A stretch of 64,000 nt of DNA from Climacium dendroides (lineage: Eukaryota; Streptophyta; Bryopsida; Hypnales; Climaciaceae). Where the stretch lies: NCBI GenBank assembly GCA_950106755.1, contig OX467082.1, positions 17,174,001 to 17,238,000 on the forward strand, read 5' to 3'. How positions within the stretch are numbered: position 1 is the first letter of the stretch; each line of letters starts with the position of its first letter. The notes below the pieces were generated by a model that did no database searches, was not told where the DNA came from, and saw nothing but the letters and a program-made list of their open reading frames with translations. Shown here piece by piece: positions 1-64,000 of the stretch. The position numbers and the translations under genes were made by a program.

Positions 1-2065
1 TACCTAATGGAGGCAATTACTAGCCACCGTGAACAAGGTACGGCTCGCAATGTCACCTATGGCATTCATATGAAAAGGACATGGTCGAATTGTCGCATCG
101 ACTACAATAGCTCATAGAGTCCTCCAACATCCAATGAAGTGCTTGTTGAATATGCAGACTAAGTGCGCGTGTTTCTATTGTTTGTAGGCCAATGAAGAAC
201 TCAGGCTGTCGACACTCTTGCAATCATGTTTTAGTAAAATTCGAACAAAATATTTTGCTGAGTACGTCGTGAAGGGAAGGGGAGATTCCTTCGCAAGATG
301 TAGCATTTGTGACAATCTAAAGCAACTACGAGCTTCTTTTGCTCCTGGATCGGAGGACTATCAACGAATCCAAAGGCGCTTCGAGAAGCACTTGTTTCTA
401 CAAGAAGCTTGTCAACATGCCTACTACCGTAGTAGATGGTTGTCCAAATTACGGCCTATGCAACTTTTATCTATCATGCACGACAAAATGGATCATTCAA
501 AAATAGCATGTCCTACATTGGCAAGGAAAACAAAAGCCCTAGATGGGTTCATGAAGTTGCCCGTGAAGGTATCAGGGATTTTTGCACATAGACACGGGGA
601 TGGCAAATATGCACATTACAATTTGGACGTGTTTCCCAGCGACAGCAACTTCACAGTGGGATCCATCGCCAAATTGTTACGAGATTTAGAAGGGCCCCCC
701 ACAATATCTTCATGGACGTTGTTCGAAGGAGCCAGAAGCACGGAACTATATTGAGCGTTGCTGCAAGGTAGCGAGATCTGTGTTGATTCTTTGGGAGCTG
801 TTCTTCCTCAACCTATTGAGGCTCAACCATTGCCACCGGTGCTACACGTTCAAATGGACAACTCTTGGAGGGAAAACAAAAACAGGTATGTCTTCTGTTT
901 TTGGTCCCTCTTGGTGGCAAGATGCATTGTGAAAGAAGTGGTGGTATCCTTCATGATAGTGGGTCACACCCATGATGACATAGATGCATCATTTGGGCGA
1001 TGGAGTATGCAACTCCACGAGAAAGACCATCCCACCCTACCATCATTGATGCAATCCTACATGGAAATGGAACAAGGTCCGTTCATTCCACATCTAATTG
1101 AAGAAGTGCCCGACTTCAAGGCCTATGTCAAACCTTATATTGGGATGCACAATAAACAATTGGTGGGCCACTCTCATGGGAGACAATACAAATTCTTCAT
1201 GGATGACAACGGATGGCCTATCATGCAATACAAATTGGCGTGTACAGACATTCCATGGTTGCCTGAAGGGGGATTGAAGCTATGGAAGGAAGATGTCGAC
1301 CATAGACCTATACTTCCTCAAGGTGATCCACCGCGCGTGACCCCCAAGAAGATGACAAACGAAGCTGAGATTTTGCATGGACTTGATGGATACATCCAAC
1401 ATTGGAAAGACATATCCGAAGAAGATGGGACGGTGGAGTACAAAACCCACATGTCAAACTTGGTCACATATTGGACCCGCGTGAGAAATGCCATGCTGGA
1501 TGGAGGCAAAGAAGACTCCCCCCAATCTAATGAATTGCAACAAGGATTTTGGCCTCAGACTCGACAACCCGGAGATCTTATGACAGATTTCATGCAAGAT
1601 GGAAGGACACGTCAAGAGTTGGAGGCCGAAGATCCTTATATTGGTACTCTAGAAGGAAGGCCCCCACCAGCATACAATGTAGTCACTGATGTTCGTGAGG
1701 GATTCTACCTCTTTGTGAGGCCAAGATTGGATTGTCTTGAGCCCGTATGGCTCGGAAGGGCAGTAGAAAATCCACAATTTGATCCCACGGCCATTCACTT
1801 TTGCGAAGTCTTAGTGCAATGGTACACCCCATGTGGAACATCCAAAGATGTGCAACGGTTGTATGCGGGATGGGACACAAAGCCTAATTTCAGATGGAAG
1901 ATTGACCGAACGGCCGACAAAGCTGACTATGTTTCCACATATAGTATCATGGCATCATGGAAACCAAAGAAGAACGATGGAAATAGTTTCATTGCTCCTC
2001 GTCAACAAGTGCAATTTGCAGTGGATCATTTACGTCGAATTGTTGAAGAAGAACAAGGTTGGTGA
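1..2065 (+). pseudogene. Transposase-like (DUF7869-type, GHTHDDID) gene, copy 1, broken
   Basis: The end of one exon (1-37), a 150-bp GT-AG intron (38-187) and the last exon (188-2065) are visible. The last exon encodes a Cys-containing segment (FARCSICDNLK) and then a block with the motifs QMDNSWRENKNRYVF and VGHTHDDIDASFGRWS. The spaced Asp/His/Glu motifs suggest an RNase H-like transposase core, of the kind annotated DUF7869 in repetitive eukaryotic genes (family call from memory). Two in-frame stops break the reading frame: TAA at 5-7, where copy 2 has GAA, and TGA at 752-754, where copy 2 has CGA. The natural C-terminus is TGA at 2063-2065. It cannot make a full product without suppression. 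Confidence 0.75.
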
Positions 2066-2810
2066 ATATGAAGTCCTGGGAGACGACTATTCCAACAGTC
2101 ATATTTCATGCTTGCGATGCCCCTTTGTATTGTAGAAGGTGGACCTTCACATATTATGCAACAGATAGTGATAGTTTTTCTCGTCCAATGACATTGCAAC
2201 GGATTGTACAATTTTGAATAGACCGTAGGCATCATAGGTTGCTTGGTCCTCGATCTTTGTATGCAACCTCCATTTTGTTCAATCTAAAATACAAGTTTTT
2301 GCCCTTCTGTTTTGCATCCATTCCAACAAGACGTATTTTAGATACCAACTTCACTGACCACGCACTCATGAACGATGCAAACCTAAACAAGTACCCAAAC
2401 TTGTGCCCATCATGATGATGAACACAAATATTCCCCCCCCCCCCCCCCTTCAATGGGCAATGACCCCCATGTTAAGCACCAACAACTCCATGACAAAATT
2501 TCCACGTTCTACCTATTAGTCTACCAAGACTTTCACTAACAACATCTATAGTCATTGTCTTTCGCACAAGTCCAGTATAGAAATCCTAAGGATTTGCACT
2601 TGTATGCAAGGGGCCCATTTGCCACTCACTAGCGCTACGCCCAACGACTAGTACATAGCACAATACAAAGGCAGCTTAATGGTCGCTCATGTCAACATGG
2701 GACATGGAATACTGCCATTTTAACGAAATTGCCGACAAAGCAAAATCACCTCAACGGTTCTCATATCAAAATGGCACATGGAATACCGCCATTTTAACGA
2801 AATTGCCCAT
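1..2810 (+). mobile_element. Transposon-like element, copy 1 (3' part)
   Basis: This is the 3' portion of an element whose second copy lies inverted at 26091-29970. The two can be followed together through the gene, its introns and the 3' untranslated part. Similarity stops exactly at the motif ending GAAATTGCCCAT at 2810; beyond it the flanks differ. The end carries two staggered copies of the motif CCATTTTAACGAAATTGCC (2715-2733 and 2789-2807). The 5' end lies outside the window. A run of cytosines near 2431-2448 is longer than its counterpart in copy 2. Confidence 0.75.
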
Positions 2811-3560
2811 TCGTTCAGTGGCTAGCTAGTACACACGGATAGAGCTACCTCTATTTATCTCTCCTCATCGGAATACTAGTATGCATCAATGAATGGCCTG
2901 GACCGTAACTCAATGTTGCAGCTAGAGATCGATGGACACCCGTAATGCACTGGAATGCAGGGATTGAAGTTGGAATGGGACTCTTTATGTCATCGACGCC
3001 GTCTGTAAACCGAGTCTGACTACCATGCCCGGCCAACGCTGTCTTTGAAGTTGGAATGGGACTCTGTGTGTCATCGACGCGGTCTGTAAACCGAGTCTGA
3101 CTACCATGCCCGGCCAACGCTGTCTCTAAGCTTAGTTTTGCCAGAGGAACTCCATTTCAAATTGCTTTGGTACCATACCGTAATGATTATGGTACTGTTA
3201 CAAATGTGCTGACGATGCTGGGAAGATATTACGCTTTTCTTAGATAATACTTGGTAGGGACTTCAGTTGCCAGTTAATTCATGGAGGTGGGGTCATTGTG
3301 TTGCAAGTGGGACTGTGGGAGTGGAGTGAGTGACAGTGCGGACTCCAACCAACCCCGCGGTCAAATTAAACACGGTCTGATCTGCCGCGTCAAATTGAGC
3401 GGGTGACGGTGGGAATGCTCTGAATGATTACAGTAGAATACTCTGGCCAGTCGGTAGGAAAGGGAGGAGTGTTAGCTGAAAGTCAACAGGAATCAAGGCT
3501 GAAGATGCTAATTATTGTTGACTTCCGGCTGGAGATGCTGATTCCTCGTACAGACATTGA
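2811..3560. repeat. Dispersed repeat R2-R3 (upstream region of the membrane-protein gene family, gene absent)
   Basis: The stretch from GTTCAGTGGCTAG (about 2815) onward matches 18500-19300 and, inverted, 56900-57440. In those places it forms the DNA upstream of the two-exon repeat-tail gene. Here the gene is not present in the window; the transposon copy 1 abuts the repeat at 2810/2811. It contains an 81-bp direct tandem duplication (2964-3044 and 3045-3125). Short ORFs here are not convincing. Confidence 0.65.
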
Positions 3561-6500
3561 CATACCAGTGAACGGGGTGACTCAGCTTTTTGCCGTTCTT
3601 TCAAATGTCATTAGGTAATTTTTCATTGTTATTGTTGCCCTAAGCTTAGTCATTTTGTTCGGTAAAGAACCAATTTTTTTTTCTTACTTTGTTCATTTCC
3701 TTTAAGTTTGTAAAAGCAATCGGTAAAAAATAGGCAAATAAAATACAAAACTAAGCCTAAAAACTAAGTTCAAAAATTCAATTGAGGGCAATTCATCAAT
3801 TAAAAGCAATTTATTTGCATACTACCATACTTGAAAATCAAGATCAACTTTCATTCATTTTTTTAAAAGTGTTGAATTTTTTTATTAATTCAAAGACCAA
3901 GTAGCCAAATCTACAAAAAATGTAAAGATGGTTGGTCCAAAATTCATTGAATCTAATAATAATCCATAAAATCAAGGACCAATTTGTCATTTGACCATCT
4001 ACCAATAAAAAAATAGCTCACAAAATGAAGGGATTATGTGAGCCACTGTAGTGGCTCACAATTAAGATTTATGACAAATACGATAAGTTAAGAGAAATGA
4101 GGAGTAAGTATGATGAATAGGAAGATTTTAGTATTAAATCATAAAGTAAGGTTTTCATTAAATAGCAATGAAGAAATTAGAATAATGATGTAAGTTTTTA
4201 AATATGCAAATAAGTGAAAATAATGAGAAAATTCTAAAAAAAAACTAAGAATTTAAAATCAAAAAGACATTTAGCAAAATATACAATATATTAAATTAAT
4301 TGAATTAGACAAATGATAAAATAAGAAGTAGCAATCAACTACAATGAATAGAAATGAAAGTTAAACTATGAAGAAATGGAGATGAAGACTAGGAGAGATG
4401 AAGATGAAGATTAGAAGAAATAAGATAAAGAGGTAGATGTAGGTATTGGGTAGATAGAAGAGAGTAAGGTTTGTAAACCCTTTCTTTCTCCTTCTCTCAT
4501 TTTTATTGGTGGGCTTTCTAGCACTAAGATTTGGTGGGAGGAAGAGAGTGGGAGGAGATAGATTGGAGGTGGGAGGAAAATGAATTAGATGAGAGAATAG
4601 CAAATTTATTCAGTAGGTTCATCTATGTGGAGAAACAATGGGTGAAGAGGGAAAAGAGTGTTGAGAAATAAGAGAAAAATGAGTAATCGTCATTGCCAAT
4701 GGAAGCTGTCTACTTTGGAGAGTGATAACTTCTAAACAATAGATTCAATGAGGCTGAAATTTGGAGGGGTGGTGGAATATGAAGTTAGCTTTTCAAAAAA
4801 AATTAGACTCAATGAATTCCAAACAAGAAAGAAGACATGGCGGGCCATTTACTGCAAGGATGTTGGCTACCAACGACATTTGAGACAACCAACTTCAGAG
4901 GGCTACATCTCACGAACAAAGAAACGTATGAAGATGAGTTTTGAAATTTGAAGGGGTTATAGCTCTTGGAGTCAACTTTCTAAGAAGCTCAAACACATTA
5001 AAAAACAACCAAGAATGAAGACACAATAGCCAATTTACTTCAAAGGTATTGACTGCTTTCTTGGTTGTGAGTGGATTTGTAATTCATTTTGTTGAAAACA
5101 TTATTATTTCAAAATTTAAAGGCTTGAGGCTAATTGCCATGGGCCTTGAGTGTTCATAGACACTACTTTGAGGAAACTTGTAAATTGTATTTGGTATAAT
5201 GAATGGAATGTATTTGATTTTTCAATAATTGAGATGTAAGTAGAAAATCTTATTTTTTTATGGGCCTTGAGTAAGTGTGAAGGTACCACCTAAGTTAAAT
5301 TAAGATTAAGGTTAGTTAGTGGGAGTGTTTGATGAAAAAACAATGCTAAAGGTGCTTAAAAATGAAGGTTAAGATGTTAGTGTTAAATCTAAGAGTTTGA
5401 GGAAGTAAATAATGTCAAAGCATGTGGAAGATTGAGTGTTTGGTTGATTGATTGGGTACTGTTTTTTTTATTTAGGGCTCAAATTTGACTCATTTGGGTC
5501 CCTAATTGCAATTTCTAAGCAAGTTTTTGGTCTATGAGGTTGCCTTAGCTTTTGAAACATGTATTAGAATGTTTGTGGAGTCATAAAACATACAATTGGA
5601 TGACTTTGGGGTGCTATCCCTCTTTTTCTTAAGGTTATTTAAGTATAAATTCATATAACTAATGAAGAGCCCATTGCTTGAAGGCGTCTAGGGTTCATAC
5701 ACTTTCCACCGGCCCAACTCTAAAGGTATTTTTTGCCACATGGTAAAAAACACTCATAAAATACTTCATTAGCATTTATTAAGTAGCAAATGGAGAAGTC
5801 ATTTCTATGATGAAGTTCATTGTTTGTCATAGATTATGGGACAATTTGAAGATGAGAGTTTTGACCACTCATTGTCAAAAATGCAAGAATTGTGTATAAA
5901 CTATAAAGTAGAATTTTAAATCTCATTTAAGCATAGTAGAATAAAAAATTCTAAAAAAATTTGAACTGAAAAAATGTGGAAAATCAATCTAATTTCATCT
6001 CTTAAAAACCATTTATAGTTTTGAAACTCTAATTAAAAGTTATGGGCAAAGTTTAGAGAGGGATTAATAGGGACATTTTTCTTGGTGTTTTCAAACATCT
6101 TCTTTAAATTTTATCCATCTTTTGATTGGAGGCTCAAAATCACAAAAGGATTTTCGGAGATGAAATTTAGATTGATTTTCCACATTTGTCTACTTCAAAG
6201 TTTTTTGAAATTTTTTATTCACTATGCTTAAATGAGGTCTAAGATTCTACTTTATACATAATACTTACAACTTCACTATGAATAGTTGAGCTTCTAACTA
6301 ATCTTAATTTACATATCTCACATGGGTTGCTTTACCTCCTACCACCTCACTTGTACAAAGAGCTTGTCTTCATACCTTATACTACTCACATTCAATGAAC
6401 ATTGAAGATTTTTGGCAATTGTCGGATATTTAGAATTCTTTAATTCATTGAATGTTGGCTATACCTTTTGGGCTAGTCACCTAAGAATTGGTGGTAGCAT

Positions 6501-7440
6501 AAGTAGGGCAATCAAAGTCCCTTATTTCTTCATGAAAACTCAATGAAAACCGTCATTTCTTATCGTAAGCGATTGATTTTGTATACTCCCAGTATTAAGT
6601 CTTCTGTTCAGTTATACGGCCTAAAATTTTGAAATTAAAACAGTAATTTGATAATTTTTTTTGGCTGATTTTTCTATTAGCTGTCGGATCTCCCCGTACA
6701 TTGAGACATACACTTCAAATATAAAAATAACCGGTGGATAATGACGTGAAACTCATGTAGGTAGAAGTAACCTTATTAACCCCTTAGCACCTATAGTTGG
6801 GTTCACAGAAATCTAACTTGGTTAGTATACTTTCAAGGAAAATGGAACCACAGTCTGAAAATACTAATCAACACAGATTCACCATTGAAATAATTAAAGG
6901 ACTTTGGGGTACTTGGGAGGAAACAATTTCCGGCACTTTTCACTGAGGCAATGTGGAGATCATAATAGTCAAAGGTGAGTTGACTTTGGTGGAAAGGAGG
7001 ATTTTTGGCAAGGAGTGGGACTTCAGAACAACCTAGTCTAGCATTGAAATGACTGGAAGCTTTGAAATTTTGCCTACCGATGCACCCTTCAAGTGTCCCG
7101 CTTGCCTCAATTTTTGAGAATTTTTGGACAAGTTTGCGGCACTATTTCCAAGGCAAGAATCAAAGAGTCTAGGTGCAAGTGAGGGTCATTTTGGTAACCA
7201 CATTTTAGTAGCAACATTTTGCCCTTATTTTCCAAAAATGAAAATTCAGTTTTTGATTCAATTTTTCTGACCTTCTATAACTATATACATCTAGTCCCTC
7301 CACAATCACCCCACCCCTCCGCATCATATTTGTACCCTCCAAATCGTTAGTACCATTTTTGGCCAAGATTATTTCAAATGTTGATTGTGCTTTCCAAAAA
7401 ACTAATTTCTAACGCCCAAAATTTAGCACTTAGGGTGCTT
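3561..7440. other. AT-rich gene-poor DNA
   Basis: I see no supportable gene. Coding potential is limited to short chance ORFs such as 4748-4951 and 4361-4603. The notable structure is the inverted repeat at 5892-6261. Confidence 0.6.
5892..6261. repeat. Foldback element, arms about 105 bp, loop about 155 bp
   Basis: The left arm (5892-6001) and the reverse complement of 6157-6261 share long identical stretches, including GTGGAAAATCAATCTAA and CTCATTTAAGCATAGT, with a few indels. The loop shows no coding signal. It is likely a non-autonomous foldback element; no target duplication is certain. Confidence 0.6.
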
Positions 7441-7720
7441 AAGGGTTAAAGGAAATAAGAGCGGACTTCCATGTAGAATTGGGGGCCGATAGAGCCTGCC
7501 AAGGATTTCACCAATGATTGGCAGACTCCACCAACCCCTGACTCCACATAAGAAGCTTGCTTTAAGGGATAGGCTGACCAAGTTGCTATATTGGGCCTCA
7601 ATTGTTTCCTCTATGGGTTACGTGACTAGTTTCTCTTCCACTTTGTGGTTGGCTACTTACTTGATTCCGTTCTTCAATTGCAATGGTTCCCAAATTGTTT
7701 CCAAATTTAAAATTTAAGAT
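7440..7720. repeat. Dispersed repeat R3 fragment
   Basis: The segment around GGATAGGCTG through TTCAATTGCAATGGTTCCC matches 60370-60490 and 19610-19760 in the same order. The 67-aa ORF at 7514-7717 lies wholly inside this repeat and is not conserved as a frame, so it is not called as a gene. Confidence 0.55.
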
Positions 7721-8991
7721 TAATCCTTAAGCCTTAAACAACGGACTGGTCACTGTGGAGGAAAGGCTGAGCTATGAACAGTTCATTTGGTGGCTGACCG
7801 CAAGAGTATAGGAGGAGTCTCAAAAACAATTTGGGCATTAAGAACCACCCCTATAGAAGTGCCCCAAACACTACACATGGGATGTAAAAATGGAAATGAG
7901 AATGCCCCGAACATTGTGTAAAGAAGAAACAAGCTACCGAAGTTCACTATAATCCAAAAATGTCAAGATTTTAAACTTCAAATTGCTCCCAAACGTTCAA
8001 AACAACTTGGATTGCCATGAAAATCTTATCACAATAACTAGACTTCAAGGGAAACATAATCCAATAAATTTTATTGAAAACTAACATTGGATGAAAGAGA
8101 TACAAGCCCCTAAAGTTACAGCCATCAAATGCAGTTTTGTGGACTCAATTTGAACCTGTGAGCTTTGATAGGCTTTCAAAAAATCATTACATCTTGTATT
8201 GATTTGAAAATTTTACTACACAAACTAGAAGAGAGAATGCAAAATTTTCAAAATTTTTTATTGAATTTAGACATCATATGCAAAAGTTATAGTACTTTGA
8301 ATTGGATTTGAAATCTTGTGAGGAAACCTTGGGGTGTTTAGCGGTTGCAAGAAGTTTTGATTTACAATTGGGAGTGAATTGAACGGTAACGTATAGTGGA
8401 TCATTCTTAGACTCATTGATTCCATTTAAAGGCATGGTTAGGATTGTTCTTAAACTCACTGGCTCCATTCTATGGCATGTTTTGATTGATTACAATTGCA
8501 CCTATGAGCATTAATAGGGACCTGTGCACCTGTAACTTTGAAAAATCATATCTTACTCATTTCAAGTCAGAAAATTAAACTTAAAATTTTCACTGTTGTA
8601 TTCCTCATTTCTCTCTCTTCCACAAAATTGTAAAAAAACTTTGAGTCCACCCATTTTTGTACAGAGGTCTTTTTTTGTTAGATGAGCGCTTTCTGAGCCT
8701 TCTACCTTAGACACTTTTCCGGCTGATGAACTATGCCTGAAAAAACAACTCTTGGAGCCCGAATTGCTTTAGGGTTTTTTCACTGACCGGGGAGCGCGGT
8801 GTCTGCGTCGTTGAGCTCGGCAGCTGCATTGCTGAGAGCGGCACGTACACCTTGTAGCGCTTTTTCTCCTTTGTGCAGCGTCTATTGACGATCGTGAAGT
8901 GCAGCCCCGTTATCAAGCAGCGCATCGCCTTCAGCGTGGAGCACGTTGCTAGCGCGACTTCGTCTGTCGACCGCGGCGCCTGCACATCGGC

Positions 8992-9299
8992 ATGGCATGG
9001 TGAGTTTCAGTGAGGGTAGTGTGATTTCGATCAATGGGGAATTTCATTAAAATGGCGATTATTCCGTGATAGCTCTCTCCATTTGAAATTTAACGCCATT
9101 TTTGTTCTAGTGGAGCCATTCCAACTGCGTTCATAGGGACACTGAAGTTCTTAATTCTTATATTTTGGCTTGCAGTTGTGGTTGCGTAGGTGATGAAGTC
9201 GCTGCCTTGGGTTGTTTTGCTACTTCGCTTGAGACTGAGGTACAATCACTGTCATTTCATCGGAAGTCGTTGCAATTTTCAGAATTATCTATAGAGTGA
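8992..9299 (+). CDS. Possible small two-exon gene start (MACCGC...)
   Basis: An ATG at 8992 is followed after two codons by a donor (GTGAGT at 9000). A good acceptor (TTTTGGCTTGCAG, ending 9175) opens an exon reading CCGCVGDEVAALGCF. The frame runs either to a donor-like GTACAA at 9240 or to TGA at 9297-9299. The upstream GC-richer stretch 8776-8990, with TTTAGGGTTTTTT at its start, looks like a plant promoter or 5' leader. The intron holds a remnant of the ATGGGCAATTT element. There is no recognised domain, the predicted protein is very short, and I could not find a convincing next exon. Confidence 0.22.
9034..9115. repeat. Remnant of the ATGGGCAATTT terminal-repeat family
   Basis: It starts ATGGGGAATTTCATTAAAA followed by TGGCG and is followed about 60 bp later by an inverted TTTAACGCCATTTT segment. 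This matches the element ends at 18092-18252 and 26091, but is degenerate. Confidence 0.45.
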
Positions 9300-9989
9300 T
9301 CGCATTTTGATGGTGAGTCGTCTTTGCTCCCTGAAACCATTGCAGTCATGATTACACGTCATGAGATGTTCCACTCCTTGTCAAGATGTGTTTGCCTAGT
9401 TTGTGTTTTTAGAAATCTAAAGGACATTTGTGAATACTTTACATCAGCTACTTAGGAAAGTGTAATTCTTGCGGTTCTTATAGAAATGGTCTTACAGAAA
9501 TCATCAGTAGTCTCGAATTTAGAGGCAAAAAACGTAGGCATTATAGCACTCGTAGCTTGAAGATTTCTCTTGAAGATACTGTATTTGTCAATTTGTCTTT
9601 CAATTCATTTTGTTTTGTTTAGTTTGCAGCTTCTTGGTGATTGTATGACACCTATAACATGTCCATCTCTACAGCCAGGCATGCTTGGAAATAATGCATT
9701 TGTGATATACAGTGAATTTGTCTGAAAGTCAGATGGCCACTGTTCCAATTATTAGATTTTCGAATTTCCTGTTCAATCGTACTGGAAGGCAAAAGAGTAC
9801 TCTATTTTTCCTTCTTAGACAAATTTGATTATGTGACTCTTACCAGGAGGTTTGTCACTGGCTGCTGGGGACTTTGAGGTTGGAGACAGTGGATGCAGAT
9901 GCTTCACCTCACCACGAAATGAAACTTGAATGTTCAAAATTGCATAGCTGGCTGTCCTCACATGGAAATTGCACAAGGGCAGAGTGGGC

Positions 9990-10460
9990 ATTTGAGGGTT
10001 AACCCATAAACGACGTTGAGTACGTTTTCCAGCCAATGAATGATATAAAATCTCTCCATGCAGGACAGAAGTGTAACAATTCATCCTCCAAGTTTTGTGT
10101 GAAAGGAGAAGGGTTTGACAATACAATAGTTGACTTCCAATGAGTGTTTTTCCAATTTTTTTAAGCCAATAATTCGCATGATATCAAAAGAGATGATTTC
10201 CGTGGTGGTTAGCTTGTCCTGCAAGGGTTAACGGAGGTGACCTCCAAAATTTCTTCAATTATTGAACCAATAGGTGCATTCTTTGTTTGTAGAGTGAACA
10301 CTGAAGTAGACCACTTTTCAGCTCCAATGTCCTCCAGGGTTAAAATAACTAAATGACAAATTAGATTGTTTCAACAAATTTTTAAGACATGTTTTGGTAC
10401 AAGTAACTCACTTGCGTAAATCAAATTTTCATTTCTTTTTAGTTTTTTCAAAATGTAATC
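9990..10460. repeat. Degenerate R3 repeat copy
   Basis: The order of landmarks (CCCATAAACG, CCAATGAATGA, TTCATCCTC, TTGACT-CCAAT, GATGATTTCC) follows 19390-19600, with many substitutions and indels. ORFs in it (for example 9815-10126 minus) are not supported as genes. Confidence 0.45.
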
Positions 10461-10514
10461 AAACTCATTACTGTTGTTAGCAAATAAAAAGTAGAAGGCA
10501 GACCGACAGAAAAG

Positions 10515-11060
10515 ATGAAAATTGTCTCACGGTCATTCAAAGCACAGATCAAGTTGGCTGCAACCGCGGTCATTGCCCCATTGGAGGAAGATGGCAAGAC
10601 GTGCATCTCGGGTGGTGGAGCAATTTCTCCAAGAAGTTGACCATTTCAGCCATGTTCAGTTGAGGGATGTGTTACGCAGTTTCATTGAAGACTCAAAGCT
10701 GTTGGATATATTCTTTGCCACAATACATAATTCTCAGAGCCAAAGTCCAAAGAGAGTTCGAAGACAACGGTGTCTGTTCCAAGTGTCAACGAGGCGTATC
10801 AAAGCATTAAGGTTGACGTACGGTTCAATTCGATCTGCTGGTGCAAGGATAGCTGGAGAATTCAAAACATCATATTATCAACTGCTGCCAAAACTCTTGT
10901 GGTACATCTAAATCGTTTATTGCAAAGGCATGGAGGGCCAGTCGACGGGTTGTGGCAAAGGCTATCTCAAAAAAGGAGCATGTTGATGAAAACAGTGAGA
11001 ATCTTTGGGGTGGACATCCACCAAGGTCCAGATCAGATTGCATTAATTACTGCATGAGCT
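10515..11060 (+). pseudogene. Decayed ubiquitin-specific-protease-like fragment (tentative)
   Basis: Three frames together give protein-like pieces in a plausible order: EFEDNGVCSKCQRGVSKH near 10753-10806, then AAKTLVVHLNRLLQRHGG near 10884-10940. The second resembles the 'P.xLxxHLxRL' stretch of USP catalytic domains, and the first the preceding Cys-x-x-Cys segment. Stops and frame changes interrupt it, and no catalytic Cys or His box is visible. The match is by eye only; it may be something else. It lies in an intergenic AT-rich region with no functional neighbour. Confidence 0.25.
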
Positions 11061-11498
11061 AGATCCAAAGTTGGTCACTCAATGACCAGTGGAATATTGG
11101 ATAATTGTTATGCCCAAACGAAAGTCCAGGCGTTCCAACACAACCTGCACCACAAATCATGACTTCACTAGTCATGCCAACTTCCACACTGGTTTGAGGT
11201 TTAGCCATTCATTTAATCACAACATTACAACCGTCAATCCTACGAAGATAAGTGAGGGGGGGCATTCTTCAAATTTTGATCGCATGAATATTTCTTATAT
11301 GAGAAGAATATACTTGTGATCGAAATTTGGTTGGTTCTCATTTCAGGTGAAGCCACTTGATGTTGAACATTAATTCTTAGTGCAATTTCTCACATACACA
11401 TCAAGACCCTAATTCTCAGGGTACATAAACGAACCTCCAAATCGGCCAGTGAATCTTTCATTTGATGATTCAGGCTACAATCTTGCCCTGCTCACGCT

Positions 11499-12056
11499 TC
11501 AACAGCAACTGTTGAAAACGAATCTCAGTTTCCAAATTCTCAAACTTCTCAGAGGTCTCGGCAAATTCCAGCTTGATATGTTCAGGAACCTCATCATAGA
11601 CTTAGGGTCAGCAATGTTTTCAAGCACTGAGCCTTTCTTTTCTTCCATTTCAGTAAGTTGTCTTTCATCATCCGTGAATGCTTTAGCTCTGTCAGGCATG
11701 GCGCCATCGAAACCCTTGATCTTGCCCTCGAGATAGGTTTTTTCGGCACATCAGCTAGCTTCACTTTCAGCACGGACCAACTGCAGCAGTTTCTGCACCA
11801 ATTCAACCTGCTCTGGTGCAAAAACCTTGGGCTGCTCCGTCATGACCCCCAACAGAGACAGCAGTCGATTTGCATCGGATGGGTGAACAGATTCGTTTCT
11901 CACTTGCACTACATTTGGGGGATGCTCCGAGCAACATATAAGACCCAGCAGTGGTGGACTTGGCAGCCTTAGCTCTTTCTGGGTACCCTTGACCATTCGC
12001 TGGAGGTCGATTGTAGCAACTTCTGATGCAGACCTAGAATGCATCACACAGTTCAC
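11499..12056 (-). pseudogene. Decayed coding fragment, unknown family
   Basis: On the minus strand a frame reading ...EQPKVFAPEQVELVQKLLQL (ending 11751) seems to continue after a frame change as ...MPDRAKAFTDDERQLTEM (11499-11699). The composition (charged, helical, coiled-coil-like) is more protein-like than the surrounding DNA. At least one frameshift separates the pieces, and no start or splice signals are convincing. I do not recognise the family. Confidence 0.28.
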
Positions 12057-13339
12057 AGTTCACAGTTGTCAGATAAAAGATTGGGGAGGCACCATACCCA
12101 CCAGGGCTTTTGGCTTTGGCTTTCTGGTGCCAGATTGCACCAGAAAAAATAATTTGGCTAAAAAATGTCAAGAAAAATGTCAAAAAATTTGGATGAAATT
12201 GTCAAAACATTTTGAATCATTAGAGAATCTGGACTCTCCAGAAAGCCGCCAAGGTGAACTTATAACACAATTAGGAAATTTATGTAATTCATTATTTAGT
12301 TGGGGAATGTGAGTAAGTCAAATCATTAATGTGGGTGTAGCAATGCAAAGCCCTAGTAACCAACTGTTATTTTTACCAATTGATCAAATTTGAATTCACA
12401 TTTGGAATCAAAGGCCCTCAATTAGCCAGAAGGTCACAAAATACAAACTTAAGGACCCAATATAGTAGCCGAGTATTTACATTAGTATCTCCATTCATCC
12501 CTATATGATGTAAACAATCTACAATATTAAATTACTAGATGAAGTCTAACTCTAGCCATTCAAGTCATTACCTGAAGTGGTTTGTAGAATTTACAAGATG
12601 GGGTTTCAATTAAGGTTGAGGCACCAGTTGTCAACCATGCCCAGTTCCAACCAATAGGGTGCATTATTTCTAATCTTAGGTTGGAACTCAAACTTGGAAT
12701 GTTTTTTTTTGTCTTTTTTAAGATTGGGACTAATAAAGTTATAGCTACTTTTTGGCTTTTGAAAATAAAATTCTAGAAATTTTACTATCCCCATATTTCC
12801 TATCTTCCTACATGGGAAAAATTTCCACCTCCTCATACTCCTTGCCATCTACTCCAAAATTGCTTAAATAATCAACTACTAGGGCTTTTGCTTTACATAT
12901 TGCTAGTAACATAGCCAACTTGCTTGGCGAAGGCATCACAAGTGTTTTAATTGTAAGTTATTCAATTATAACATCGGCATTAGAAAAGGTAAGTTTGTAA
13001 ATTTCATTAGTAATAGATTTTATATACCTATACATCAGTGGGCACCAAGTCTAGATAAATTTTTGCACATGGTTCTTTTTATAGGGTCTTGTTGATTTCT
13101 AGATTCTTATTCTTTTAGAACATATATAGTGAACACTTTAAACTCAAGTTGCTCCAAATATATTTGCATCTAGTGAGCACTTCAAGCTCAAGATACTATG
13201 TACCAAAAAAATGTGAACTATCCTAATTTTCCAAGTTAATGACAGCCTCTCAATTTTGTAAAATCTAGGACCATTGATTTTTGTTTAAAAAAAAACTTTC
13301 CTTTCAATACCATTGATCTTCAAAAAATAACTTAGGATA

Positions 13340-13551
13340 CAATATGGGATATAGGATATGGGTACAGACTAGGGATAATATATTGGTACGGATACAGAGT
13401 AAGGATACTATAGTGGTATGGATATAGATATGGACTAGGGATAGTATATTTGTACAAATATAGATACAAACTCCATGAATATAAAATTGGTATACATATA
13501 TAGAATTGAGATATGGATATAGATACTACATTCGTTATATATCCCATATTG
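13340..13551. repeat. Short element with 14-bp terminal inverted repeats and internal tandem units
   Basis: It begins CAATATGGGATATA (13340-13353) and ends with its exact reverse complement (13538-13551). Inside are roughly 30-36-bp degenerate units built on GGATAYAGA and ACTAGGGATA. It is possibly a MITE; no clear target duplication. Confidence 0.5.
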
Positions 13552-14296
13552 AATGCCACATCAAAATTACAAATTATACAATTGGGATGGAGGGTATAAT
13601 GAAATGTATTGAATTGAATTTAAATTAACTATTTTGAGGGGGTGGGGTGGGGGTAAATTGAATAAAAAAAAATTTGAACACATTGTGACATTACTCACTA
13701 TGTCAAAAATTTGTTCCTCCATCCTTTCTCCTACCTGAAACCCTGAAAACAAGAAGGCACAAAATACTAACCAAATCTATTAAGACTATTAAGACAAAAT
13801 CATGAAAAGCAAAATGCCTTCCCAAATACCTTTCCAACAACTTTTTCTTAACACAAATCTTCACTATCAACTTCTAGGCAGACCCTAAAACCTCCTAGGC
13901 AAATTCAAAGAATCATATGCAACGAAACACCAAAATAGAGCAAAGGGAATGCAAAATAGCCTTCCTAAATCCATTCCAAGGAGCTGTTAAAACTCAAAAC
14001 TTCTAACAAATCCACATAACTACTTTGAGCAACAATGATGAAACAAAATAACACCAAATTCTTGACTAAAGAACCTTGCCTAATCCCTTCAAAGTCCTAT
14101 CAGCTAAACCCTACATCTAAAGCTTAAAAACAACAATCAACGATTCGAAATCACCACTTGCAGTCAGAAAACAGAAGCAAGCAAAGCCAAGTCATGCCCC
14201 AAACGCCCAGCGGACCCCTACGACCTGCGACCTAAGAACTGAGACCTCCAAATTCAAAAACGATTTTGCTCAAACTGAATGAATGTGATTCAAATT

Positions 14297-14512
14297 TCAA
14301 AAAATGGCAACAACAGCTGGATCTCTAGGACACACCTCTTCATGCAGGATCAACTCATAAGTGCCTTGAGCCTTGGAGCGCCGCCTACTCAAATGCAAAT
14401 CCTGCACAACGAAATGGCAGCCTTTAAGCCAAAAGCAACCCTCATAAAGAACAGATCGACCTTCTTCCATTTGCTGAAGTGTCGATGGGATATTGCTGCA
14501 AACCCAAACCAA
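14297..14512 (-). pseudogene. Protein-like remnant, unknown family
   Basis: The minus-strand frame reads as a plausible globular protein (for example EEGRSVLYEGCFWLKG, then GTYELILHEEVCPRDPAVV). Upstream in the same frame the coding character seems to continue but is broken by TAG and TAA codons. It lies in otherwise non-coding AT-rich DNA. I cannot assign a family; it may be a host-gene fragment carried in by a repeat. Confidence 0.3.
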
Positions 14513-16599
14513 ATCCTATGCAGACAATTCTGCTGCCAATTAAATTTCTTTGATATTAAAGGCATACTCAACCTGCTGCTGCAGCAAACGCATTGTTCAT
14601 ACAAGAAATCGAATCCCAATGTGGGTGAAAGCAAGGCAAATCCACGGTGAAAGTGCTTCTGGAGTTCACCTCCCCGCAAGGAAATCAATAGTCTCTTAGT
14701 GAGTCAACAAATTGAACAGATCCATGGCACAAATGTACATTAGAGAAAATCTGGACTCTTTAGAAGGCCATTAAGCTTTGACAAGCCACTCTATTTGGAG
14801 AGTCCTACAGAGCTAAGAAAAGGATAGCATCTTTGTCAGAGATGTTGTGTCAACTTTTGTGAACTTTGTGAAAGACTATCGCTTTTACTTATTTTTTTAT
14901 GTATAGTTATGTGTCAGTGGACTTGTATCAAGGTATAAAAACGGACAAGTCAGACCCCAACAAACAAGCCCGTCAATCCAAGAATTACAAGTATCGGTTA
15001 GTACGTATATTTAAGTAATATTATTTTTGTAATCAATGCTCAAAACTGACAATGAGCAACATAGGGGAAAAAACACTGTCAAGCCAAAATAAATGTAATG
15101 AAAGGGTCCCTTTCGGCACTTATTAGCGGCCTTTTGGAGAGTCCGGATTTTCTCTAATGACTACTTTGAAAGTTTTCTAGAAAGTTTGCACAAGTCAAGT
15201 TGAGCAGTATCCCATAAGGTAGAAATCTAGAAAGTCTATAAGCCCAATTCCAGCGAGTACAGCTACAAAACTTCTTTGATTCAACTCTGAAATTATTCCA
15301 TAGTTTCACTACGTACAAAGTCTACGTACAACTTTTTGGATTTCAGTCTATGGAGGTAAAAGCTTGCAAGGAAAATCAGCTTGTAGAATCACTGCACAAT
15401 TATGTAGTATCAAGGGTAAAATATGTGAAATTTGAGAACAGGAGATTGTTAATCCTTTCAGTCCCAGAGAGTTGTTTTGGTTAGAGCAAGAATATAGATA
15501 GACTCTTCAGCAGATGTGGTATTATTGAGAATAGATGAGTCAAAGTCAAAAGAAGTGCTCATTCCATATATGAGTGATAAAAAATGGGTGTGCAAAAATT
15601 CAAAAAGTTAGGGTGATCCACCATTAGTATCGCAGAATTCAAAGTTTTCTGATAGAGCTTACTACATTTTAAACATTGATGTATCAAAATTGCACAAATA
15701 TATATATGTAGCACTAACTACCTCATAAAAGACTCACTTCAAGGACCTTTGGATTCTCTAAATATTACTTTCATGATTCATACTAAACAATCAATCCTCA
15801 AAATTAAACTTTCAATGTGTGAAAATGTATGCTCCTACACTTTTAAAGTCCCAAGACCTTTTCTTCATCAATAACCACTCAAAACTGCCATTTCTATTGC
15901 AAGGAGTAAAAAACTTTACAAATTTATTTTTCTACATATTCAATTATAAGATCTTGCACTAAATAACATGAAATGTGTGGTAGAAATTTTAAAAACTTTT
16001 ACTATGTAGATTCATTTGTTAATAGCTCTAAAATGGAATTGAAGCACACTTAATTCCAATGGAATTATTGTTCTACCAAGCAAACTAAACCCTGTTGATT
16101 TGTGAAAATTGAGTTGAAACAAATCTAAAATTGAAATATTTTTCCTATGATTTTTTGGAAAACAAGATTCTCTATAATTTTCACATCACTAATTCAAATG
16201 GAGTGAATCAAAGGTCTCTGTGTAGACAAAAAGATAATCTATGAGAAACAAATTTAAATTTATTTTTCTCAATATTTTGTTTTGCTGCCTAGCTACCCTA
16301 GAAACTCCACTTTGTACTTAAGATGGCATAGCTTTCACTCCCAAGTATTGATTGAAATAAAAATTATATTTCCCAAAAGCTAATGTGTAATGTGTATAAG
16401 TGTATTAATATCTTCAAGAAAAGTTTCAAAAATCCCGTCAAAAGAGTTTGGATCATACGGACCTACCCAAATTTAAATTCGTCCTCCTAAGGGGATAATG
16501 AACCTTCAAGGGTGAACCCTATGTTCCAATCCTTCAAGTGGCAATTCTACTACTTGTACTGCCTCTGAAATCCGAATAAGCTCCAACTCCTCCAAGAAC

Positions 16600-17329
16600 T
16601 ACAATAGAAATGTGACAAAGGTTTGAGGAATGACACCCTACTAAAACTGAAAGTAGGACTGGGGCGGTGAAAGTCACCCAATAATTTGGATTTATCTCCA
16701 CAGATTGTACATTGAGGTCTACATAATATATTATTTCGAAGACTAAATCAGTTAGGCTAGTGTTAATGAAGGTGCAGCACACTGCAATGTCCTGTTAGTA
16801 CCGTATGATGATTTTGAACCTCAGTTGTGAATATTGGGAGTTGTGGCAACAGTATCAGTGAACAAGAAAAAGCCAAAAGGGAAAAACACACTTGTGGCTT
16901 CTTTCAACAAATTTCAACAATCCGACATGCATCAAGATGACTTCAACATTGCAAATAGCCACACAGTGCGCACCATGCATAGACTTCGAAAGAGGCATGA
17001 GATTGATTTCAAACTTGAGAGTCCACAGCTAAACATGCATTCACTAAAATTACAGAAGCCACGAGTAGAATACTTCCTTGTCTGCATATCTGAGCAGAGA
17101 TGGTGTAAAACATGATACATTACTGGACATAACGCTGGATGTCTGACTTAACAGGAAACATTAATTTTGACGCTGATATTGAAATTGGTAGGTGACAAAG
17201 CTGCGGCCTGCCTAGGGTTCGAGCTTTTGAAAAGCGCTGCATACAGCATTACCACGCACAAAAAGTTAACAGATGACAAAAGTATGCCAGTCTACGTACT
17301 GTAAGCGTCGTTTTTGCCGAAATCTTGCT
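16600..17329. repeat. Dispersed repeat R1, copy 1
   Basis: This matches 60540-61210 over most of its length in the same orientation (shared GACTAAAT, CAGTTGTGAATATTG, ACAAATTTCAACAAT, CAGAAGCCACGAGTAG) and a shorter version at 24150-24380. It directly follows the 3' end of the minus-strand gene at 17330. ORFs inside (16834-17115 and its reverse) are not preserved between copies. Confidence 0.6.
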
Positions 17330-18448
17330 TCAAGTCCTTCTCTTCGGCAGCACTGTACCGAAAGTTAACAGCTGAAAGACGCATGCGAGTCTATTGTAAG
17401 TCTCGTTTTTGCTGGAATCATGCTGCGAGTCGTCCACTGAGGAATTGGCGTGCGCAAATTGCATCTGGGGGCCGTTGTTGATATGTGGAGTCGGAGTCAC
17501 GTGCACCCTCTGCCGTATGTTCGGGTTCGACTGCACCTGCACCCTTTGCCGCATGTTCGGGTTCGGCTGCACCTGCACCCTTTGCCGCATATTCGGATTC
17601 GGCTGCACCTGCACCTTCTGCCGTATGTTCGGGTTCGGCTGCATCTCCACCCTCTGCCGTATGTTAGGGTTCGGCTGCATCTCCACCCTCTGCCGTATGT
17701 TCTGAGTCGACTGCACCCGCGCCTTCTGCCCTCTGTTCGGGTTTGGCTGCACCTCCACCCAGTGGCCTTTGCCCTGATACGACATGTTCCGAGTGCCTAG
17801 AATTTGGCGAATCCGCATGCGCTCCCTCTTGACCTTGTCGTAGTGCTGGCCTTGCCAAACGTAGAAGGCTAGGTTGATCGGCAGGGATACCCCCGCCGTA
17901 CAGACGAGCGCCACGATGTGAATGATGGCTGCGGTCTCGCTCATCCCCATCACCTGCTCATCCCGCGTGTAACATAGTACCGCCATTATAATCATATTTC
18001 ACCTGGCATGGGACTGATACGGTCGTTGCGACTTAATTGCGAGACTGATCGAGTTCCATTGTCGATATAGAGAGATCAGCTAGCTAGACAAATGGGCAAT
18101 TTCGTTAAAATGGCGGTATTCTAGTAGAATGGCACTACATTCCATTAAAATGGTACTGAATATGTCAAAGATGACACGACATTCCATTAGAATGGCACAT
18201 GGAGTATGGAAAATGAAAAAAAATCACCGCCATTTCAATGAAATTGCCCATACAAGCAAATGAAATTGGGTTATACAGAGTCAGTGCAAACTGAAGCCCA
18301 CTTTATGTTAAATTATAGATGTATAGTAGATCAATGCGTGACCTATCTCGATCGTGGAACGTACCCGTGTCTTGTTTACCAGTACGCTGTCCCGGGCAAG
18401 GAGGTCCGGTGTCTTCCAGGTACTGAGAGCATCGTAGTTGACATCCAT
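17330..18448 (-). CDS. Two-exon gene: single-pass membrane protein with QPNPN-type repeat tail (copy 1)
   Basis: Exon 1 is 18365-18448 (28 codons, MDVNYDALSTWKT...). A 411-bp intron begins GTACGT and ends GAGCAG. Exon 2 is 17330-17953. The predicted protein is 235 aa. Residues about 35-57 form one hydrophobic helix (IIHIVALVCTAGVSLPINLA), followed by a basic stretch with RIRQIL and NMSYQGKGHWVEVQ. Then come about six units of 12 residues ending QPNPN. The paralogue at 57477-58575 has the same exon boundary, the same membrane core and a different repeat tail; that conservation is the main support. The start was chosen because both paralogues share MxxxYxALSTWKT before a phase-0 donor. A small inverted-repeat element sits inside the intron. 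I do not recognise the family; function unknown. Confidence 0.65.
18092..18252. mobile_element. 161-bp MITE-like element (ATGGGCAATTT family)
   Basis: It starts ATGGGCAATTTCGTTAAAA and ends with the near-perfect inverted counterpart TGAAATTGCCCAT. It has no coding capacity. It lies inside the intron of the minus-strand membrane-protein gene. The same end sequence bounds the transposase-like elements at 2810 and 26091. Confidence 0.7.
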
Positions 18449-18499
18449 GACGTTGAATGACTAATAGCGTTGATCTCCCCAAGCAAACAATTCGAGTGC

Positions 18500-19800
18500 A
18501 CAAGCTCGTTCAGTGGCTAGTATGCACGTACAGAGCTAGCTCTGTTTATCTCTTCTCGTTGAACGGGAGTACCAGTAACCGATATTTCGTGAAATTGGCG
18601 GCACACTTGGCACTTCCAAGTTTAGACCTAAAATCTATACTTGTCCCAGAAATGAATAGAAAATGGCTTATGGAACACCACCATTTTAACAAAACTTCCC
18701 GTTAGTAAGTATGGCATGCATAAATGATCCGGAACGTACTCATTGTTGCTAGAGATCGACACCCGTAATGCACTAGAATGCAAAGAATGAAGTTGAAATG
18801 GGCTCTATGTAAACGATATCGGCTCTTCGTAAACGACGCGGTCTAAAAGACGAGTAAGGTTGACTACCATGCCAAGGCTACACTGGCTGTAAGCTTTGCC
18901 AGATGATCTCCATGTCAAGTTGCCTTGATTTGTACAGTACCTTAGCATTGTATAATAAGGCAATGGTCCTCCCCATGCTACCTACAGTAGATACCTGGGA
19001 TGCTTTACCAGTTAATTCAAAGATGCGCGCTCGCGCTCGCTGAGGAGCCATGTTGATCAGGCAAGATTGTTCACTCCCCTTTTCAAGGATGCAAAAGGGG
19101 TAAACAATGTTATATCCAAAATCTTTCTTTTCCAACTTGAAGGCGATGGAGTGACGTTCAGTCGGAGATTTATCATAAAATGTATTTGTAACGCAAGGAA
19201 ATAGTGCCACTTGCTTGCTTGAGTGATTAGATCAACAGGAATCAAGGCTGAGCGAGATGGAGATGCCAATTGCTTAATAAAACTAGAGACTACAGTCTGT
19301 GCGTGACCTTTCTAAGTTTTCATACACTTAGAAAATTAAAATAGCTGGTGGATTTGTCAACGAACCGACCTGAAACTAAGGAAGCCTTTTAAGCCATAAA
19401 CGGCGCGGCGGACGTTTTTTTTCCGATGAATGACAAGCAATTTTCCTGTGTAGGAGAGAAATGCAACTATTCATCCTCGAAATTAGGGGTGGGAGGGGAG
19501 ATCTTCTACAGTAGTTTGACTCCCAATTAATGTTTTTGGGTTTTTTTAAACTAGATGATGTCACACGGTTCCAAAACGGCTGATTTCCACGGTCACCAGC
19601 CCGGAGTTGAAGGGTTAAAGGGATATGCTAGGAGTTCCGTTTTGGGCCTCGTAGGTTGTTTCCTCTGTGGGGCTACCTGGCTGGTTTCTCTTCCACCTCT
19701 CTGGACTACTGTGTCTGCATTTCTACTTGGTTCCGTTTTTCAATTGCAATGGTTCCCCCACTTTGTTCCAAAAATTAAAATTAAAATTACTAAATGAAAA
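18500..19800. repeat. Repeat R2-R3 upstream of the membrane-protein gene, copy 1
   Basis: R2 (18500-18910) and R3 (19020-19800) lie upstream of the minus-strand gene, as they do (inverted) upstream of its paralogue at 57477. R2 holds GTTCAGTGGCTAG, TACTAG-like and GACACCCGTAATGCACT landmarks. R3 holds CGTTCAGTCGGAGATTTAT and TTCAATTGCAATGGTTCCC. A second MITE-like element sits at 18586-18713. The region may contain the promoter. Confidence 0.6.
18586..18713. repeat. Diverged ATGGGCAATTT-family element
   Basis: Its ends, ATTTCGTGAAATTGGCGG and CCACCATTTTAACAAAACTT, form an imperfect terminal inverted repeat of the same family as 18092-18252. It is inserted in repeat R2. Confidence 0.45.
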
Positions 19801-22087
19801 CTTAGATTTTTTCAACAGGGTGACAAAAAAATTTCCACAGAAGTACGAAATTTTCAAAATTCTGTAGTAAAGAGAATGAGAATTCGTTTTGGAAATTTAC
19901 AGTGAAAGTTTTATGAATTTTAAAAATTTATTGGGCAAAATTTTTTTGATTGAAATATGAAACACCTTGTTATAACTTCTATAATTCAATCCAAATAGGC
20001 CCACCTTTTAGGATTAAGGCTTATAGCACCTTCAACCTTAAACATCAACTTTCCAGAAATGGTGGTATTCCAATACTTTGGCAATTTTCAAAAGAGATAT
20101 TTTGAAATATAAATTTGTACTTGTCTTTGATTTTAGATGTATATGTCACAATTTCTAGCTTTCAAATCATGTAACTCAAAAGATATTGACATTCACATCA
20201 AAATGTCATATTATTTAGTTCCCCTTGTGAAAGTAGGATCCAAACTCATACTTTTCTCCATTGTAACTCTTACAAGAAAGTTTACAATTTTCTTCGTGAT
20301 TTCTTCTTTCTATGAAGTCCTTCCAATCTTGCAAGTAAGAATATGAATTGGTAGATTTCACAACACATTGACACATCTTATACTATAGTTGTTATCTATC
20401 ATAAATTTTGGTAAATTTCAAAAGAAACAATTGTCCCATATTAATTGTCAAGGGTACCATGAGGTTGGACAAATAACAGTGTCTTTTGTGAATCAATGAA
20501 GCATTGGATTTTATTTCAAGAATTCTAGGATTTTTGGAATTTATGAATTCTAGAAATCTAAAGAATTTCAAAACCTTTGAATTTGAAAGTTCTTAAAAGG
20601 CTTCAAGAATATAAAAATTTCAAAGCTATTGGATGCCATGTTTAACTACTTTTGGATTTTTCAGGGAATTTTGGACTTTGTCCAGTGGGAGATCTCCCGC
20701 TGTCATAGATATCTAAAATCTAAACTTGTTGTACATTTTTCAAACCACCTATATCTAAAATCTAAACTTGTTGTATATTTTTCAAACCACGTAGTCCAAA
20801 ATCTATATCATGTCTAGATTCCTAAACTGAGGAGATTTGAAGTTTAGAAAATCTACAAATTAATAGAATTGGAACTTCAAAATCTACAAATTAGTTAGAC
20901 TACAAAAATGTACAAATAGTTTTGATTATATGCACTAAAATCTACATATTATGGATAGATTTAAAAATAACAAATTTACGTTTTAGAAGACTGAAATTTC
21001 AAATTTGCAAATTGAACTATTGATTTGATTTGAGGTGCTTGACATCTTTCTAAAACATTTTTTAAAAAGCTCAAAATTTTCCTAGAAAACAAGGAAATAC
21101 TTGAAATTGTGAGGTTAATGGAAAAATGATGCATTTCACACACGAGGAAGTGAGATGACTTCTTTTTTTTTGACACAAGTGTGTTGAACAACACGCTACA
21201 AGGGTTTTTGGCAAGTACAAATGTTGATTTCACACTAAATAAATCACTTATTACTATCAAATATCAAACCTGCAACCATGCCATTAGGTTTGGATACCTT
21301 ACTACCATCATCCAATAATTTAGGGTCATCTTGGACCTAGATGACTTCTTTTTGATTCCAAGCCACATACAATTGCATAAGATTTGAAGTTTTTAATCAA
21401 TTACACAACTTATCCTAAAAGAAAATCCTAACATCAAAAACTTCCAAGATGATTTTGCACATGCTTGCAATGGTTGTACAATACAAGGGAGGCAACCCAT
21501 TTCTAACCACTCAAGTAGATACACATATCTTCAAGGTAGGTTTCAATGATGGGAAAATTTTCCCATGTGTAGAAATAGAGTTCATAAGGTTTCTATAATT
21601 TTTTTAGATTTTTATTTCTCAAAATATAATTCCTGTGAATTTTTCAATTGAAGATTCTGTTCCACCTATACTTGTTATATAGAGCTTCCTATTTTTAAAC
21701 CAAAGGTTGATTTCAAAATCCAACAAGGAATGGTTGCAATATTGAGAGTCTTGTAGCCAACCATAATGCACCAGTAGCACCACAACTATGTTGGGAACTG
21801 TTTCATAATTAATCATTGTTAATTACCTCCTGTACAGAATTACACCACTTTACATGCCAAAATGAGTCATTGATCAAGAATGGGTTGCTTCCCATGTGCA
21901 TCAAAAAATTTGCAATTGATAATGTGCATGAAAAATCTTTGGCACAAATTTCCTCTAGGGCAATATTGAAAATTGTGAGTAAGCTTATGTAAAAAAATCA
22001 AAGAATGATGGATAATCTCACTGAAGGATTCCAATTGTCATTGATCGAGTAAAATGCAATGTAGGTGGATGCATGATAATATAGTGA
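19801..22087. other. AT-rich gene-poor DNA
   Basis: I see no supportable gene. A 41-43-bp direct tandem duplication around 20709-20790 (TATCTAAAATCTAAACTTGT twice) is the only clear structure. Confidence 0.55.
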
Positions 22088-22200
22088 TAGGGAATTTTAT
22101 TAACATGGCATATTCCATTTACCATTTTCAGACTTTGCAGTCTAAACCATAAAAGTGTCTAAAGTTGTAGAATAGTGCCATTTCAATGAAATTTCCCATA
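22088..22200. mobile_element. 113-bp diverged ATGGGCAATTT-family element
   Basis: It starts TAGGGAATTTTATTAACATGG and ends CCATTTCAATGAAATTTCCCATA, an imperfect inverted pair related to the ends at 18092 and 18252. Non-coding. Confidence 0.55.
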
Positions 22201-22589
22201 ATGTCTCTCACAAGCTAGTATCATATACTACAAAAATTGCCATAGCTTATGAAAAAATTAGAATTTTTCAATAAATTTTGGACATGTTAAAGTCTAGAGG
22301 TGCTAGCTGGTGAGTCTATATGAGCCTAAGAGCCTAGTTCCTACCTTATAGGTGTTTAGGTTATAGGCACCTTCCATGGTTATAGGATATTTATACATGC
22401 TTATATTGTAGGTGTCTATACCATAGGTACCCATGTTATAAGCACCTTTCATAGTTATAAGATATTTATGTTATAGATATATATGTTGTTAATAGAAACC
22501 TTCAATAGTTGTAGAATACCTACTTACACTTAAGCTCAAGATTTGTAGGCTTTCATTTTTAGGTTCACATGCTAACAACACAAGTCCAA

Positions 22590-23235
22590 GTAACAAACTT
22601 GTATAAAATGATTTTTCAAAAATTTTAAAACACTTTTTTTTTATCTTTTTACAATTTAATCAACTTATTTTTGAAGAAAAACTTTCATAATTTATACAAG
22701 TAAATTTTTTTTTCTAGATTTATTAATAAACGGAATGAAAATTCATTTCAAAATTTTTTGGTAAGAATTTGACAGATTTTAAAATTTTATTGAGTGAAAT
22801 ATTATTGACTAAACTAAAAAAAAATTGACTACAAATTTTTATATTCCTTGTAATTCATTCCAAAATATTTCCAAAAAATCATAAAAAACAATGTATAAAT
22901 ATATTTTCAAATTTTGGGAGATTTTAGAAATGATTTTGTAAATTTAAATTAAAATTTTTGGGAGATTTTGGATTGATTTATTAAAAAAATAAAAATTTAG
23001 AGTCATCTTTTAGTTAGTAAAATGTCACTCAATAAAATTTGTAAATTTGTAAAATTCTTACCAAAAAAATTTGAAATGAATTCTCATTCCATTTTTTAAA
23101 AAATCTTGAAAAAATTTACTTTTAATATAAAAAAATTACTTGTATTATAAAAAGTTTATTTTATTAAAAGATTCACTATTCAGTAATAAGTTTTATTAAA
23201 TTGTAAAAAAATAAAAAAATATTTTTAAAATTTTA
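22590..23235. repeat. Long AT-rich inverted repeat
   Basis: Positions 22732-22815 and the reverse complement of 23007-23090 match over about 80 bp (shared GGAATGARAATTCATTTCAAA and TTGGTAAGAATTT). Weaker matching continues outward to about 22590 and 23235. The centre is near 22911. No ORF is supported. Confidence 0.5.
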
Positions 23236-24149
23236 TAAACTTATTTTATATAGAATGATGTATTACTTGTAAAACAAAAAATTTAAGTTTTGTTTTAATA
23301 CCTCTAAGTCCTCAATAAGCTATGCTAATTTTTGTAAGTGTACAAAACTTTTTGAAAGTTATTGTATATGCACAGAAGAGAAAGACAGAGAGTGTAAAAA
23401 ACTTTGGCCTCTAAGGTACATATCAATATCTTAGAAGAGATTAACTTGCCTTGGTTGAGGGAGCTAGATTCCTCAACTGAGGTTGTAGTAAGTAACCTAG
23501 TTTAACTAACAAGAACTAATAATCACCTTTCTAGGCAGTTGCAAGAAACACCTATTTATTTTATTTCATTTTTACAATATATATTTTCTTTTGAAGTATT
23601 TTAAAATTAAAAAATTAAAAAATGGTAAATATAAATACCTTCAAGAAGATTTTATCCTAGGAAGATAGAACATAGAATAATTCTTTCAATAGGAGAGCTA
23701 AAAAGTATAGGAATAGATACTCACATGTTCTTATTTCTAAAAAAACTAAGATAATTCTTAAAAATAAAATGAAATATCTCATTTGTAACAACTCTATGGT
23801 TGGTCCTTTTCAAAAAGGACCATCAAAATAATATTTTCATATTTCAAAATGCATGCAAAATTTGTAGGCTTCTATACAACATAGAATTGATTGTTTTTTA
23901 AAATTCCTTCATAAAATAGCTATTAATCTACTAGAAGATCATTCTTTGCAAATATCATCTCCAAATGAATTATCTACAACTAGAAATAATATTAAGCCCC
24001 CAAATTGACAAGGGTGACATTCAATCTTGGAATTTTTTTTATAGTAAAATATTTTTAAAATATTAAAAAATCTAGCCAAGGTGTATAATGGTCATACGTA
24101 CCTTCCCTCTATGTTTTCAATCATTTGAAGCCATATAATTGAAGGACTT

Positions 24150-24380
24150 TTCCACCTCTTAGTTGTGAATACTGTGAGTTGTTAGTTGTGGCAAGAGTAT
24201 CAATAAGCAAGAAAAAAAGAAAAGGCAAAAAATAAACTTGATGCTTCTTCAACAAATTTCAACAATCACAAAGATGACAAGTTAACATTGCAAATAGTTA
24301 GAGTGTAGGATAGACTTGAAGAATACTTCCTCTTCTACATATTTGAGAAGAGATATTGTAAAACATAAAACATTAGGGTA
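24150..24380. repeat. R1 repeat fragment
   Basis: It shares GTTGTGAATA, AGTTGTGGCA, CAACAAATTTCAACAATC and GAGATATTGTAAAACAT landmarks with 16820-17110 and 60750-61020, but is shortened and diverged. The flanking DNA (23236-25406) is AT-rich with no supportable gene. Confidence 0.5.
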
Positions 24381-25406
24381 CAATAAAATTTCAAATCCCT
24401 ATTGTGCCATTCAAAGAATTTTGCATAATATTGAATGCAATGGGCATTTTTTGTCTTTTGTAATTAATATTGGCAATTCTTATACAATCCCTATTAAGCA
24501 TACCAAATTTCAACTTCAAAAAAACAAAGTTTCACTTTTGGTGAACTGTTTCATTTAATATTTATGGTTTTACATGAGAATTGATTGAAAAACATTGGTG
24601 ATGAATTTTTTTTTAACTTGGTTGCATATATATGTAGGAAACATTCATATGCACATCTTTCATAAAAAACATCTTATTAACCCTTAAATGCTCGAGGCAC
24701 CAAATTTTGATGTCGACAATACTTTGAAGTTAAATAAAACCTTACCACTTTGGTATTTATAGTAGTTTGTATTTTTTTTTTAATCTTTTTGAAGTCTAAT
24801 TTTATCATCAAAAATCCCATTATGAAATTATTCATTATGATTTTTCTATTCAAAATTTTATGTAAGGGTGTTCATTGCAATCTTGACTTTTTGTAGCTTG
24901 GAGGGCTCTTGGAAATGAGCCTCAAATACACTAGCTATTGGAGAAAAAATCACATTATAAATTCATTTAAAAAAAATTCAGAATAAATTTTGAGAAGCCA
25001 TAAATTGATTGGATTTATGCATGTTAGGCCCTTCAACCTCATATTTTTTTGGTGACCAATTTTTTAAATTTGACATGCAAAAAGAGAGCCAAAAGATTTT
25101 CATATTTTTAACACCTACATAATCAAACATTATAATCTTTCAATTCGTAAGTGATATTGTTGGATTTTGTTTTCCTATGTGATCTCTAACATATTTAGTT
25201 TGAATTTGTATGGTTACATTTCAAAAAAATTGATACAACTTAGTAAAATGTTGGCTTTTTGTTCAATTTAGAGCAAATTCATAGGATCTCAAAATAGCTC
25301 TTGGGTATTTAGGGGTTCAGTAAGAGAAATATGATTTATGAAGAGTTTAATGTGAGGTGTCAATGAGTTATATAATCAAACTTTGAAAAATAGATTTCTC
25401 TACATT

Positions 25407-25585
25407 CACTACTAGAAATTTCAGCAATTTCAGTCAATTCGGTCGCGTTGATTTGGTCATTTTTTGACAGAAATTTGCTGAAATCAACAGATTTCAGATT
25501 TCTGTTGATTTCGGCAAATTTCTGTCAAAAAATGACCAAATCAACGAGACCGAATTGACTGAAATTGCTGAAATTTCTAGTAGTG
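25407..25585. mobile_element. CACTA-type foldback MITE, 179 bp
   Basis: It begins CACTACTAGAAATTTCAGC and ends with the exact reverse complement. The two arms pair almost perfectly along the whole element around a centre near 25496. The 3-bp flanks are ATT on both sides (25404-25406 and 25586-25588), as expected for CACTA transposition. Non-coding; would be mobilised by a transposase encoded elsewhere. Confidence 0.85.
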
Positions 25586-26090
25586 ATTTTAACTAATTTT
25601 TTCTATTTGATCTATACATTGTAACAAATTTTGTACCTTTGAGCGTGATTGTACAATTGGTTTAACAAAATTTAGTTAAAATATAGAGATATCTATTTTA
25701 TAAAGTTTGACCATGTAATATCTTATATCGAATTTTTCATTAATCATTTTTTGTTACATAGTAAGATGTTTTTTTAACATGAGAGATGTGCATATAAATT
25801 TTCCTACATATCTATGTAATCAAATTAAAACATTTATCAACAATGTTTTTCAATCAATTATCAAATAGAATCATGAATATTAAATGAAACATTTTACCAA
25901 AAATGATTTTATTATTTTGGAAACTAAAATTGTGTATGCTTAATTGGGATTGTGTATGCTTAATAACTTAATTGGGATTGTGTTATCTGTGAAAGACAAA
26001 AAATGCCATTTATACTCACTATTATGCAAAATTCTTTACATGACACAATAGGCAATTTGAAATATTATTGTACTCCATGTATGGGCAATT

Positions 26091-29000
26091 TCGTTAAAAT
26101 GGCGGTATTCCATGTGCCATTTTGACATGAGAACCGTTGAGGTGATTTTGCTTTGTCGGCAATTTCGTTAAAATGGTGGTATTCCATGTCCCATGTTGAC
26201 ATGAGCGACCATTAAGTTGCCTTTGTATTGTGCTATGTACTAGTTGTTGGGCGTAGCGCTAGTGAGTGGCAAATGGGCCCCTTGCATACGAGTGCAAATC
26301 CTTAGGATTTCTATACAGGACTTGTGCGAAAGACAATGACTATAGATGTTGTTAGTGAAAGTCTTGGTAGACTAATAGGTAGAACGTGGAAATCTTGTCA
26401 TGGAGTTGTTGGTGCTTAACATGGGTGTCGTTGCCCATTGAAGTGGAGGGGGGGGAATATTTGTGTTCATCATCATGATGGGCACAAGTTTGGGTACTTG
26501 TTTAGGTTTGCATCGTTCATAAGTGCGTGGTCAGTGAAGTTGGTATCTAAAATACGTCTTGTTGGAATGGATGCAAAACAGAAGGGCAAAAACTTGTATT
26601 TCAGATTGAACAAAATGGAGGTTGCATACAAAGATCGAGGACCAGACAACCTATGATGCCTATAGTCTATTCAAAATTGTACAATCCGTTGCAATGTCAT
26701 CGGACGAGAAAAACTATCACTACCTGTTGCATAATATGTGAAGGTCCACCTTCTACAATACAAAGGGGCATCGCAAGCATGAAATATGACTGTTGGAATA
26801 GTCATCTCCCAGGACTTCATATTCACCAATCTTGTTCTTCTTCAACAATTCGACGTAAATGATCCACTGCAAACTGCACTTGTTGACGAGGAGCAATGAA
26901 ACTATTTCCATCGTTCTTCTTTGGTTTCCATGATGCCATGATACTATCTGTGGAAACATAGTCAGCTTTGTCGGCCGTTCAGTCAATCTTCCATCTGAAA
27001 TTAGGCTTTGTGTTCCATCCCGCATACAACCGTTGCACATCTTTGGATGTTCCACATGGGGTGTACCATTGCACTAAGACTTCGCGAAAGTGAATGGCCG
27101 TGGGATCAAATTGTGGATTTTCTACTGCCCTTCCGAGCCATACGGGCTCAAGACAATCCAATCTTGGCCTCACAAAGAGGTAGAATCCCTCACGAACATC
27201 AGTGACTACATTGTATGCTGGTGGGGGCCTTCCCTCTAGAGTACCAATGTAAGGATCTTCGGCCTCCAACTCTTGACGTGTCCTTCCATCTTGCATGAAA
27301 TTTGTCATAAGATCTCCGGGTTGTCGAGTTTGAGGCCAAAATCCTTGTTGCAATTCATTAGATTGGGGGGAGTCTTCTTCGCCTCCATCCAGCATGGCAT
27401 TTCTCACGCGGGTCCAATACGTGACCAAGTTTGACATGTGGGTTTTGTACTCCACCGTCCCATCTTCTTCGGATATGTCCTTCCAATGTTGGATGTATTT
27501 ATCAAGTCCACGCAAAATCTCAGCTTCGTTTGTCATCTTCTTCGGGGTCACGCACGGTGGATCACCTTGAGGAAGTATAGGTCTATGGTCGACATCTTCC
27601 TTCCATAGCTTCAATCCCCCTTCAGGCAACCATGGAATGTCTGTATACGCCAATTTGTATTGCATGATAGGCCATCCGTTGTCATCCATGAAGAATTTGT
27701 ATTGTCTCTCATGAGAGTGGCCCACCAATTGTTTATTGTGCATCCCAATATAAGGTTTGACATAGGCCTTGAAGTCGGGCACTTCTTCAATTAGATGTGG
27801 AATGAACGGACCTTGTTCCATTTCCATGTAGGATTGCATCAATGATGGTAGGGTGGGATGGTCTTTCTCGTGGAATTGCATACTCCATCGCCCAAATGAT
27901 GCATCCATGTCATCATGGGTGTGATCCACTATCATGAAGGATACCACCACTTCTTTCACAATGCATCTTGCCACCAAGAGGGACCAAAAACAGAAGACAT
28001 ACCTGTTTTTGTTTTCCCTCCAAGAGTTGTCCATTTGAACGTGTAGCACCGGTGGCAATGGTTGAGCCTCAATAGGTTGAGGAAGAACAGCTCCCAAAGA
28101 ATCAACACAGATCTCGCTACCTTGCAGCAACGCTCGATATAGTTCCGTGCTTCCGGCTCCTTCGAACAACGTCCGTGAAGACATTGTGGGGGGCCCTTCT
28201 AAATCTTGTAACAATTTGGCGATGGATCCCACTGTGAAGTTGCTGTCGCTGGGAAACACGTCCAAATTGTAATGTGCATATTTACCATCCCCGTGTCCAT
28301 GTGCAAAAATCCCTGATATCTTCACGGGCAACTTCATGAACCCATCTAGGGCTTTTGTTTTCCTTGCCAATGCAGGACATGCTGTTTTTGAATGATCCAT
28401 TTTGTCGTGCATGATAGATAAAAGTTGCATAGGCCGTAATTTGGACAACCATCTACTACGGTAGTAGGCATGTCGACAAGCTTCTTGTAGAAACAAGTGC
28501 TTCTCGAAGCGCCTTTGGATTCGTTGATAGTCTTCCGATCCAGGAGCAAAAGAAGCTCGTAGTTGCTTTAGATTGTCACAAATGCTACATCTTGCAAAGG
28601 AATCTCCCCTTCCCTTCACGACGTACTCAACAAAATATTTTGTTCGAATTTTACTAAAACATGATTGCGAGAGTGTCGACAGCCCGAGTTCTTCATTGGC
28701 CTACAAACAATAGAAACACGCGCACTTAGTCTGCGTATTCAACAAGTACTTCATTGGATGTTGGAGGACTCTATGAGCTATTGTGGTCGATGCGACAATT
28801 CGACCATGTCCTTTTCATATGAATGCCATAGGTGACATTGCGAGCCGTACCTTGTTCACGGTGGCTAGTAATTGCCTCCATTCGGTACCGGTCGGAAGAA
28901 CTTTGAGGCAAACCTTTTCACCAGTGGGCAAGGTGCGAGACAAATGGGGCATGTGGTCGGCCATTGCCTCTAATAATGAGCGCAAAGTCTCGATGCCTTG

Positions 29001-29970
29001 AACAGTGGCAGTGCTTGTCTTTTTTCTATTGGAGTTCCCGTGTGGAGCGCCTCTGACGCCAGCCTTGGCTTTGGCCCTGTATCTTTCGAATGTGCGGAGG
29101 GGGATGTTGTGAAGAATCCTCCAAGCATGTGGACAGACGTCTATGCCTTCTAAGGTGACAACTTGCCTCCCCCTTGGAACAGCTTTGTGCATTGTCCTAT
29201 GAACATCCAAATTTTTGCTAGATTTCACTTGAAATGTCTGTAGGTGCATTTCCGTGCGAAGCACGCGGATGGTGGAAGGACGGAACTTACGAGTGCATTC
29301 ATTATCGCAGCAGATTTGTGTGAAGACCTCAGCAATGGATTTATGTGATACCATCTTCATCTTCTTATCTAGTAAAGCGACAGCTCGAGCTCTCCTATCA
29401 TAACAATATTGTCGCACGCCCCCATTTTTTCTACTCCTTTCCATTTCTTTATCCAGAGCTTCTCGCTTGCGAGCGTGATCGTAAACACTGACGTATCCAT
29501 TTTCGCCGTGGTGAAACACCTGCCGCATAGGCCAGCGCAAGCACATGTCTCCGACGTTGGGGTCCCCGTTGTACACGTCCAAGACAACAATGCCAACGTC
29601 ATCCATCCCCAGCCTGCTCTGTCCATCAATGCATGCGTTGGGATTGGCATTGATGATGATCACTTCCGCAAAGTCGGAGCCGTCCGCATGTTTTGCGAGC
29701 AATGCCTTCCCAGACCATCTGTCTCAATCAATGCCCTCACAATCTGGGATGGGACTATTGTCTATGTTTGCCTCGGCATATGCTTCCAAGTCCACGTCCT
29801 CTTCCTGACATTCTACAAACCCCTGCACACCGAACGATGAAGAATTGACACGACATCAATGACAAAGGAATGCAATGTACAATAAGAAACGTGAAAACTG
29901 ACGACAGTAGAAAATTATATACAATACCTCATCACCATCAGAGTCGTCCGAAGAAAACATAGGAGACATT
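26091..29970 (-). mobile_element. Transposon-like element, copy 2 (inverted relative to copy 1)
   Basis: The 3' end is at 26091 (ATGGGCAATTTCGTTAAAA), matching the end of copy 1 at 2810; flanks diverge outside it. The staggered second motif lies at about 26158-26180. The body contains the full transposase-like gene. I could not find the matching 5' terminal repeat to the right of 29970; the dyad arrays at 30600-31125 may belong to the element or to its target. Confidence 0.75.
26823..29969 (-). pseudogene. Transposase-like (DUF7869-type) gene, copy 2, three exons, two nonsense codons
   Basis: Exons on the minus strand: 29969-29928 (starts MSPMFSSDDSDGDE), 29822-28851 and 28700-26823. Junctions are GT-AG and the phases agree, giving a 963-aa frame. 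Order of parts: acidic N-terminus; FTQICCDNECTRKF (paired Cys); DVCPHAWRILHNI; FARCSICDNLK; then the RNase H-like block with QMDNSWRENKNRYVF and DHTHDDMDASF. Copy 1 has G where this copy has D in that last motif, a G-to-A change in a conserved position. In-frame TGA codons interrupt at 29724-29726 and 26979-26981; copy 1 has CGA at the second. It was probably a cut-and-paste transposase; the family name is from memory and the activity is inference. Confidence 0.75.
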
Positions 29971-30067
29971 AAAATCGTAAGTGTTTTCTAATGATAGAAA
30001 ATAGCGTCCTCGTAGGAAAGATGAGAGTGGCACTTGAAAGAATTGGTAGCATATACATCCTCTTCGT

Positions 30068-30600
30068 TCAGCCCACAAGGGCTAACACGCCTGACAGCAG
30101 TAAAATAAAAAGTATTAGAAGCAATGACATATAGGCGAGTGGCGAAAGCGGGGAATATGAGGACATCACTACATAATCAAATACAGTATGAAATAGTGTA
30201 GCATCTGTCTCGAACCCGCCCACTTGCTGTGAGGTTCGGTATAGAATGCAGTGAAGTCTGAAACTAACGATTCCCATAGAACGTCGACTACCGTGGACCC
30301 CATTCAGCAGTGCAATGCCACTAAGTCCAAGAAAGACAATCAACCGCACATGAGTATGGACCGAACAGTCTAAGTCCGAGGAGACTGGAAGTCTACGCAC
30401 AAATTTCCCCAAGGCCTGTTCACTGAGCCACTTTGAACTGCGTGGAAGAGTTACACCTCTCACAGATATTGTTCCACACCCAATATAGAAGAAGCGCGCC
30501 AAAGGATAGACAACACAATGTAAAGAATCACAAAGAAGAACTCGTTCCTACAAAGAATGCTGAACAGTCCAGAGTCTCCAAGAAAGAGCTCCACCGAAAA
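30068..30600. other. Region with no supported gene
   Basis: A 144-aa minus ORF (30068-30502) has a hydrophobic C-terminus but no homologue in the window, no splice context and no recognisable motif. I treat it as chance. Confidence 0.4.
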
Positions 30601-30602
30601 AC

Positions 30603-31115
30603 AGTTTAGAACGGCCGCTCTGAACTGCGAGGAACAGGATGCATGCGTAATTTATCCACGCGATCGCGCCTAATTGGGAAAACGGAGGACTAGGATCTAA
30701 ATAATGCGCATGCAAAACATAGTTCAGAGTGGCCACTCTGAATTGAACAAAGGGTGACAAATCATGAACGCTCTGAACGGACGGTGACGGAGCTCTGTGA
30801 CCGTCAGTTTGGAGCGTTCATGATTAGTCACCCTCTGTTCAGTTCAGAGTGGCCGTTCTGAACTAAATGGAGGATAGCTTTCGTCTCTGTCACCTGATGT
30901 TCAATTCAGAGCGGCCGCTCTGAACTAAACGGAGGATAGCTTTCGTCTTTGTCACCTCACGTTCAGTTCAGAGCGGTCGCTCTGAACCGAACGGAGGATA
31001 GCTTTCCGAATCGTCACCCCACGTTCCGTTCAGAGTGACCGCTCTGAACTGAACGGAGTGTCATATTGCTTCCCAATCGTCACCCCACATTCAGTTCAGA
31101 GCGGCCGCCCTGAAC
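30603..31115. repeat. Dyad-repeat array with foldback and 62-bp tandem units
   Basis: Seven copies of the dyad (arm TTCAGAGYG, two central bases, inverted arm) occur at about 30603, 30722, 30842, 30905, 30966, 31029 and 31095. The last five are spaced 62-65 bp apart with the shared spacer GGAGGATAGCTTTCGTC, forming a tandem array. Positions 30721-30864 form one long imperfect palindrome. No coding function; see findings. Confidence 0.8.
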
Positions 31116-31949
31116 TAAGTAACACTAATTGCGGGTGACATTAATTATCATAAATTAATCTGGACGGAATGCCATCCGAACTTTGTCTGATGTAATAGAT
31201 GTTAATGCTAAGATATATCAGCATTGTATAAATCATGACTCTGAAATAGCACACCACTGTGGATAATTGATTGTCTACGAGAATGTGAATAACTATTCGG
31301 AACCGAATAACAGTGCATTTCGAGTTTACAATTCATACAAACTACAATGAGCATAGTTCTAAAATTCGCATTTCAGCAAATGCAACATTTTATCTAACGG
31401 GAAGACACGACTCACCGGTTGTTAGTGTGAGATTCTAGGAATGTGGCTCAGGCAGTACTACAAATGCGAAAAAACTGAAGAAAAACATGAAATTTGTTGA
31501 AATCCGTTGAAATTGAGTTCTTAGAGACAAAAAACAATCCTGCGAACTGAGAGAAGAGAAACAGGGAATAAATAGTTCATCGAACCTGAAATGAGGACGT
31601 ACGACGTCATTGGCGCTTCTTAGCAATAAAGATGGCCTCCAGCGGTCGACAACGTGGTGCACAACGCCGACGGAAGAGGAGAAAACGACGCGCGCTCTAA
31701 TATCGACATACACAATTGCAGACGATGAAAGAAGAAAGACAGAAGCCGGTTTCGGTTTTGTATTCTGAGACTACATTTCAATGCGGCAGTCGCATATGGC
31801 GGTTGCCACGTCGCCAGCGTAGGGCCACGTTGGTTTTCGACGAAAAAATAAATAAAATTGAAAAATTCGGACATCTCTGTCACGCGTAGTTTCTACGCCA
31901 GTCGCTACGCTAGGTTATTCAGTGTGTTGTTAGAACCAGTTCTCGACCG

Positions 31950-32110
31950 CATGGTTTTTGCATTCGGAGGGTACAAGATATTTTTGCACAACCCCAACTG
32001 CTTTCCCAAAGTCTTTTGCATCCGGTGAAAGGAGTCGACAATGCTCCAGCAAGTTCTACAGCAAAAGGGTGAGAATGGAGGACATTCCATGTGGAGATCA
32101 CAATCGCACG
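31950..32110 (+). pseudogene. Possible SBP-box-like fragment (very tentative)
   Basis: The frame reads PKSFASGERSRQCSSKFYS and then IPCGDHNRTHFKK before a donor-like AAG|GTTTGT at 32107. The spacing of PK..., QCS.FY and C..HN...KK loosely resembles part of the plant SBP DNA-binding domain. Several zinc ligands are missing and no upstream half is seen. It could be chance or an old fragment. Confidence 0.15.
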
Positions 32111-32904
32111 CACTTCAAGAAGGTTTGTTCACTGTCACTTTTGAATTTCCATAATCCTCAGCAATTTTTTTTGGTTTGAACTCCAAAGAATAGTCGTTCT
32201 GGCTTTCATCGTAGCTTCATTTGCCACCATCACCACTTCGCTACATCTTCTATAATAGCTTGAGATTTCTTCATTTAGAGTTTGGGAATGGAAATGCTGG
32301 AATTCTAAGTGGTAGAGAAGAAAGAAAGGTTTCTTGATTTTGTTTAAGATTTGCGGAAAAGTGTAGTGATTTGATTACTACAAGCCATTGTGAAAGTCAA
32401 GCGTTCGATGAGAGGTAGTCAATTTCCAATGTCAATGAACCCACTTGGAAGTGGTTTTGAGATTCCATTGGGAATGCTTCTCATTTGCAACTTCTCAGTA
32501 GGCTTCAAGTTCTCATTTTGTATTTGTTAGCACATGTAGAAGAGATTTATATTTTCTTAAGACTTTTTCTTTTTCATCTTTGTGAGGTTGTACGCTATAA
32601 AAGAGCCCTTGTAAGGGCTCATTTGTCTTTTTCATTATTCTTCATGGTCTATATTCTTTCTAAATCATGTTTTTTAGCAAGAAATAAAGATGTGGAACCT
32701 AAGAAAATGTATGCACCAGTGATTTTTAGCAACATGTTGCAAATTGAAAGATAAGGATTGTTGATTGTAATAGAATAACAATTTTGTATCTCTTCATTCT
32801 AGGGTTTAAGGATTTGGTGGAAGGATCGCCTCATCTTCACTCTCTACCTATTAGTAGGGTTGATGTGTTTCATTGTAGGGCACTTTTGGTTCTAAACAGA
32901 TTCA

Positions 32905-34146
32905 ATGGCTGGTGCTGCAAACTTCAGTAAGTGCTCCGAGCAGCTTAGAGTTCTTTTGGACAATGAGGACTTTGGGTAAGTGACTTCTTCTTTTTCTACA
33001 CATGTTTTTTGGGCTTTTTGCGTTTGCAGCTGTTGCATGATTTTCTACCATACTTATGATTGTTTCATTGAAATTGATTCAAAATTGCTTGAAATAGGGC
33101 TCGTGATTTTTGGCAAGGCTACAAGCTATATTGCTTTGCCCATTATTCTCACTGCGAGACGTCTAAGGAGATGTTCCAAGACACCAAGATGGGTAAATAC
33201 TACATGGGTTATGTTTTCCTTCTTCCATTTGTAGAATTGTGTACTTCAAAAGCATGTGCAAGACTCTAAGTTTTGGATAATATGTAGGTATCACATGCAT
33301 GGTTGTTCCTTAGTGCAATCTTTGTTGGTTTCTTGTTGCAAGTCATGTTATGTATGCATTGTAGGGCACACTTGAAGTTCCTTGGGGAGCACAATTTGAT
33401 GCTGTAATTCGAGATGTGTGGGCCATGATGGAGGAATATGTCCATGTGCGTCACAACAAGGATTGCACAAACCTTCGGTGAGTTTTTTTGGTTGTCAAGT
33501 ACAACATGCTATACTATATATTAACATTTCTTGGTTGATTTTGATGCTCAATTCTTGTTAGCATTGTTTCTTTTTTAGTTCATTTGTTGATAATTGTTTA
33601 GGTTTGCAAAAGTTTTGCTTGGTTTTTGAGATTTCAGTATGTACGTACTTGGACATGTTAATTTTTGATATGATAATATGTCTTGATTCACATGGCATGT
33701 AGGGCTCTCATGGAGGAATTCAATGATGAGGATGAGCTCGCCGCATCCAAGAATGGTTCCTTGCTTCTACAACTCATTGAGGTTTGTAATATAGATTGCT
33801 TTTGACCTTCCAATAGCATAGGAAAAAATGATGCCCTTCGATATCTCTTCATTCTTTGATTTTTTTTTCATGATATTGAATTTTTGATGATGTCAATTTC
33901 TTGAATAATGTTGTGATTTTTTGAATTTTGAAAGATTTATAAAAGATTTCTCATTGAAATATGTCTTATTGGTACTTCATTGTTTAGGATGACAAGTACG
34001 GGATTGAACATTTGCATAGGGAGTCTCAAGCAATTCACTTTGGAACGGATATTTTTGATGAATTTCGTGCCCGGCTCAATCAAGCACAAGCAAATTTGGA
34101 TAACCTCACACCTGAGCGTCGAGTGTCCTGTCGCCACTATCGTTGA
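32905..34146 (+). CDS. Five-exon gene of unknown function, 167 aa
   Basis: Exons 32905-32975, 33098-33192, 33378-33477, 33703-33781 and 33988-34146 join in frame from ATG to TGA. Every intron is GT-AG. The protein starts MAGAANFSKCSEQLRVLL, has an aromatic stretch (FWQGYKLYCFAHYSHC), then VPWGAQFDAVIRDVW, an acidic helix (LMEEFNDEDELA) and DKYGIEHLH, and ends with a basic tail. The exon 2/3 junction has an alternative: donor at 33231 with acceptor at 33365 also keeps the frame. There is no signal peptide or membrane segment. I do not recognise the family. The consistent splice sites across five small exons argue for a real gene rather than a chance frame. Confidence 0.6.
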
Positions 34147-35087
34147 AGGAAGACTTCTACTTACTTGTTATATATACATAATGAATTTTTGCTAAGTACC
34201 ATAGTACCGGGAATAGTTTTATTAGAAAAAGACGTTATGTTTTGTTTCTTTATTTTGTACAAGTTTTTCTAACAAGTAGCTTTCTTACTTTTTAGATAAA
34301 CTGGAGTCACTTTGTTACCTTGGGATCTACCTTTTGTAGGCCACATCAGGAGAACATGACATTTCTATTCAACATGTTCAATTGGATGATTAGTAGATCC
34401 CCCCAAAGACTTTACATGCAGAACTAATTTTTATCAAACATCTAAAGTACAACATTATCTGTGTGTTGCTCATGAAAAGTGAACAGTTCATGAGATTAGT
34501 ATGGTATGTGGAACTTCTTCCAAGCATTCAGAATCTTTCTAATGCTCTTGTGTTTTACATTGTAGGAGATATTCAAGTATGTACTTTTGTGCAAGAGATG
34601 CTTACATTGTCTTCAAAATACCTTCTTCTATCACTTTTTGCATTTTGGGGGGACTTGTAATGGCATAACTTATATTTGGGGACAATTATTAAAATGAATA
34701 TTACATTCCTTGATAGCTCATTTGTTTAAGTGTCTTCAAACTATTTCATAAAATCATGTTCAAAATTCAAATCACATGAGGTAACCCTAAATCTCCAAAG
34801 TCCTCCATAGTTTTTTTTGGTTGTTAGATGCTTTATTGTAGTGTTGACCCAACAAATTTATGTTGTTGCAATGAACTATGCAAAAACATTAAGTTCGCAG
34901 ATTAGCAAATTAGCAAATTTTTTTTTTTAAAATTAAAATTATTTTTATGTCTTAGAAACTTTTAACTTATTAAAAATCTTATTTATATTAATAGTAAAAA
35001 GGAGTTTTCATGAGTAACGATACTATTGCTAATATGATTACATGTATAAGAAATGCGAACTTGGAAAAGAATCGTTGCAGTACTGGA
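34147..35087. other. AT-rich DNA downstream of the five-exon gene
   Basis: No supportable gene. The first few hundred bases probably include the 3' untranslated region and polyadenylation signals of the preceding gene. Confidence 0.4.
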
Positions 35088-35885
35088 CTAGCGGTTGGCG
35101 CTTGCTATGCTACGCATTCACCATAAAAATTTCATAAGAATTTTTATGTATTAGATAGAATGACGACCAAATATTTCAATAAATCTTCAAATAAAAATGC
35201 CTAAAATCTTTGTATAATTTTTGTTCTAAGTAAGCATATATAGAAAAGTAGCATAGAAATTTATTGAATGATGAATGAAGCATATGCAATGGTAAATACT
35301 ATAAAAGATACACATACATTAGAAATTTGACTCCATTGTTACAGAAAATTGCAATTCAAATTGAAGAATTGAAAAGAAAAACTAATAAATCTCAAAAACT
35401 TTGTGAACAACTTAATTGTTGTGGAATCCCAAATTTCTTCAATTGAATCAATTTCTCAAAATCATTTGGTAGTCGCGATAGACAATTGAAATCATGAAAG
35501 CTCAAAGTTCATGAAAGCAAAAAATCATAGAAGTGCAAAGAAGTTTCAAGCCAAGAGAAGCAATGCATTTGCTACCTCTATAATATCATCCTCTGGATCC
35601 TCTTTAATATCCCCTCAATTGCAACGACTATATTATTTCTATAATATCACCCTTAGTAAAAAGTGATATCAGAGGTGGTTGTGAAGTGCTACTCTATTTC
35701 AGTAATATCACATTGTGTGAATATATGATTTCTATGTATACATGATTGGAAGTATTTTTATAGAATAATTAAAATAATTATTTTAAAGACTTATTGAAAT
35801 CATTATCATGCATTGTATTGAAATATATCAAAAATTTACTAATATGTGATACAGTGAATGCGTAGTATAACAAGCACGAACCTCT
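35088..35885. mobile_element. Terminal-inverted-repeat element, copy 1
   Basis: The left end GGTTGGCGCTTGCTATGC continues TACGCATTCACC; the right end (about 35852-35885) is its imperfect reverse complement (GTGAATGCGTAGTATAACAA). The interior resembles 35980-36400. No intact ORF. Confidence 0.6.
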
Positions 35886-35944
35886 AAGTATTAATGGTAG
35901 CATTTGTGCTATTACAGAGGGAGTTCTAATTTTAGTAGTATGAC

Positions 35945-36455
35945 TAGCGGTTGACGCTTACTATACTATGCATTCACCATTAGAATTTCATTAGAATTTT
36001 TTATGTATGAGATAAAATGTAGAGCAAGAATTTCAATAAATGTTTAGATAAAAATTACTAAAATCTTCATATAATTTTCTAAATAAGCATATATTGAAAT
36101 AAATAATGATGAATACTATAAAAGATATACATACATTAGAATGCATTAGAAATTTGACCCCATTATTACAAACAATGGCAACCCAAATAGAAGAATTTAA
36201 AGGAAAAATTTGTCAACCTCCAAAGCTTCTTAAACAATTCAATTGTTGTGAAATTGAAAATTGGATCAAGTCATTTGGTAGTAGCAATAGAAAATTGAAA
36301 TTCGAAGCTCAAAGCTCACAAAAGCACAAAATTATAGAAATGCAAAAGAAATATGAAGCCAAGAAAAGCATTATCATGCATTCTATTGAAATATATCAAA
36401 TTTTTATTAATATGTGATACAATGAATGCATAGCATAGCAAGCATGAACCCCTAG
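35945..36455. mobile_element. Terminal-inverted-repeat element, copy 2 (tandem to copy 1)
   Basis: The left end GGTTGACGCTTACTATACTA and right end AATGCATAGCATAGCAAGC match copy 1. The interior aligns with it except for a deletion of roughly 300 bp near its 3' part. The plus-strand 103-aa ORF at 36106-36417 (KFEAQSSQKHKIIEMQKKYE) has broken equivalents in copy 1. It may be a relic of an encoded charged, helical (gag-like) protein. Confidence 0.55.
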
Positions 36456-37034
36456 TATTAATGGTAGCATTTGTGATATTACGTAGGGACTTATGATTTT
36501 AGTAGTATGACTAACATTTTTGAATTCCATAACTACATTCTTAACACTCTAGTGTTTTAAATCATACTCTAGCTTCTTCTACTTATTATTTTTTTAGCAT
36601 GAATATGAAATATTTTTTGTTTGAAATTTTGTATATGTATTCCCAACTCATTTCTTGAGAGCAACAAGCTATAGAATCTCAAAAACCTTCTACAAAAAGT
36701 TTGAAAGATGAAATCTAACCATTCAAGAAGAGTTGAAAACATTTTTTTTTGAAATTCAAACGATTTGATCTTGTAGATGGTAAGGTTTTTTATTCTAAAG
36801 TTTTAGGAGGATATAATTTAACAATTTAACTAAGGGATCCTATGGTTGGAATTGTTAATAAAGAAATATAAATGAAGGTTTTAGCCTTGCTTTGGATTTA
36901 AGTAATTTGAAGCAATTTTGGATATGAAAACATCGAATTTTTTTGAGGGTTAAAAAAGTGTAGATACACTCATATACTTAAGTATTATTTGACTATCAAA
37001 TGATGGAGTCCCCCCAATATTATGATGCTTCGTT

Positions 37035-37400
37035 TAGACTCGGCTTAGGTTCGGTTTAGGTTCGGTTTGGGTTTGATGGGGGTTGGGTTCAAGTTCGGTT
37101 CAGGTTCGGTTTGGGTTTGATGGAGGTTGGGTTTCGGTTCGGCGGAGGTTCGGTTGCTCGTCTTCCCTGTTTCGAGGGTTTGCATCCAGACTCTTCCCAC
37201 TGGTACCGTGCCTTTCCCCGCGTAGTGTTTTTCCTTTGTTCCGTTCCCCCGCGCGCAGCGTTCTTCCTTTGTTCCATCCCCCGTGCGCAGTGTCTTCCTT
37301 AGTTCCGTTCCCCCGCACGCAGCACTCATTTGTTCTTGTGCTCGTTCTTGCGCTCGTTCTTGCTCGTTTCTTGTGCTCGTTCCTCTCCGCGCAGTATTCT
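37035..37400. repeat. Degenerate tandem repeats (GGTTCGGTTTGGG and CGCAGYGTTCTTCC units)
   Basis: 37035-37155 contains two ~50-bp units of GTTCGGTTTGGGTTTGATGG type. 37205-37330 has three to four ~38-bp units ending in CGCAG-GTTCTTCC. 37330-37385 repeats CTCGTTCTTG. Overlapping ORFs on both strands here (for example 37083-37532) are by-products of the repeat composition. Confidence 0.6.
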
Positions 37401-37957
37401 TTCTTTCTTGCGCAGTGTGCTTTCCTTTTGCGTTCCTCCTACGCACAGTGTTCTTCCTCTTTTGCGGTACCTGGTGTGTTGCTTGTGGACACCTCCTTTG
37501 CAAGGTACGCTCTCCATTGGTTTAGGGTTTAGGTCATTTCATTGCGAGCTATCTCGTTTCTTTGCGTATTTGAATCTTGGTGCGAGCTGCTTGTTTTCGA
37601 AAACCATATACCTCTTGCACTGTAGTTCGGTGGCTTCAATCTGCGTTGATGTCTATTGCTGTGATGCTTCGTTCTCTCAAAGCATTTGTGTATCTTATTA
37701 GTTTTCATTGAGTTCCATTGCACTTCATCTGCAGCTGCCAGGGATTCCGAGTTCCTGGAGTCTTAACAAACGAAGCAATTTTGCTATTCTAGGCTGAAGA
37801 AGCAGAGTGTTGAACAGGCACCTAGCCCAGGTAATCACTACATCCCAATTGATTGCAATGCCAACCATTCCTGAACAATTTGAAACCATGCAAACACAAA
37901 AGAATTAGCTAGAACAAGGACCCCCTATAACCGTGCACATGTCGATGCTGTTGGCAG

Positions 37958-38796
37958 GGTTCAGAGCGGTCGCTCTAAACCTCCAGCTCTAGAATGAGCG
38001 CTGTCGAGGTTCAGAGCGACCGCTCTGAATTTGCACTTGTGAAGTCGGCCAGACTGGTTTAGAGCGGTCGCTCTGAACCGTGATCGAGTTCATAATGTAG
38101 CAGGAGGTTCAGAGTGACCGGTCTAAACCTCCCTGTGAACGAAATGATAGTTGTGATTTCGTTCAGAGAGAGGTTTAGAGCGGTCGCTCTGAACCTCCTA
38201 CTACATTATGAACTCGATCACGGTTAAGAGCGACCGCTCTAAACCTACAGCATTGAAATCGTGTACAAGGTGGTTCAGAGCGGTCGCCCTAAACCCTGAC
38301 TATGCTCATCACGAAGCAGAGGTTCAGAGAGGCCTTTCTAAACCTGCAGATATTGGTACTGGGAATGGTAGAATTGAGCGCAGTCGTTCGTCTGGAGCGT
38401 GACCACGGTTTAGAGCGACCGCTCTGAAATCAAGCAGTCGCCGAAACGAGTGCAGCAGATTCACAGTGGTCACTCCAAACCGCCACTTCCACAATGAGAG
38501 TGGAAGCGGTTCAGAGCGACCGCTCTGAAGCTTCCAGTTGGTAGTTAGGATCTAGGTTCTCATCGGTCGCTCTGATTCTCAATGATGGCAATGATCGCTG
38601 TCAAGATTCAGACAGACCGTTCACAACATCCTCAGGGTTGGAATTAGAGCTACAAGTTTAGAGCGGTCGCTCTGAACCTTTATCGACATGACCGAAGCTT
38701 ACTAGATGTATGTACTCCCTACAGTGAAGAGCGGCAGCTCTGATCTTGTAACATCTCTTTCAACATTAGGGAGGTTTAGAGCGGTCGCTCCAAACT
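37958..38796. repeat. Cluster of about a dozen 24-bp dyads upstream of gene A
   Basis: The consensus is arm GGTTYAGAGCG, two bases, then the inverted arm. Clear copies start at 37958, 38008, 38056, 38106, 38172, 38222, 38272, 38407, 38508, 38654 and 38774, most 46-66 bp apart. Degenerate ones lie near 38320, 38459 and 38555. Another is at 39144-39167. Positions 38056-38245 form a single long hairpin. The spacers are not conserved between most copies, unlike an ordinary satellite. Confidence 0.85.
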
Positions 38797-39232
38797 CATT
38801 CAGATAGCTCACTGAAGTGAGCATCCGATGAAATAACATCTTCGTGTAGATCGGGTATGGTGAGACCAGTATCTCTGACCGATGAATTGAATGATTCATC
38901 TGGGAAGACAATAGAGGATAGAGGGGCATAGAACCTAGGTTATGATCATTTCACATTGTACTATAGGATCCAGAGAACCCGATTGATTAGTATAGTGAAG
39001 CCGCTGTGAAATTTAATTGCAACCCAATTAAATAGCAGGAAACCAAGCCCAAACACTACATATTACGCACGGTCAATAGTACAGAATTGTCTATAAGCAG
39101 ACAGCTGTGAACATCTACACTGAATAGGTCGTGGATCCACATCAGTTTAGAGCGGTCGCTCTGAACTAATCGAAGGGCTAGAACCCCAGTAATACGGGGC
39201 CGCTGAGAAGATTGCAATTTTAAGCGGCCTAT

Positions 39233-39712
39233 TTGATTCTGAGCGGCCGGTTTGATTTGATTCATGTGGACAGTGACATGGAGTCCTTCCTCGAGAGCAA
39301 GCCACCTCTCACGGGCTACATTACACAAATACCGCCTGAGCGGCTAATGGAGTCGTGGAAGGCGCACGTTGAAGGGAAAATTCCGTTGACCTTCATTGCA
39401 ACCAAAGCATTGTGGACCATGGAAATGAGTTACCTTCACGGCTCCCTGATATTTAATTTAGAATTGGGGTTCACAAAATTGGGAGGGCCTAGATGGAAAT
39501 CCTTTAAGAACTTGGTAGTCATTAACATTATTGTGATGCGAGAGGCCGTTCTCGTCGACGTAGTGAATTCGTGCAACAATGCTCTGGGAGTAGTCATCAT
39601 CCGCGTAGAGGACAAGATGATATTCTGCCATGAGCAGTCGCGGCCGCCTCGGTACCGACCAACCGTTCCCGGTCGCCAACAACGTCAGCGTTGCCAGGGT
39701 CCGCAGGCATGA
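39233..39712 (+). CDS. Candidate upstream exon or separate ORF before gene A
   Basis: This open frame has good protein character from about 39270 (MESFLESKPPLTGYITQIPP..., ending VVIIRVEDKMIFCHEQ near 39640). It shares the GC-rich composition of gene A. It ends at TGA (39710-39712), just where the frame of gene A begins with ATG at 39709. I could not find an intron of credible length to join the two frames. It may be the 5' exon of gene A after a small indel, or an independent small gene. No family recognised. Confidence 0.4.
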   Translation: MILSGRFDLIHVDSDMESFLESKPPLTGYITQIPPERLMESWKAHVEGKIPLTFIATKALWTMEMSYLHGSLIFNLELGFTKLGGPRWKSFKNLVVINIIVMREAVLVDVVNSCNNALGVVIIRVEDKMIFCHEQSRPPRYRPTVPGRQQRQRCQGPQA

Positions 39713-42700
39713 CAACTCCTCATACGCCGGTTGAACCTGTACGGTCTGCTCCCGCGACGGTGGCGCCACAAACGACTCCATCCCGATCCCCTCCGTCTCG
39801 GCCCAATCCACCTAGCACGGTAGTAGCAGAGCGTCCCAGGCCCACGGCACGGGACAAACAAAAGACGCGAAAGAAGAAGTCCGCACTTGTCGCCACCGGT
39901 GACCACTCGGCCTCACAAGATGAAGGGGCGTCCCACTTTTGCAAGACACAACGGACCTTGCACGATGTGGAAGAGGGTGAAGGTGCCCCAAGCGCATCCA
40001 CGCAGAGCGCCGTCCCGGAGTCCACCGACTTATCCGAAGAGGAGGTACAGAAGGTGGCATTCAAGAAGGTGAATGGCCATTGGGTTCACAACCTGGTGAC
40101 CTTGCCGTTCGATGAGAAAGCTGTTCCGGATAAGTTGTTTGTGGATCTGGAGATCAAAAAGGAGCCCAAGCGCAGTGAAGAAGAGGAAGCCCGGAAACGC
40201 CTCAAGGCCGAGGCAGTGGCGAATAAGAAGTTCAAGGAGTTGTCCGCTTACATGTACATATTCGGACGAGGCAGCTTCTTCGAGTTGGACCTCGAGGACA
40301 TGACAAGTGCCGACGAGACGTCGGGATTGATCTTCAGGCCATTGGAGAAGAAGGGTGTCCTAGCCGTCCTCGACCACATGGTGAAGGTCAACTTCACCAA
40401 GCAAATCCTGACCGTCATGCCGGACATGCCAGAGAGACCTACCTGCTGGGCCGATTGCATCAAGGCCTTCCCGTTGAAAATTATCAACGGCCAGCACACG
40501 TGGAAGGCTGCGACCGAAATCATTTCAGGGACAACATCCGTCGACAATGAGGCGGTCAAGAAGCGGGTGCAAAAGTGGACTTGTGAAATCGTCTGGTCCA
40601 AAAACAAGGACCACCTGCACGCGCTCTCCTGCAAGTGCAATGACGGGAACGTCACCGGCCCGTACCTGTCGTCGCTCCCTGCCACGATCCGCCATTGCCG
40701 ATATCTGTGGGACAACACGCGGAGACCAACCCAATTCCGGAAGAACACGAGGCAGGCGGACAAAGGAGACAAATTCAAGGCCTACGAGGTATGTCTCCTC
40801 CACTTGGTCAGTTTAGACCGCCCGGTCTGATCTGTGATATAGTAGATATTGTCGAGTCCACGTTCATGTTGTTCCAATGCCTTGGACAATGGCACAATCG
40901 TCTCACTTTGTTCCACTGTAATGGAATGAATCCAAGCCACTTCAGTGCGACCGCTCTGAACTTTCGTACTGTATACCTAGGATGCTATCCTTCAAATCCA
41001 TTCAAATAAGCTTAGTGCGGGAGGTCTGATGCATGTTCTCAAAGTTGTGATCCTCTAACTTAGTCAATTGCGGTGTGCAGGACTTCCGAGACAAGGCGGA
41101 ACAGAGCTTCGAGTCCACCGGCCTCCTCAAGCCGCTGTCTGGAAACCGAAGAACGTACGACCTGGATAGGATGGGGGAGAGGAAAATCATCATGGCCTCC
41201 GAGGAAACTTGGTCGGCTTGGTTGAAGGTCTTTGAAGCTCACGAGCAAGGCACTCTGCATGACGCGGACACGGGCGGTCCATTCAATGAAGCGGTGAGCA
41301 AGGACGGGAACGCCAAGGTGTACAAGTTCCAACCCATCACGAATAATATGATGAAGGCCTTGCTCGGAATGGAAGATGACGCCGTCGGCGAGCTGGCCCA
41401 AAAAATCCTGGACGTGCCGCCCAAGGTGTACCTCAACAAGAGACCTACGGTCTGGACGTCGGCCATTCCTTTCCTCATGTGGTGCACAAACAAGAAGCAC
41501 AAGATGCAACTAGCGAAGGAGATTGTCGACAAGGCCGACACCTTCGGCATCGAGGAGGCCAAGGGCGTATTTCCCGAGCCGGGAGACATGAATGTCAAGG
41601 CTTGGCGGAATCTGAAGACCGTGTTGTGCATCGATGGCTTCCACATGTGGCACCTCATAAGTCTCGGTTTGGATTGGGTGAAGTCCCAGTGCCGGTCAGG
41701 GAGGACAATAGAGAAGCCCAAGAAGCCATTCCTGGCGGCGTTGGATCAGGTCGTGCAAAATGCCGACCGATGCGAGAAGGTCAGGAAGTGCTCCCGAGCC
41801 ACCATCTGCCGATGGATACGAAGCGAGAAGCACTTCGACCCACAGTTGTACGTGCATAAGAATGGGGCGTGGTCACCGTATCGATCGGAAACTGGAGCCA
41901 CGAAGACGGAGTACTGCGAGGTCGACATTATTGACTTCCGACTATTTCCGAAGGTGGAAGGCATGGAGGTCACTTCCGGGCACGCAAAAATCATGGAGGA
42001 AGTGAGGAAGGTCTCCAACTCCAGCATGTCCAGGACCGTGTACACATGGATGTTCATCTTCAATTCGAAGCGGGCGGCTGCGGTGGACAGATTGGCGACG
42101 GAGCTCTTCCCGTCCTATTCACTTAGGCGGGAATGTGATTATGTGATCTGCAAGGGAGAGCCGACCTTCAAGGAGAGGAACAGGGACAAGGTCATGTACT
42201 TGCAGCGGAGTGCCAAGACCTTCATGAACTCCAAGTTGGTGGACGCTAAGGGCAAGGTGCCCAAATTGTCCAAGGACGAGGACAACGACCTCATAGCCAC
42301 GGATCCCATGTATAAGACTCGGGAGGTCTGCCGCCACGATTTCCCTCGGATCCTGTCCAAGCGCAAGCTACGATACGACGTGTACTTGCGCTTCATCGAC
42401 AAGTTCTGCAGGGATCAAGGAACGGTCATGCTCGTCTTCACTGGAGTGAAAGCAGTCTCGGCATGCACGGTAATGATTTCACTACTCGTGTTTTGTTTCT
42501 TTGCAGGGGCTATATGGTCCAGAAGAATAGATATTCCACGTTCATGTTTTGTCCCTTCACTAACACTATGTCCTGCAGATGTTGTGTTGCAGTTCCGTCT
42601 CCTTCATGATCTCCACCGAGAAAGCCCTTCTCCTCCATTCCGTGCATCAGCAGATTGGTGCGGAAATGTGGCCTCATGTCTTCGTGCCGGGGTACACCCT

Positions 42701-43349
42701 TAAGTACGACTACGATGGGCAGTCCCCGACGCAGAGATGTCGACTGACCATAGAGGAGGAGCCCGCACCAACCGAAGAGGAAGCCATGTCGGACGAGGCG
42801 TTGGACATCGTCGATGCCGAGCATGTGGACGCGGAACCCCCCGTCGAGGATGAAGAAGTGGACAAAGGGGGAGAAGAGGACAAAGGCGAAGAGGAAGGGG
42901 AGGACAAAGAAGATCTACTCGAACGAAGGGGAGAAGATCTTCATCAAAGGGGGGCAATATTGGAGGAAGTGGAGGGGCTTGAAGATGATGATGATGACGA
43001 GGATGAAGAAGAGGACGAGGATGAGGAAGACAATCTAGACGAAGACGTATTGGATGATCGAACGCTCGACCGTGACGAAGAAGATAGCGGCCCTGAAATC
43101 ATAGGGGAATCGTCACAAAACCGTATGGAGAGCGAGGCAACGGTACAGTCTAAGGAGGCTGCCATCAGATCGGCGGGTGTTCCTCGTAACGATCAGATTG
43201 TGCGGTCTGATCACGCGTCTCCCACTGCAGCAGTTCAGAGCGGGCGGTCTGATTCAGCCCCTTCCTTGTCTCCCACTTCTCCATCCTCCCATCCACAACT
43301 TCAAACTCTACGTTTTGATTCTCCTCCAGCACGGCTTCCGGAACTGTAG
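39709..43349 (+). CDS. Gene A: ParB/DGQHR-like domain plus putative degenerate N6/N4 DNA-methylase-like region, 1079 aa
   Basis: Exons 39709-40788, 41081-42469 and 42579-43349 join in frame without a stop; junctions are AG|GT and CAG| type. Residues 1-130 are Pro/Ser/Thr-rich with a basic KTRKKKS patch. Around residue 260, FPLKIINGQHTWKAATEI resembles the GxxR/H core of ParB-like and DGQHR domains. Residues about 640-720 (TVYTWMFIFNS, then CDYVICKGEPTFKERNR) and the exon 2/3 junction (GTVMLVFTGVKAVSAC and STEKALLLH) resemble the late and FxG motifs of N6_N4 methylases. No DPPY/DPPW box is present. The C-terminal 180 residues are acidic with a long Asp/Glu run, then Ser/Pro-rich. ParB-methylase fusions are known in phages and bacteria; here the domain calls are by eye. 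The gene is intact, unlike its neighbours. Confidence 0.55.
40812..40830. repeat. Dyad repeat in intron 1 of gene A
   Basis: TTTAGACCG-CC-CGGTCTGA. Same architecture as the upstream cluster, with a variant arm. A further copy lies at 40941-40960 (TTCAGTGCG-AC-CGCTCTGAA) and a weak one at about 41010. Confidence 0.7.
43234..43253. repeat. Dyad repeat inside the last coding exon of gene A
   Basis: TTCAGAGCG-GG-CGGTCTGAT lies in the Ser/Pro-rich C-terminal coding region. A half-site, GTGCGGTCTGATCA, precedes it at 43199. A further intergenic copy is at 43411-43430, between genes A and B. Confidence 0.6.
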
Positions 43350-44509
43350 AGGGCCCAAACCGATTCTGCCTCACCCCTATCGAGTCATAGTCATCCTCGC
43401 CTCCAAGAGGTTTAGACCGTGCGGTCTGAAGTAAGCGGCCCCATCTTCAAAACTCCCGCTCCGTGTACATCCACAGGCCCATCTTTTAGTACGGGCACTT
43501 CTCGTGAGGGCTCTCCTCCCGTCCTTCCCAAGATGTAGATCGAGGATCTCCAGACAGAGTTGGACGATCTCAAGGCGAGACTCTCTGAAGAGCAACGGGT
43601 GGAGTTGGAGAATGTCTGATCCAACGTCGAAGACTACTCCACCGAACCTGCGCGGGGATCGATGGATGAAAAAATTACCAAGGTGAAGGGCGTTCTTCGG
43701 GAGTTGAAGTCTGCTCGACCCCCACTGGATGCCGATGGAGTGAACAAGCTCATCACAGTGCATGTCGTCGTTGATACCTTGCGGTCGCAACTGCCTCTCG
43801 TCGGCCCCGAGGAACTCGTTCTCTTGGCTCATGTGCGGGCCATGAAGCAGAAGCTCAATTTGGCTCTCCAGAATGCCAAGGAGAACCCGATTGACCTCGA
43901 CGACGTGGATGAGGTGGATCTGGATATGCGGCTCTCCACGGCGAAGGAGAATAGGGAGGAGTACAGCCAGATGGTCAAGGCTGCCACCCAAGGGGGGGAT
44001 TGCACTCCGTCAGACGCGGAGACCGCATCTGGAGGTGGAATGGCCGCACCTCAAGCGTCGGGGAGCTCGGACGTGGGGAGGAAGGAGACGAAGCCCGACA
44101 CCATGGACAAGAAGGCGGGCCTCAACCTCGCGTACATCGAGATGATGTCCGAGCGATACAAGAGGAAGCATTCCGTGGTGGTCGAGAAGTGTGCCGAGAC
44201 CATCGAGGCCCTCCAGAGGGAGAGAGAGGAGAAGGAGCAGTTGGAGTAGGAAAAGAAGGCCAAGCGCAAGGCCAAGAAAGCGGAGAGGGACCGTGTCGTA
44301 GCACAGGAAAGCAAAAATCCTTTTCTAAGGCTCAATATTTCTTAAAAGAGGCCCTAAAGTGACTCGAGTATCGTTCCCACGAAGATCGAATTTCCTAGGT
44401 TCACAATTACCGGAAAATGGTAGAGTGATGGTCACGAAACACACACAAACACAAAACCCCAAGCAAAACAATAGACCAGAACTTCCACTTGGCCTCCTTG
44501 TTTCCTTGG

Positions 44510-44610
44510 ACAAACACGACCGGATCTCTCCGGTCCAACAATTACTACTACACTTTAGACCGGATCTTCCCGATCTAATAACACTGACCGGATTGATTCC
44601 GGTCTAACAC
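44510..44610. repeat. ACCGG dyads in the insert
   Basis: Three dyads follow each other: GACCGGATCTCTCCGGTCC, TTAGACCGGATC with CCGATCTAA, and GACCGGATTGATTCCGGTC. Further CCGGTCTAA half-sites lie near 44793, 45031 and 45081, and a CCGGT-rich tract at 48305-48480. The layout is like the other dyad family, but with an ACCGG core. Confidence 0.6.
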
Positions 44611-45789
44611 CCACTAGTTTATCACACAGACTCTCTAATTGGTTAGTTTACTACCCCACGGCTTTACACTACCTTGTAACTCTCTCCAACACTTCTATTC
44701 ACATACCTTTGGTAGTTACATGTATTTACGTTTCTCAGACCGGAACCGGAACCCGCGTTTCCACAGATTTAACCTTAACCTCTAGTATTCACATCCGGTC
44801 TAGATCTCTAATTGTAACCATGTGGATTTTAACCTCTCGACGAGGGATCTGCTTAATTGGGCTTTAGGAAGGAAGCTTAACTCCTACCCTTCCATTTTAA
44901 AGTGTTAGAAGTTTCACTATGTGCTCAAACTTTCAAAAATAAACTTTCAAATCCTACAAATGAGAAAACAGACCGTCCTCACAACTGGAAAGGAAACGCA
45001 GTCGTGTCCAACAGGTCACGCAAGCCGGTCTAATTCCTCCTAACCAATGCTACAACGACAACCTACTGAGTTAGTCCTAAATCCGGTCTAAACTAGCGGG
45101 GGCAATAAGGAGAAACGAGCGCTGCGGAGGCGTGCTAACCCTTACTCTTTCCGGAGAGTGGTCCTCAATCCGTACTCTTTTCGAGTCCATTCCTAGTCCA
45201 CACTAGAGATCCCTTCTGTCTCTGCCCACACACACTAATTCAATACTGGACCGGATAAACTCAGCATCCGGGTACACCTTGTATCCACTCACACTCACTT
45301 TCCAGCCTGGACTTCCAAAACACGGACAAGTGTCAAGTACACACAACTATGATTTGTTTCAATCACGCCAAGAGCGAACTCCTAGGTACTCATGAATATA
45401 AGAAGGTAAGATAAAGATGCACACTGGGACCAAAGAAGTCCCGGATTTAAATACTAAACTACTCCCTCAAAATCCTAATCTAAAAGTAACGCTCCAGCCA
45501 ATCAGGGCTCAACACGTTTCATTCCCTTACTAATTTCTAGCCCTGTTGACTTTCACTCAAACTCCCACTACTTCCGCTAAAAGTGGATCTCAGATCCTAT
45601 AATTATGGACCCGGTCACTTTCCAACTGCTAGTGGCCGTGTCACTCAAAAAAGTAATTTTCCTAATTATGTACAACTATCCCAAAACTTCAGATTTTCAC
45701 TACCCTATCCTCGGAAATTTACCCTACATAACTTTCTAAGTTTTTAACTTCTTCACGGCCGGCTTCTTTCCGGTTCCGGTCTTCTGTCC

Positions 45790-47858
45790 CTAGCGTACCT
45801 TACCCCGAGTGGCAAGCTTCTTCTTCTTGGATGCTGCAGCCTTGGTTGCCCGAGTCTTTGCCAGTGCTTGATCCGGGTCAGAATATGGCTCCGAGTCCTC
45901 CTCAGTACCGGATTCTTCATCCTCGTCCTCTTCTTCTTCCTCTTCCTCCTCGTCATCGTCCTCTAAAATCGTCCTCTTCTTATGTGTCATAATTGGAGGC
46001 TTCTTCTTTTGCGTGGTTGGTGTGGGCGGAACATTGGCCCTAGCACTCTGAGGAGTGGTTTCCTCAATTGGTCTGCTCTTCCCGGATCCTTGCCCCTGTG
46101 ATCCGGTCTTCCTTTCCTCCATTAACCCAGTTTCGCTTCCCAAAGCTAAGTTGAATAGGGTGGAAGGAAATACCTTCTGTGTCTTTGCAGGAGGAGGCAG
46201 AGAGACTGGAGATAACTCACTGAGGTCGATAAACTTGGTACTCAGCCCTGGTTTAGGCACGTTCTTCTTCTCGGATGGTTCCGGTCCAGATCTCGTCTTC
46301 TCTTCAGTTGCGGCCTTCACCTCTTCCGATGGTTCCTCGCCTTGCTTGTTGTCTCCACTTCTCTGGTCTTCTCTTCCTCAGCAGCTTCTACTGCTCGCAC
46401 TGCATTAAGAGCAACGTCCGTTACCTCCCCCAGCAGGGAAGTCATTTCTCCTTTAGGCTCTGACCGGATGGAAGAGCTCGGCTCGTCCTCCATCTTGTCC
46501 TTCGCCTTTACTTCTTCTTCGGTGACCGGAAGGGGTGCTGGTGCGAGTTCCGGTTCCGTTTCCGGTCCCTGCTCCCGCTCTCTTCGTTCTTCTACCTCCT
46601 TCATCACCTCGCGCAGTGGCTCCACTATTGCCTCCATCTTGCGGTGGTAGGACACTAACGCCATCATCAGGTTGGTTGGAATTTGCTTTCCGGTCTCCAT
46701 CACCTTCTCGTCAAACAACATTGCTTTGTTGATGACTTCGCCCGGATTGCTGATGAACTCCCGGATCGCCTGAAGGTTCTTTGCGGCTGTCTTGGAGAAT
46801 TTCTTCTACTGGTCCATTTTTTCTCTCTTCTCCTCCAACTCCCTCGTTAGCCAGTCCACCTTACTCGCGGCTTCGCTCAGCTCTTTCTTCACCGCTTCCT
46901 TCATCTTCCGGTCCAGTTGGGCAACGAGCTGCTGCGGCTGACTGACCTTCAGCAGCTGACACAGTTCTTGAATGGTCTCCTGGCTCTTCCCGTACTGGAC
47001 CCGGAACTCACTGAGTTCCCTCACAATTCGACCTAGGGGATCCTGGTTCCAAACCGGATCGACTCCCTTACTACCCTCTCCTATCTCTGAGTCTTTCTCT
47101 TTCCGGTCCTGCTTCCTCCACTGAGACTTAGTTTCCTCGACCAGTATAGTGTCTGCCTCTGAATCTTCCTCTTCTTGCCCGGCTTCCTCATCCGGGTCTT
47201 CTATATCGAATTTGGACATGGCTCTGGCCGTATCATATGAATCTATCTCTCTATTTGTAAGCCAGCCATGTGCTTGATACAAGTGGTAGAGAAAAGGGGT
47301 TATAGGGGAAGGCTTAGACTTCCCTATACCTCCTACCAATCTCTTGATCTGATCTCTCATCACTACGCCCCAATCTACTTTCCGTTCACCCGACAGTGCA
47401 CCGAAAATAGTGTTCGCTAGGGTGACCGTAATCTTGTTTGGTCGCTTTAGACTAAGGATGGCTACTAGGTATTTCATTAAACGTTTCTCCCTACCATTTA
47501 TGCACTCTGCCACAGGGAAACCATCCTTCTTCGTTGGGGGATTTTGGAACTTACCCACGTAGAAGCGATTTGTCCGGGAAGCCGGTCCCTTGTCCGTCTT
47601 CTTGAAATCGTACGTCTCCCTCCACAGCGTTGGAGTCCAGTCTTTAGGCCGGCTTCTCGACGTCCCCTTCCACTTCCTTAGCGGCGCGCCGATTACCTCC
47701 CTCACGATCTCCTCGTCTTTCAAATTCCATGGCCGGGCTAGAAATCCCTCACACCCCATCTGTTGGAGGTCTTCTTCTAGCTCCGCTTTCTCTCGTGGAT
47801 CCGCTGGTACCACCGGCTTCACCATGCGCAAGGATACAGCTACCTCTTCTCTCACCAT
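45790..47858 (-). pseudogene. Repetitive plant transposon-associated ORF, decayed
   Basis: ATG at 47858. The main frame to 46806 encodes a globular domain (RPWNLKDEEIVREVIG, LAIL-type helices, NTIFGALSGERKVDWG, ITPFLYHLYQAHGWLT), then an acidic linker and a coiled coil. It resembles a family of repetitive ORFs common in plant genomes with large repeat content, often annotated as putative transposon protein (from memory). A TAG at 46806-46808 interrupts the frame, which then continues in phase (KKFSKTAAKNLQAIREF, then 46721-46317). A one-base shift near 46350-46380 moves it to 46320-45790, an acidic and Lys-rich tail with a Glu/Asp run. Role unknown; gag-like is a guess. Confidence 0.5.
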
Positions 47859-50800
47859 CGTGGGCTGTTCTCTCAAACCCTCTCAAACCCTCTCAGTGAC
47901 CGGAATCACTATTTGAGGTCTCACAATCACTCGCACTCTAGTTTTCCTATTCCGCTCAAGGACCCTCCTCAAAAAGTCGTATCACCAGTACACTCCTGAC
48001 TCCACACTCATACGTGAACTTCTAAGTGAACTCTCCTCTCAAGACCCGTCTGTCCTTAATCCAGTCCGTAAATTGAGCCCGTAACTTCTTCTCTTTGGCT
48101 GACATATAAGTACACCTCAAATGCTCCTCACCAATCTCTTCTCAAGGTAGCTTCCGCGCAAAAGGAGGTTTGAGCCACTTGCCCCTCCTATTTCTAGGGC
48201 TGCACTCACCCGGCCCGTTACAGGTGACCGTTTTCCCCAAAATAGACCCGCTCTCAAGTATGGTCTAGAACTAGGTAGGCACCCGTTACTCCTGGATTGC
48301 TTGTCTTCCGTTTCCGGTCTCCGGTCTTCTATTTTATTCCGGTTTCCGGTTTCTAATGAAAATCACTCTGACTTACCCCTGACCTATCTATGCCGTTTCT
48401 GGACTTTCGGTTTCCGGTTTCCGGTTACTTCTGTTAACACTATAATCTATTCTAAAGTAACCCTATTCCGGTATCCGGTCCCTAACTACTTACGGTCTAC
48501 TTTTCTAAAGAAAAAAAAAAAAAATAGGGAGTAAAAAGAGCTCTATTCCCCTTATTTCCCTTCTAAACCTAAAGATTGGATTTCCGTGCTCCCACAGACC
48601 GCGAGCTCGCCGAGAAGGAGAGGCAGTTGGAGGAGTAGAGGAGGCAACAGGCGGAGAAGGATAGGCAGTATGAGGAGGACAAGAGGCGCGATCGGGAGTT
48701 GATGAAGATTATGAACGAGCGCTTCGAGATGTTCACCTCGGCAATGCCCAAGGCAACTCCCACACCCGTCACTCCCACGGCCCATCCTGCCAGCGAAATC
48801 CAGAACCTCTTTGGAGTGTCCACCACCAACTCGACTTCCGCGACGGCCACAGCGGCGTCGGGCCTGCAATTACTGGGGATCGTGGAGCCTGCAACTATTT
48901 CGGTGAGTGTCACTCGCGATCCAAACTACGATGACTTGGCCCTCAGTCAGTTTCCGTTTATTCATATCCCTGAACCCATGCATCGTCCCAGCGTCGTCGA
49001 CGATGATCCTTATGACCTGGACGTTCAATTGGGGGATATGGAGGCCTCGTTCACTAACTTGACTCAACAATATGCTCCTCTGCAGGCAGCAGTTGCTCCA
49101 CCGCAGCCCCCGGTGACGCGAGATGAACAAGCCCCGGTGGACTCGCCGGCCAAGGACGACGAGGCTCCCACGGTGGGTAACCTCTACACATAGCTCCCAT
49201 CTTTGTAGTTAGTCGTAGTGGTGTGGACGCTATGTTAGGGTGTTACGCCGGGACGATCGAAGATCATCTCGACGAGTCTGTCTTGAGTCTGTTCAGCCGC
49301 GAGACCGGGAGTCTGGAGACTCTTGTCTTGGTTAGGATTGTAGTGGTCCTGTTAGGTGTAGACTACTAGACTTGGGCGTGATCACTGAACCTCTGCATTC
49401 ACCGTTCAGTTTGTACAAACTTTGTATTCCACTTGTAATATATTGGGTGCTTTTCTTTATACATGACTCTTGTTTCGTTGAAATGCTCTATGGGATTTGT
49501 CTCCGACTACTTCTGGACGTTGTAGTTACGCCCTTTGCATTTTCAGTTCAGGTTGTCGATGCTCTCGCACGTGACAACGAGTCTCCGTTGTCCCCACTTC
49601 CCGTTTCGGCCCCGAGGAATGATGAAGTCCTACCTGCCATCCCCATGGAAGTCGACTCTCCTGTTGTTGCTATTGTCGAGGTCGTCCCTCCCGTCGACTT
49701 GGAAGTCGCCACTCCGGTGCCTCAAAACTTAGTGCCTCCTTTCCTCGTAGACGTCCATGCTCCCGATGTCGATGAGGTCGCCACTCCGGTACCTATGAAG
49801 ATGGTGCCTCCCTCCCTCGCAGATGTCGGCACTCTCGCTGTCTTGGCGCCACCGGCACCACCTCCTCTCGCGGCCACCACTCCCACGGATGTAAGAAAGG
49901 TGAGACTCCATGTCCTTACAACCCTTTGCTCCTTGTCTCTATCCAGCACTTGCCTAAATAGTTTGTAGGAAGTGCACATCTCATTCAGGTTAGAACTTGG
50001 ATCTTCATAGAGAGGGGGTTGTCGTCTCTCTCTTAGCAAGACAAAGCTTGAGGAGTCGCATGTTCATTTTTGTGGACTCCATTTCTTCATAAAGAAGAGG
50101 ACTTTGAGCATGGGATTTCGCATACGCAGGCTCCACTGCCGGTGTCCGCGACGACGCCCCCTGTCGCTTTACCTGTGTATAGTTATTTCGTCAATCTGGA
50201 GTTGGAAGGGGTCCTCGCCCAAATTGAGGACGTTGGGCGCATCCAGCCAACTCCCTCGACCTCGAAGGCAAAGCCCTCGAAGGAGGATTACCACCCTCGA
50301 CGGCGCCACGTCTTCGGCAAATACACAATGCATTGCCGTCCCGACTTGCACCGCTTCCTCACGGGCTTGACGAATCGATTTTACGTCTCCGTCTGGACTC
50401 GGCTGCCCGCCGTCGTTGCCAAACCCATGGTCGATTTCCTCTTTCGCGACTTCGACCGCACTTACATGCAGGTCCTCACACTGGAGAACTGCACCTCCAT
50501 TATCGAGAGGCGGCTGTGGTGGGAGTGCAGGTGCCCGCCCTTGCCGTCCCTTCCCAACCTACCCTGCCCGGGGCACCCCGCCCATATCTCATGTGATCCT
50601 ACTATCGACGTGAACACCTACGTGCAGTTCCCCGACCATCCGAAGGGGTAGCTGCGGCTGAAGGTGTTGCACAAGGTTGTGTGGGACACCGAGACGTTCA
50701 TCACCAAGAACTTCCGGGCCAATTCGTCCAATACCCTCCTCATCGATTCCTCTTCGGAGAGCAGCATCCTGAATCCCGTGCACAACACCGTATTTCCCTT

Positions 50801-51660
50801 GTCGTATGTGGGCAGTGAACACGATTCCACTCTCTTGGGGACTGTGCGCCCGTATCTCGAAGGCCTGCTCGCATCCAGTCTTGGCGTGTCGCAATACGTG
50901 TCTCAGAACGCACTTTTCGGACACCTCACGATACCCTTGAGACAGACATATTTGGAACTGCGTGTTCGCGTGTTAGCTCCGTGGCAGGACAGGCACCTCG
51001 TGCTGGAATATCCGGACTTTGTCGGCAAATACACTAGAGAAGGGGACGATTATTTCACCCGACAAAGAGGGAAGAAGAAGCCCAAAAAAAAATTTGATGC
51101 CCACACAAAAACTTGATGTGTGTGCAGGGGCGCCGACGCGTTCACGCTCTGGGCGGGCATGCTGCCGCCGATTCCCGAATGGGCACCGGACGCGGCAAGC
51201 GGCGACGGATGCAGATGACAGAAGGGGTGGGCTCCTCCGACGGTTGCATGACCCCCGATGAGGCGGGCCAGGACGTCACATCTACTCGAATTTAAATGGA
51301 GGACGCGGCCGGCGGCCGCATGGAGATGCGACGGGCTGCACATATTGTAAGGTGGGCTCATCAATAGCTAATGGGGATGGCTGAATTCAGGTACGCAAGG
51401 GCCAACGGGTGACTTTGATGGAGAAATAATTTTTTCCCGCCCTACCCTATGATGTAGTCTAGGATGGGGAGAAATTATTTCTCCATCGAACACTCTGTTG
51501 CGCTCCATTTCCACTCTGAACATGTCCTGGGCTTATTTATGCCATCATTGAACGGCCACTCTTGTCCGACGGACCCTCACGGTTGGCTTGTTGTGCAGAA
51601 TCCTGGGTGCACCATTCACATTTGCGGAGCTGACCTCCTCCCAAAGCAGCCACTACAAGC

Positions 51661-51684
51661 GGTTCAGACCGCCCGCTCTAAACC
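51661..51684. repeat. Dyad repeat downstream of gene B
   Basis: Arm GGTTCAGACCG, CC, then CGCTCTAAACC. It is the last copy of the dyad family to the right, about 550 bp after the end of gene B. Confidence 0.7.
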
Positions 51685-51889
51685 GGGGCTGACATCCTCA
51701 ACTCGTTTGCGGAGGTCAAGATGGAAGGTTGCGCGGAGCTTCCACCTTGGATATAGAATGTAGTTGAGCTATAGAACTGTAGATGAATATTGGATTCTAA
51801 AATCATTTTCATTTGATCATTCTTCTCTACAATACACTCTAGTGCACCCCCCACATTCAATTATATAGAAATAAGAATATCCACGTTGT

Positions 51890-53000
51890 TATGAATAGTT
51901 TGGCTTCCCCATCGCTACATAGCATAGCACTCTTTCCCAAAGCATAGTGTCATTGGTATCATTGTAGCAAATCGGCCCCCTCTCAAATTGCATCATCGGG
52001 GCTCTTGCAAATAACAAGAAGCATCTACGGATCACCATTAATTTCTCCAATGCCAACAGGCATCTATTGTCAATCATGTCGTTGCGAGATCCATGCAGGG
52101 CACTATGAGAACCTCGGATACACGCTCGTCAATTGCGGTGCCGACCAATTCTGACGCTGTCTATGTGCGGGATGAATCATTGTTAAATTTGTGGCTTGTG
52201 TGGTGAAGAAGCGGGAACAATGACAAGCCATCCACATTCCTATTGGGAATATTCATAGGGATAGTTAGCTTTCTCTTTCAAGATTCCGTGGTCGCGCATA
52301 ACTGCACGCCCTCTACATATGGATGGGTGCGGCATTGACAGAGTGGATGTAGTGTTCACGGAGCTCGTTTGTGCACAGTGAGCAAGTTTTGAGATAGATC
52401 GATCCTCCTACCATTACCGCCAATAGTACATTAGGTCCAATCGAGCTGACGGACGCGAAGGGATGTAGTATAGAAAATGGATGACGGTCGCTCCTGCCAT
52501 CCCATCTTGAATAATATACGGTTCGGGCGTGCCCTTGACTACCCTCCGTCATGCAAAGGAGCTCCGTCAACTCTGCATCCACTCTGTCGATGCAGCACCC
52601 ATCCGTATCTAGAGGGCCCGCAGTTATGAATATTCTTGATAGGAATGTGGATGGCCTATCATTGTTTCCGCTTCTTCACCACACAAGCCACAAATTTAAC
52701 AATGGTCCATTGGGCACGAAGACAATGCCAACATTGGTTCGCGTTGCTGTTGACCAGCATTTGATCGTGGACTTCACAGTGCCCTGTAGAGTCTTCTCCA
52801 CAACATGCTTGGCAAATAGATACTTGCTAGTGTTCATCAAGTTGAAGACTCCCCACACGTGCGAGGATACGATCGATTCAAGAGGCGCAATCGAAAAAAT
52901 GTCGAATACAAATTTGCCGACCCTCTTGGTTAGCATATGGCAAGTTACTGGGCATTGGAAAGCTATGGGTCACCGTACAAGCTTTGGCCAAATAAGGTAG
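51890..53000. repeat. Long imperfect inverted duplication, centre near 52463
   Basis: 52180-52260 and the reverse complement of 52625-52705 share TTGTTAAATTTGTGGCTTGT and GGCCATCCACATTCCTAT-like blocks. 52315-52379 matches the reverse complement of 52545-52611 (GGATGGGTGC, GACAGAGTGGATG, ACGGAGCTC). Weaker similarity continues outward to the edges. The arms are clearly diverged, so this is an old duplication of a coding sequence rather than a recent hairpin. Confidence 0.65.
52313..52936 (-). pseudogene. Unknown coding sequence on the right arm, one TGA
   Basis: The minus frame from 52936 (LTKRVGKFVFDIFSIAPLES...) runs to a TGA at about 52676. It continues in the same phase (RSGNNDRPSTFLSRIF) through 52582-52313 to TAG. 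It reads as a globular protein of about 200 residues; the C-terminal end lies in the opposite arm of the inverted duplication. The left arm has only a heavily broken version on the plus strand. I do not recognise it. Confidence 0.35.
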
Positions 53001-53379
53001 GGATGGTCAGACCTCCTTTTCAGGAGGGCACCTCTCCTTCCTCGTCCCTCCCTTCCTTCCTTTCTGGGAAAGAAAGTCGGTGCACCATGTATTTTGAGGG
53101 GAAGCTAGGAATGATGTAAACAATGGTGGATCCCTCCAAGAAATCCATATTCAAATTGAATAAAGTATTTGTTCTTCAAACCAAAACCGTGTTTTTGTTG
53201 GCATGCACGCACGTTGATTTTAATGAGCTTTTTTGTTCCCTGCTGTTTTATTCATTGATTGTTTGTTCCCACAATGCACCCCCACGACTGACTCAAATGT
53301 TCAAGTATTGAATAAAACATATCACGTTATTCAATGCATATCAAATCAAGAAGGCCATCCGTTGGAGTGGTATTCGATG

Positions 53380-53566
53380 CACTACAGGAGAAAGTGTCCG
53401 AATTGTCTAAACTTGTCAATTTTTTGTCAATTTTTTGTCAATTAGGACTAGTTGATTCAGGTCAGTTTCTGTCAATTGGGACTAGTTGATTCAGGCCACT
53501 TTCTGTCAATTAGGACTAGTTGATTCAGGCCAGTTTCTGTCAATTAGGACACTTTCTCTTGTAGTG
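53380..53566. mobile_element. CACTA-type MITE with internal 34-bp tandem repeats, 187 bp
   Basis: It starts CACTACAGGAGAAAGTGTCC and ends with the reverse complement GGACACTTTCTCTTGTAGTG. The flanks are ATG on both sides (53377-53379, 53567-53569), the 3-bp duplication typical of CACTA elements. The interior has three to four 34-bp units built on GTCAATTAGGACTAGTTGAT. Non-coding. Confidence 0.85.
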
Positions 53567-53599
53567 ATGAAATTGAAACAAAAGGATTAGACAAGTTGT

Positions 53600-56500
53600 A
53601 GGGGATCCCTCCATTGGGGAAATTGTGATAGGCAAGTGACCGCGTAGATGCTAGTTTCTATGTGAAGGAAGTAGTAAGCTGGCAATCAAATTCTATGGTC
53701 TGTTGCAATCTTTTTGAAAATCTAATTCTTCCAAGGACTTTGCTCCCATGTACATTTGGCTACGCAAACTTCTTAGTGGTGATGGAGGAAATTGCAGCAA
53801 GTTCCGTGAACGATGCTGTCCACTAAGGTAGGTGGATGGAATTCCAACCCTCTTCTTCAGACCGTCCCCTAGCTGGCTTTAAAATGGACCTTAAGAGGTT
53901 GGTAAATAGGTAATCAATGTTCCTTGGATGATGAAAAAGAGGTTTATCATTTATCAATTATTTGTTTATACTTTGATAGGGGACATAATTAGAGCCAATG
54001 TGGGTCCATTTCTGAATACATGTGTGTGCATTCCAAAAAAAAATGCACTCAAACTTTGAATGTTAATATCTTTTAATCCATATGGTCAAACTTCATGAAA
54101 TTGTTACTACATGATCTCATATAAATAAAGTACAAGATCCTATGGTTTGATTTTCTTTAAACTATTTTTTTTGTTGCCTTGGATGAATTGAGCAAAAATG
54201 ATAGTTTTGGGTGATTTTTGACCAGAAATAGGCCTTGGGACTTTAGGAGTTTGGTTTAGTACACATCACATTTAGGAACCTTGTCTACTATATTTTTGCA
54301 TGCTACAGTGCTTGTTTTCAGACCGCACGTGTGTGGGTTTTGCAAGGCCTAGGGATCATAAATAGGTACCTATGGCAGAATTCTTTGAAAATTCATAAGT
54401 AATTCATAAATGCTCTGAAAAATATGAAACCACTTGGGTTAAATTCCAAATCAGATTTTCTTCAAGTGAAAAATAAAGAAAAATAATTTCAAGCATCTAA
54501 AGACCATCGAAAAGGCCGACCATCCCGTAAAGGGTCGCTTCATGAGCCCCCTACCTTAAACCGACCCTCAATGCCATCTTCCTCTGAGACCGTGGAGTGA
54601 CTGGAGTCTAGTTAAGACCTCAGACTAATGAATTGCCCAAAAAGAATCCCGCATTGCATTGTCTCTTTGGCTTTCCTATTTTCCAATAGGTGAAAATGCT
54701 TGAGTCTTCTATTGTATGATCCTCCATCATGACCTCAATCTGAGCTTCCCAGTCGGGAAGGGGCCCCATTCCATCCCATGAGCGCTAAAAAAACAATAGA
54801 GTATGCACTTCAAGAACCCTACAAGCCGCATCTCAACAAGTTTCCGGTCTTCTCGGCTACCGGAAAACCGCCATTTCAATGGAATTTCGCCATTTTAACG
54901 AAATTGCCCATATGTGTTGTACATAACAATGGGTGTTTAATATAAAACCTTTTGGCACAAAGGAAATAAAAAGCCTTTTGCTTAGAAAAGTTAGGTTGGT
55001 TGGTGATTGCAAGAAACACTCGTCCTTTTTTTGTCCCCTAACTTTTGAACATGTGGATTTTTGCTAATAAGTTTTGCATCATACATTAGTTTTATTAGGA
55101 GATATTTAAAAATAATAAAATAATTTTTATTTAAAAAATCCTATTTAGGCTATCTTAGCTATTTTGAGCAGTTTAGAACTATTTTTGATCCAAAAATGCA
55201 AACTTCAAGATCAAAATTGGAATACAAAGAATTCTACTAAAGTTATTCAAGTTTACATAGAGATTTTCTAAAATAATAAGTTGTCCACCTACCATATGTG
55301 CTCAAAGTGCATTTGTTTTGTGCAAGTGCCAAACAATAATTTTTTTATGAAAAAGAAAATAGTCAAGAAGGATCATCTTTAAATTAGGAAAAAAAATATT
55401 TTATTTATTTAATATTTTCTAAAAAGCAAACATCAAAATGTCCATTTTCTTGGCAATTATTTTCCATTGTCCTTTTTTGTGCATAACTTTTAAAGATAAA
55501 TTATTTTAAGTCTAAATTTTTGAAAACCTACTATTCTCAATGTTTTACAAATTATTCAAATCTTATTTTATTATTAAAAAAGTTATTCCAAAAGTCACAA
55601 TATTTGCCAAGATAGGCTGCTTTGAGCCAAAAACGGCAAATGTTTCTTGCAACAACCTTGGTCAATTTTCGGATCACCTTGAAAATCATCCATTTTGAGA
55701 CAATGTAAATCATCATTCTCCTAGAAAAATCAAAAATATGGGGTGCCCATATTCGACCACTATCCTAATAAAATTGGTCAAAAATTGGAAAAACAAAAAT
55801 ATGTTAAATTTTCCAAAATTTCCAATTTTTGACCAATTTTTCTATTTAAAGTGATTAATTTTTTTGTAAAATACCAAAAACAAATATGTGCACCTGGATG
55901 GAACAAATTCTACAAAATACTTCAATTCAAGCAAGAAAAAATTATTAAAATAATTATTTTGCAAATTTTTATGCCTTATGCAAAAAATTGCCTAAAATCA
56001 ACACTTGCAGGCATTGCATCACCAAATAAATAACATTTTTAATGCTTGAAAGTAATCATTTCAAATAGTATATATCTAAATGTACTTTAAAAAAATTACA
56101 AAAATGATGTCATTTGATATTTTAAATTAAATTCCTTGAATGTTTTCGTGTAGCTAGGACAAATCTTATTTTTTGTACAAAAAGGCAAAACCACATTTGG
56201 TTGATTCATTTGTTATTTTGTTTTAAAAGGGGACTTGTTCAAAGTTGGTATGCTAGCCCATTTTAGAGTCAAAAAAGCTTTGGGGGTACCCACATCTGAC
56301 CGCTATCCATAAACGTGGAATTAGGAGATTGAGGGGTGCTTTTTATTTAAAGCCAATTTGTTATGTAAGAGGCCTAAAATCCTCACTTGTGATTGGACAA
56401 AAGGTTGAACTTTGTACATCAGCGTCAAAGTAATTGGCCATCCTAAGCATCCTCTAGGTGCAAAATGTCCTCAAGTTCCACCAATATCATTATACTCCAC

Positions 56501-56890
56501 ACCAAAGAAGGAATGTAAAATTACTTTCTATATTTCAAACATGGTAAATGCACCCATCTAGTGATCATTCACAGTTTTGGCTCTTTGGTGCCAAATTGCA
56601 CCCAAAAAAAATAATTTGGCTAAAAAATGGCAACAAATCATGCTATTTTTTGCCTGAAAAACTTCAATTTAAAAAACAATCTCGGATGAAATCGCCAGAT
56701 TCTGCATGAAAATGGAATTAGGAAATGCGATATGTGCTGATGTAATATTTTCTGCCCAATATGCGTGGATAAATTTTGAAATTTGGAGCACCGCTGTGAC
56801 ATTTTATGGTAGCCAACTTGGCACTTCATAAAAAATGAATAAAGAAAAGTCCTGCTACCGATACGGCCCTTCATGTCCGCAGCGGCGTTA
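53600..56890. other. AT-rich gene-poor DNA
   Basis: No supportable gene. A tandem half-element of the ATGGGCAATTT family (CCGCCATTTCAATGGAATTT, then GCCATTTTAACGAAATTGCCCA) lies at 54868-54910. Confidence 0.55.
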
Positions 56891-56899
56891 CACATTAAG

Positions 56900-57440
56900 C
56901 CAATTGATTGGCATCTCCACCTAGCATAGCCATGATTGCTGTTGACTTCGGGCTACCTGTCTTACCGACTAAAGCATCTTAATCCTTCAAGCAAGCAAGT
57001 GGCTCAAATTCTGTGCGTTACATAAAATTAGTTTATAAATAAATCTCCGATTGAACGTCACTCCATCGTCCCCAAGTTGCACGAAGAGGTACTGGACGTA
57101 CTCGAGCAGGACTGTACGAAGGCAACTTGAAAAGCGCGGTGTTACTCTGGCAAAACTAAGTTTAGAGCCAGTGTAGCGTTGGGCGGGCATGGGAGTCAAC
57201 CTTACTCCGTTTTCAGACCGCGCCGATTGCATTCAGTGCTAGTTAGAGTCCCATTCCAACTTCAACCTCTGCATTCCAGTGCATTACGTACGGGCCGGGT
57301 GCCGATCGATCGCTAGCAACATTGAGTTACGTTCCAGGGCCATTCATGGATGCATATACTAGTACTCCGATGAGAAGAGAGAAATAGAGCTAGCTCTATA
57401 CGTGCGTACTAGCCACTGAACGAGTGTGTGCACTCGAGAA
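56900..57440. repeat. Repeat R3-R2 (inverted) upstream of the membrane-protein gene, copy 2
   Basis: This is the reverse-complement match to 18500-19270 and 2815-3560 (landmarks TGAACGTCACTCC, GCATTCCAGTGCATTACG, CTAGCCACTGAACGAG). It ends about 40 bp before the ATG of the following gene and probably contains its promoter. The short minus ORF at 56987-57232 lies in the repeat and is not called. Confidence 0.6.
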
Positions 57441-57476
57441 GAGCATTTAGTTAGTCGCTGTTAGTCATCCAACGCC

Positions 57477-58575
57477 ATGGCTTTCGACTACAGTGCTCTC
57501 AGTACCTGGAAGACTCGGGACCTCTTGTCCCGGGACAGCAGGCTGGTAAACAGGACACGGGTACGTTCCATGAGCTAGGTCACTGCTCTACTATCTATCA
57601 ATGAATAGAATAGGCTTCAGTTTGCACTTGCTCTGTGTAACCGAATTTCAGTTGATTGCAAGCTGATCTCCATATCGACAATGGAACTCGATCGGTCTCG
57701 CAAGTCGCAGCAAATATAACGACCCCATGCTAGAGAAAGTAAGATTACAATGGCAGTTTTAAGTAATAATTACGTGGGGTGCGCAGGTGATGGGGATGAG
57801 CGAGAAGGCAGCCATTATTCACGTCGTGACGCTGGTCTGTACCGCGGGGTTTTCCCTGCCGATCAACCTAGGGTTCTGTATTTGGCACGCCCATCGCTAC
57901 GACGAGATCAAGAAGGAGCGCATGTTTATCCGCCAGATTCTAGGCAATCGGAACATGTCGTATCGGGGCAAAGGCCACTGGGTGGAGGTGCAGCCGGACC
58001 CGAACAAGGCGCAGCGGGGTCGGGTGCAGCCGACTCCGAACAAGGCGCAGCCGGGTCGAGTGCAGCCGCCCCCGAACAGAGCACAGCCGGGTCGGGTGCA
58101 GCCGCCCCCGAACAGAGGGCGGACCGACAACGACCGCCAATTGCAAAATGCGCAGCCCAATGCTAACGCCTCAGTGAACAACGACCCCCAGATGCAATAT
58201 GAGCAGGCCTATGTCAACGCCTCAGTGAACAACGACCCCCAGATGCAATATGAGCAGCCCAATGCCGACGTCTCAGTGAACAACGACCCCCAGATGCAAT
58301 ATGAGCAGCCCAATGCCGACGTCTCAGTGAACTACTCGCAGGAAGATTACGGCTACTATGCCGAGAACGACCAGATGCAGTCTGTGGAAAACAATGGCGC
58401 CAATGCCTCGGTGAACGACTGTGACCAAGATGTCGGGGGCAATGCCGAAGACGATCTCCAGTTTCAGCAGGACTTTGGCGACTCCGCAATGATCGACTTG
58501 GAGCAAGATGTCGGCATCAGCGACGGACTCAGTGAGGCTATCGGTTCCGGGCTACTAGATCTGTTATCTAGCTAG
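57477..58575 (+). CDS. Two-exon gene: single-pass membrane protein with Pro/Asn/Gln repeat tail (copy 2)
   Basis: Exon 1 is 57477-57560 (28 codons, MAFDYSALSTWKT...). The intron 57561-57786 begins GTACGT and ends GCGCAG. Exon 2 is 57787-58575. The predicted protein is 290 aa. There is one hydrophobic helix (IIHVVTLVCTAGFSLPINLG) and a basic RQILGNRNMSYRGKGHW segment, as in the paralogue at 17330-18448. The tail differs: four units ending QPxPN, then four 17-residue units with NNDPQMQYEQ, then an acidic C-terminus. Upstream repeats R3-R2 are shared with copy 1, showing segmental duplication of promoter plus gene. Tail divergence by unit gain suggests weak constraint on sequence but keeping of composition. 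Function unknown. Confidence 0.65.
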
Positions 58576-58680
58576 AGCATACGGTGATCATTGGTTCTAG
58601 CTAGTTGCTCATGGTCACGCAATGCGACCTGGGACCCTGGGTCGAGGCATCTAGCTCTCTCGACCTAGGCGATTCCAAAC

Positions 58681-58841
58681 GTCAATTTCGTTAAATTGGC
58701 GGTCCGTATTCCATTACTTTCACCTCTTAGAACTCCATTTCTGAAACATCTATCCATACCTATCCTAGATGTTAAGACCTTTACAGACCTGTGTATCACA
58801 ATTTTTGGAGCTGGAATCGCACCACTTTAACGAAATTCACG
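58681..58841. mobile_element. 161-bp ATGGGCAATTT-family element
   Basis: It starts GTCAATTTCGTTAAATTGGC and ends CCACTTTAACGAAATTCACG, an imperfect inverted pair. It lies about 105 bp after the stop of the membrane-protein gene. Non-coding. Confidence 0.55.
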
Positions 58842-58959
58842 TTTGGATTTCGATATCTTCCTACATATTGATTGGAACCGCCGGGGCAAGCTTTTCACGT
58901 TTTGTCGTCCATGTATATATTATCAAGCATCCATCCTCTTTGCATTGTAGCTGATCGAT

Positions 58960-59390
58960 AGATGAGAATTGGAGTCCTTCACTTCACTGAAGTATATTGA
59001 TAGTTTGATTAAATGAAATGTAATTCTATCTATTTTGTTGAAAAAAAATGTATTAAACATAAAGTTTAATTAATAAAAAATAATTTTTTATTTATTTATT
59101 ATACAAGTATATTAATTTCTACTAAAAATTATTATTTATTACTTTAAATATTAACTAGTTACTAAAAAATTAAAATTATTTAAAACTTCTATAATAAATT
59201 TATTAGAGCTTTTCTTTAGTGCTTTCAATTTCTTCTAATAAATATTCTATTGAATTAAATATTTTAAAAAAGTAAAAAGAAGAAGCTACATTTTAACTAT
59301 TAATTTAATTTATTCTATTCTAATTTAATAGAATTTTTAAATTTTATTTCAAATATTAATTATTTTTATTTTATACACGTCACTTTTTTG
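58960..59390. other. Very AT-rich non-coding stretch
   Basis: Nothing supportable; long runs of A and T with no ORF of interest. Confidence 0.5.
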
Positions 59391-59699
59391 GAGGTCTACA
59401 TCCATTATGTGGCATAGGAGTTACGTCAGGAACGAATTTTAGAATAACACCACTCCGACGTGAAGGATTCTCTTTCCTAACGTACTCCCGGTGCAGTGTT
59501 GCCCAGAGAACCTCGTGGCTTGTGCCAGTGATTTTCCTGTACGCTTCGCTGCTTTTTGTTGCATTTTACCCCCATTGCTAGCTAATGCAAAATCATCTGG
59601 GAAGCTTTTGATGTTAGGCTAGCTTACAGGGTTGCTAGTGAAGCTTAGTTTTGCCAGAGTAAGACCAATTCGAGTTTCCTTTGTACAGTACTGCTCCCG

Positions 59700-61210
59700 T
59701 ATGTCCAGAATCTTTCCTTGCAACGTTCAGTCGGAGATTTATTATAAACTAATCTATGTAACGCAAGGAAATAGAGCCCACTTCTTGCTTGAATGATCAG
59801 AATACTCCAGTCGATAAGAAAGATAAGAATGTTAGCGCGAAGTCAGCAGGAATCAAAACTGAGCGAGGTGGAGATGCCAATTCATTAATAAATCTAGAGA
59901 CTACAGTCCGTGCATCTCATAAGTTCTCGGCAAACGAGTCTTCTTGTATCGCTACCCACCGGGGACTTCAATTGCCAAAGTAATGCGAGTCTCAGACACT
60001 TCGAATGCCAATGCAATGTGAGTCTCGGGGGAGTCCGCGGCTTGACTCCGATCCAGTCACCGCCAACGTACTCTGTCGGTGGAGGCGTGGGAGGGTCGCC
60101 CACATGCAACGTAATTTTAATTTTGGAACACGCTTCAGCAAACATGCATCTTTTATAATTTGGACAATGTGAAGCAGAAATGTGGAATGTCAACTTTCAG
60201 GAATCACATCTTAGTGATCAACGCCCAATCAGGCATTGCTAAAGCGGGTGATCAAATTTAGTAGTGAAATTTCACTGATGTGGTTTTCGTACACAAGTTT
60301 TCAAAAATTAAAATAGCCAGTAAATCTGTCAACGAACTGACCTGAAACTCTTGTGGGGTAGCAGTAAGCCTCTTGAAGGGATAGGCTAGGCGGTTGTTTC
60401 CTCTGTGGGGCTACCTGCTGGTTTCGCTTCCACTCTGTGGTTGTATTTGCACTTGGTTCCGCTTTCCAATTGCAATGGTTCTCGTTTGATATAAAAAAAA
60501 TTAAAATAACTAATAAAGAAATTAGGTTTTCTTCAACAAAATTTTGGAGGAATGACACCCCACTGAAACGGAAAGTAGGACTGGGACGGTGAACCCAATA
60601 GTCTGAATTTATCTTCAAAGATTGTAAATTGAGGTCTACATAATATATTGTTTCGAAGACTAAATATACTTACTAGTCTATTGTGATCGAATGAAGGTGC
60701 AATACCCCGCAATGTCCTGCTAGTATGGTGATTTTGAACCTCAGTTGAGAATATTGTGAGTTGTGGCAGGAGTATCAATGAACAAGAAAAAGACAAGGGG
60801 AAAAACAAACTTGTGGCTTCTTGCAACAAATTTCAACAATCACAAAGATGACGTCAACATTGCAAATAGCCACACAGTGTACCATAGACTTCGAAAGAGG
60901 CATGAGATTGATCTCAAACTTGAGAGTTAACAGCTCAACACGCATTTACTAAAATTACAGAAGCCACGAGTAGAATACTTCCTTGTCTGCGTATCTGAGC
61001 AGAGATACTGTAAAACATGATACATTACTGTACATAATGTTGGATGTCTAACATGAAGCCTTTTGACGCTGTTATTGAAATTGGTAGGTGGCAAAGCTGT
61101 GGCCTGCGCGTCCTTCATTTGTTGCCTTGAGTTCGAGCTTTTGGTAAGGGCTGCATACAGCATTACCACGCACAAAAAGTTAAGTACAGACAAAAGTACA
61201 CGAGGCCATG
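59700..61210. repeat. R3 then R1 repeats, copy 2
   Basis: 59720-59915 and 60300-60500 match R3 (19150-19300 and 19320-19790). 60540-61210 matches R1 (16600-17290). R1 and R3 are here joined directly, without the gene that lies between them at 17330-18448. Confidence 0.6.
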
Positions 61211-61948
61211 TGACCACTGCAGAATGCACCTCAGCAGCCAGTAATGAACAAATTTCTCCCTGCAATACTGCAAAGATAAGGTAACTACTACTAAGTTGTG
61301 ACCCTCACACGAAAGCATCCCCTATAGAAACCTTAGGATCAATAGTAGGTATACCATAACCGACACTTGGCAAAGACCCAACGAAAATTAAGGGAGTTTA
61401 ATAATTGGAACCACGCCAAATGCTTCCTGGAACGTTGTCAGAGTTCGATAGGCAACCCATTCCCATGTCTATCAGCTGTTCACATTATAAGAAAGGACTC
61501 TTACTCTATGTTCGGGAAGAACCGGCGGCTAGTTTAAAATTAGCCAGTGAAATTGGGAAAAAAACCGCTTGCAATTTGAAAACATCGGCAAAAAAAACGG
61601 TGAAACAATCTATTAAATTTCTATTGAGTAAAAAATAGAGAAAATAACCGGACTACATGCTTGAAAAAACGGTTCAATTTGGGAATTGAAGGAAAATAGC
61701 CGGCAAAACTCCCCGAACGCTGCTCTTGCTTATTTACTTTTAGAGAAAATGCTTTGTTTTGCTGTGGGTCTAGTCGCATTTATGAAAAGATTCCAAGGCA
61801 CTGGAGCACGTGTTACTTGGCTACTGTATTCTATGAATCGTTACAATTTGAGGTAGTAGAGTCCCAATCATGAGCCTAGACTAATATTGAACCATGAGAA
61901 TTGCGTCGGCAAGGTATCTCCTGAAAACATATTTGGCGGTCGTATCTC

Positions 61949-64000
61949 TCATTTCGAACAATTCAAGTGTTTGGATGGCACGTGCATTGCAAATGGGTCA
62001 CTTCTACCCACGGGGAAGGGACTCTATGCAACTGGGATTCATAACTTAAACGAAGGTAAGGCATGCAAGCATACGAAAAACTCCTTGCACAAAATGCAAA
62101 GATAAATACCATTGCGGAAGGGGAGGCTTTACCTGCTATTTGGATCGTAGTAAAAGCCATTCACAGAACCGTCACTGCGAGAGAAACAGACGTAGTAGAA
62201 ACCTGCAATCGTTAATCCGCAGTCGGAGCCGACGTTCACAAAAAACTTCTCCTTCCATCTCTGTAATCGACAGGAGGAAAGAATATCAACCCAAATGGCA
62301 GATGTTGGCATTATCTCACAATAGTCAATAACTATGTAGTCACACGAGGAGAGACAACACCGACTTTTAACCCATGAATTTTCCAGAGGCGAATGTTTCT
62401 CACCATGAAGATGTATGGGTGATTTACAAGATCAAGTGACTTCCCACCATCCTTCTGGACCTCCTCCTGCAAAATATGTACAAGGTCAGTGAGGACCTTC
62501 AAACCAGCAAAGAGATTTAGTCTTAGTCCCACAGCTGTATTGAACAGGAATTACATAGAAGAAGCCACACGCCAAAGTGAACTTACTCTAAGTTCAAGGA
62601 AAGAAGAGAATTTGGACCAATGCTTCACATCTGTCTCCTTCCTGTAATTTCATGAATTGAAATTGATAAGACAAGCAATCGCCCTAAACAATGAACTTGG
62701 ACTGGAAATTTAATCTGAAAATACCAGACGGATATCAGGATCGGAGCACAACTGGAAGATATCCTAACAAGTACATACATTATAGAATAAATCAAAGCTG
62801 ACATATCAACAGGTCTCATTTCTAAGTTTATTATGGTTGTTATGGTAACATGAAAAAATGGGAAAAAAATGAGAGTGCTAAGGGTAATCGTTGCACTCAC
62901 GATGCATCCCACTGGCCAGTGTAGAAAGTGTAGTTTCTGTTGTCCACAATTTGGCCCTCCCAAAAGGTTACTACCTGCAATCGTACACATGCGATAAAAA
63001 ACCAGTTAAGTATTTTGTAAGCGGCAAGCAAGCTTATAGATGGACGCTTTACGGACGAACCTTAAGACACAGCAAGTAGACATATCCTAGTCTATCTCTG
63101 AGACCAACGTACCAAAAGGAGCCTCAAAGATATCAATCGAAAAGCAGGGAAACACGTAGTATTCTACAGGGTATTAAAGGAGACAAAAGTACTATCCGAA
63201 GACTAGAGGGCTCAATTGTATTTCTAGAAACCAAATGTCAATGAGATAATCCCAAGGCGACCCGTTTTTCGTCGATTTTTTAATTAGATCTATGCGGGAC
63301 AGCCAGCCAGCATAGTCACAAATCCTACTTGCCCCGCACCATAGGGTTGTGACTTTATCAGGGACTTCAAAGAGCATCCTAAAGCTGGGATTGGGGTCTT
63401 TATAGAACCCTAGAATATGTCCCAATCCTCTCTGTTGCACAATAGCCAGAAGCAACAACAAATTCCACCAAAAACCACCACCATGGATATGGGGTGTCGG
63501 TGCGCGCCTCAACTGCAATTTTTTTTTTCTTTCTTTTCATTTTGAGCCCTTCATGATTCATAACCCCCAGATTCTCGCCAAATATACTAGCCCTCAAGTA
63601 GGGTTTTTAAGGCTGACACCCAGTGCTACAAGAGATTCAGAACAGACATGAGATAAGAATTTTACCGGAGTCTCAGCCGAGGGAACATTGAGAGCCTCCA
63701 TGCTGCCACACAAGTAGCCACTTTGCATATCACACCCTTGCAAGCGCACATTCACTTTCCATGCTTCATCCTTTTGGTTGTTCGACACATTTTGTGTCCC
63801 TGCAAACGCCTGAGCAGACGAAAGAAAGAAAAACCCTAAATTTTTTGGTACCTCAACCACCCATAACATTACGCTAGGGTGGAAGAATAGGCGAAAAAAG
63901 GGAAAACAACAATTCTTAAAAGAAATTTATCGTAAGCTCAATTTTCCGTGTAGGAACGTACCTGACCCACGTTCAGGAAAGTGCAAGGTGGAGGCAGCGC
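61949..64000 (-). CDS. GID4: GID4-like substrate receptor of the CTLH/GID E3 ubiquitin ligase, N-terminus outside the window
   Basis: Exons on the minus strand: 64000-63962 (frame in from outside), 63809-63666, 62974-62901, 62641-62587, 62466-62404 and 62260-62133. All are GT-AG with matching phases. They encode, in order, PPPCTFLNVGQ, AFAGTQNVSN, VRLQGCDMQSGYLCGSMEAL, VVTFWEGQIVDNRNYTFYTG, VKHWSKFSSF, DGGKSLDLVNHPYIFM, RWKEKFFVNVGSDCGLTIAG and FYYVCFSRSDGSVNGFYYDP. These are the hallmark blocks of the GID4/Vid24 beta-barrel, which binds N-terminal degrons and brings proteins to the GID ligase. A candidate last exon is 62021-61949, giving SPFPVGRSDPF and TGA; that junction is less sure. The domain looks intact. 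It is the clearest ordinary host gene in the window. Confidence 0.9.

Follow-up and report, generated by a model that had tools for sequence, protein, structure and literature searches.

ParB-methylase accessory genes of giant algal transposons are already published. Sola1-1_Ec32, a 21.5-kb giant Sola-1 transposon of the brown alga Ectocarpus, is described as carrying a 1,104-aa accessory protein with ParB-like and DNA methyltransferase domains that is predicted to make 4mC or 6mA, and green and red algae are cited as having similar proteins (PMC12477816). For the algal accessory proteins, binding to and modification of the element that encodes them has been proposed, and the part of that report drawn on here names no target site (PMC12477816). 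Element-specific control by an encoded protein is documented for VANC21 of Arabidopsis VANDAL21, for which the sections of the report used here show binding and anti-silencing (PMC5735166). The Sola superfamily is characterized, in the excerpted account, by a 4-bp target-site duplication (TSD), terminal inverted repeats (TIRs) and some elements of more than 15 kb (PMC10741241).

The locus considered here lies in a window of 64,000 nucleotides from the moss Climacium dendroides (contig OX467082.1). A sequence-only reading of the window had pointed to an intact gene among broken neighbours that pairs a ParB-like motif with a methylase-like region, a combination not known to that reader from plant nuclear genes. 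The combination had already been reported in eukaryotes, in the brown-alga giant transposon as described (PMC12477816). The gene itself is gene B of a DNA transposon of ~25 kb with TIRs and 4-bp TSDs, in a copy that has a deletion at its 5' end and is truncated at its 3' end. The features of the window copy are as follows.

26077-26080, unstranded: left TSD, ATGT, 4 bp
26081-54911, plus strand: whole transposon copy, TIRs at 26081 and 54888-54911, aligned to copy c41
26081-26104, plus strand: left TIR, ATGGGCAATTTCGTTAAAATGGCG, 24 bp
26979-29723, minus strand: gene A, encoding a DUF7869 protein that is a putative transposase; two ORFs, 26979-28700 and 28815-29723
30607-31112, unstranded: palindrome array 1, located 5' of gene A (window copy, 7 sites allowing ≤2 mismatches; c41, 11 sites allowing ≤3)
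37962-39163, unstranded: palindrome array 2, immediately 5' of gene B (window copy, 11 sites allowing ≤2 mismatches; c41, 12 sites allowing ≤3)
39278-39635, plus strand: true 5' end of gene B (MESFLESK...), cut off by a ~229-bp deletion
39633-40788, plus strand: remainder of the first coding exon of gene B, ParB-like domain (INGQHTWKA at 40483-40509)
40814-40958, unstranded: two palindromes in the first gene B intron (3 and 1 mismatches)
41081-42469, plus strand: second coding exon of gene B, covering the helical and methylase-like regions, with IIDFRLFPK at the motif IV place
42579-43349, plus strand: third coding exon of gene B up to a premature stop, completing the motif-I-like block, then acidic tail
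44294-48596, unstranded: nested insertion of 4.3 kb with minus-strand ORFs, missing in all 10 other copies compared
50052-51116, plus strand: NIF/FCP1 phosphatase-like ORF, in-frame stop in the window copy
54888-54911, minus strand: right TIR, 24 bp
54912-54915, unstranded: right TSD, ATGT, 4 bp

The window copy is 28,831 bp long with the nested insertion counted in, and three complete copies measure 25,010-25,074 bp; the usual element length is ~25.0 kb. Copies c41, c37 and c2 and the window copy each carry a perfect 24-bp TIR at either end, and matching 4-bp TSDs flank all five copies in which both ends were read (ATAT, TTAT, TTAT, ATGT and ACGA). Across the whole genome, the TIR is matched at ≤1 mismatch 438 + 452 = 890 times, and the backwards control yields 0. 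Young copies are 99.1-99.7% alike in their main aligned blocks, and the element ends are sharp. Exon 41081-42469 occupies at least 40 genomic places: that of the window copy and 39 further ones, which match it at 96-97% identity, with 39 of the 40 matched across all 1,389 bases; this count is a lower bound because 40 of 67 candidates were scored.

Gene A and the NIF/FCP1-like ORF are recognizable by Pfam. ORF 26979-28700 of gene A matches PF25273 (E 7.7e-44), and its product is a putative transposase. The NIF/FCP1-like ORF is open over 361 codons in c41, the translation of which matches PF03031 (E 1.1e-10). No capsid or polymerase families were found among the ORFs scanned, a subset of all ORFs, and two scans of viral contigs for a viral origin gave 24 and 44 pattern matches with 0 confirmed relatives. 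In both palindrome arrays, the NIF ORF and the exons of gene B, the observed/expected CpG ratio is 0.88-1.07. Gene A has 0.79, the right part of the element 0.77, the AT-rich core 0.52 and the window sequence beyond the element 0.60. These values hint at most at little methylation decay, and youth and GC content confound them.

The exon structure recognized from sequence alone was correct within the window. Exons 39709-40788, 41081-42469 and 42579-43349 splice in frame into 1,079 codons followed by a stop, the two introns have GT...AG borders, and the motif INGQHTWKAATE is present at residue 259. Relatives at 41-60% identity share the gene B exons (A1, 7 relatives; A2, 5 relatives), their reading frames end at the same intron borders as in the window copy, and dN/dS of exon 41081-42469 is 0.10-0.28 between in-genome subfamilies. 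The gene B exons are thus real coding sequence. The claim that the gene is intact did not survive comparison with c41, in which gene B is open over 1,809 codons across the joined exons. The ATG first proposed as the start corresponds to codon 222 of c41 gene B and is preceded by 221 further residues. The window copy retains only exon-1 positions 1-358 and 588-1739, and therefore, owing to the loss of ~229 bp, the frame from the true start ATG at 39278 stops at 39710-39712. At the 3' end, c41 has glutamine in place of the TAG at 43347-43349 and runs on to residue 1809, so the window TAG is a premature stop. What had appeared to be an intact gene among broken neighbours is one damaged copy of a repeat. 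The 13 apparent stops of copy c1c were discarded as a count since they result from an indel-shifted start. In the gene B product, an N-terminal domain is followed by the ParB-like domain, then by a helical stretch, a methylase-like region that lacks the usual catalytic motifs, and a tail that is acidic and charged.

The ParB assignment holds at the level of a ParB-like domain through profile comparison with phage ParB domains. In hhalign, a 140-column stretch chosen around the box scored 30.3 against 19 phage ParB or ParB-methylase N-domains (E 1.9e-4), a score reached by 0 of 200 column shuffles; an earlier comparison of a longer region with 9 phage fusions gave a score of 22.8 (P 0.033). The alignment places NGQHTWKAA on the ParB AGHxRLxAA box. 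The box arginine is replaced by T in NGQHTW, whereas R is found in 13 of 15 printed references, the others being Salgado (T) and Barb (V). Because this arginine of the active-site pocket is absent, we use only the term ParB-like and do not assign the domain to the ParB/sulfiredoxin enzymes. The Pfam check suggested in the sequence-only reading gave no useful match for ParB and none for a methylase, and sequence searches of Pfam, PHROGs and the PDB with exons or alignments returned only weak or low-complexity matches. The AlphaFold models, built from 8 and 6 sequences, were both poor, and that of the ParB-like region (pLDDT 48) had no useful fold match; such gaps in fold lists carry no weight as negative evidence.

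The methylase part is suggestive only: it has a weak fold match, its sequence profiles give nothing significant, and its catalytic motifs are replaced. The best Foldseek match, obtained from a poor model (pLDDT 43.7), is the N6-adenine methylase M.MboIIA (1g60; E 0.026, probability 0.99), and the later rows from this model mix methylases with acetyltransferases, none at E ≤ 0.001. Profile comparisons with methylases, wider references included, were not significant, with 166 of 200 shuffles reaching the score. DPPY is absent from its expected place, as had been noticed; the place reads D-F/L-R/H-x-F-P in all six aligned sequences, in which D285, F289, P290 and K291 are invariant. The motif-I place is VMLVFAGxKAxSA in four of the six and a near variant in two, and the DPFxGxG place (the FxGxG SAM-binding motif) has lost its acidic residue in 6/6. 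The methylase module probably serves DNA recognition and not catalysis. A DNA-binding relative rather than an enzyme, as the sequence-only reading put it, is still the likelier interpretation, in which the DNA binding itself is a prediction.

The element also contains a 22-bp palindrome, GTTCAGAGCGNNCGCTCTGAAC, of the form GTTCAGAGCG-NN-CGCTCTGAAC. It is arrayed 5' of both element genes and, among the sites listed, is nearly confined to the element. c41 has 25 sites at ≤2 mismatches versus 0 in each of five shuffles, and the 32.1 kb of non-element window has 0 at this threshold. Exact sites number 358 genome-wide (backwards control, 0), and 49 of the 50 exact sites listed fall in intervals bounded by TIRs, which cover 0.9% of the C1 stretch concerned; 5 loose sites (2 or 3 mismatches) occur outside elements in 56.8 kb. 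The spacers of array 2 have nothing in common beyond the palindrome plus a base or two, and array 1 can in part be accounted for by tandem duplication of a 62-66-bp unit. Changes in palindromes versus flanks, with c41 as the reference, are 32/374 versus 125/1456 for c39, 26/374 versus 109/1477 for c3a, 28/308 versus 139/1453 for the window copy and 62/316 versus 324/1440 for the partly misaligned c1c. Palindromes are not conserved above flanks among in-genome subfamilies; since the sites change at the flank rate, the copies show no selection on them.

What would protein B do for the element? The findings are jointly best explained by a damaged transposon gene B whose protein putatively binds and controls its own element through the palindromes, an explanation to which we incline slightly. 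Protein B would bind DNA sequence-specifically and, as a dimer, may read the palindromes with its ParB-like module and its inactive methylase-like module. Such binding, proposed by analogy with that of VANC to Arabidopsis VANDAL elements, would mark the element's own DNA and could control expression of both gene B and the transposase gene. Plasmid ParB and KorB proteins autoregulate. The most likely route would be a VANC-like anti-silencing that keeps both genes accessible in the host genome, or autoregulation as in plasmid ParB/KorB. More tentatively, and with the balance somewhat against it, the element may be a eukaryotic giant transposon with its own ParB/parS-like module, in which a ParB-like protein, its methylase domain enzymatically dead, would act through cognate palindrome arrays 5' of both genes to hold the element's chromatin open or to regulate its activity sequence-specifically.

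Other explanations assign protein B or the palindromes different roles. Protein B might be an active self-methylating enzyme that writes N6-methyladenine or N4-methylcytosine on its own element, as proposed for algal ParB-methylase transposon proteins. Its ParB-like to methylase-like order is that of phage ParB-methylases and, as described, of the Ectocarpus protein (PMC12477816), and an N6-adenine methylase is the top Foldseek match; however, the altered DPPY place, the lost acidic residue and the nonsignificant methylase profile make enzymatic activity improbable. The host-gene interpretation, an intact single gene of the plant nuclear genome, draws on the open frame of 1,079 codons that results when the GT-AG introns are spliced out. 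It was rejected as practically inconceivable on the basis of copy number (at least 40 for the middle exon, the window's included), TIR- and TSD-bounded ends and, relative to undamaged copies, the frame-breaking deletion and premature stop.

A less improbable, though still unlikely, alternative is that the palindromes are sites of the transposase or a host factor, or small selfish repeats, and that protein B is some other accessory factor, for instance a nicking nuclease that aids excision of the 25-kb element. The decay of the palindromes at the flank rate and the apparent tandem duplication of array 1 are consistent with this alternative, and DNA nicking by a ParB-methylase fusion, Bce_0392, is cited in the part of the source used here (PMC5512222). 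Against it, the palindromes cluster 5' of both genes, with a few in gene B, and not at the TIRs, and almost all of those listed lie within the element; the nuclease version further conflicts with the missing arginine of the ParB box. If, as we favour, protein B binds the palindrome, the moss element would bring into a eukaryotic genome a control system that is specific to the element, has prokaryotic ancestry and parallels VANC, and its methylase-like module would suggest that methylase chemistry can be lost while a recognition role stays.

Gene B resembles the ParB-methylase fusions of Gordonia phage Barb (gp85) and Streptococcus phage Javan105 in having a ParB-like N-domain followed by a methylase-like region, and its NGQHTWKAA corresponds to AGTHTWKAA of the Arthrobacter phage Salgado ParB and AGHHVWQAA of Barb. 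The nine printed phage fusions are 404-458 aa long and usually retain DPPY together with a DPFxGSG-type box, whereas gene B has both replaced and contains introns. VANC is, to our knowledge, not related to ParB. The likeness to VANC21 is one of working, with an element-encoded protein and an element-specific short motif in dense, partly tandem non-coding arrays; the VANC21 motif as described, YAGTATTAY, differs in being short and arrayed in one orientation, and the role of protein B is only proposed (PMC5735166). The moss element shares 4-bp TSDs and TIRs with the Sola superfamily according to the rule in the excerpted account and, with some Sola elements, a length above 15 kb, and its placement in Sola is a lead only (PMC10741241). 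Compared by description only, Sola1-1_Ec32 is likewise a giant DNA transposon with an accessory gene on the strand opposite the (putative) transposase and with ParB-like and N4/N6 methylase-like domains in one protein (PMC12477816). A methylase is predicted there, whereas the catalytic motifs are replaced in gene B; the moss gene B is also longer (1,809 codons open) and is accompanied by a DUF7869 transposase candidate and palindrome arrays, relative to the algal element as described (PMC12477816). The palindrome arrays are the part that looks new, with no claim to priority, and they allow a candidate target site, the 22-bp palindrome, to be read directly from the sequence.

Gene B is an accessory gene of a giant DNA transposon present in many copies. 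The exon at 41081-42469, which the sequence-only reading treated as part of an intact gene, is found at 40 places in the 412.6-Mb genome (its own and 39 more, the latter 96-97% identical), and this is a lower bound because 40 of 67 candidates were scored. The copy in the window was compared with 10 others and comprises the following features.

26081-54911: window copy of the transposon, target-site duplication ATGT
50052-51116 (20189-21271 in the element copy c41): NIF/FCP1-type phosphatase-like ORF carried by the transposon (PF03031)

Across the main aligned blocks, young copies are 99.1-99.7% identical; they have a single sharp right end in common, and the sharp left end of the window copy is common to three copies read further upstream. 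The element ends are 24-bp terminal inverted repeats (TIRs), and 4-bp duplications flank all five copies for which both ends were read. The lengths of three complete copies are 25,010, 25,032 and 25,074 bp. A genome-wide search for the TIR with ≤1 mismatch allowed yielded 438 matches in forward and 452 in reverse orientation, against none for the backwards control. Among the 100 places listed, a spacing of about 25.1 kb between a forward and a reverse match occurs repeatedly, and three pairs span 322 bp, which points to MITEs. A second copy lies in the opposite orientation, 23 kb away from the one at 26081-54911 (G000:C1:17148827-17176810; 27,984 bp; target-site duplication ACGA), with its left end at window 1-2810 on the minus strand. 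At 18092 to about 18250 sits a short MITE-like element whose terminal repeat matches on the left and is imperfect on the right; its 4-bp duplication is ACAA.

The gene was described as intact, a description that the window copy contradicts. It diverges from the undamaged copy c41 by about 3-13% depending on the segment, lacks ~229 bp of the first coding exon of gene B, carries a premature stop at the previously assigned gene end and has a broken NIF phosphatase-like ORF. It also contains a 4.3-kb insertion (44294-48596) that is absent from the 10 copies compared with it; this insertion holds minus-strand ORFs of 358, 162 and 195 aa, gag-like by eye, and no LTR was found in a self-repeat search inside it. 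Elsewhere in the window, two ORFs alike by eye, 17330-17998 (-) and 57763-58575 (+), flank the transposon copy on either side; both open with a short segment resembling a membrane protein and carry many peptide repeats such as PNIRQRV or PNKAQ. Positions 4001-6000, at 32% GC, have an unusual GC skew of +0.32.

The three exons originally proposed do splice into one frame of 1,079 codons ending in a stop, with GT-AG introns and the INGQHTWKAATE motif, and they are common to relatives from metagenome collections at 41-60% identity. The proposed ATG is internal, since a domain 5' of it begins four of seven first-exon relatives (P0001-P0004), and a counterpart of that domain is encoded in the window from 39278 on (MESFLESK...). 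In c41, 1,809 codons are open across the joined exons, the former start being codon 222, and more 3' exons are possible. The downstream 361-codon ORF of c41 has a match in the NIF phosphatase family (E 1.1e-10) and could be either a gene of its own or the 3' end of gene B. NIF/FCP1-type domains elsewhere target the RNA polymerase II tail.

At fixed coordinates, 7 of 11 copies have no stop in exon 41081-42469; of the rest, c1c reflects an alignment artefact and three carry one stop each. NG86 dN/dS for c41 is 0.10 against c39, 0.18 against c3a, 0.20 against the window copy and 0.09-0.41 against six near-identical copies (3 to 7 differences); comparisons of c39, c3a and the window copy with one another give 0.20-0.28. 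We take these ratios to reflect selection acting on the family.

The 10-mer that occurs most often in the full 25-kb element, excluding runs of one or two bases, is part of the palindrome RGTTCAGAGCG-NN-CGCTCTGAACY. With ≤2 mismatches allowed over 14 specified core bases, c41 has 25 sites versus 0 in each of five block shuffles (29 versus 0-3 at ≤3 mismatches), mostly in two arrays defined at ≤3 mismatches.

c41 element 4572-5324: array 1, eleven sites, 5' side of gene A
c41 element 12115-13476: array 2, twelve sites, ending 23 bases before the gene B ATG at 13500

Two other sites lie in the first intron of gene B, three in its third coding exon and one beyond. The sites of array 2 have hardly any sequence in common outside the palindrome; flanks in array 1 are partly common at 62-66-bp spacing, and tandem duplication therefore contributed. 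In the window, 21 sites (≤2 mismatches) were counted, all within the copy at 26081-54911. The genome contains 358 exact 22-bp sites, a figure that counts each site on both strands; the backwards control gave 0. Among the 50 listed, all on contig C1, the palindrome is nearly confined to the element: 49 fall inside intervals bounded by TIRs. These intervals account for 0.9% of the stretch of C1 concerned, and some of them span 50-65 kb and may contain more than the element. Two results speak against a straightforward account: loose matches outside elements number 5 in 56.8 kb, and between subfamilies conservation of the palindrome above its flanks was not seen, both changing equally fast.

Because the symmetric site suits a dimer, ParB proteins classically read such sites and the arrays lie where control of both element genes would act, we propose that protein B, with its ParB-like domain, is most likely the element's own DNA-binding regulator and the palindromes its candidate sites. 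Protein B would bind them as a dimer and thereby control both genes, with anti-silencing or autoregulation as the putative outcome, and has probably lost catalysis. As a working analogy, VANC comes closest: it binds short, densely spaced motifs in the non-coding sequence of VANDAL21 and lifts silencing (PMC5735166).

Gene A, at the opposite end on the minus strand, encodes a DUF7869 protein (PF25273, E 7.7e-44), from which we infer a transposase. The 4-bp duplication, TIRs and large size fit the Sola superfamily (PMC10741241), to which the element may belong. Proteins of this kind are already known, since PMC12477816 describes a 21.5-kb Sola-1 element of Ectocarpus whose accessory protein combines ParB and methylase parts and is encoded on the opposite strand from the transposase, cites similar proteins for green and red algae and proposes that such proteins bind to and modify the transposon that encodes them. 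The moss element is a variant of this kind, and differs in the degenerate catalytic motifs common to its relatives and in its candidate cognate site.
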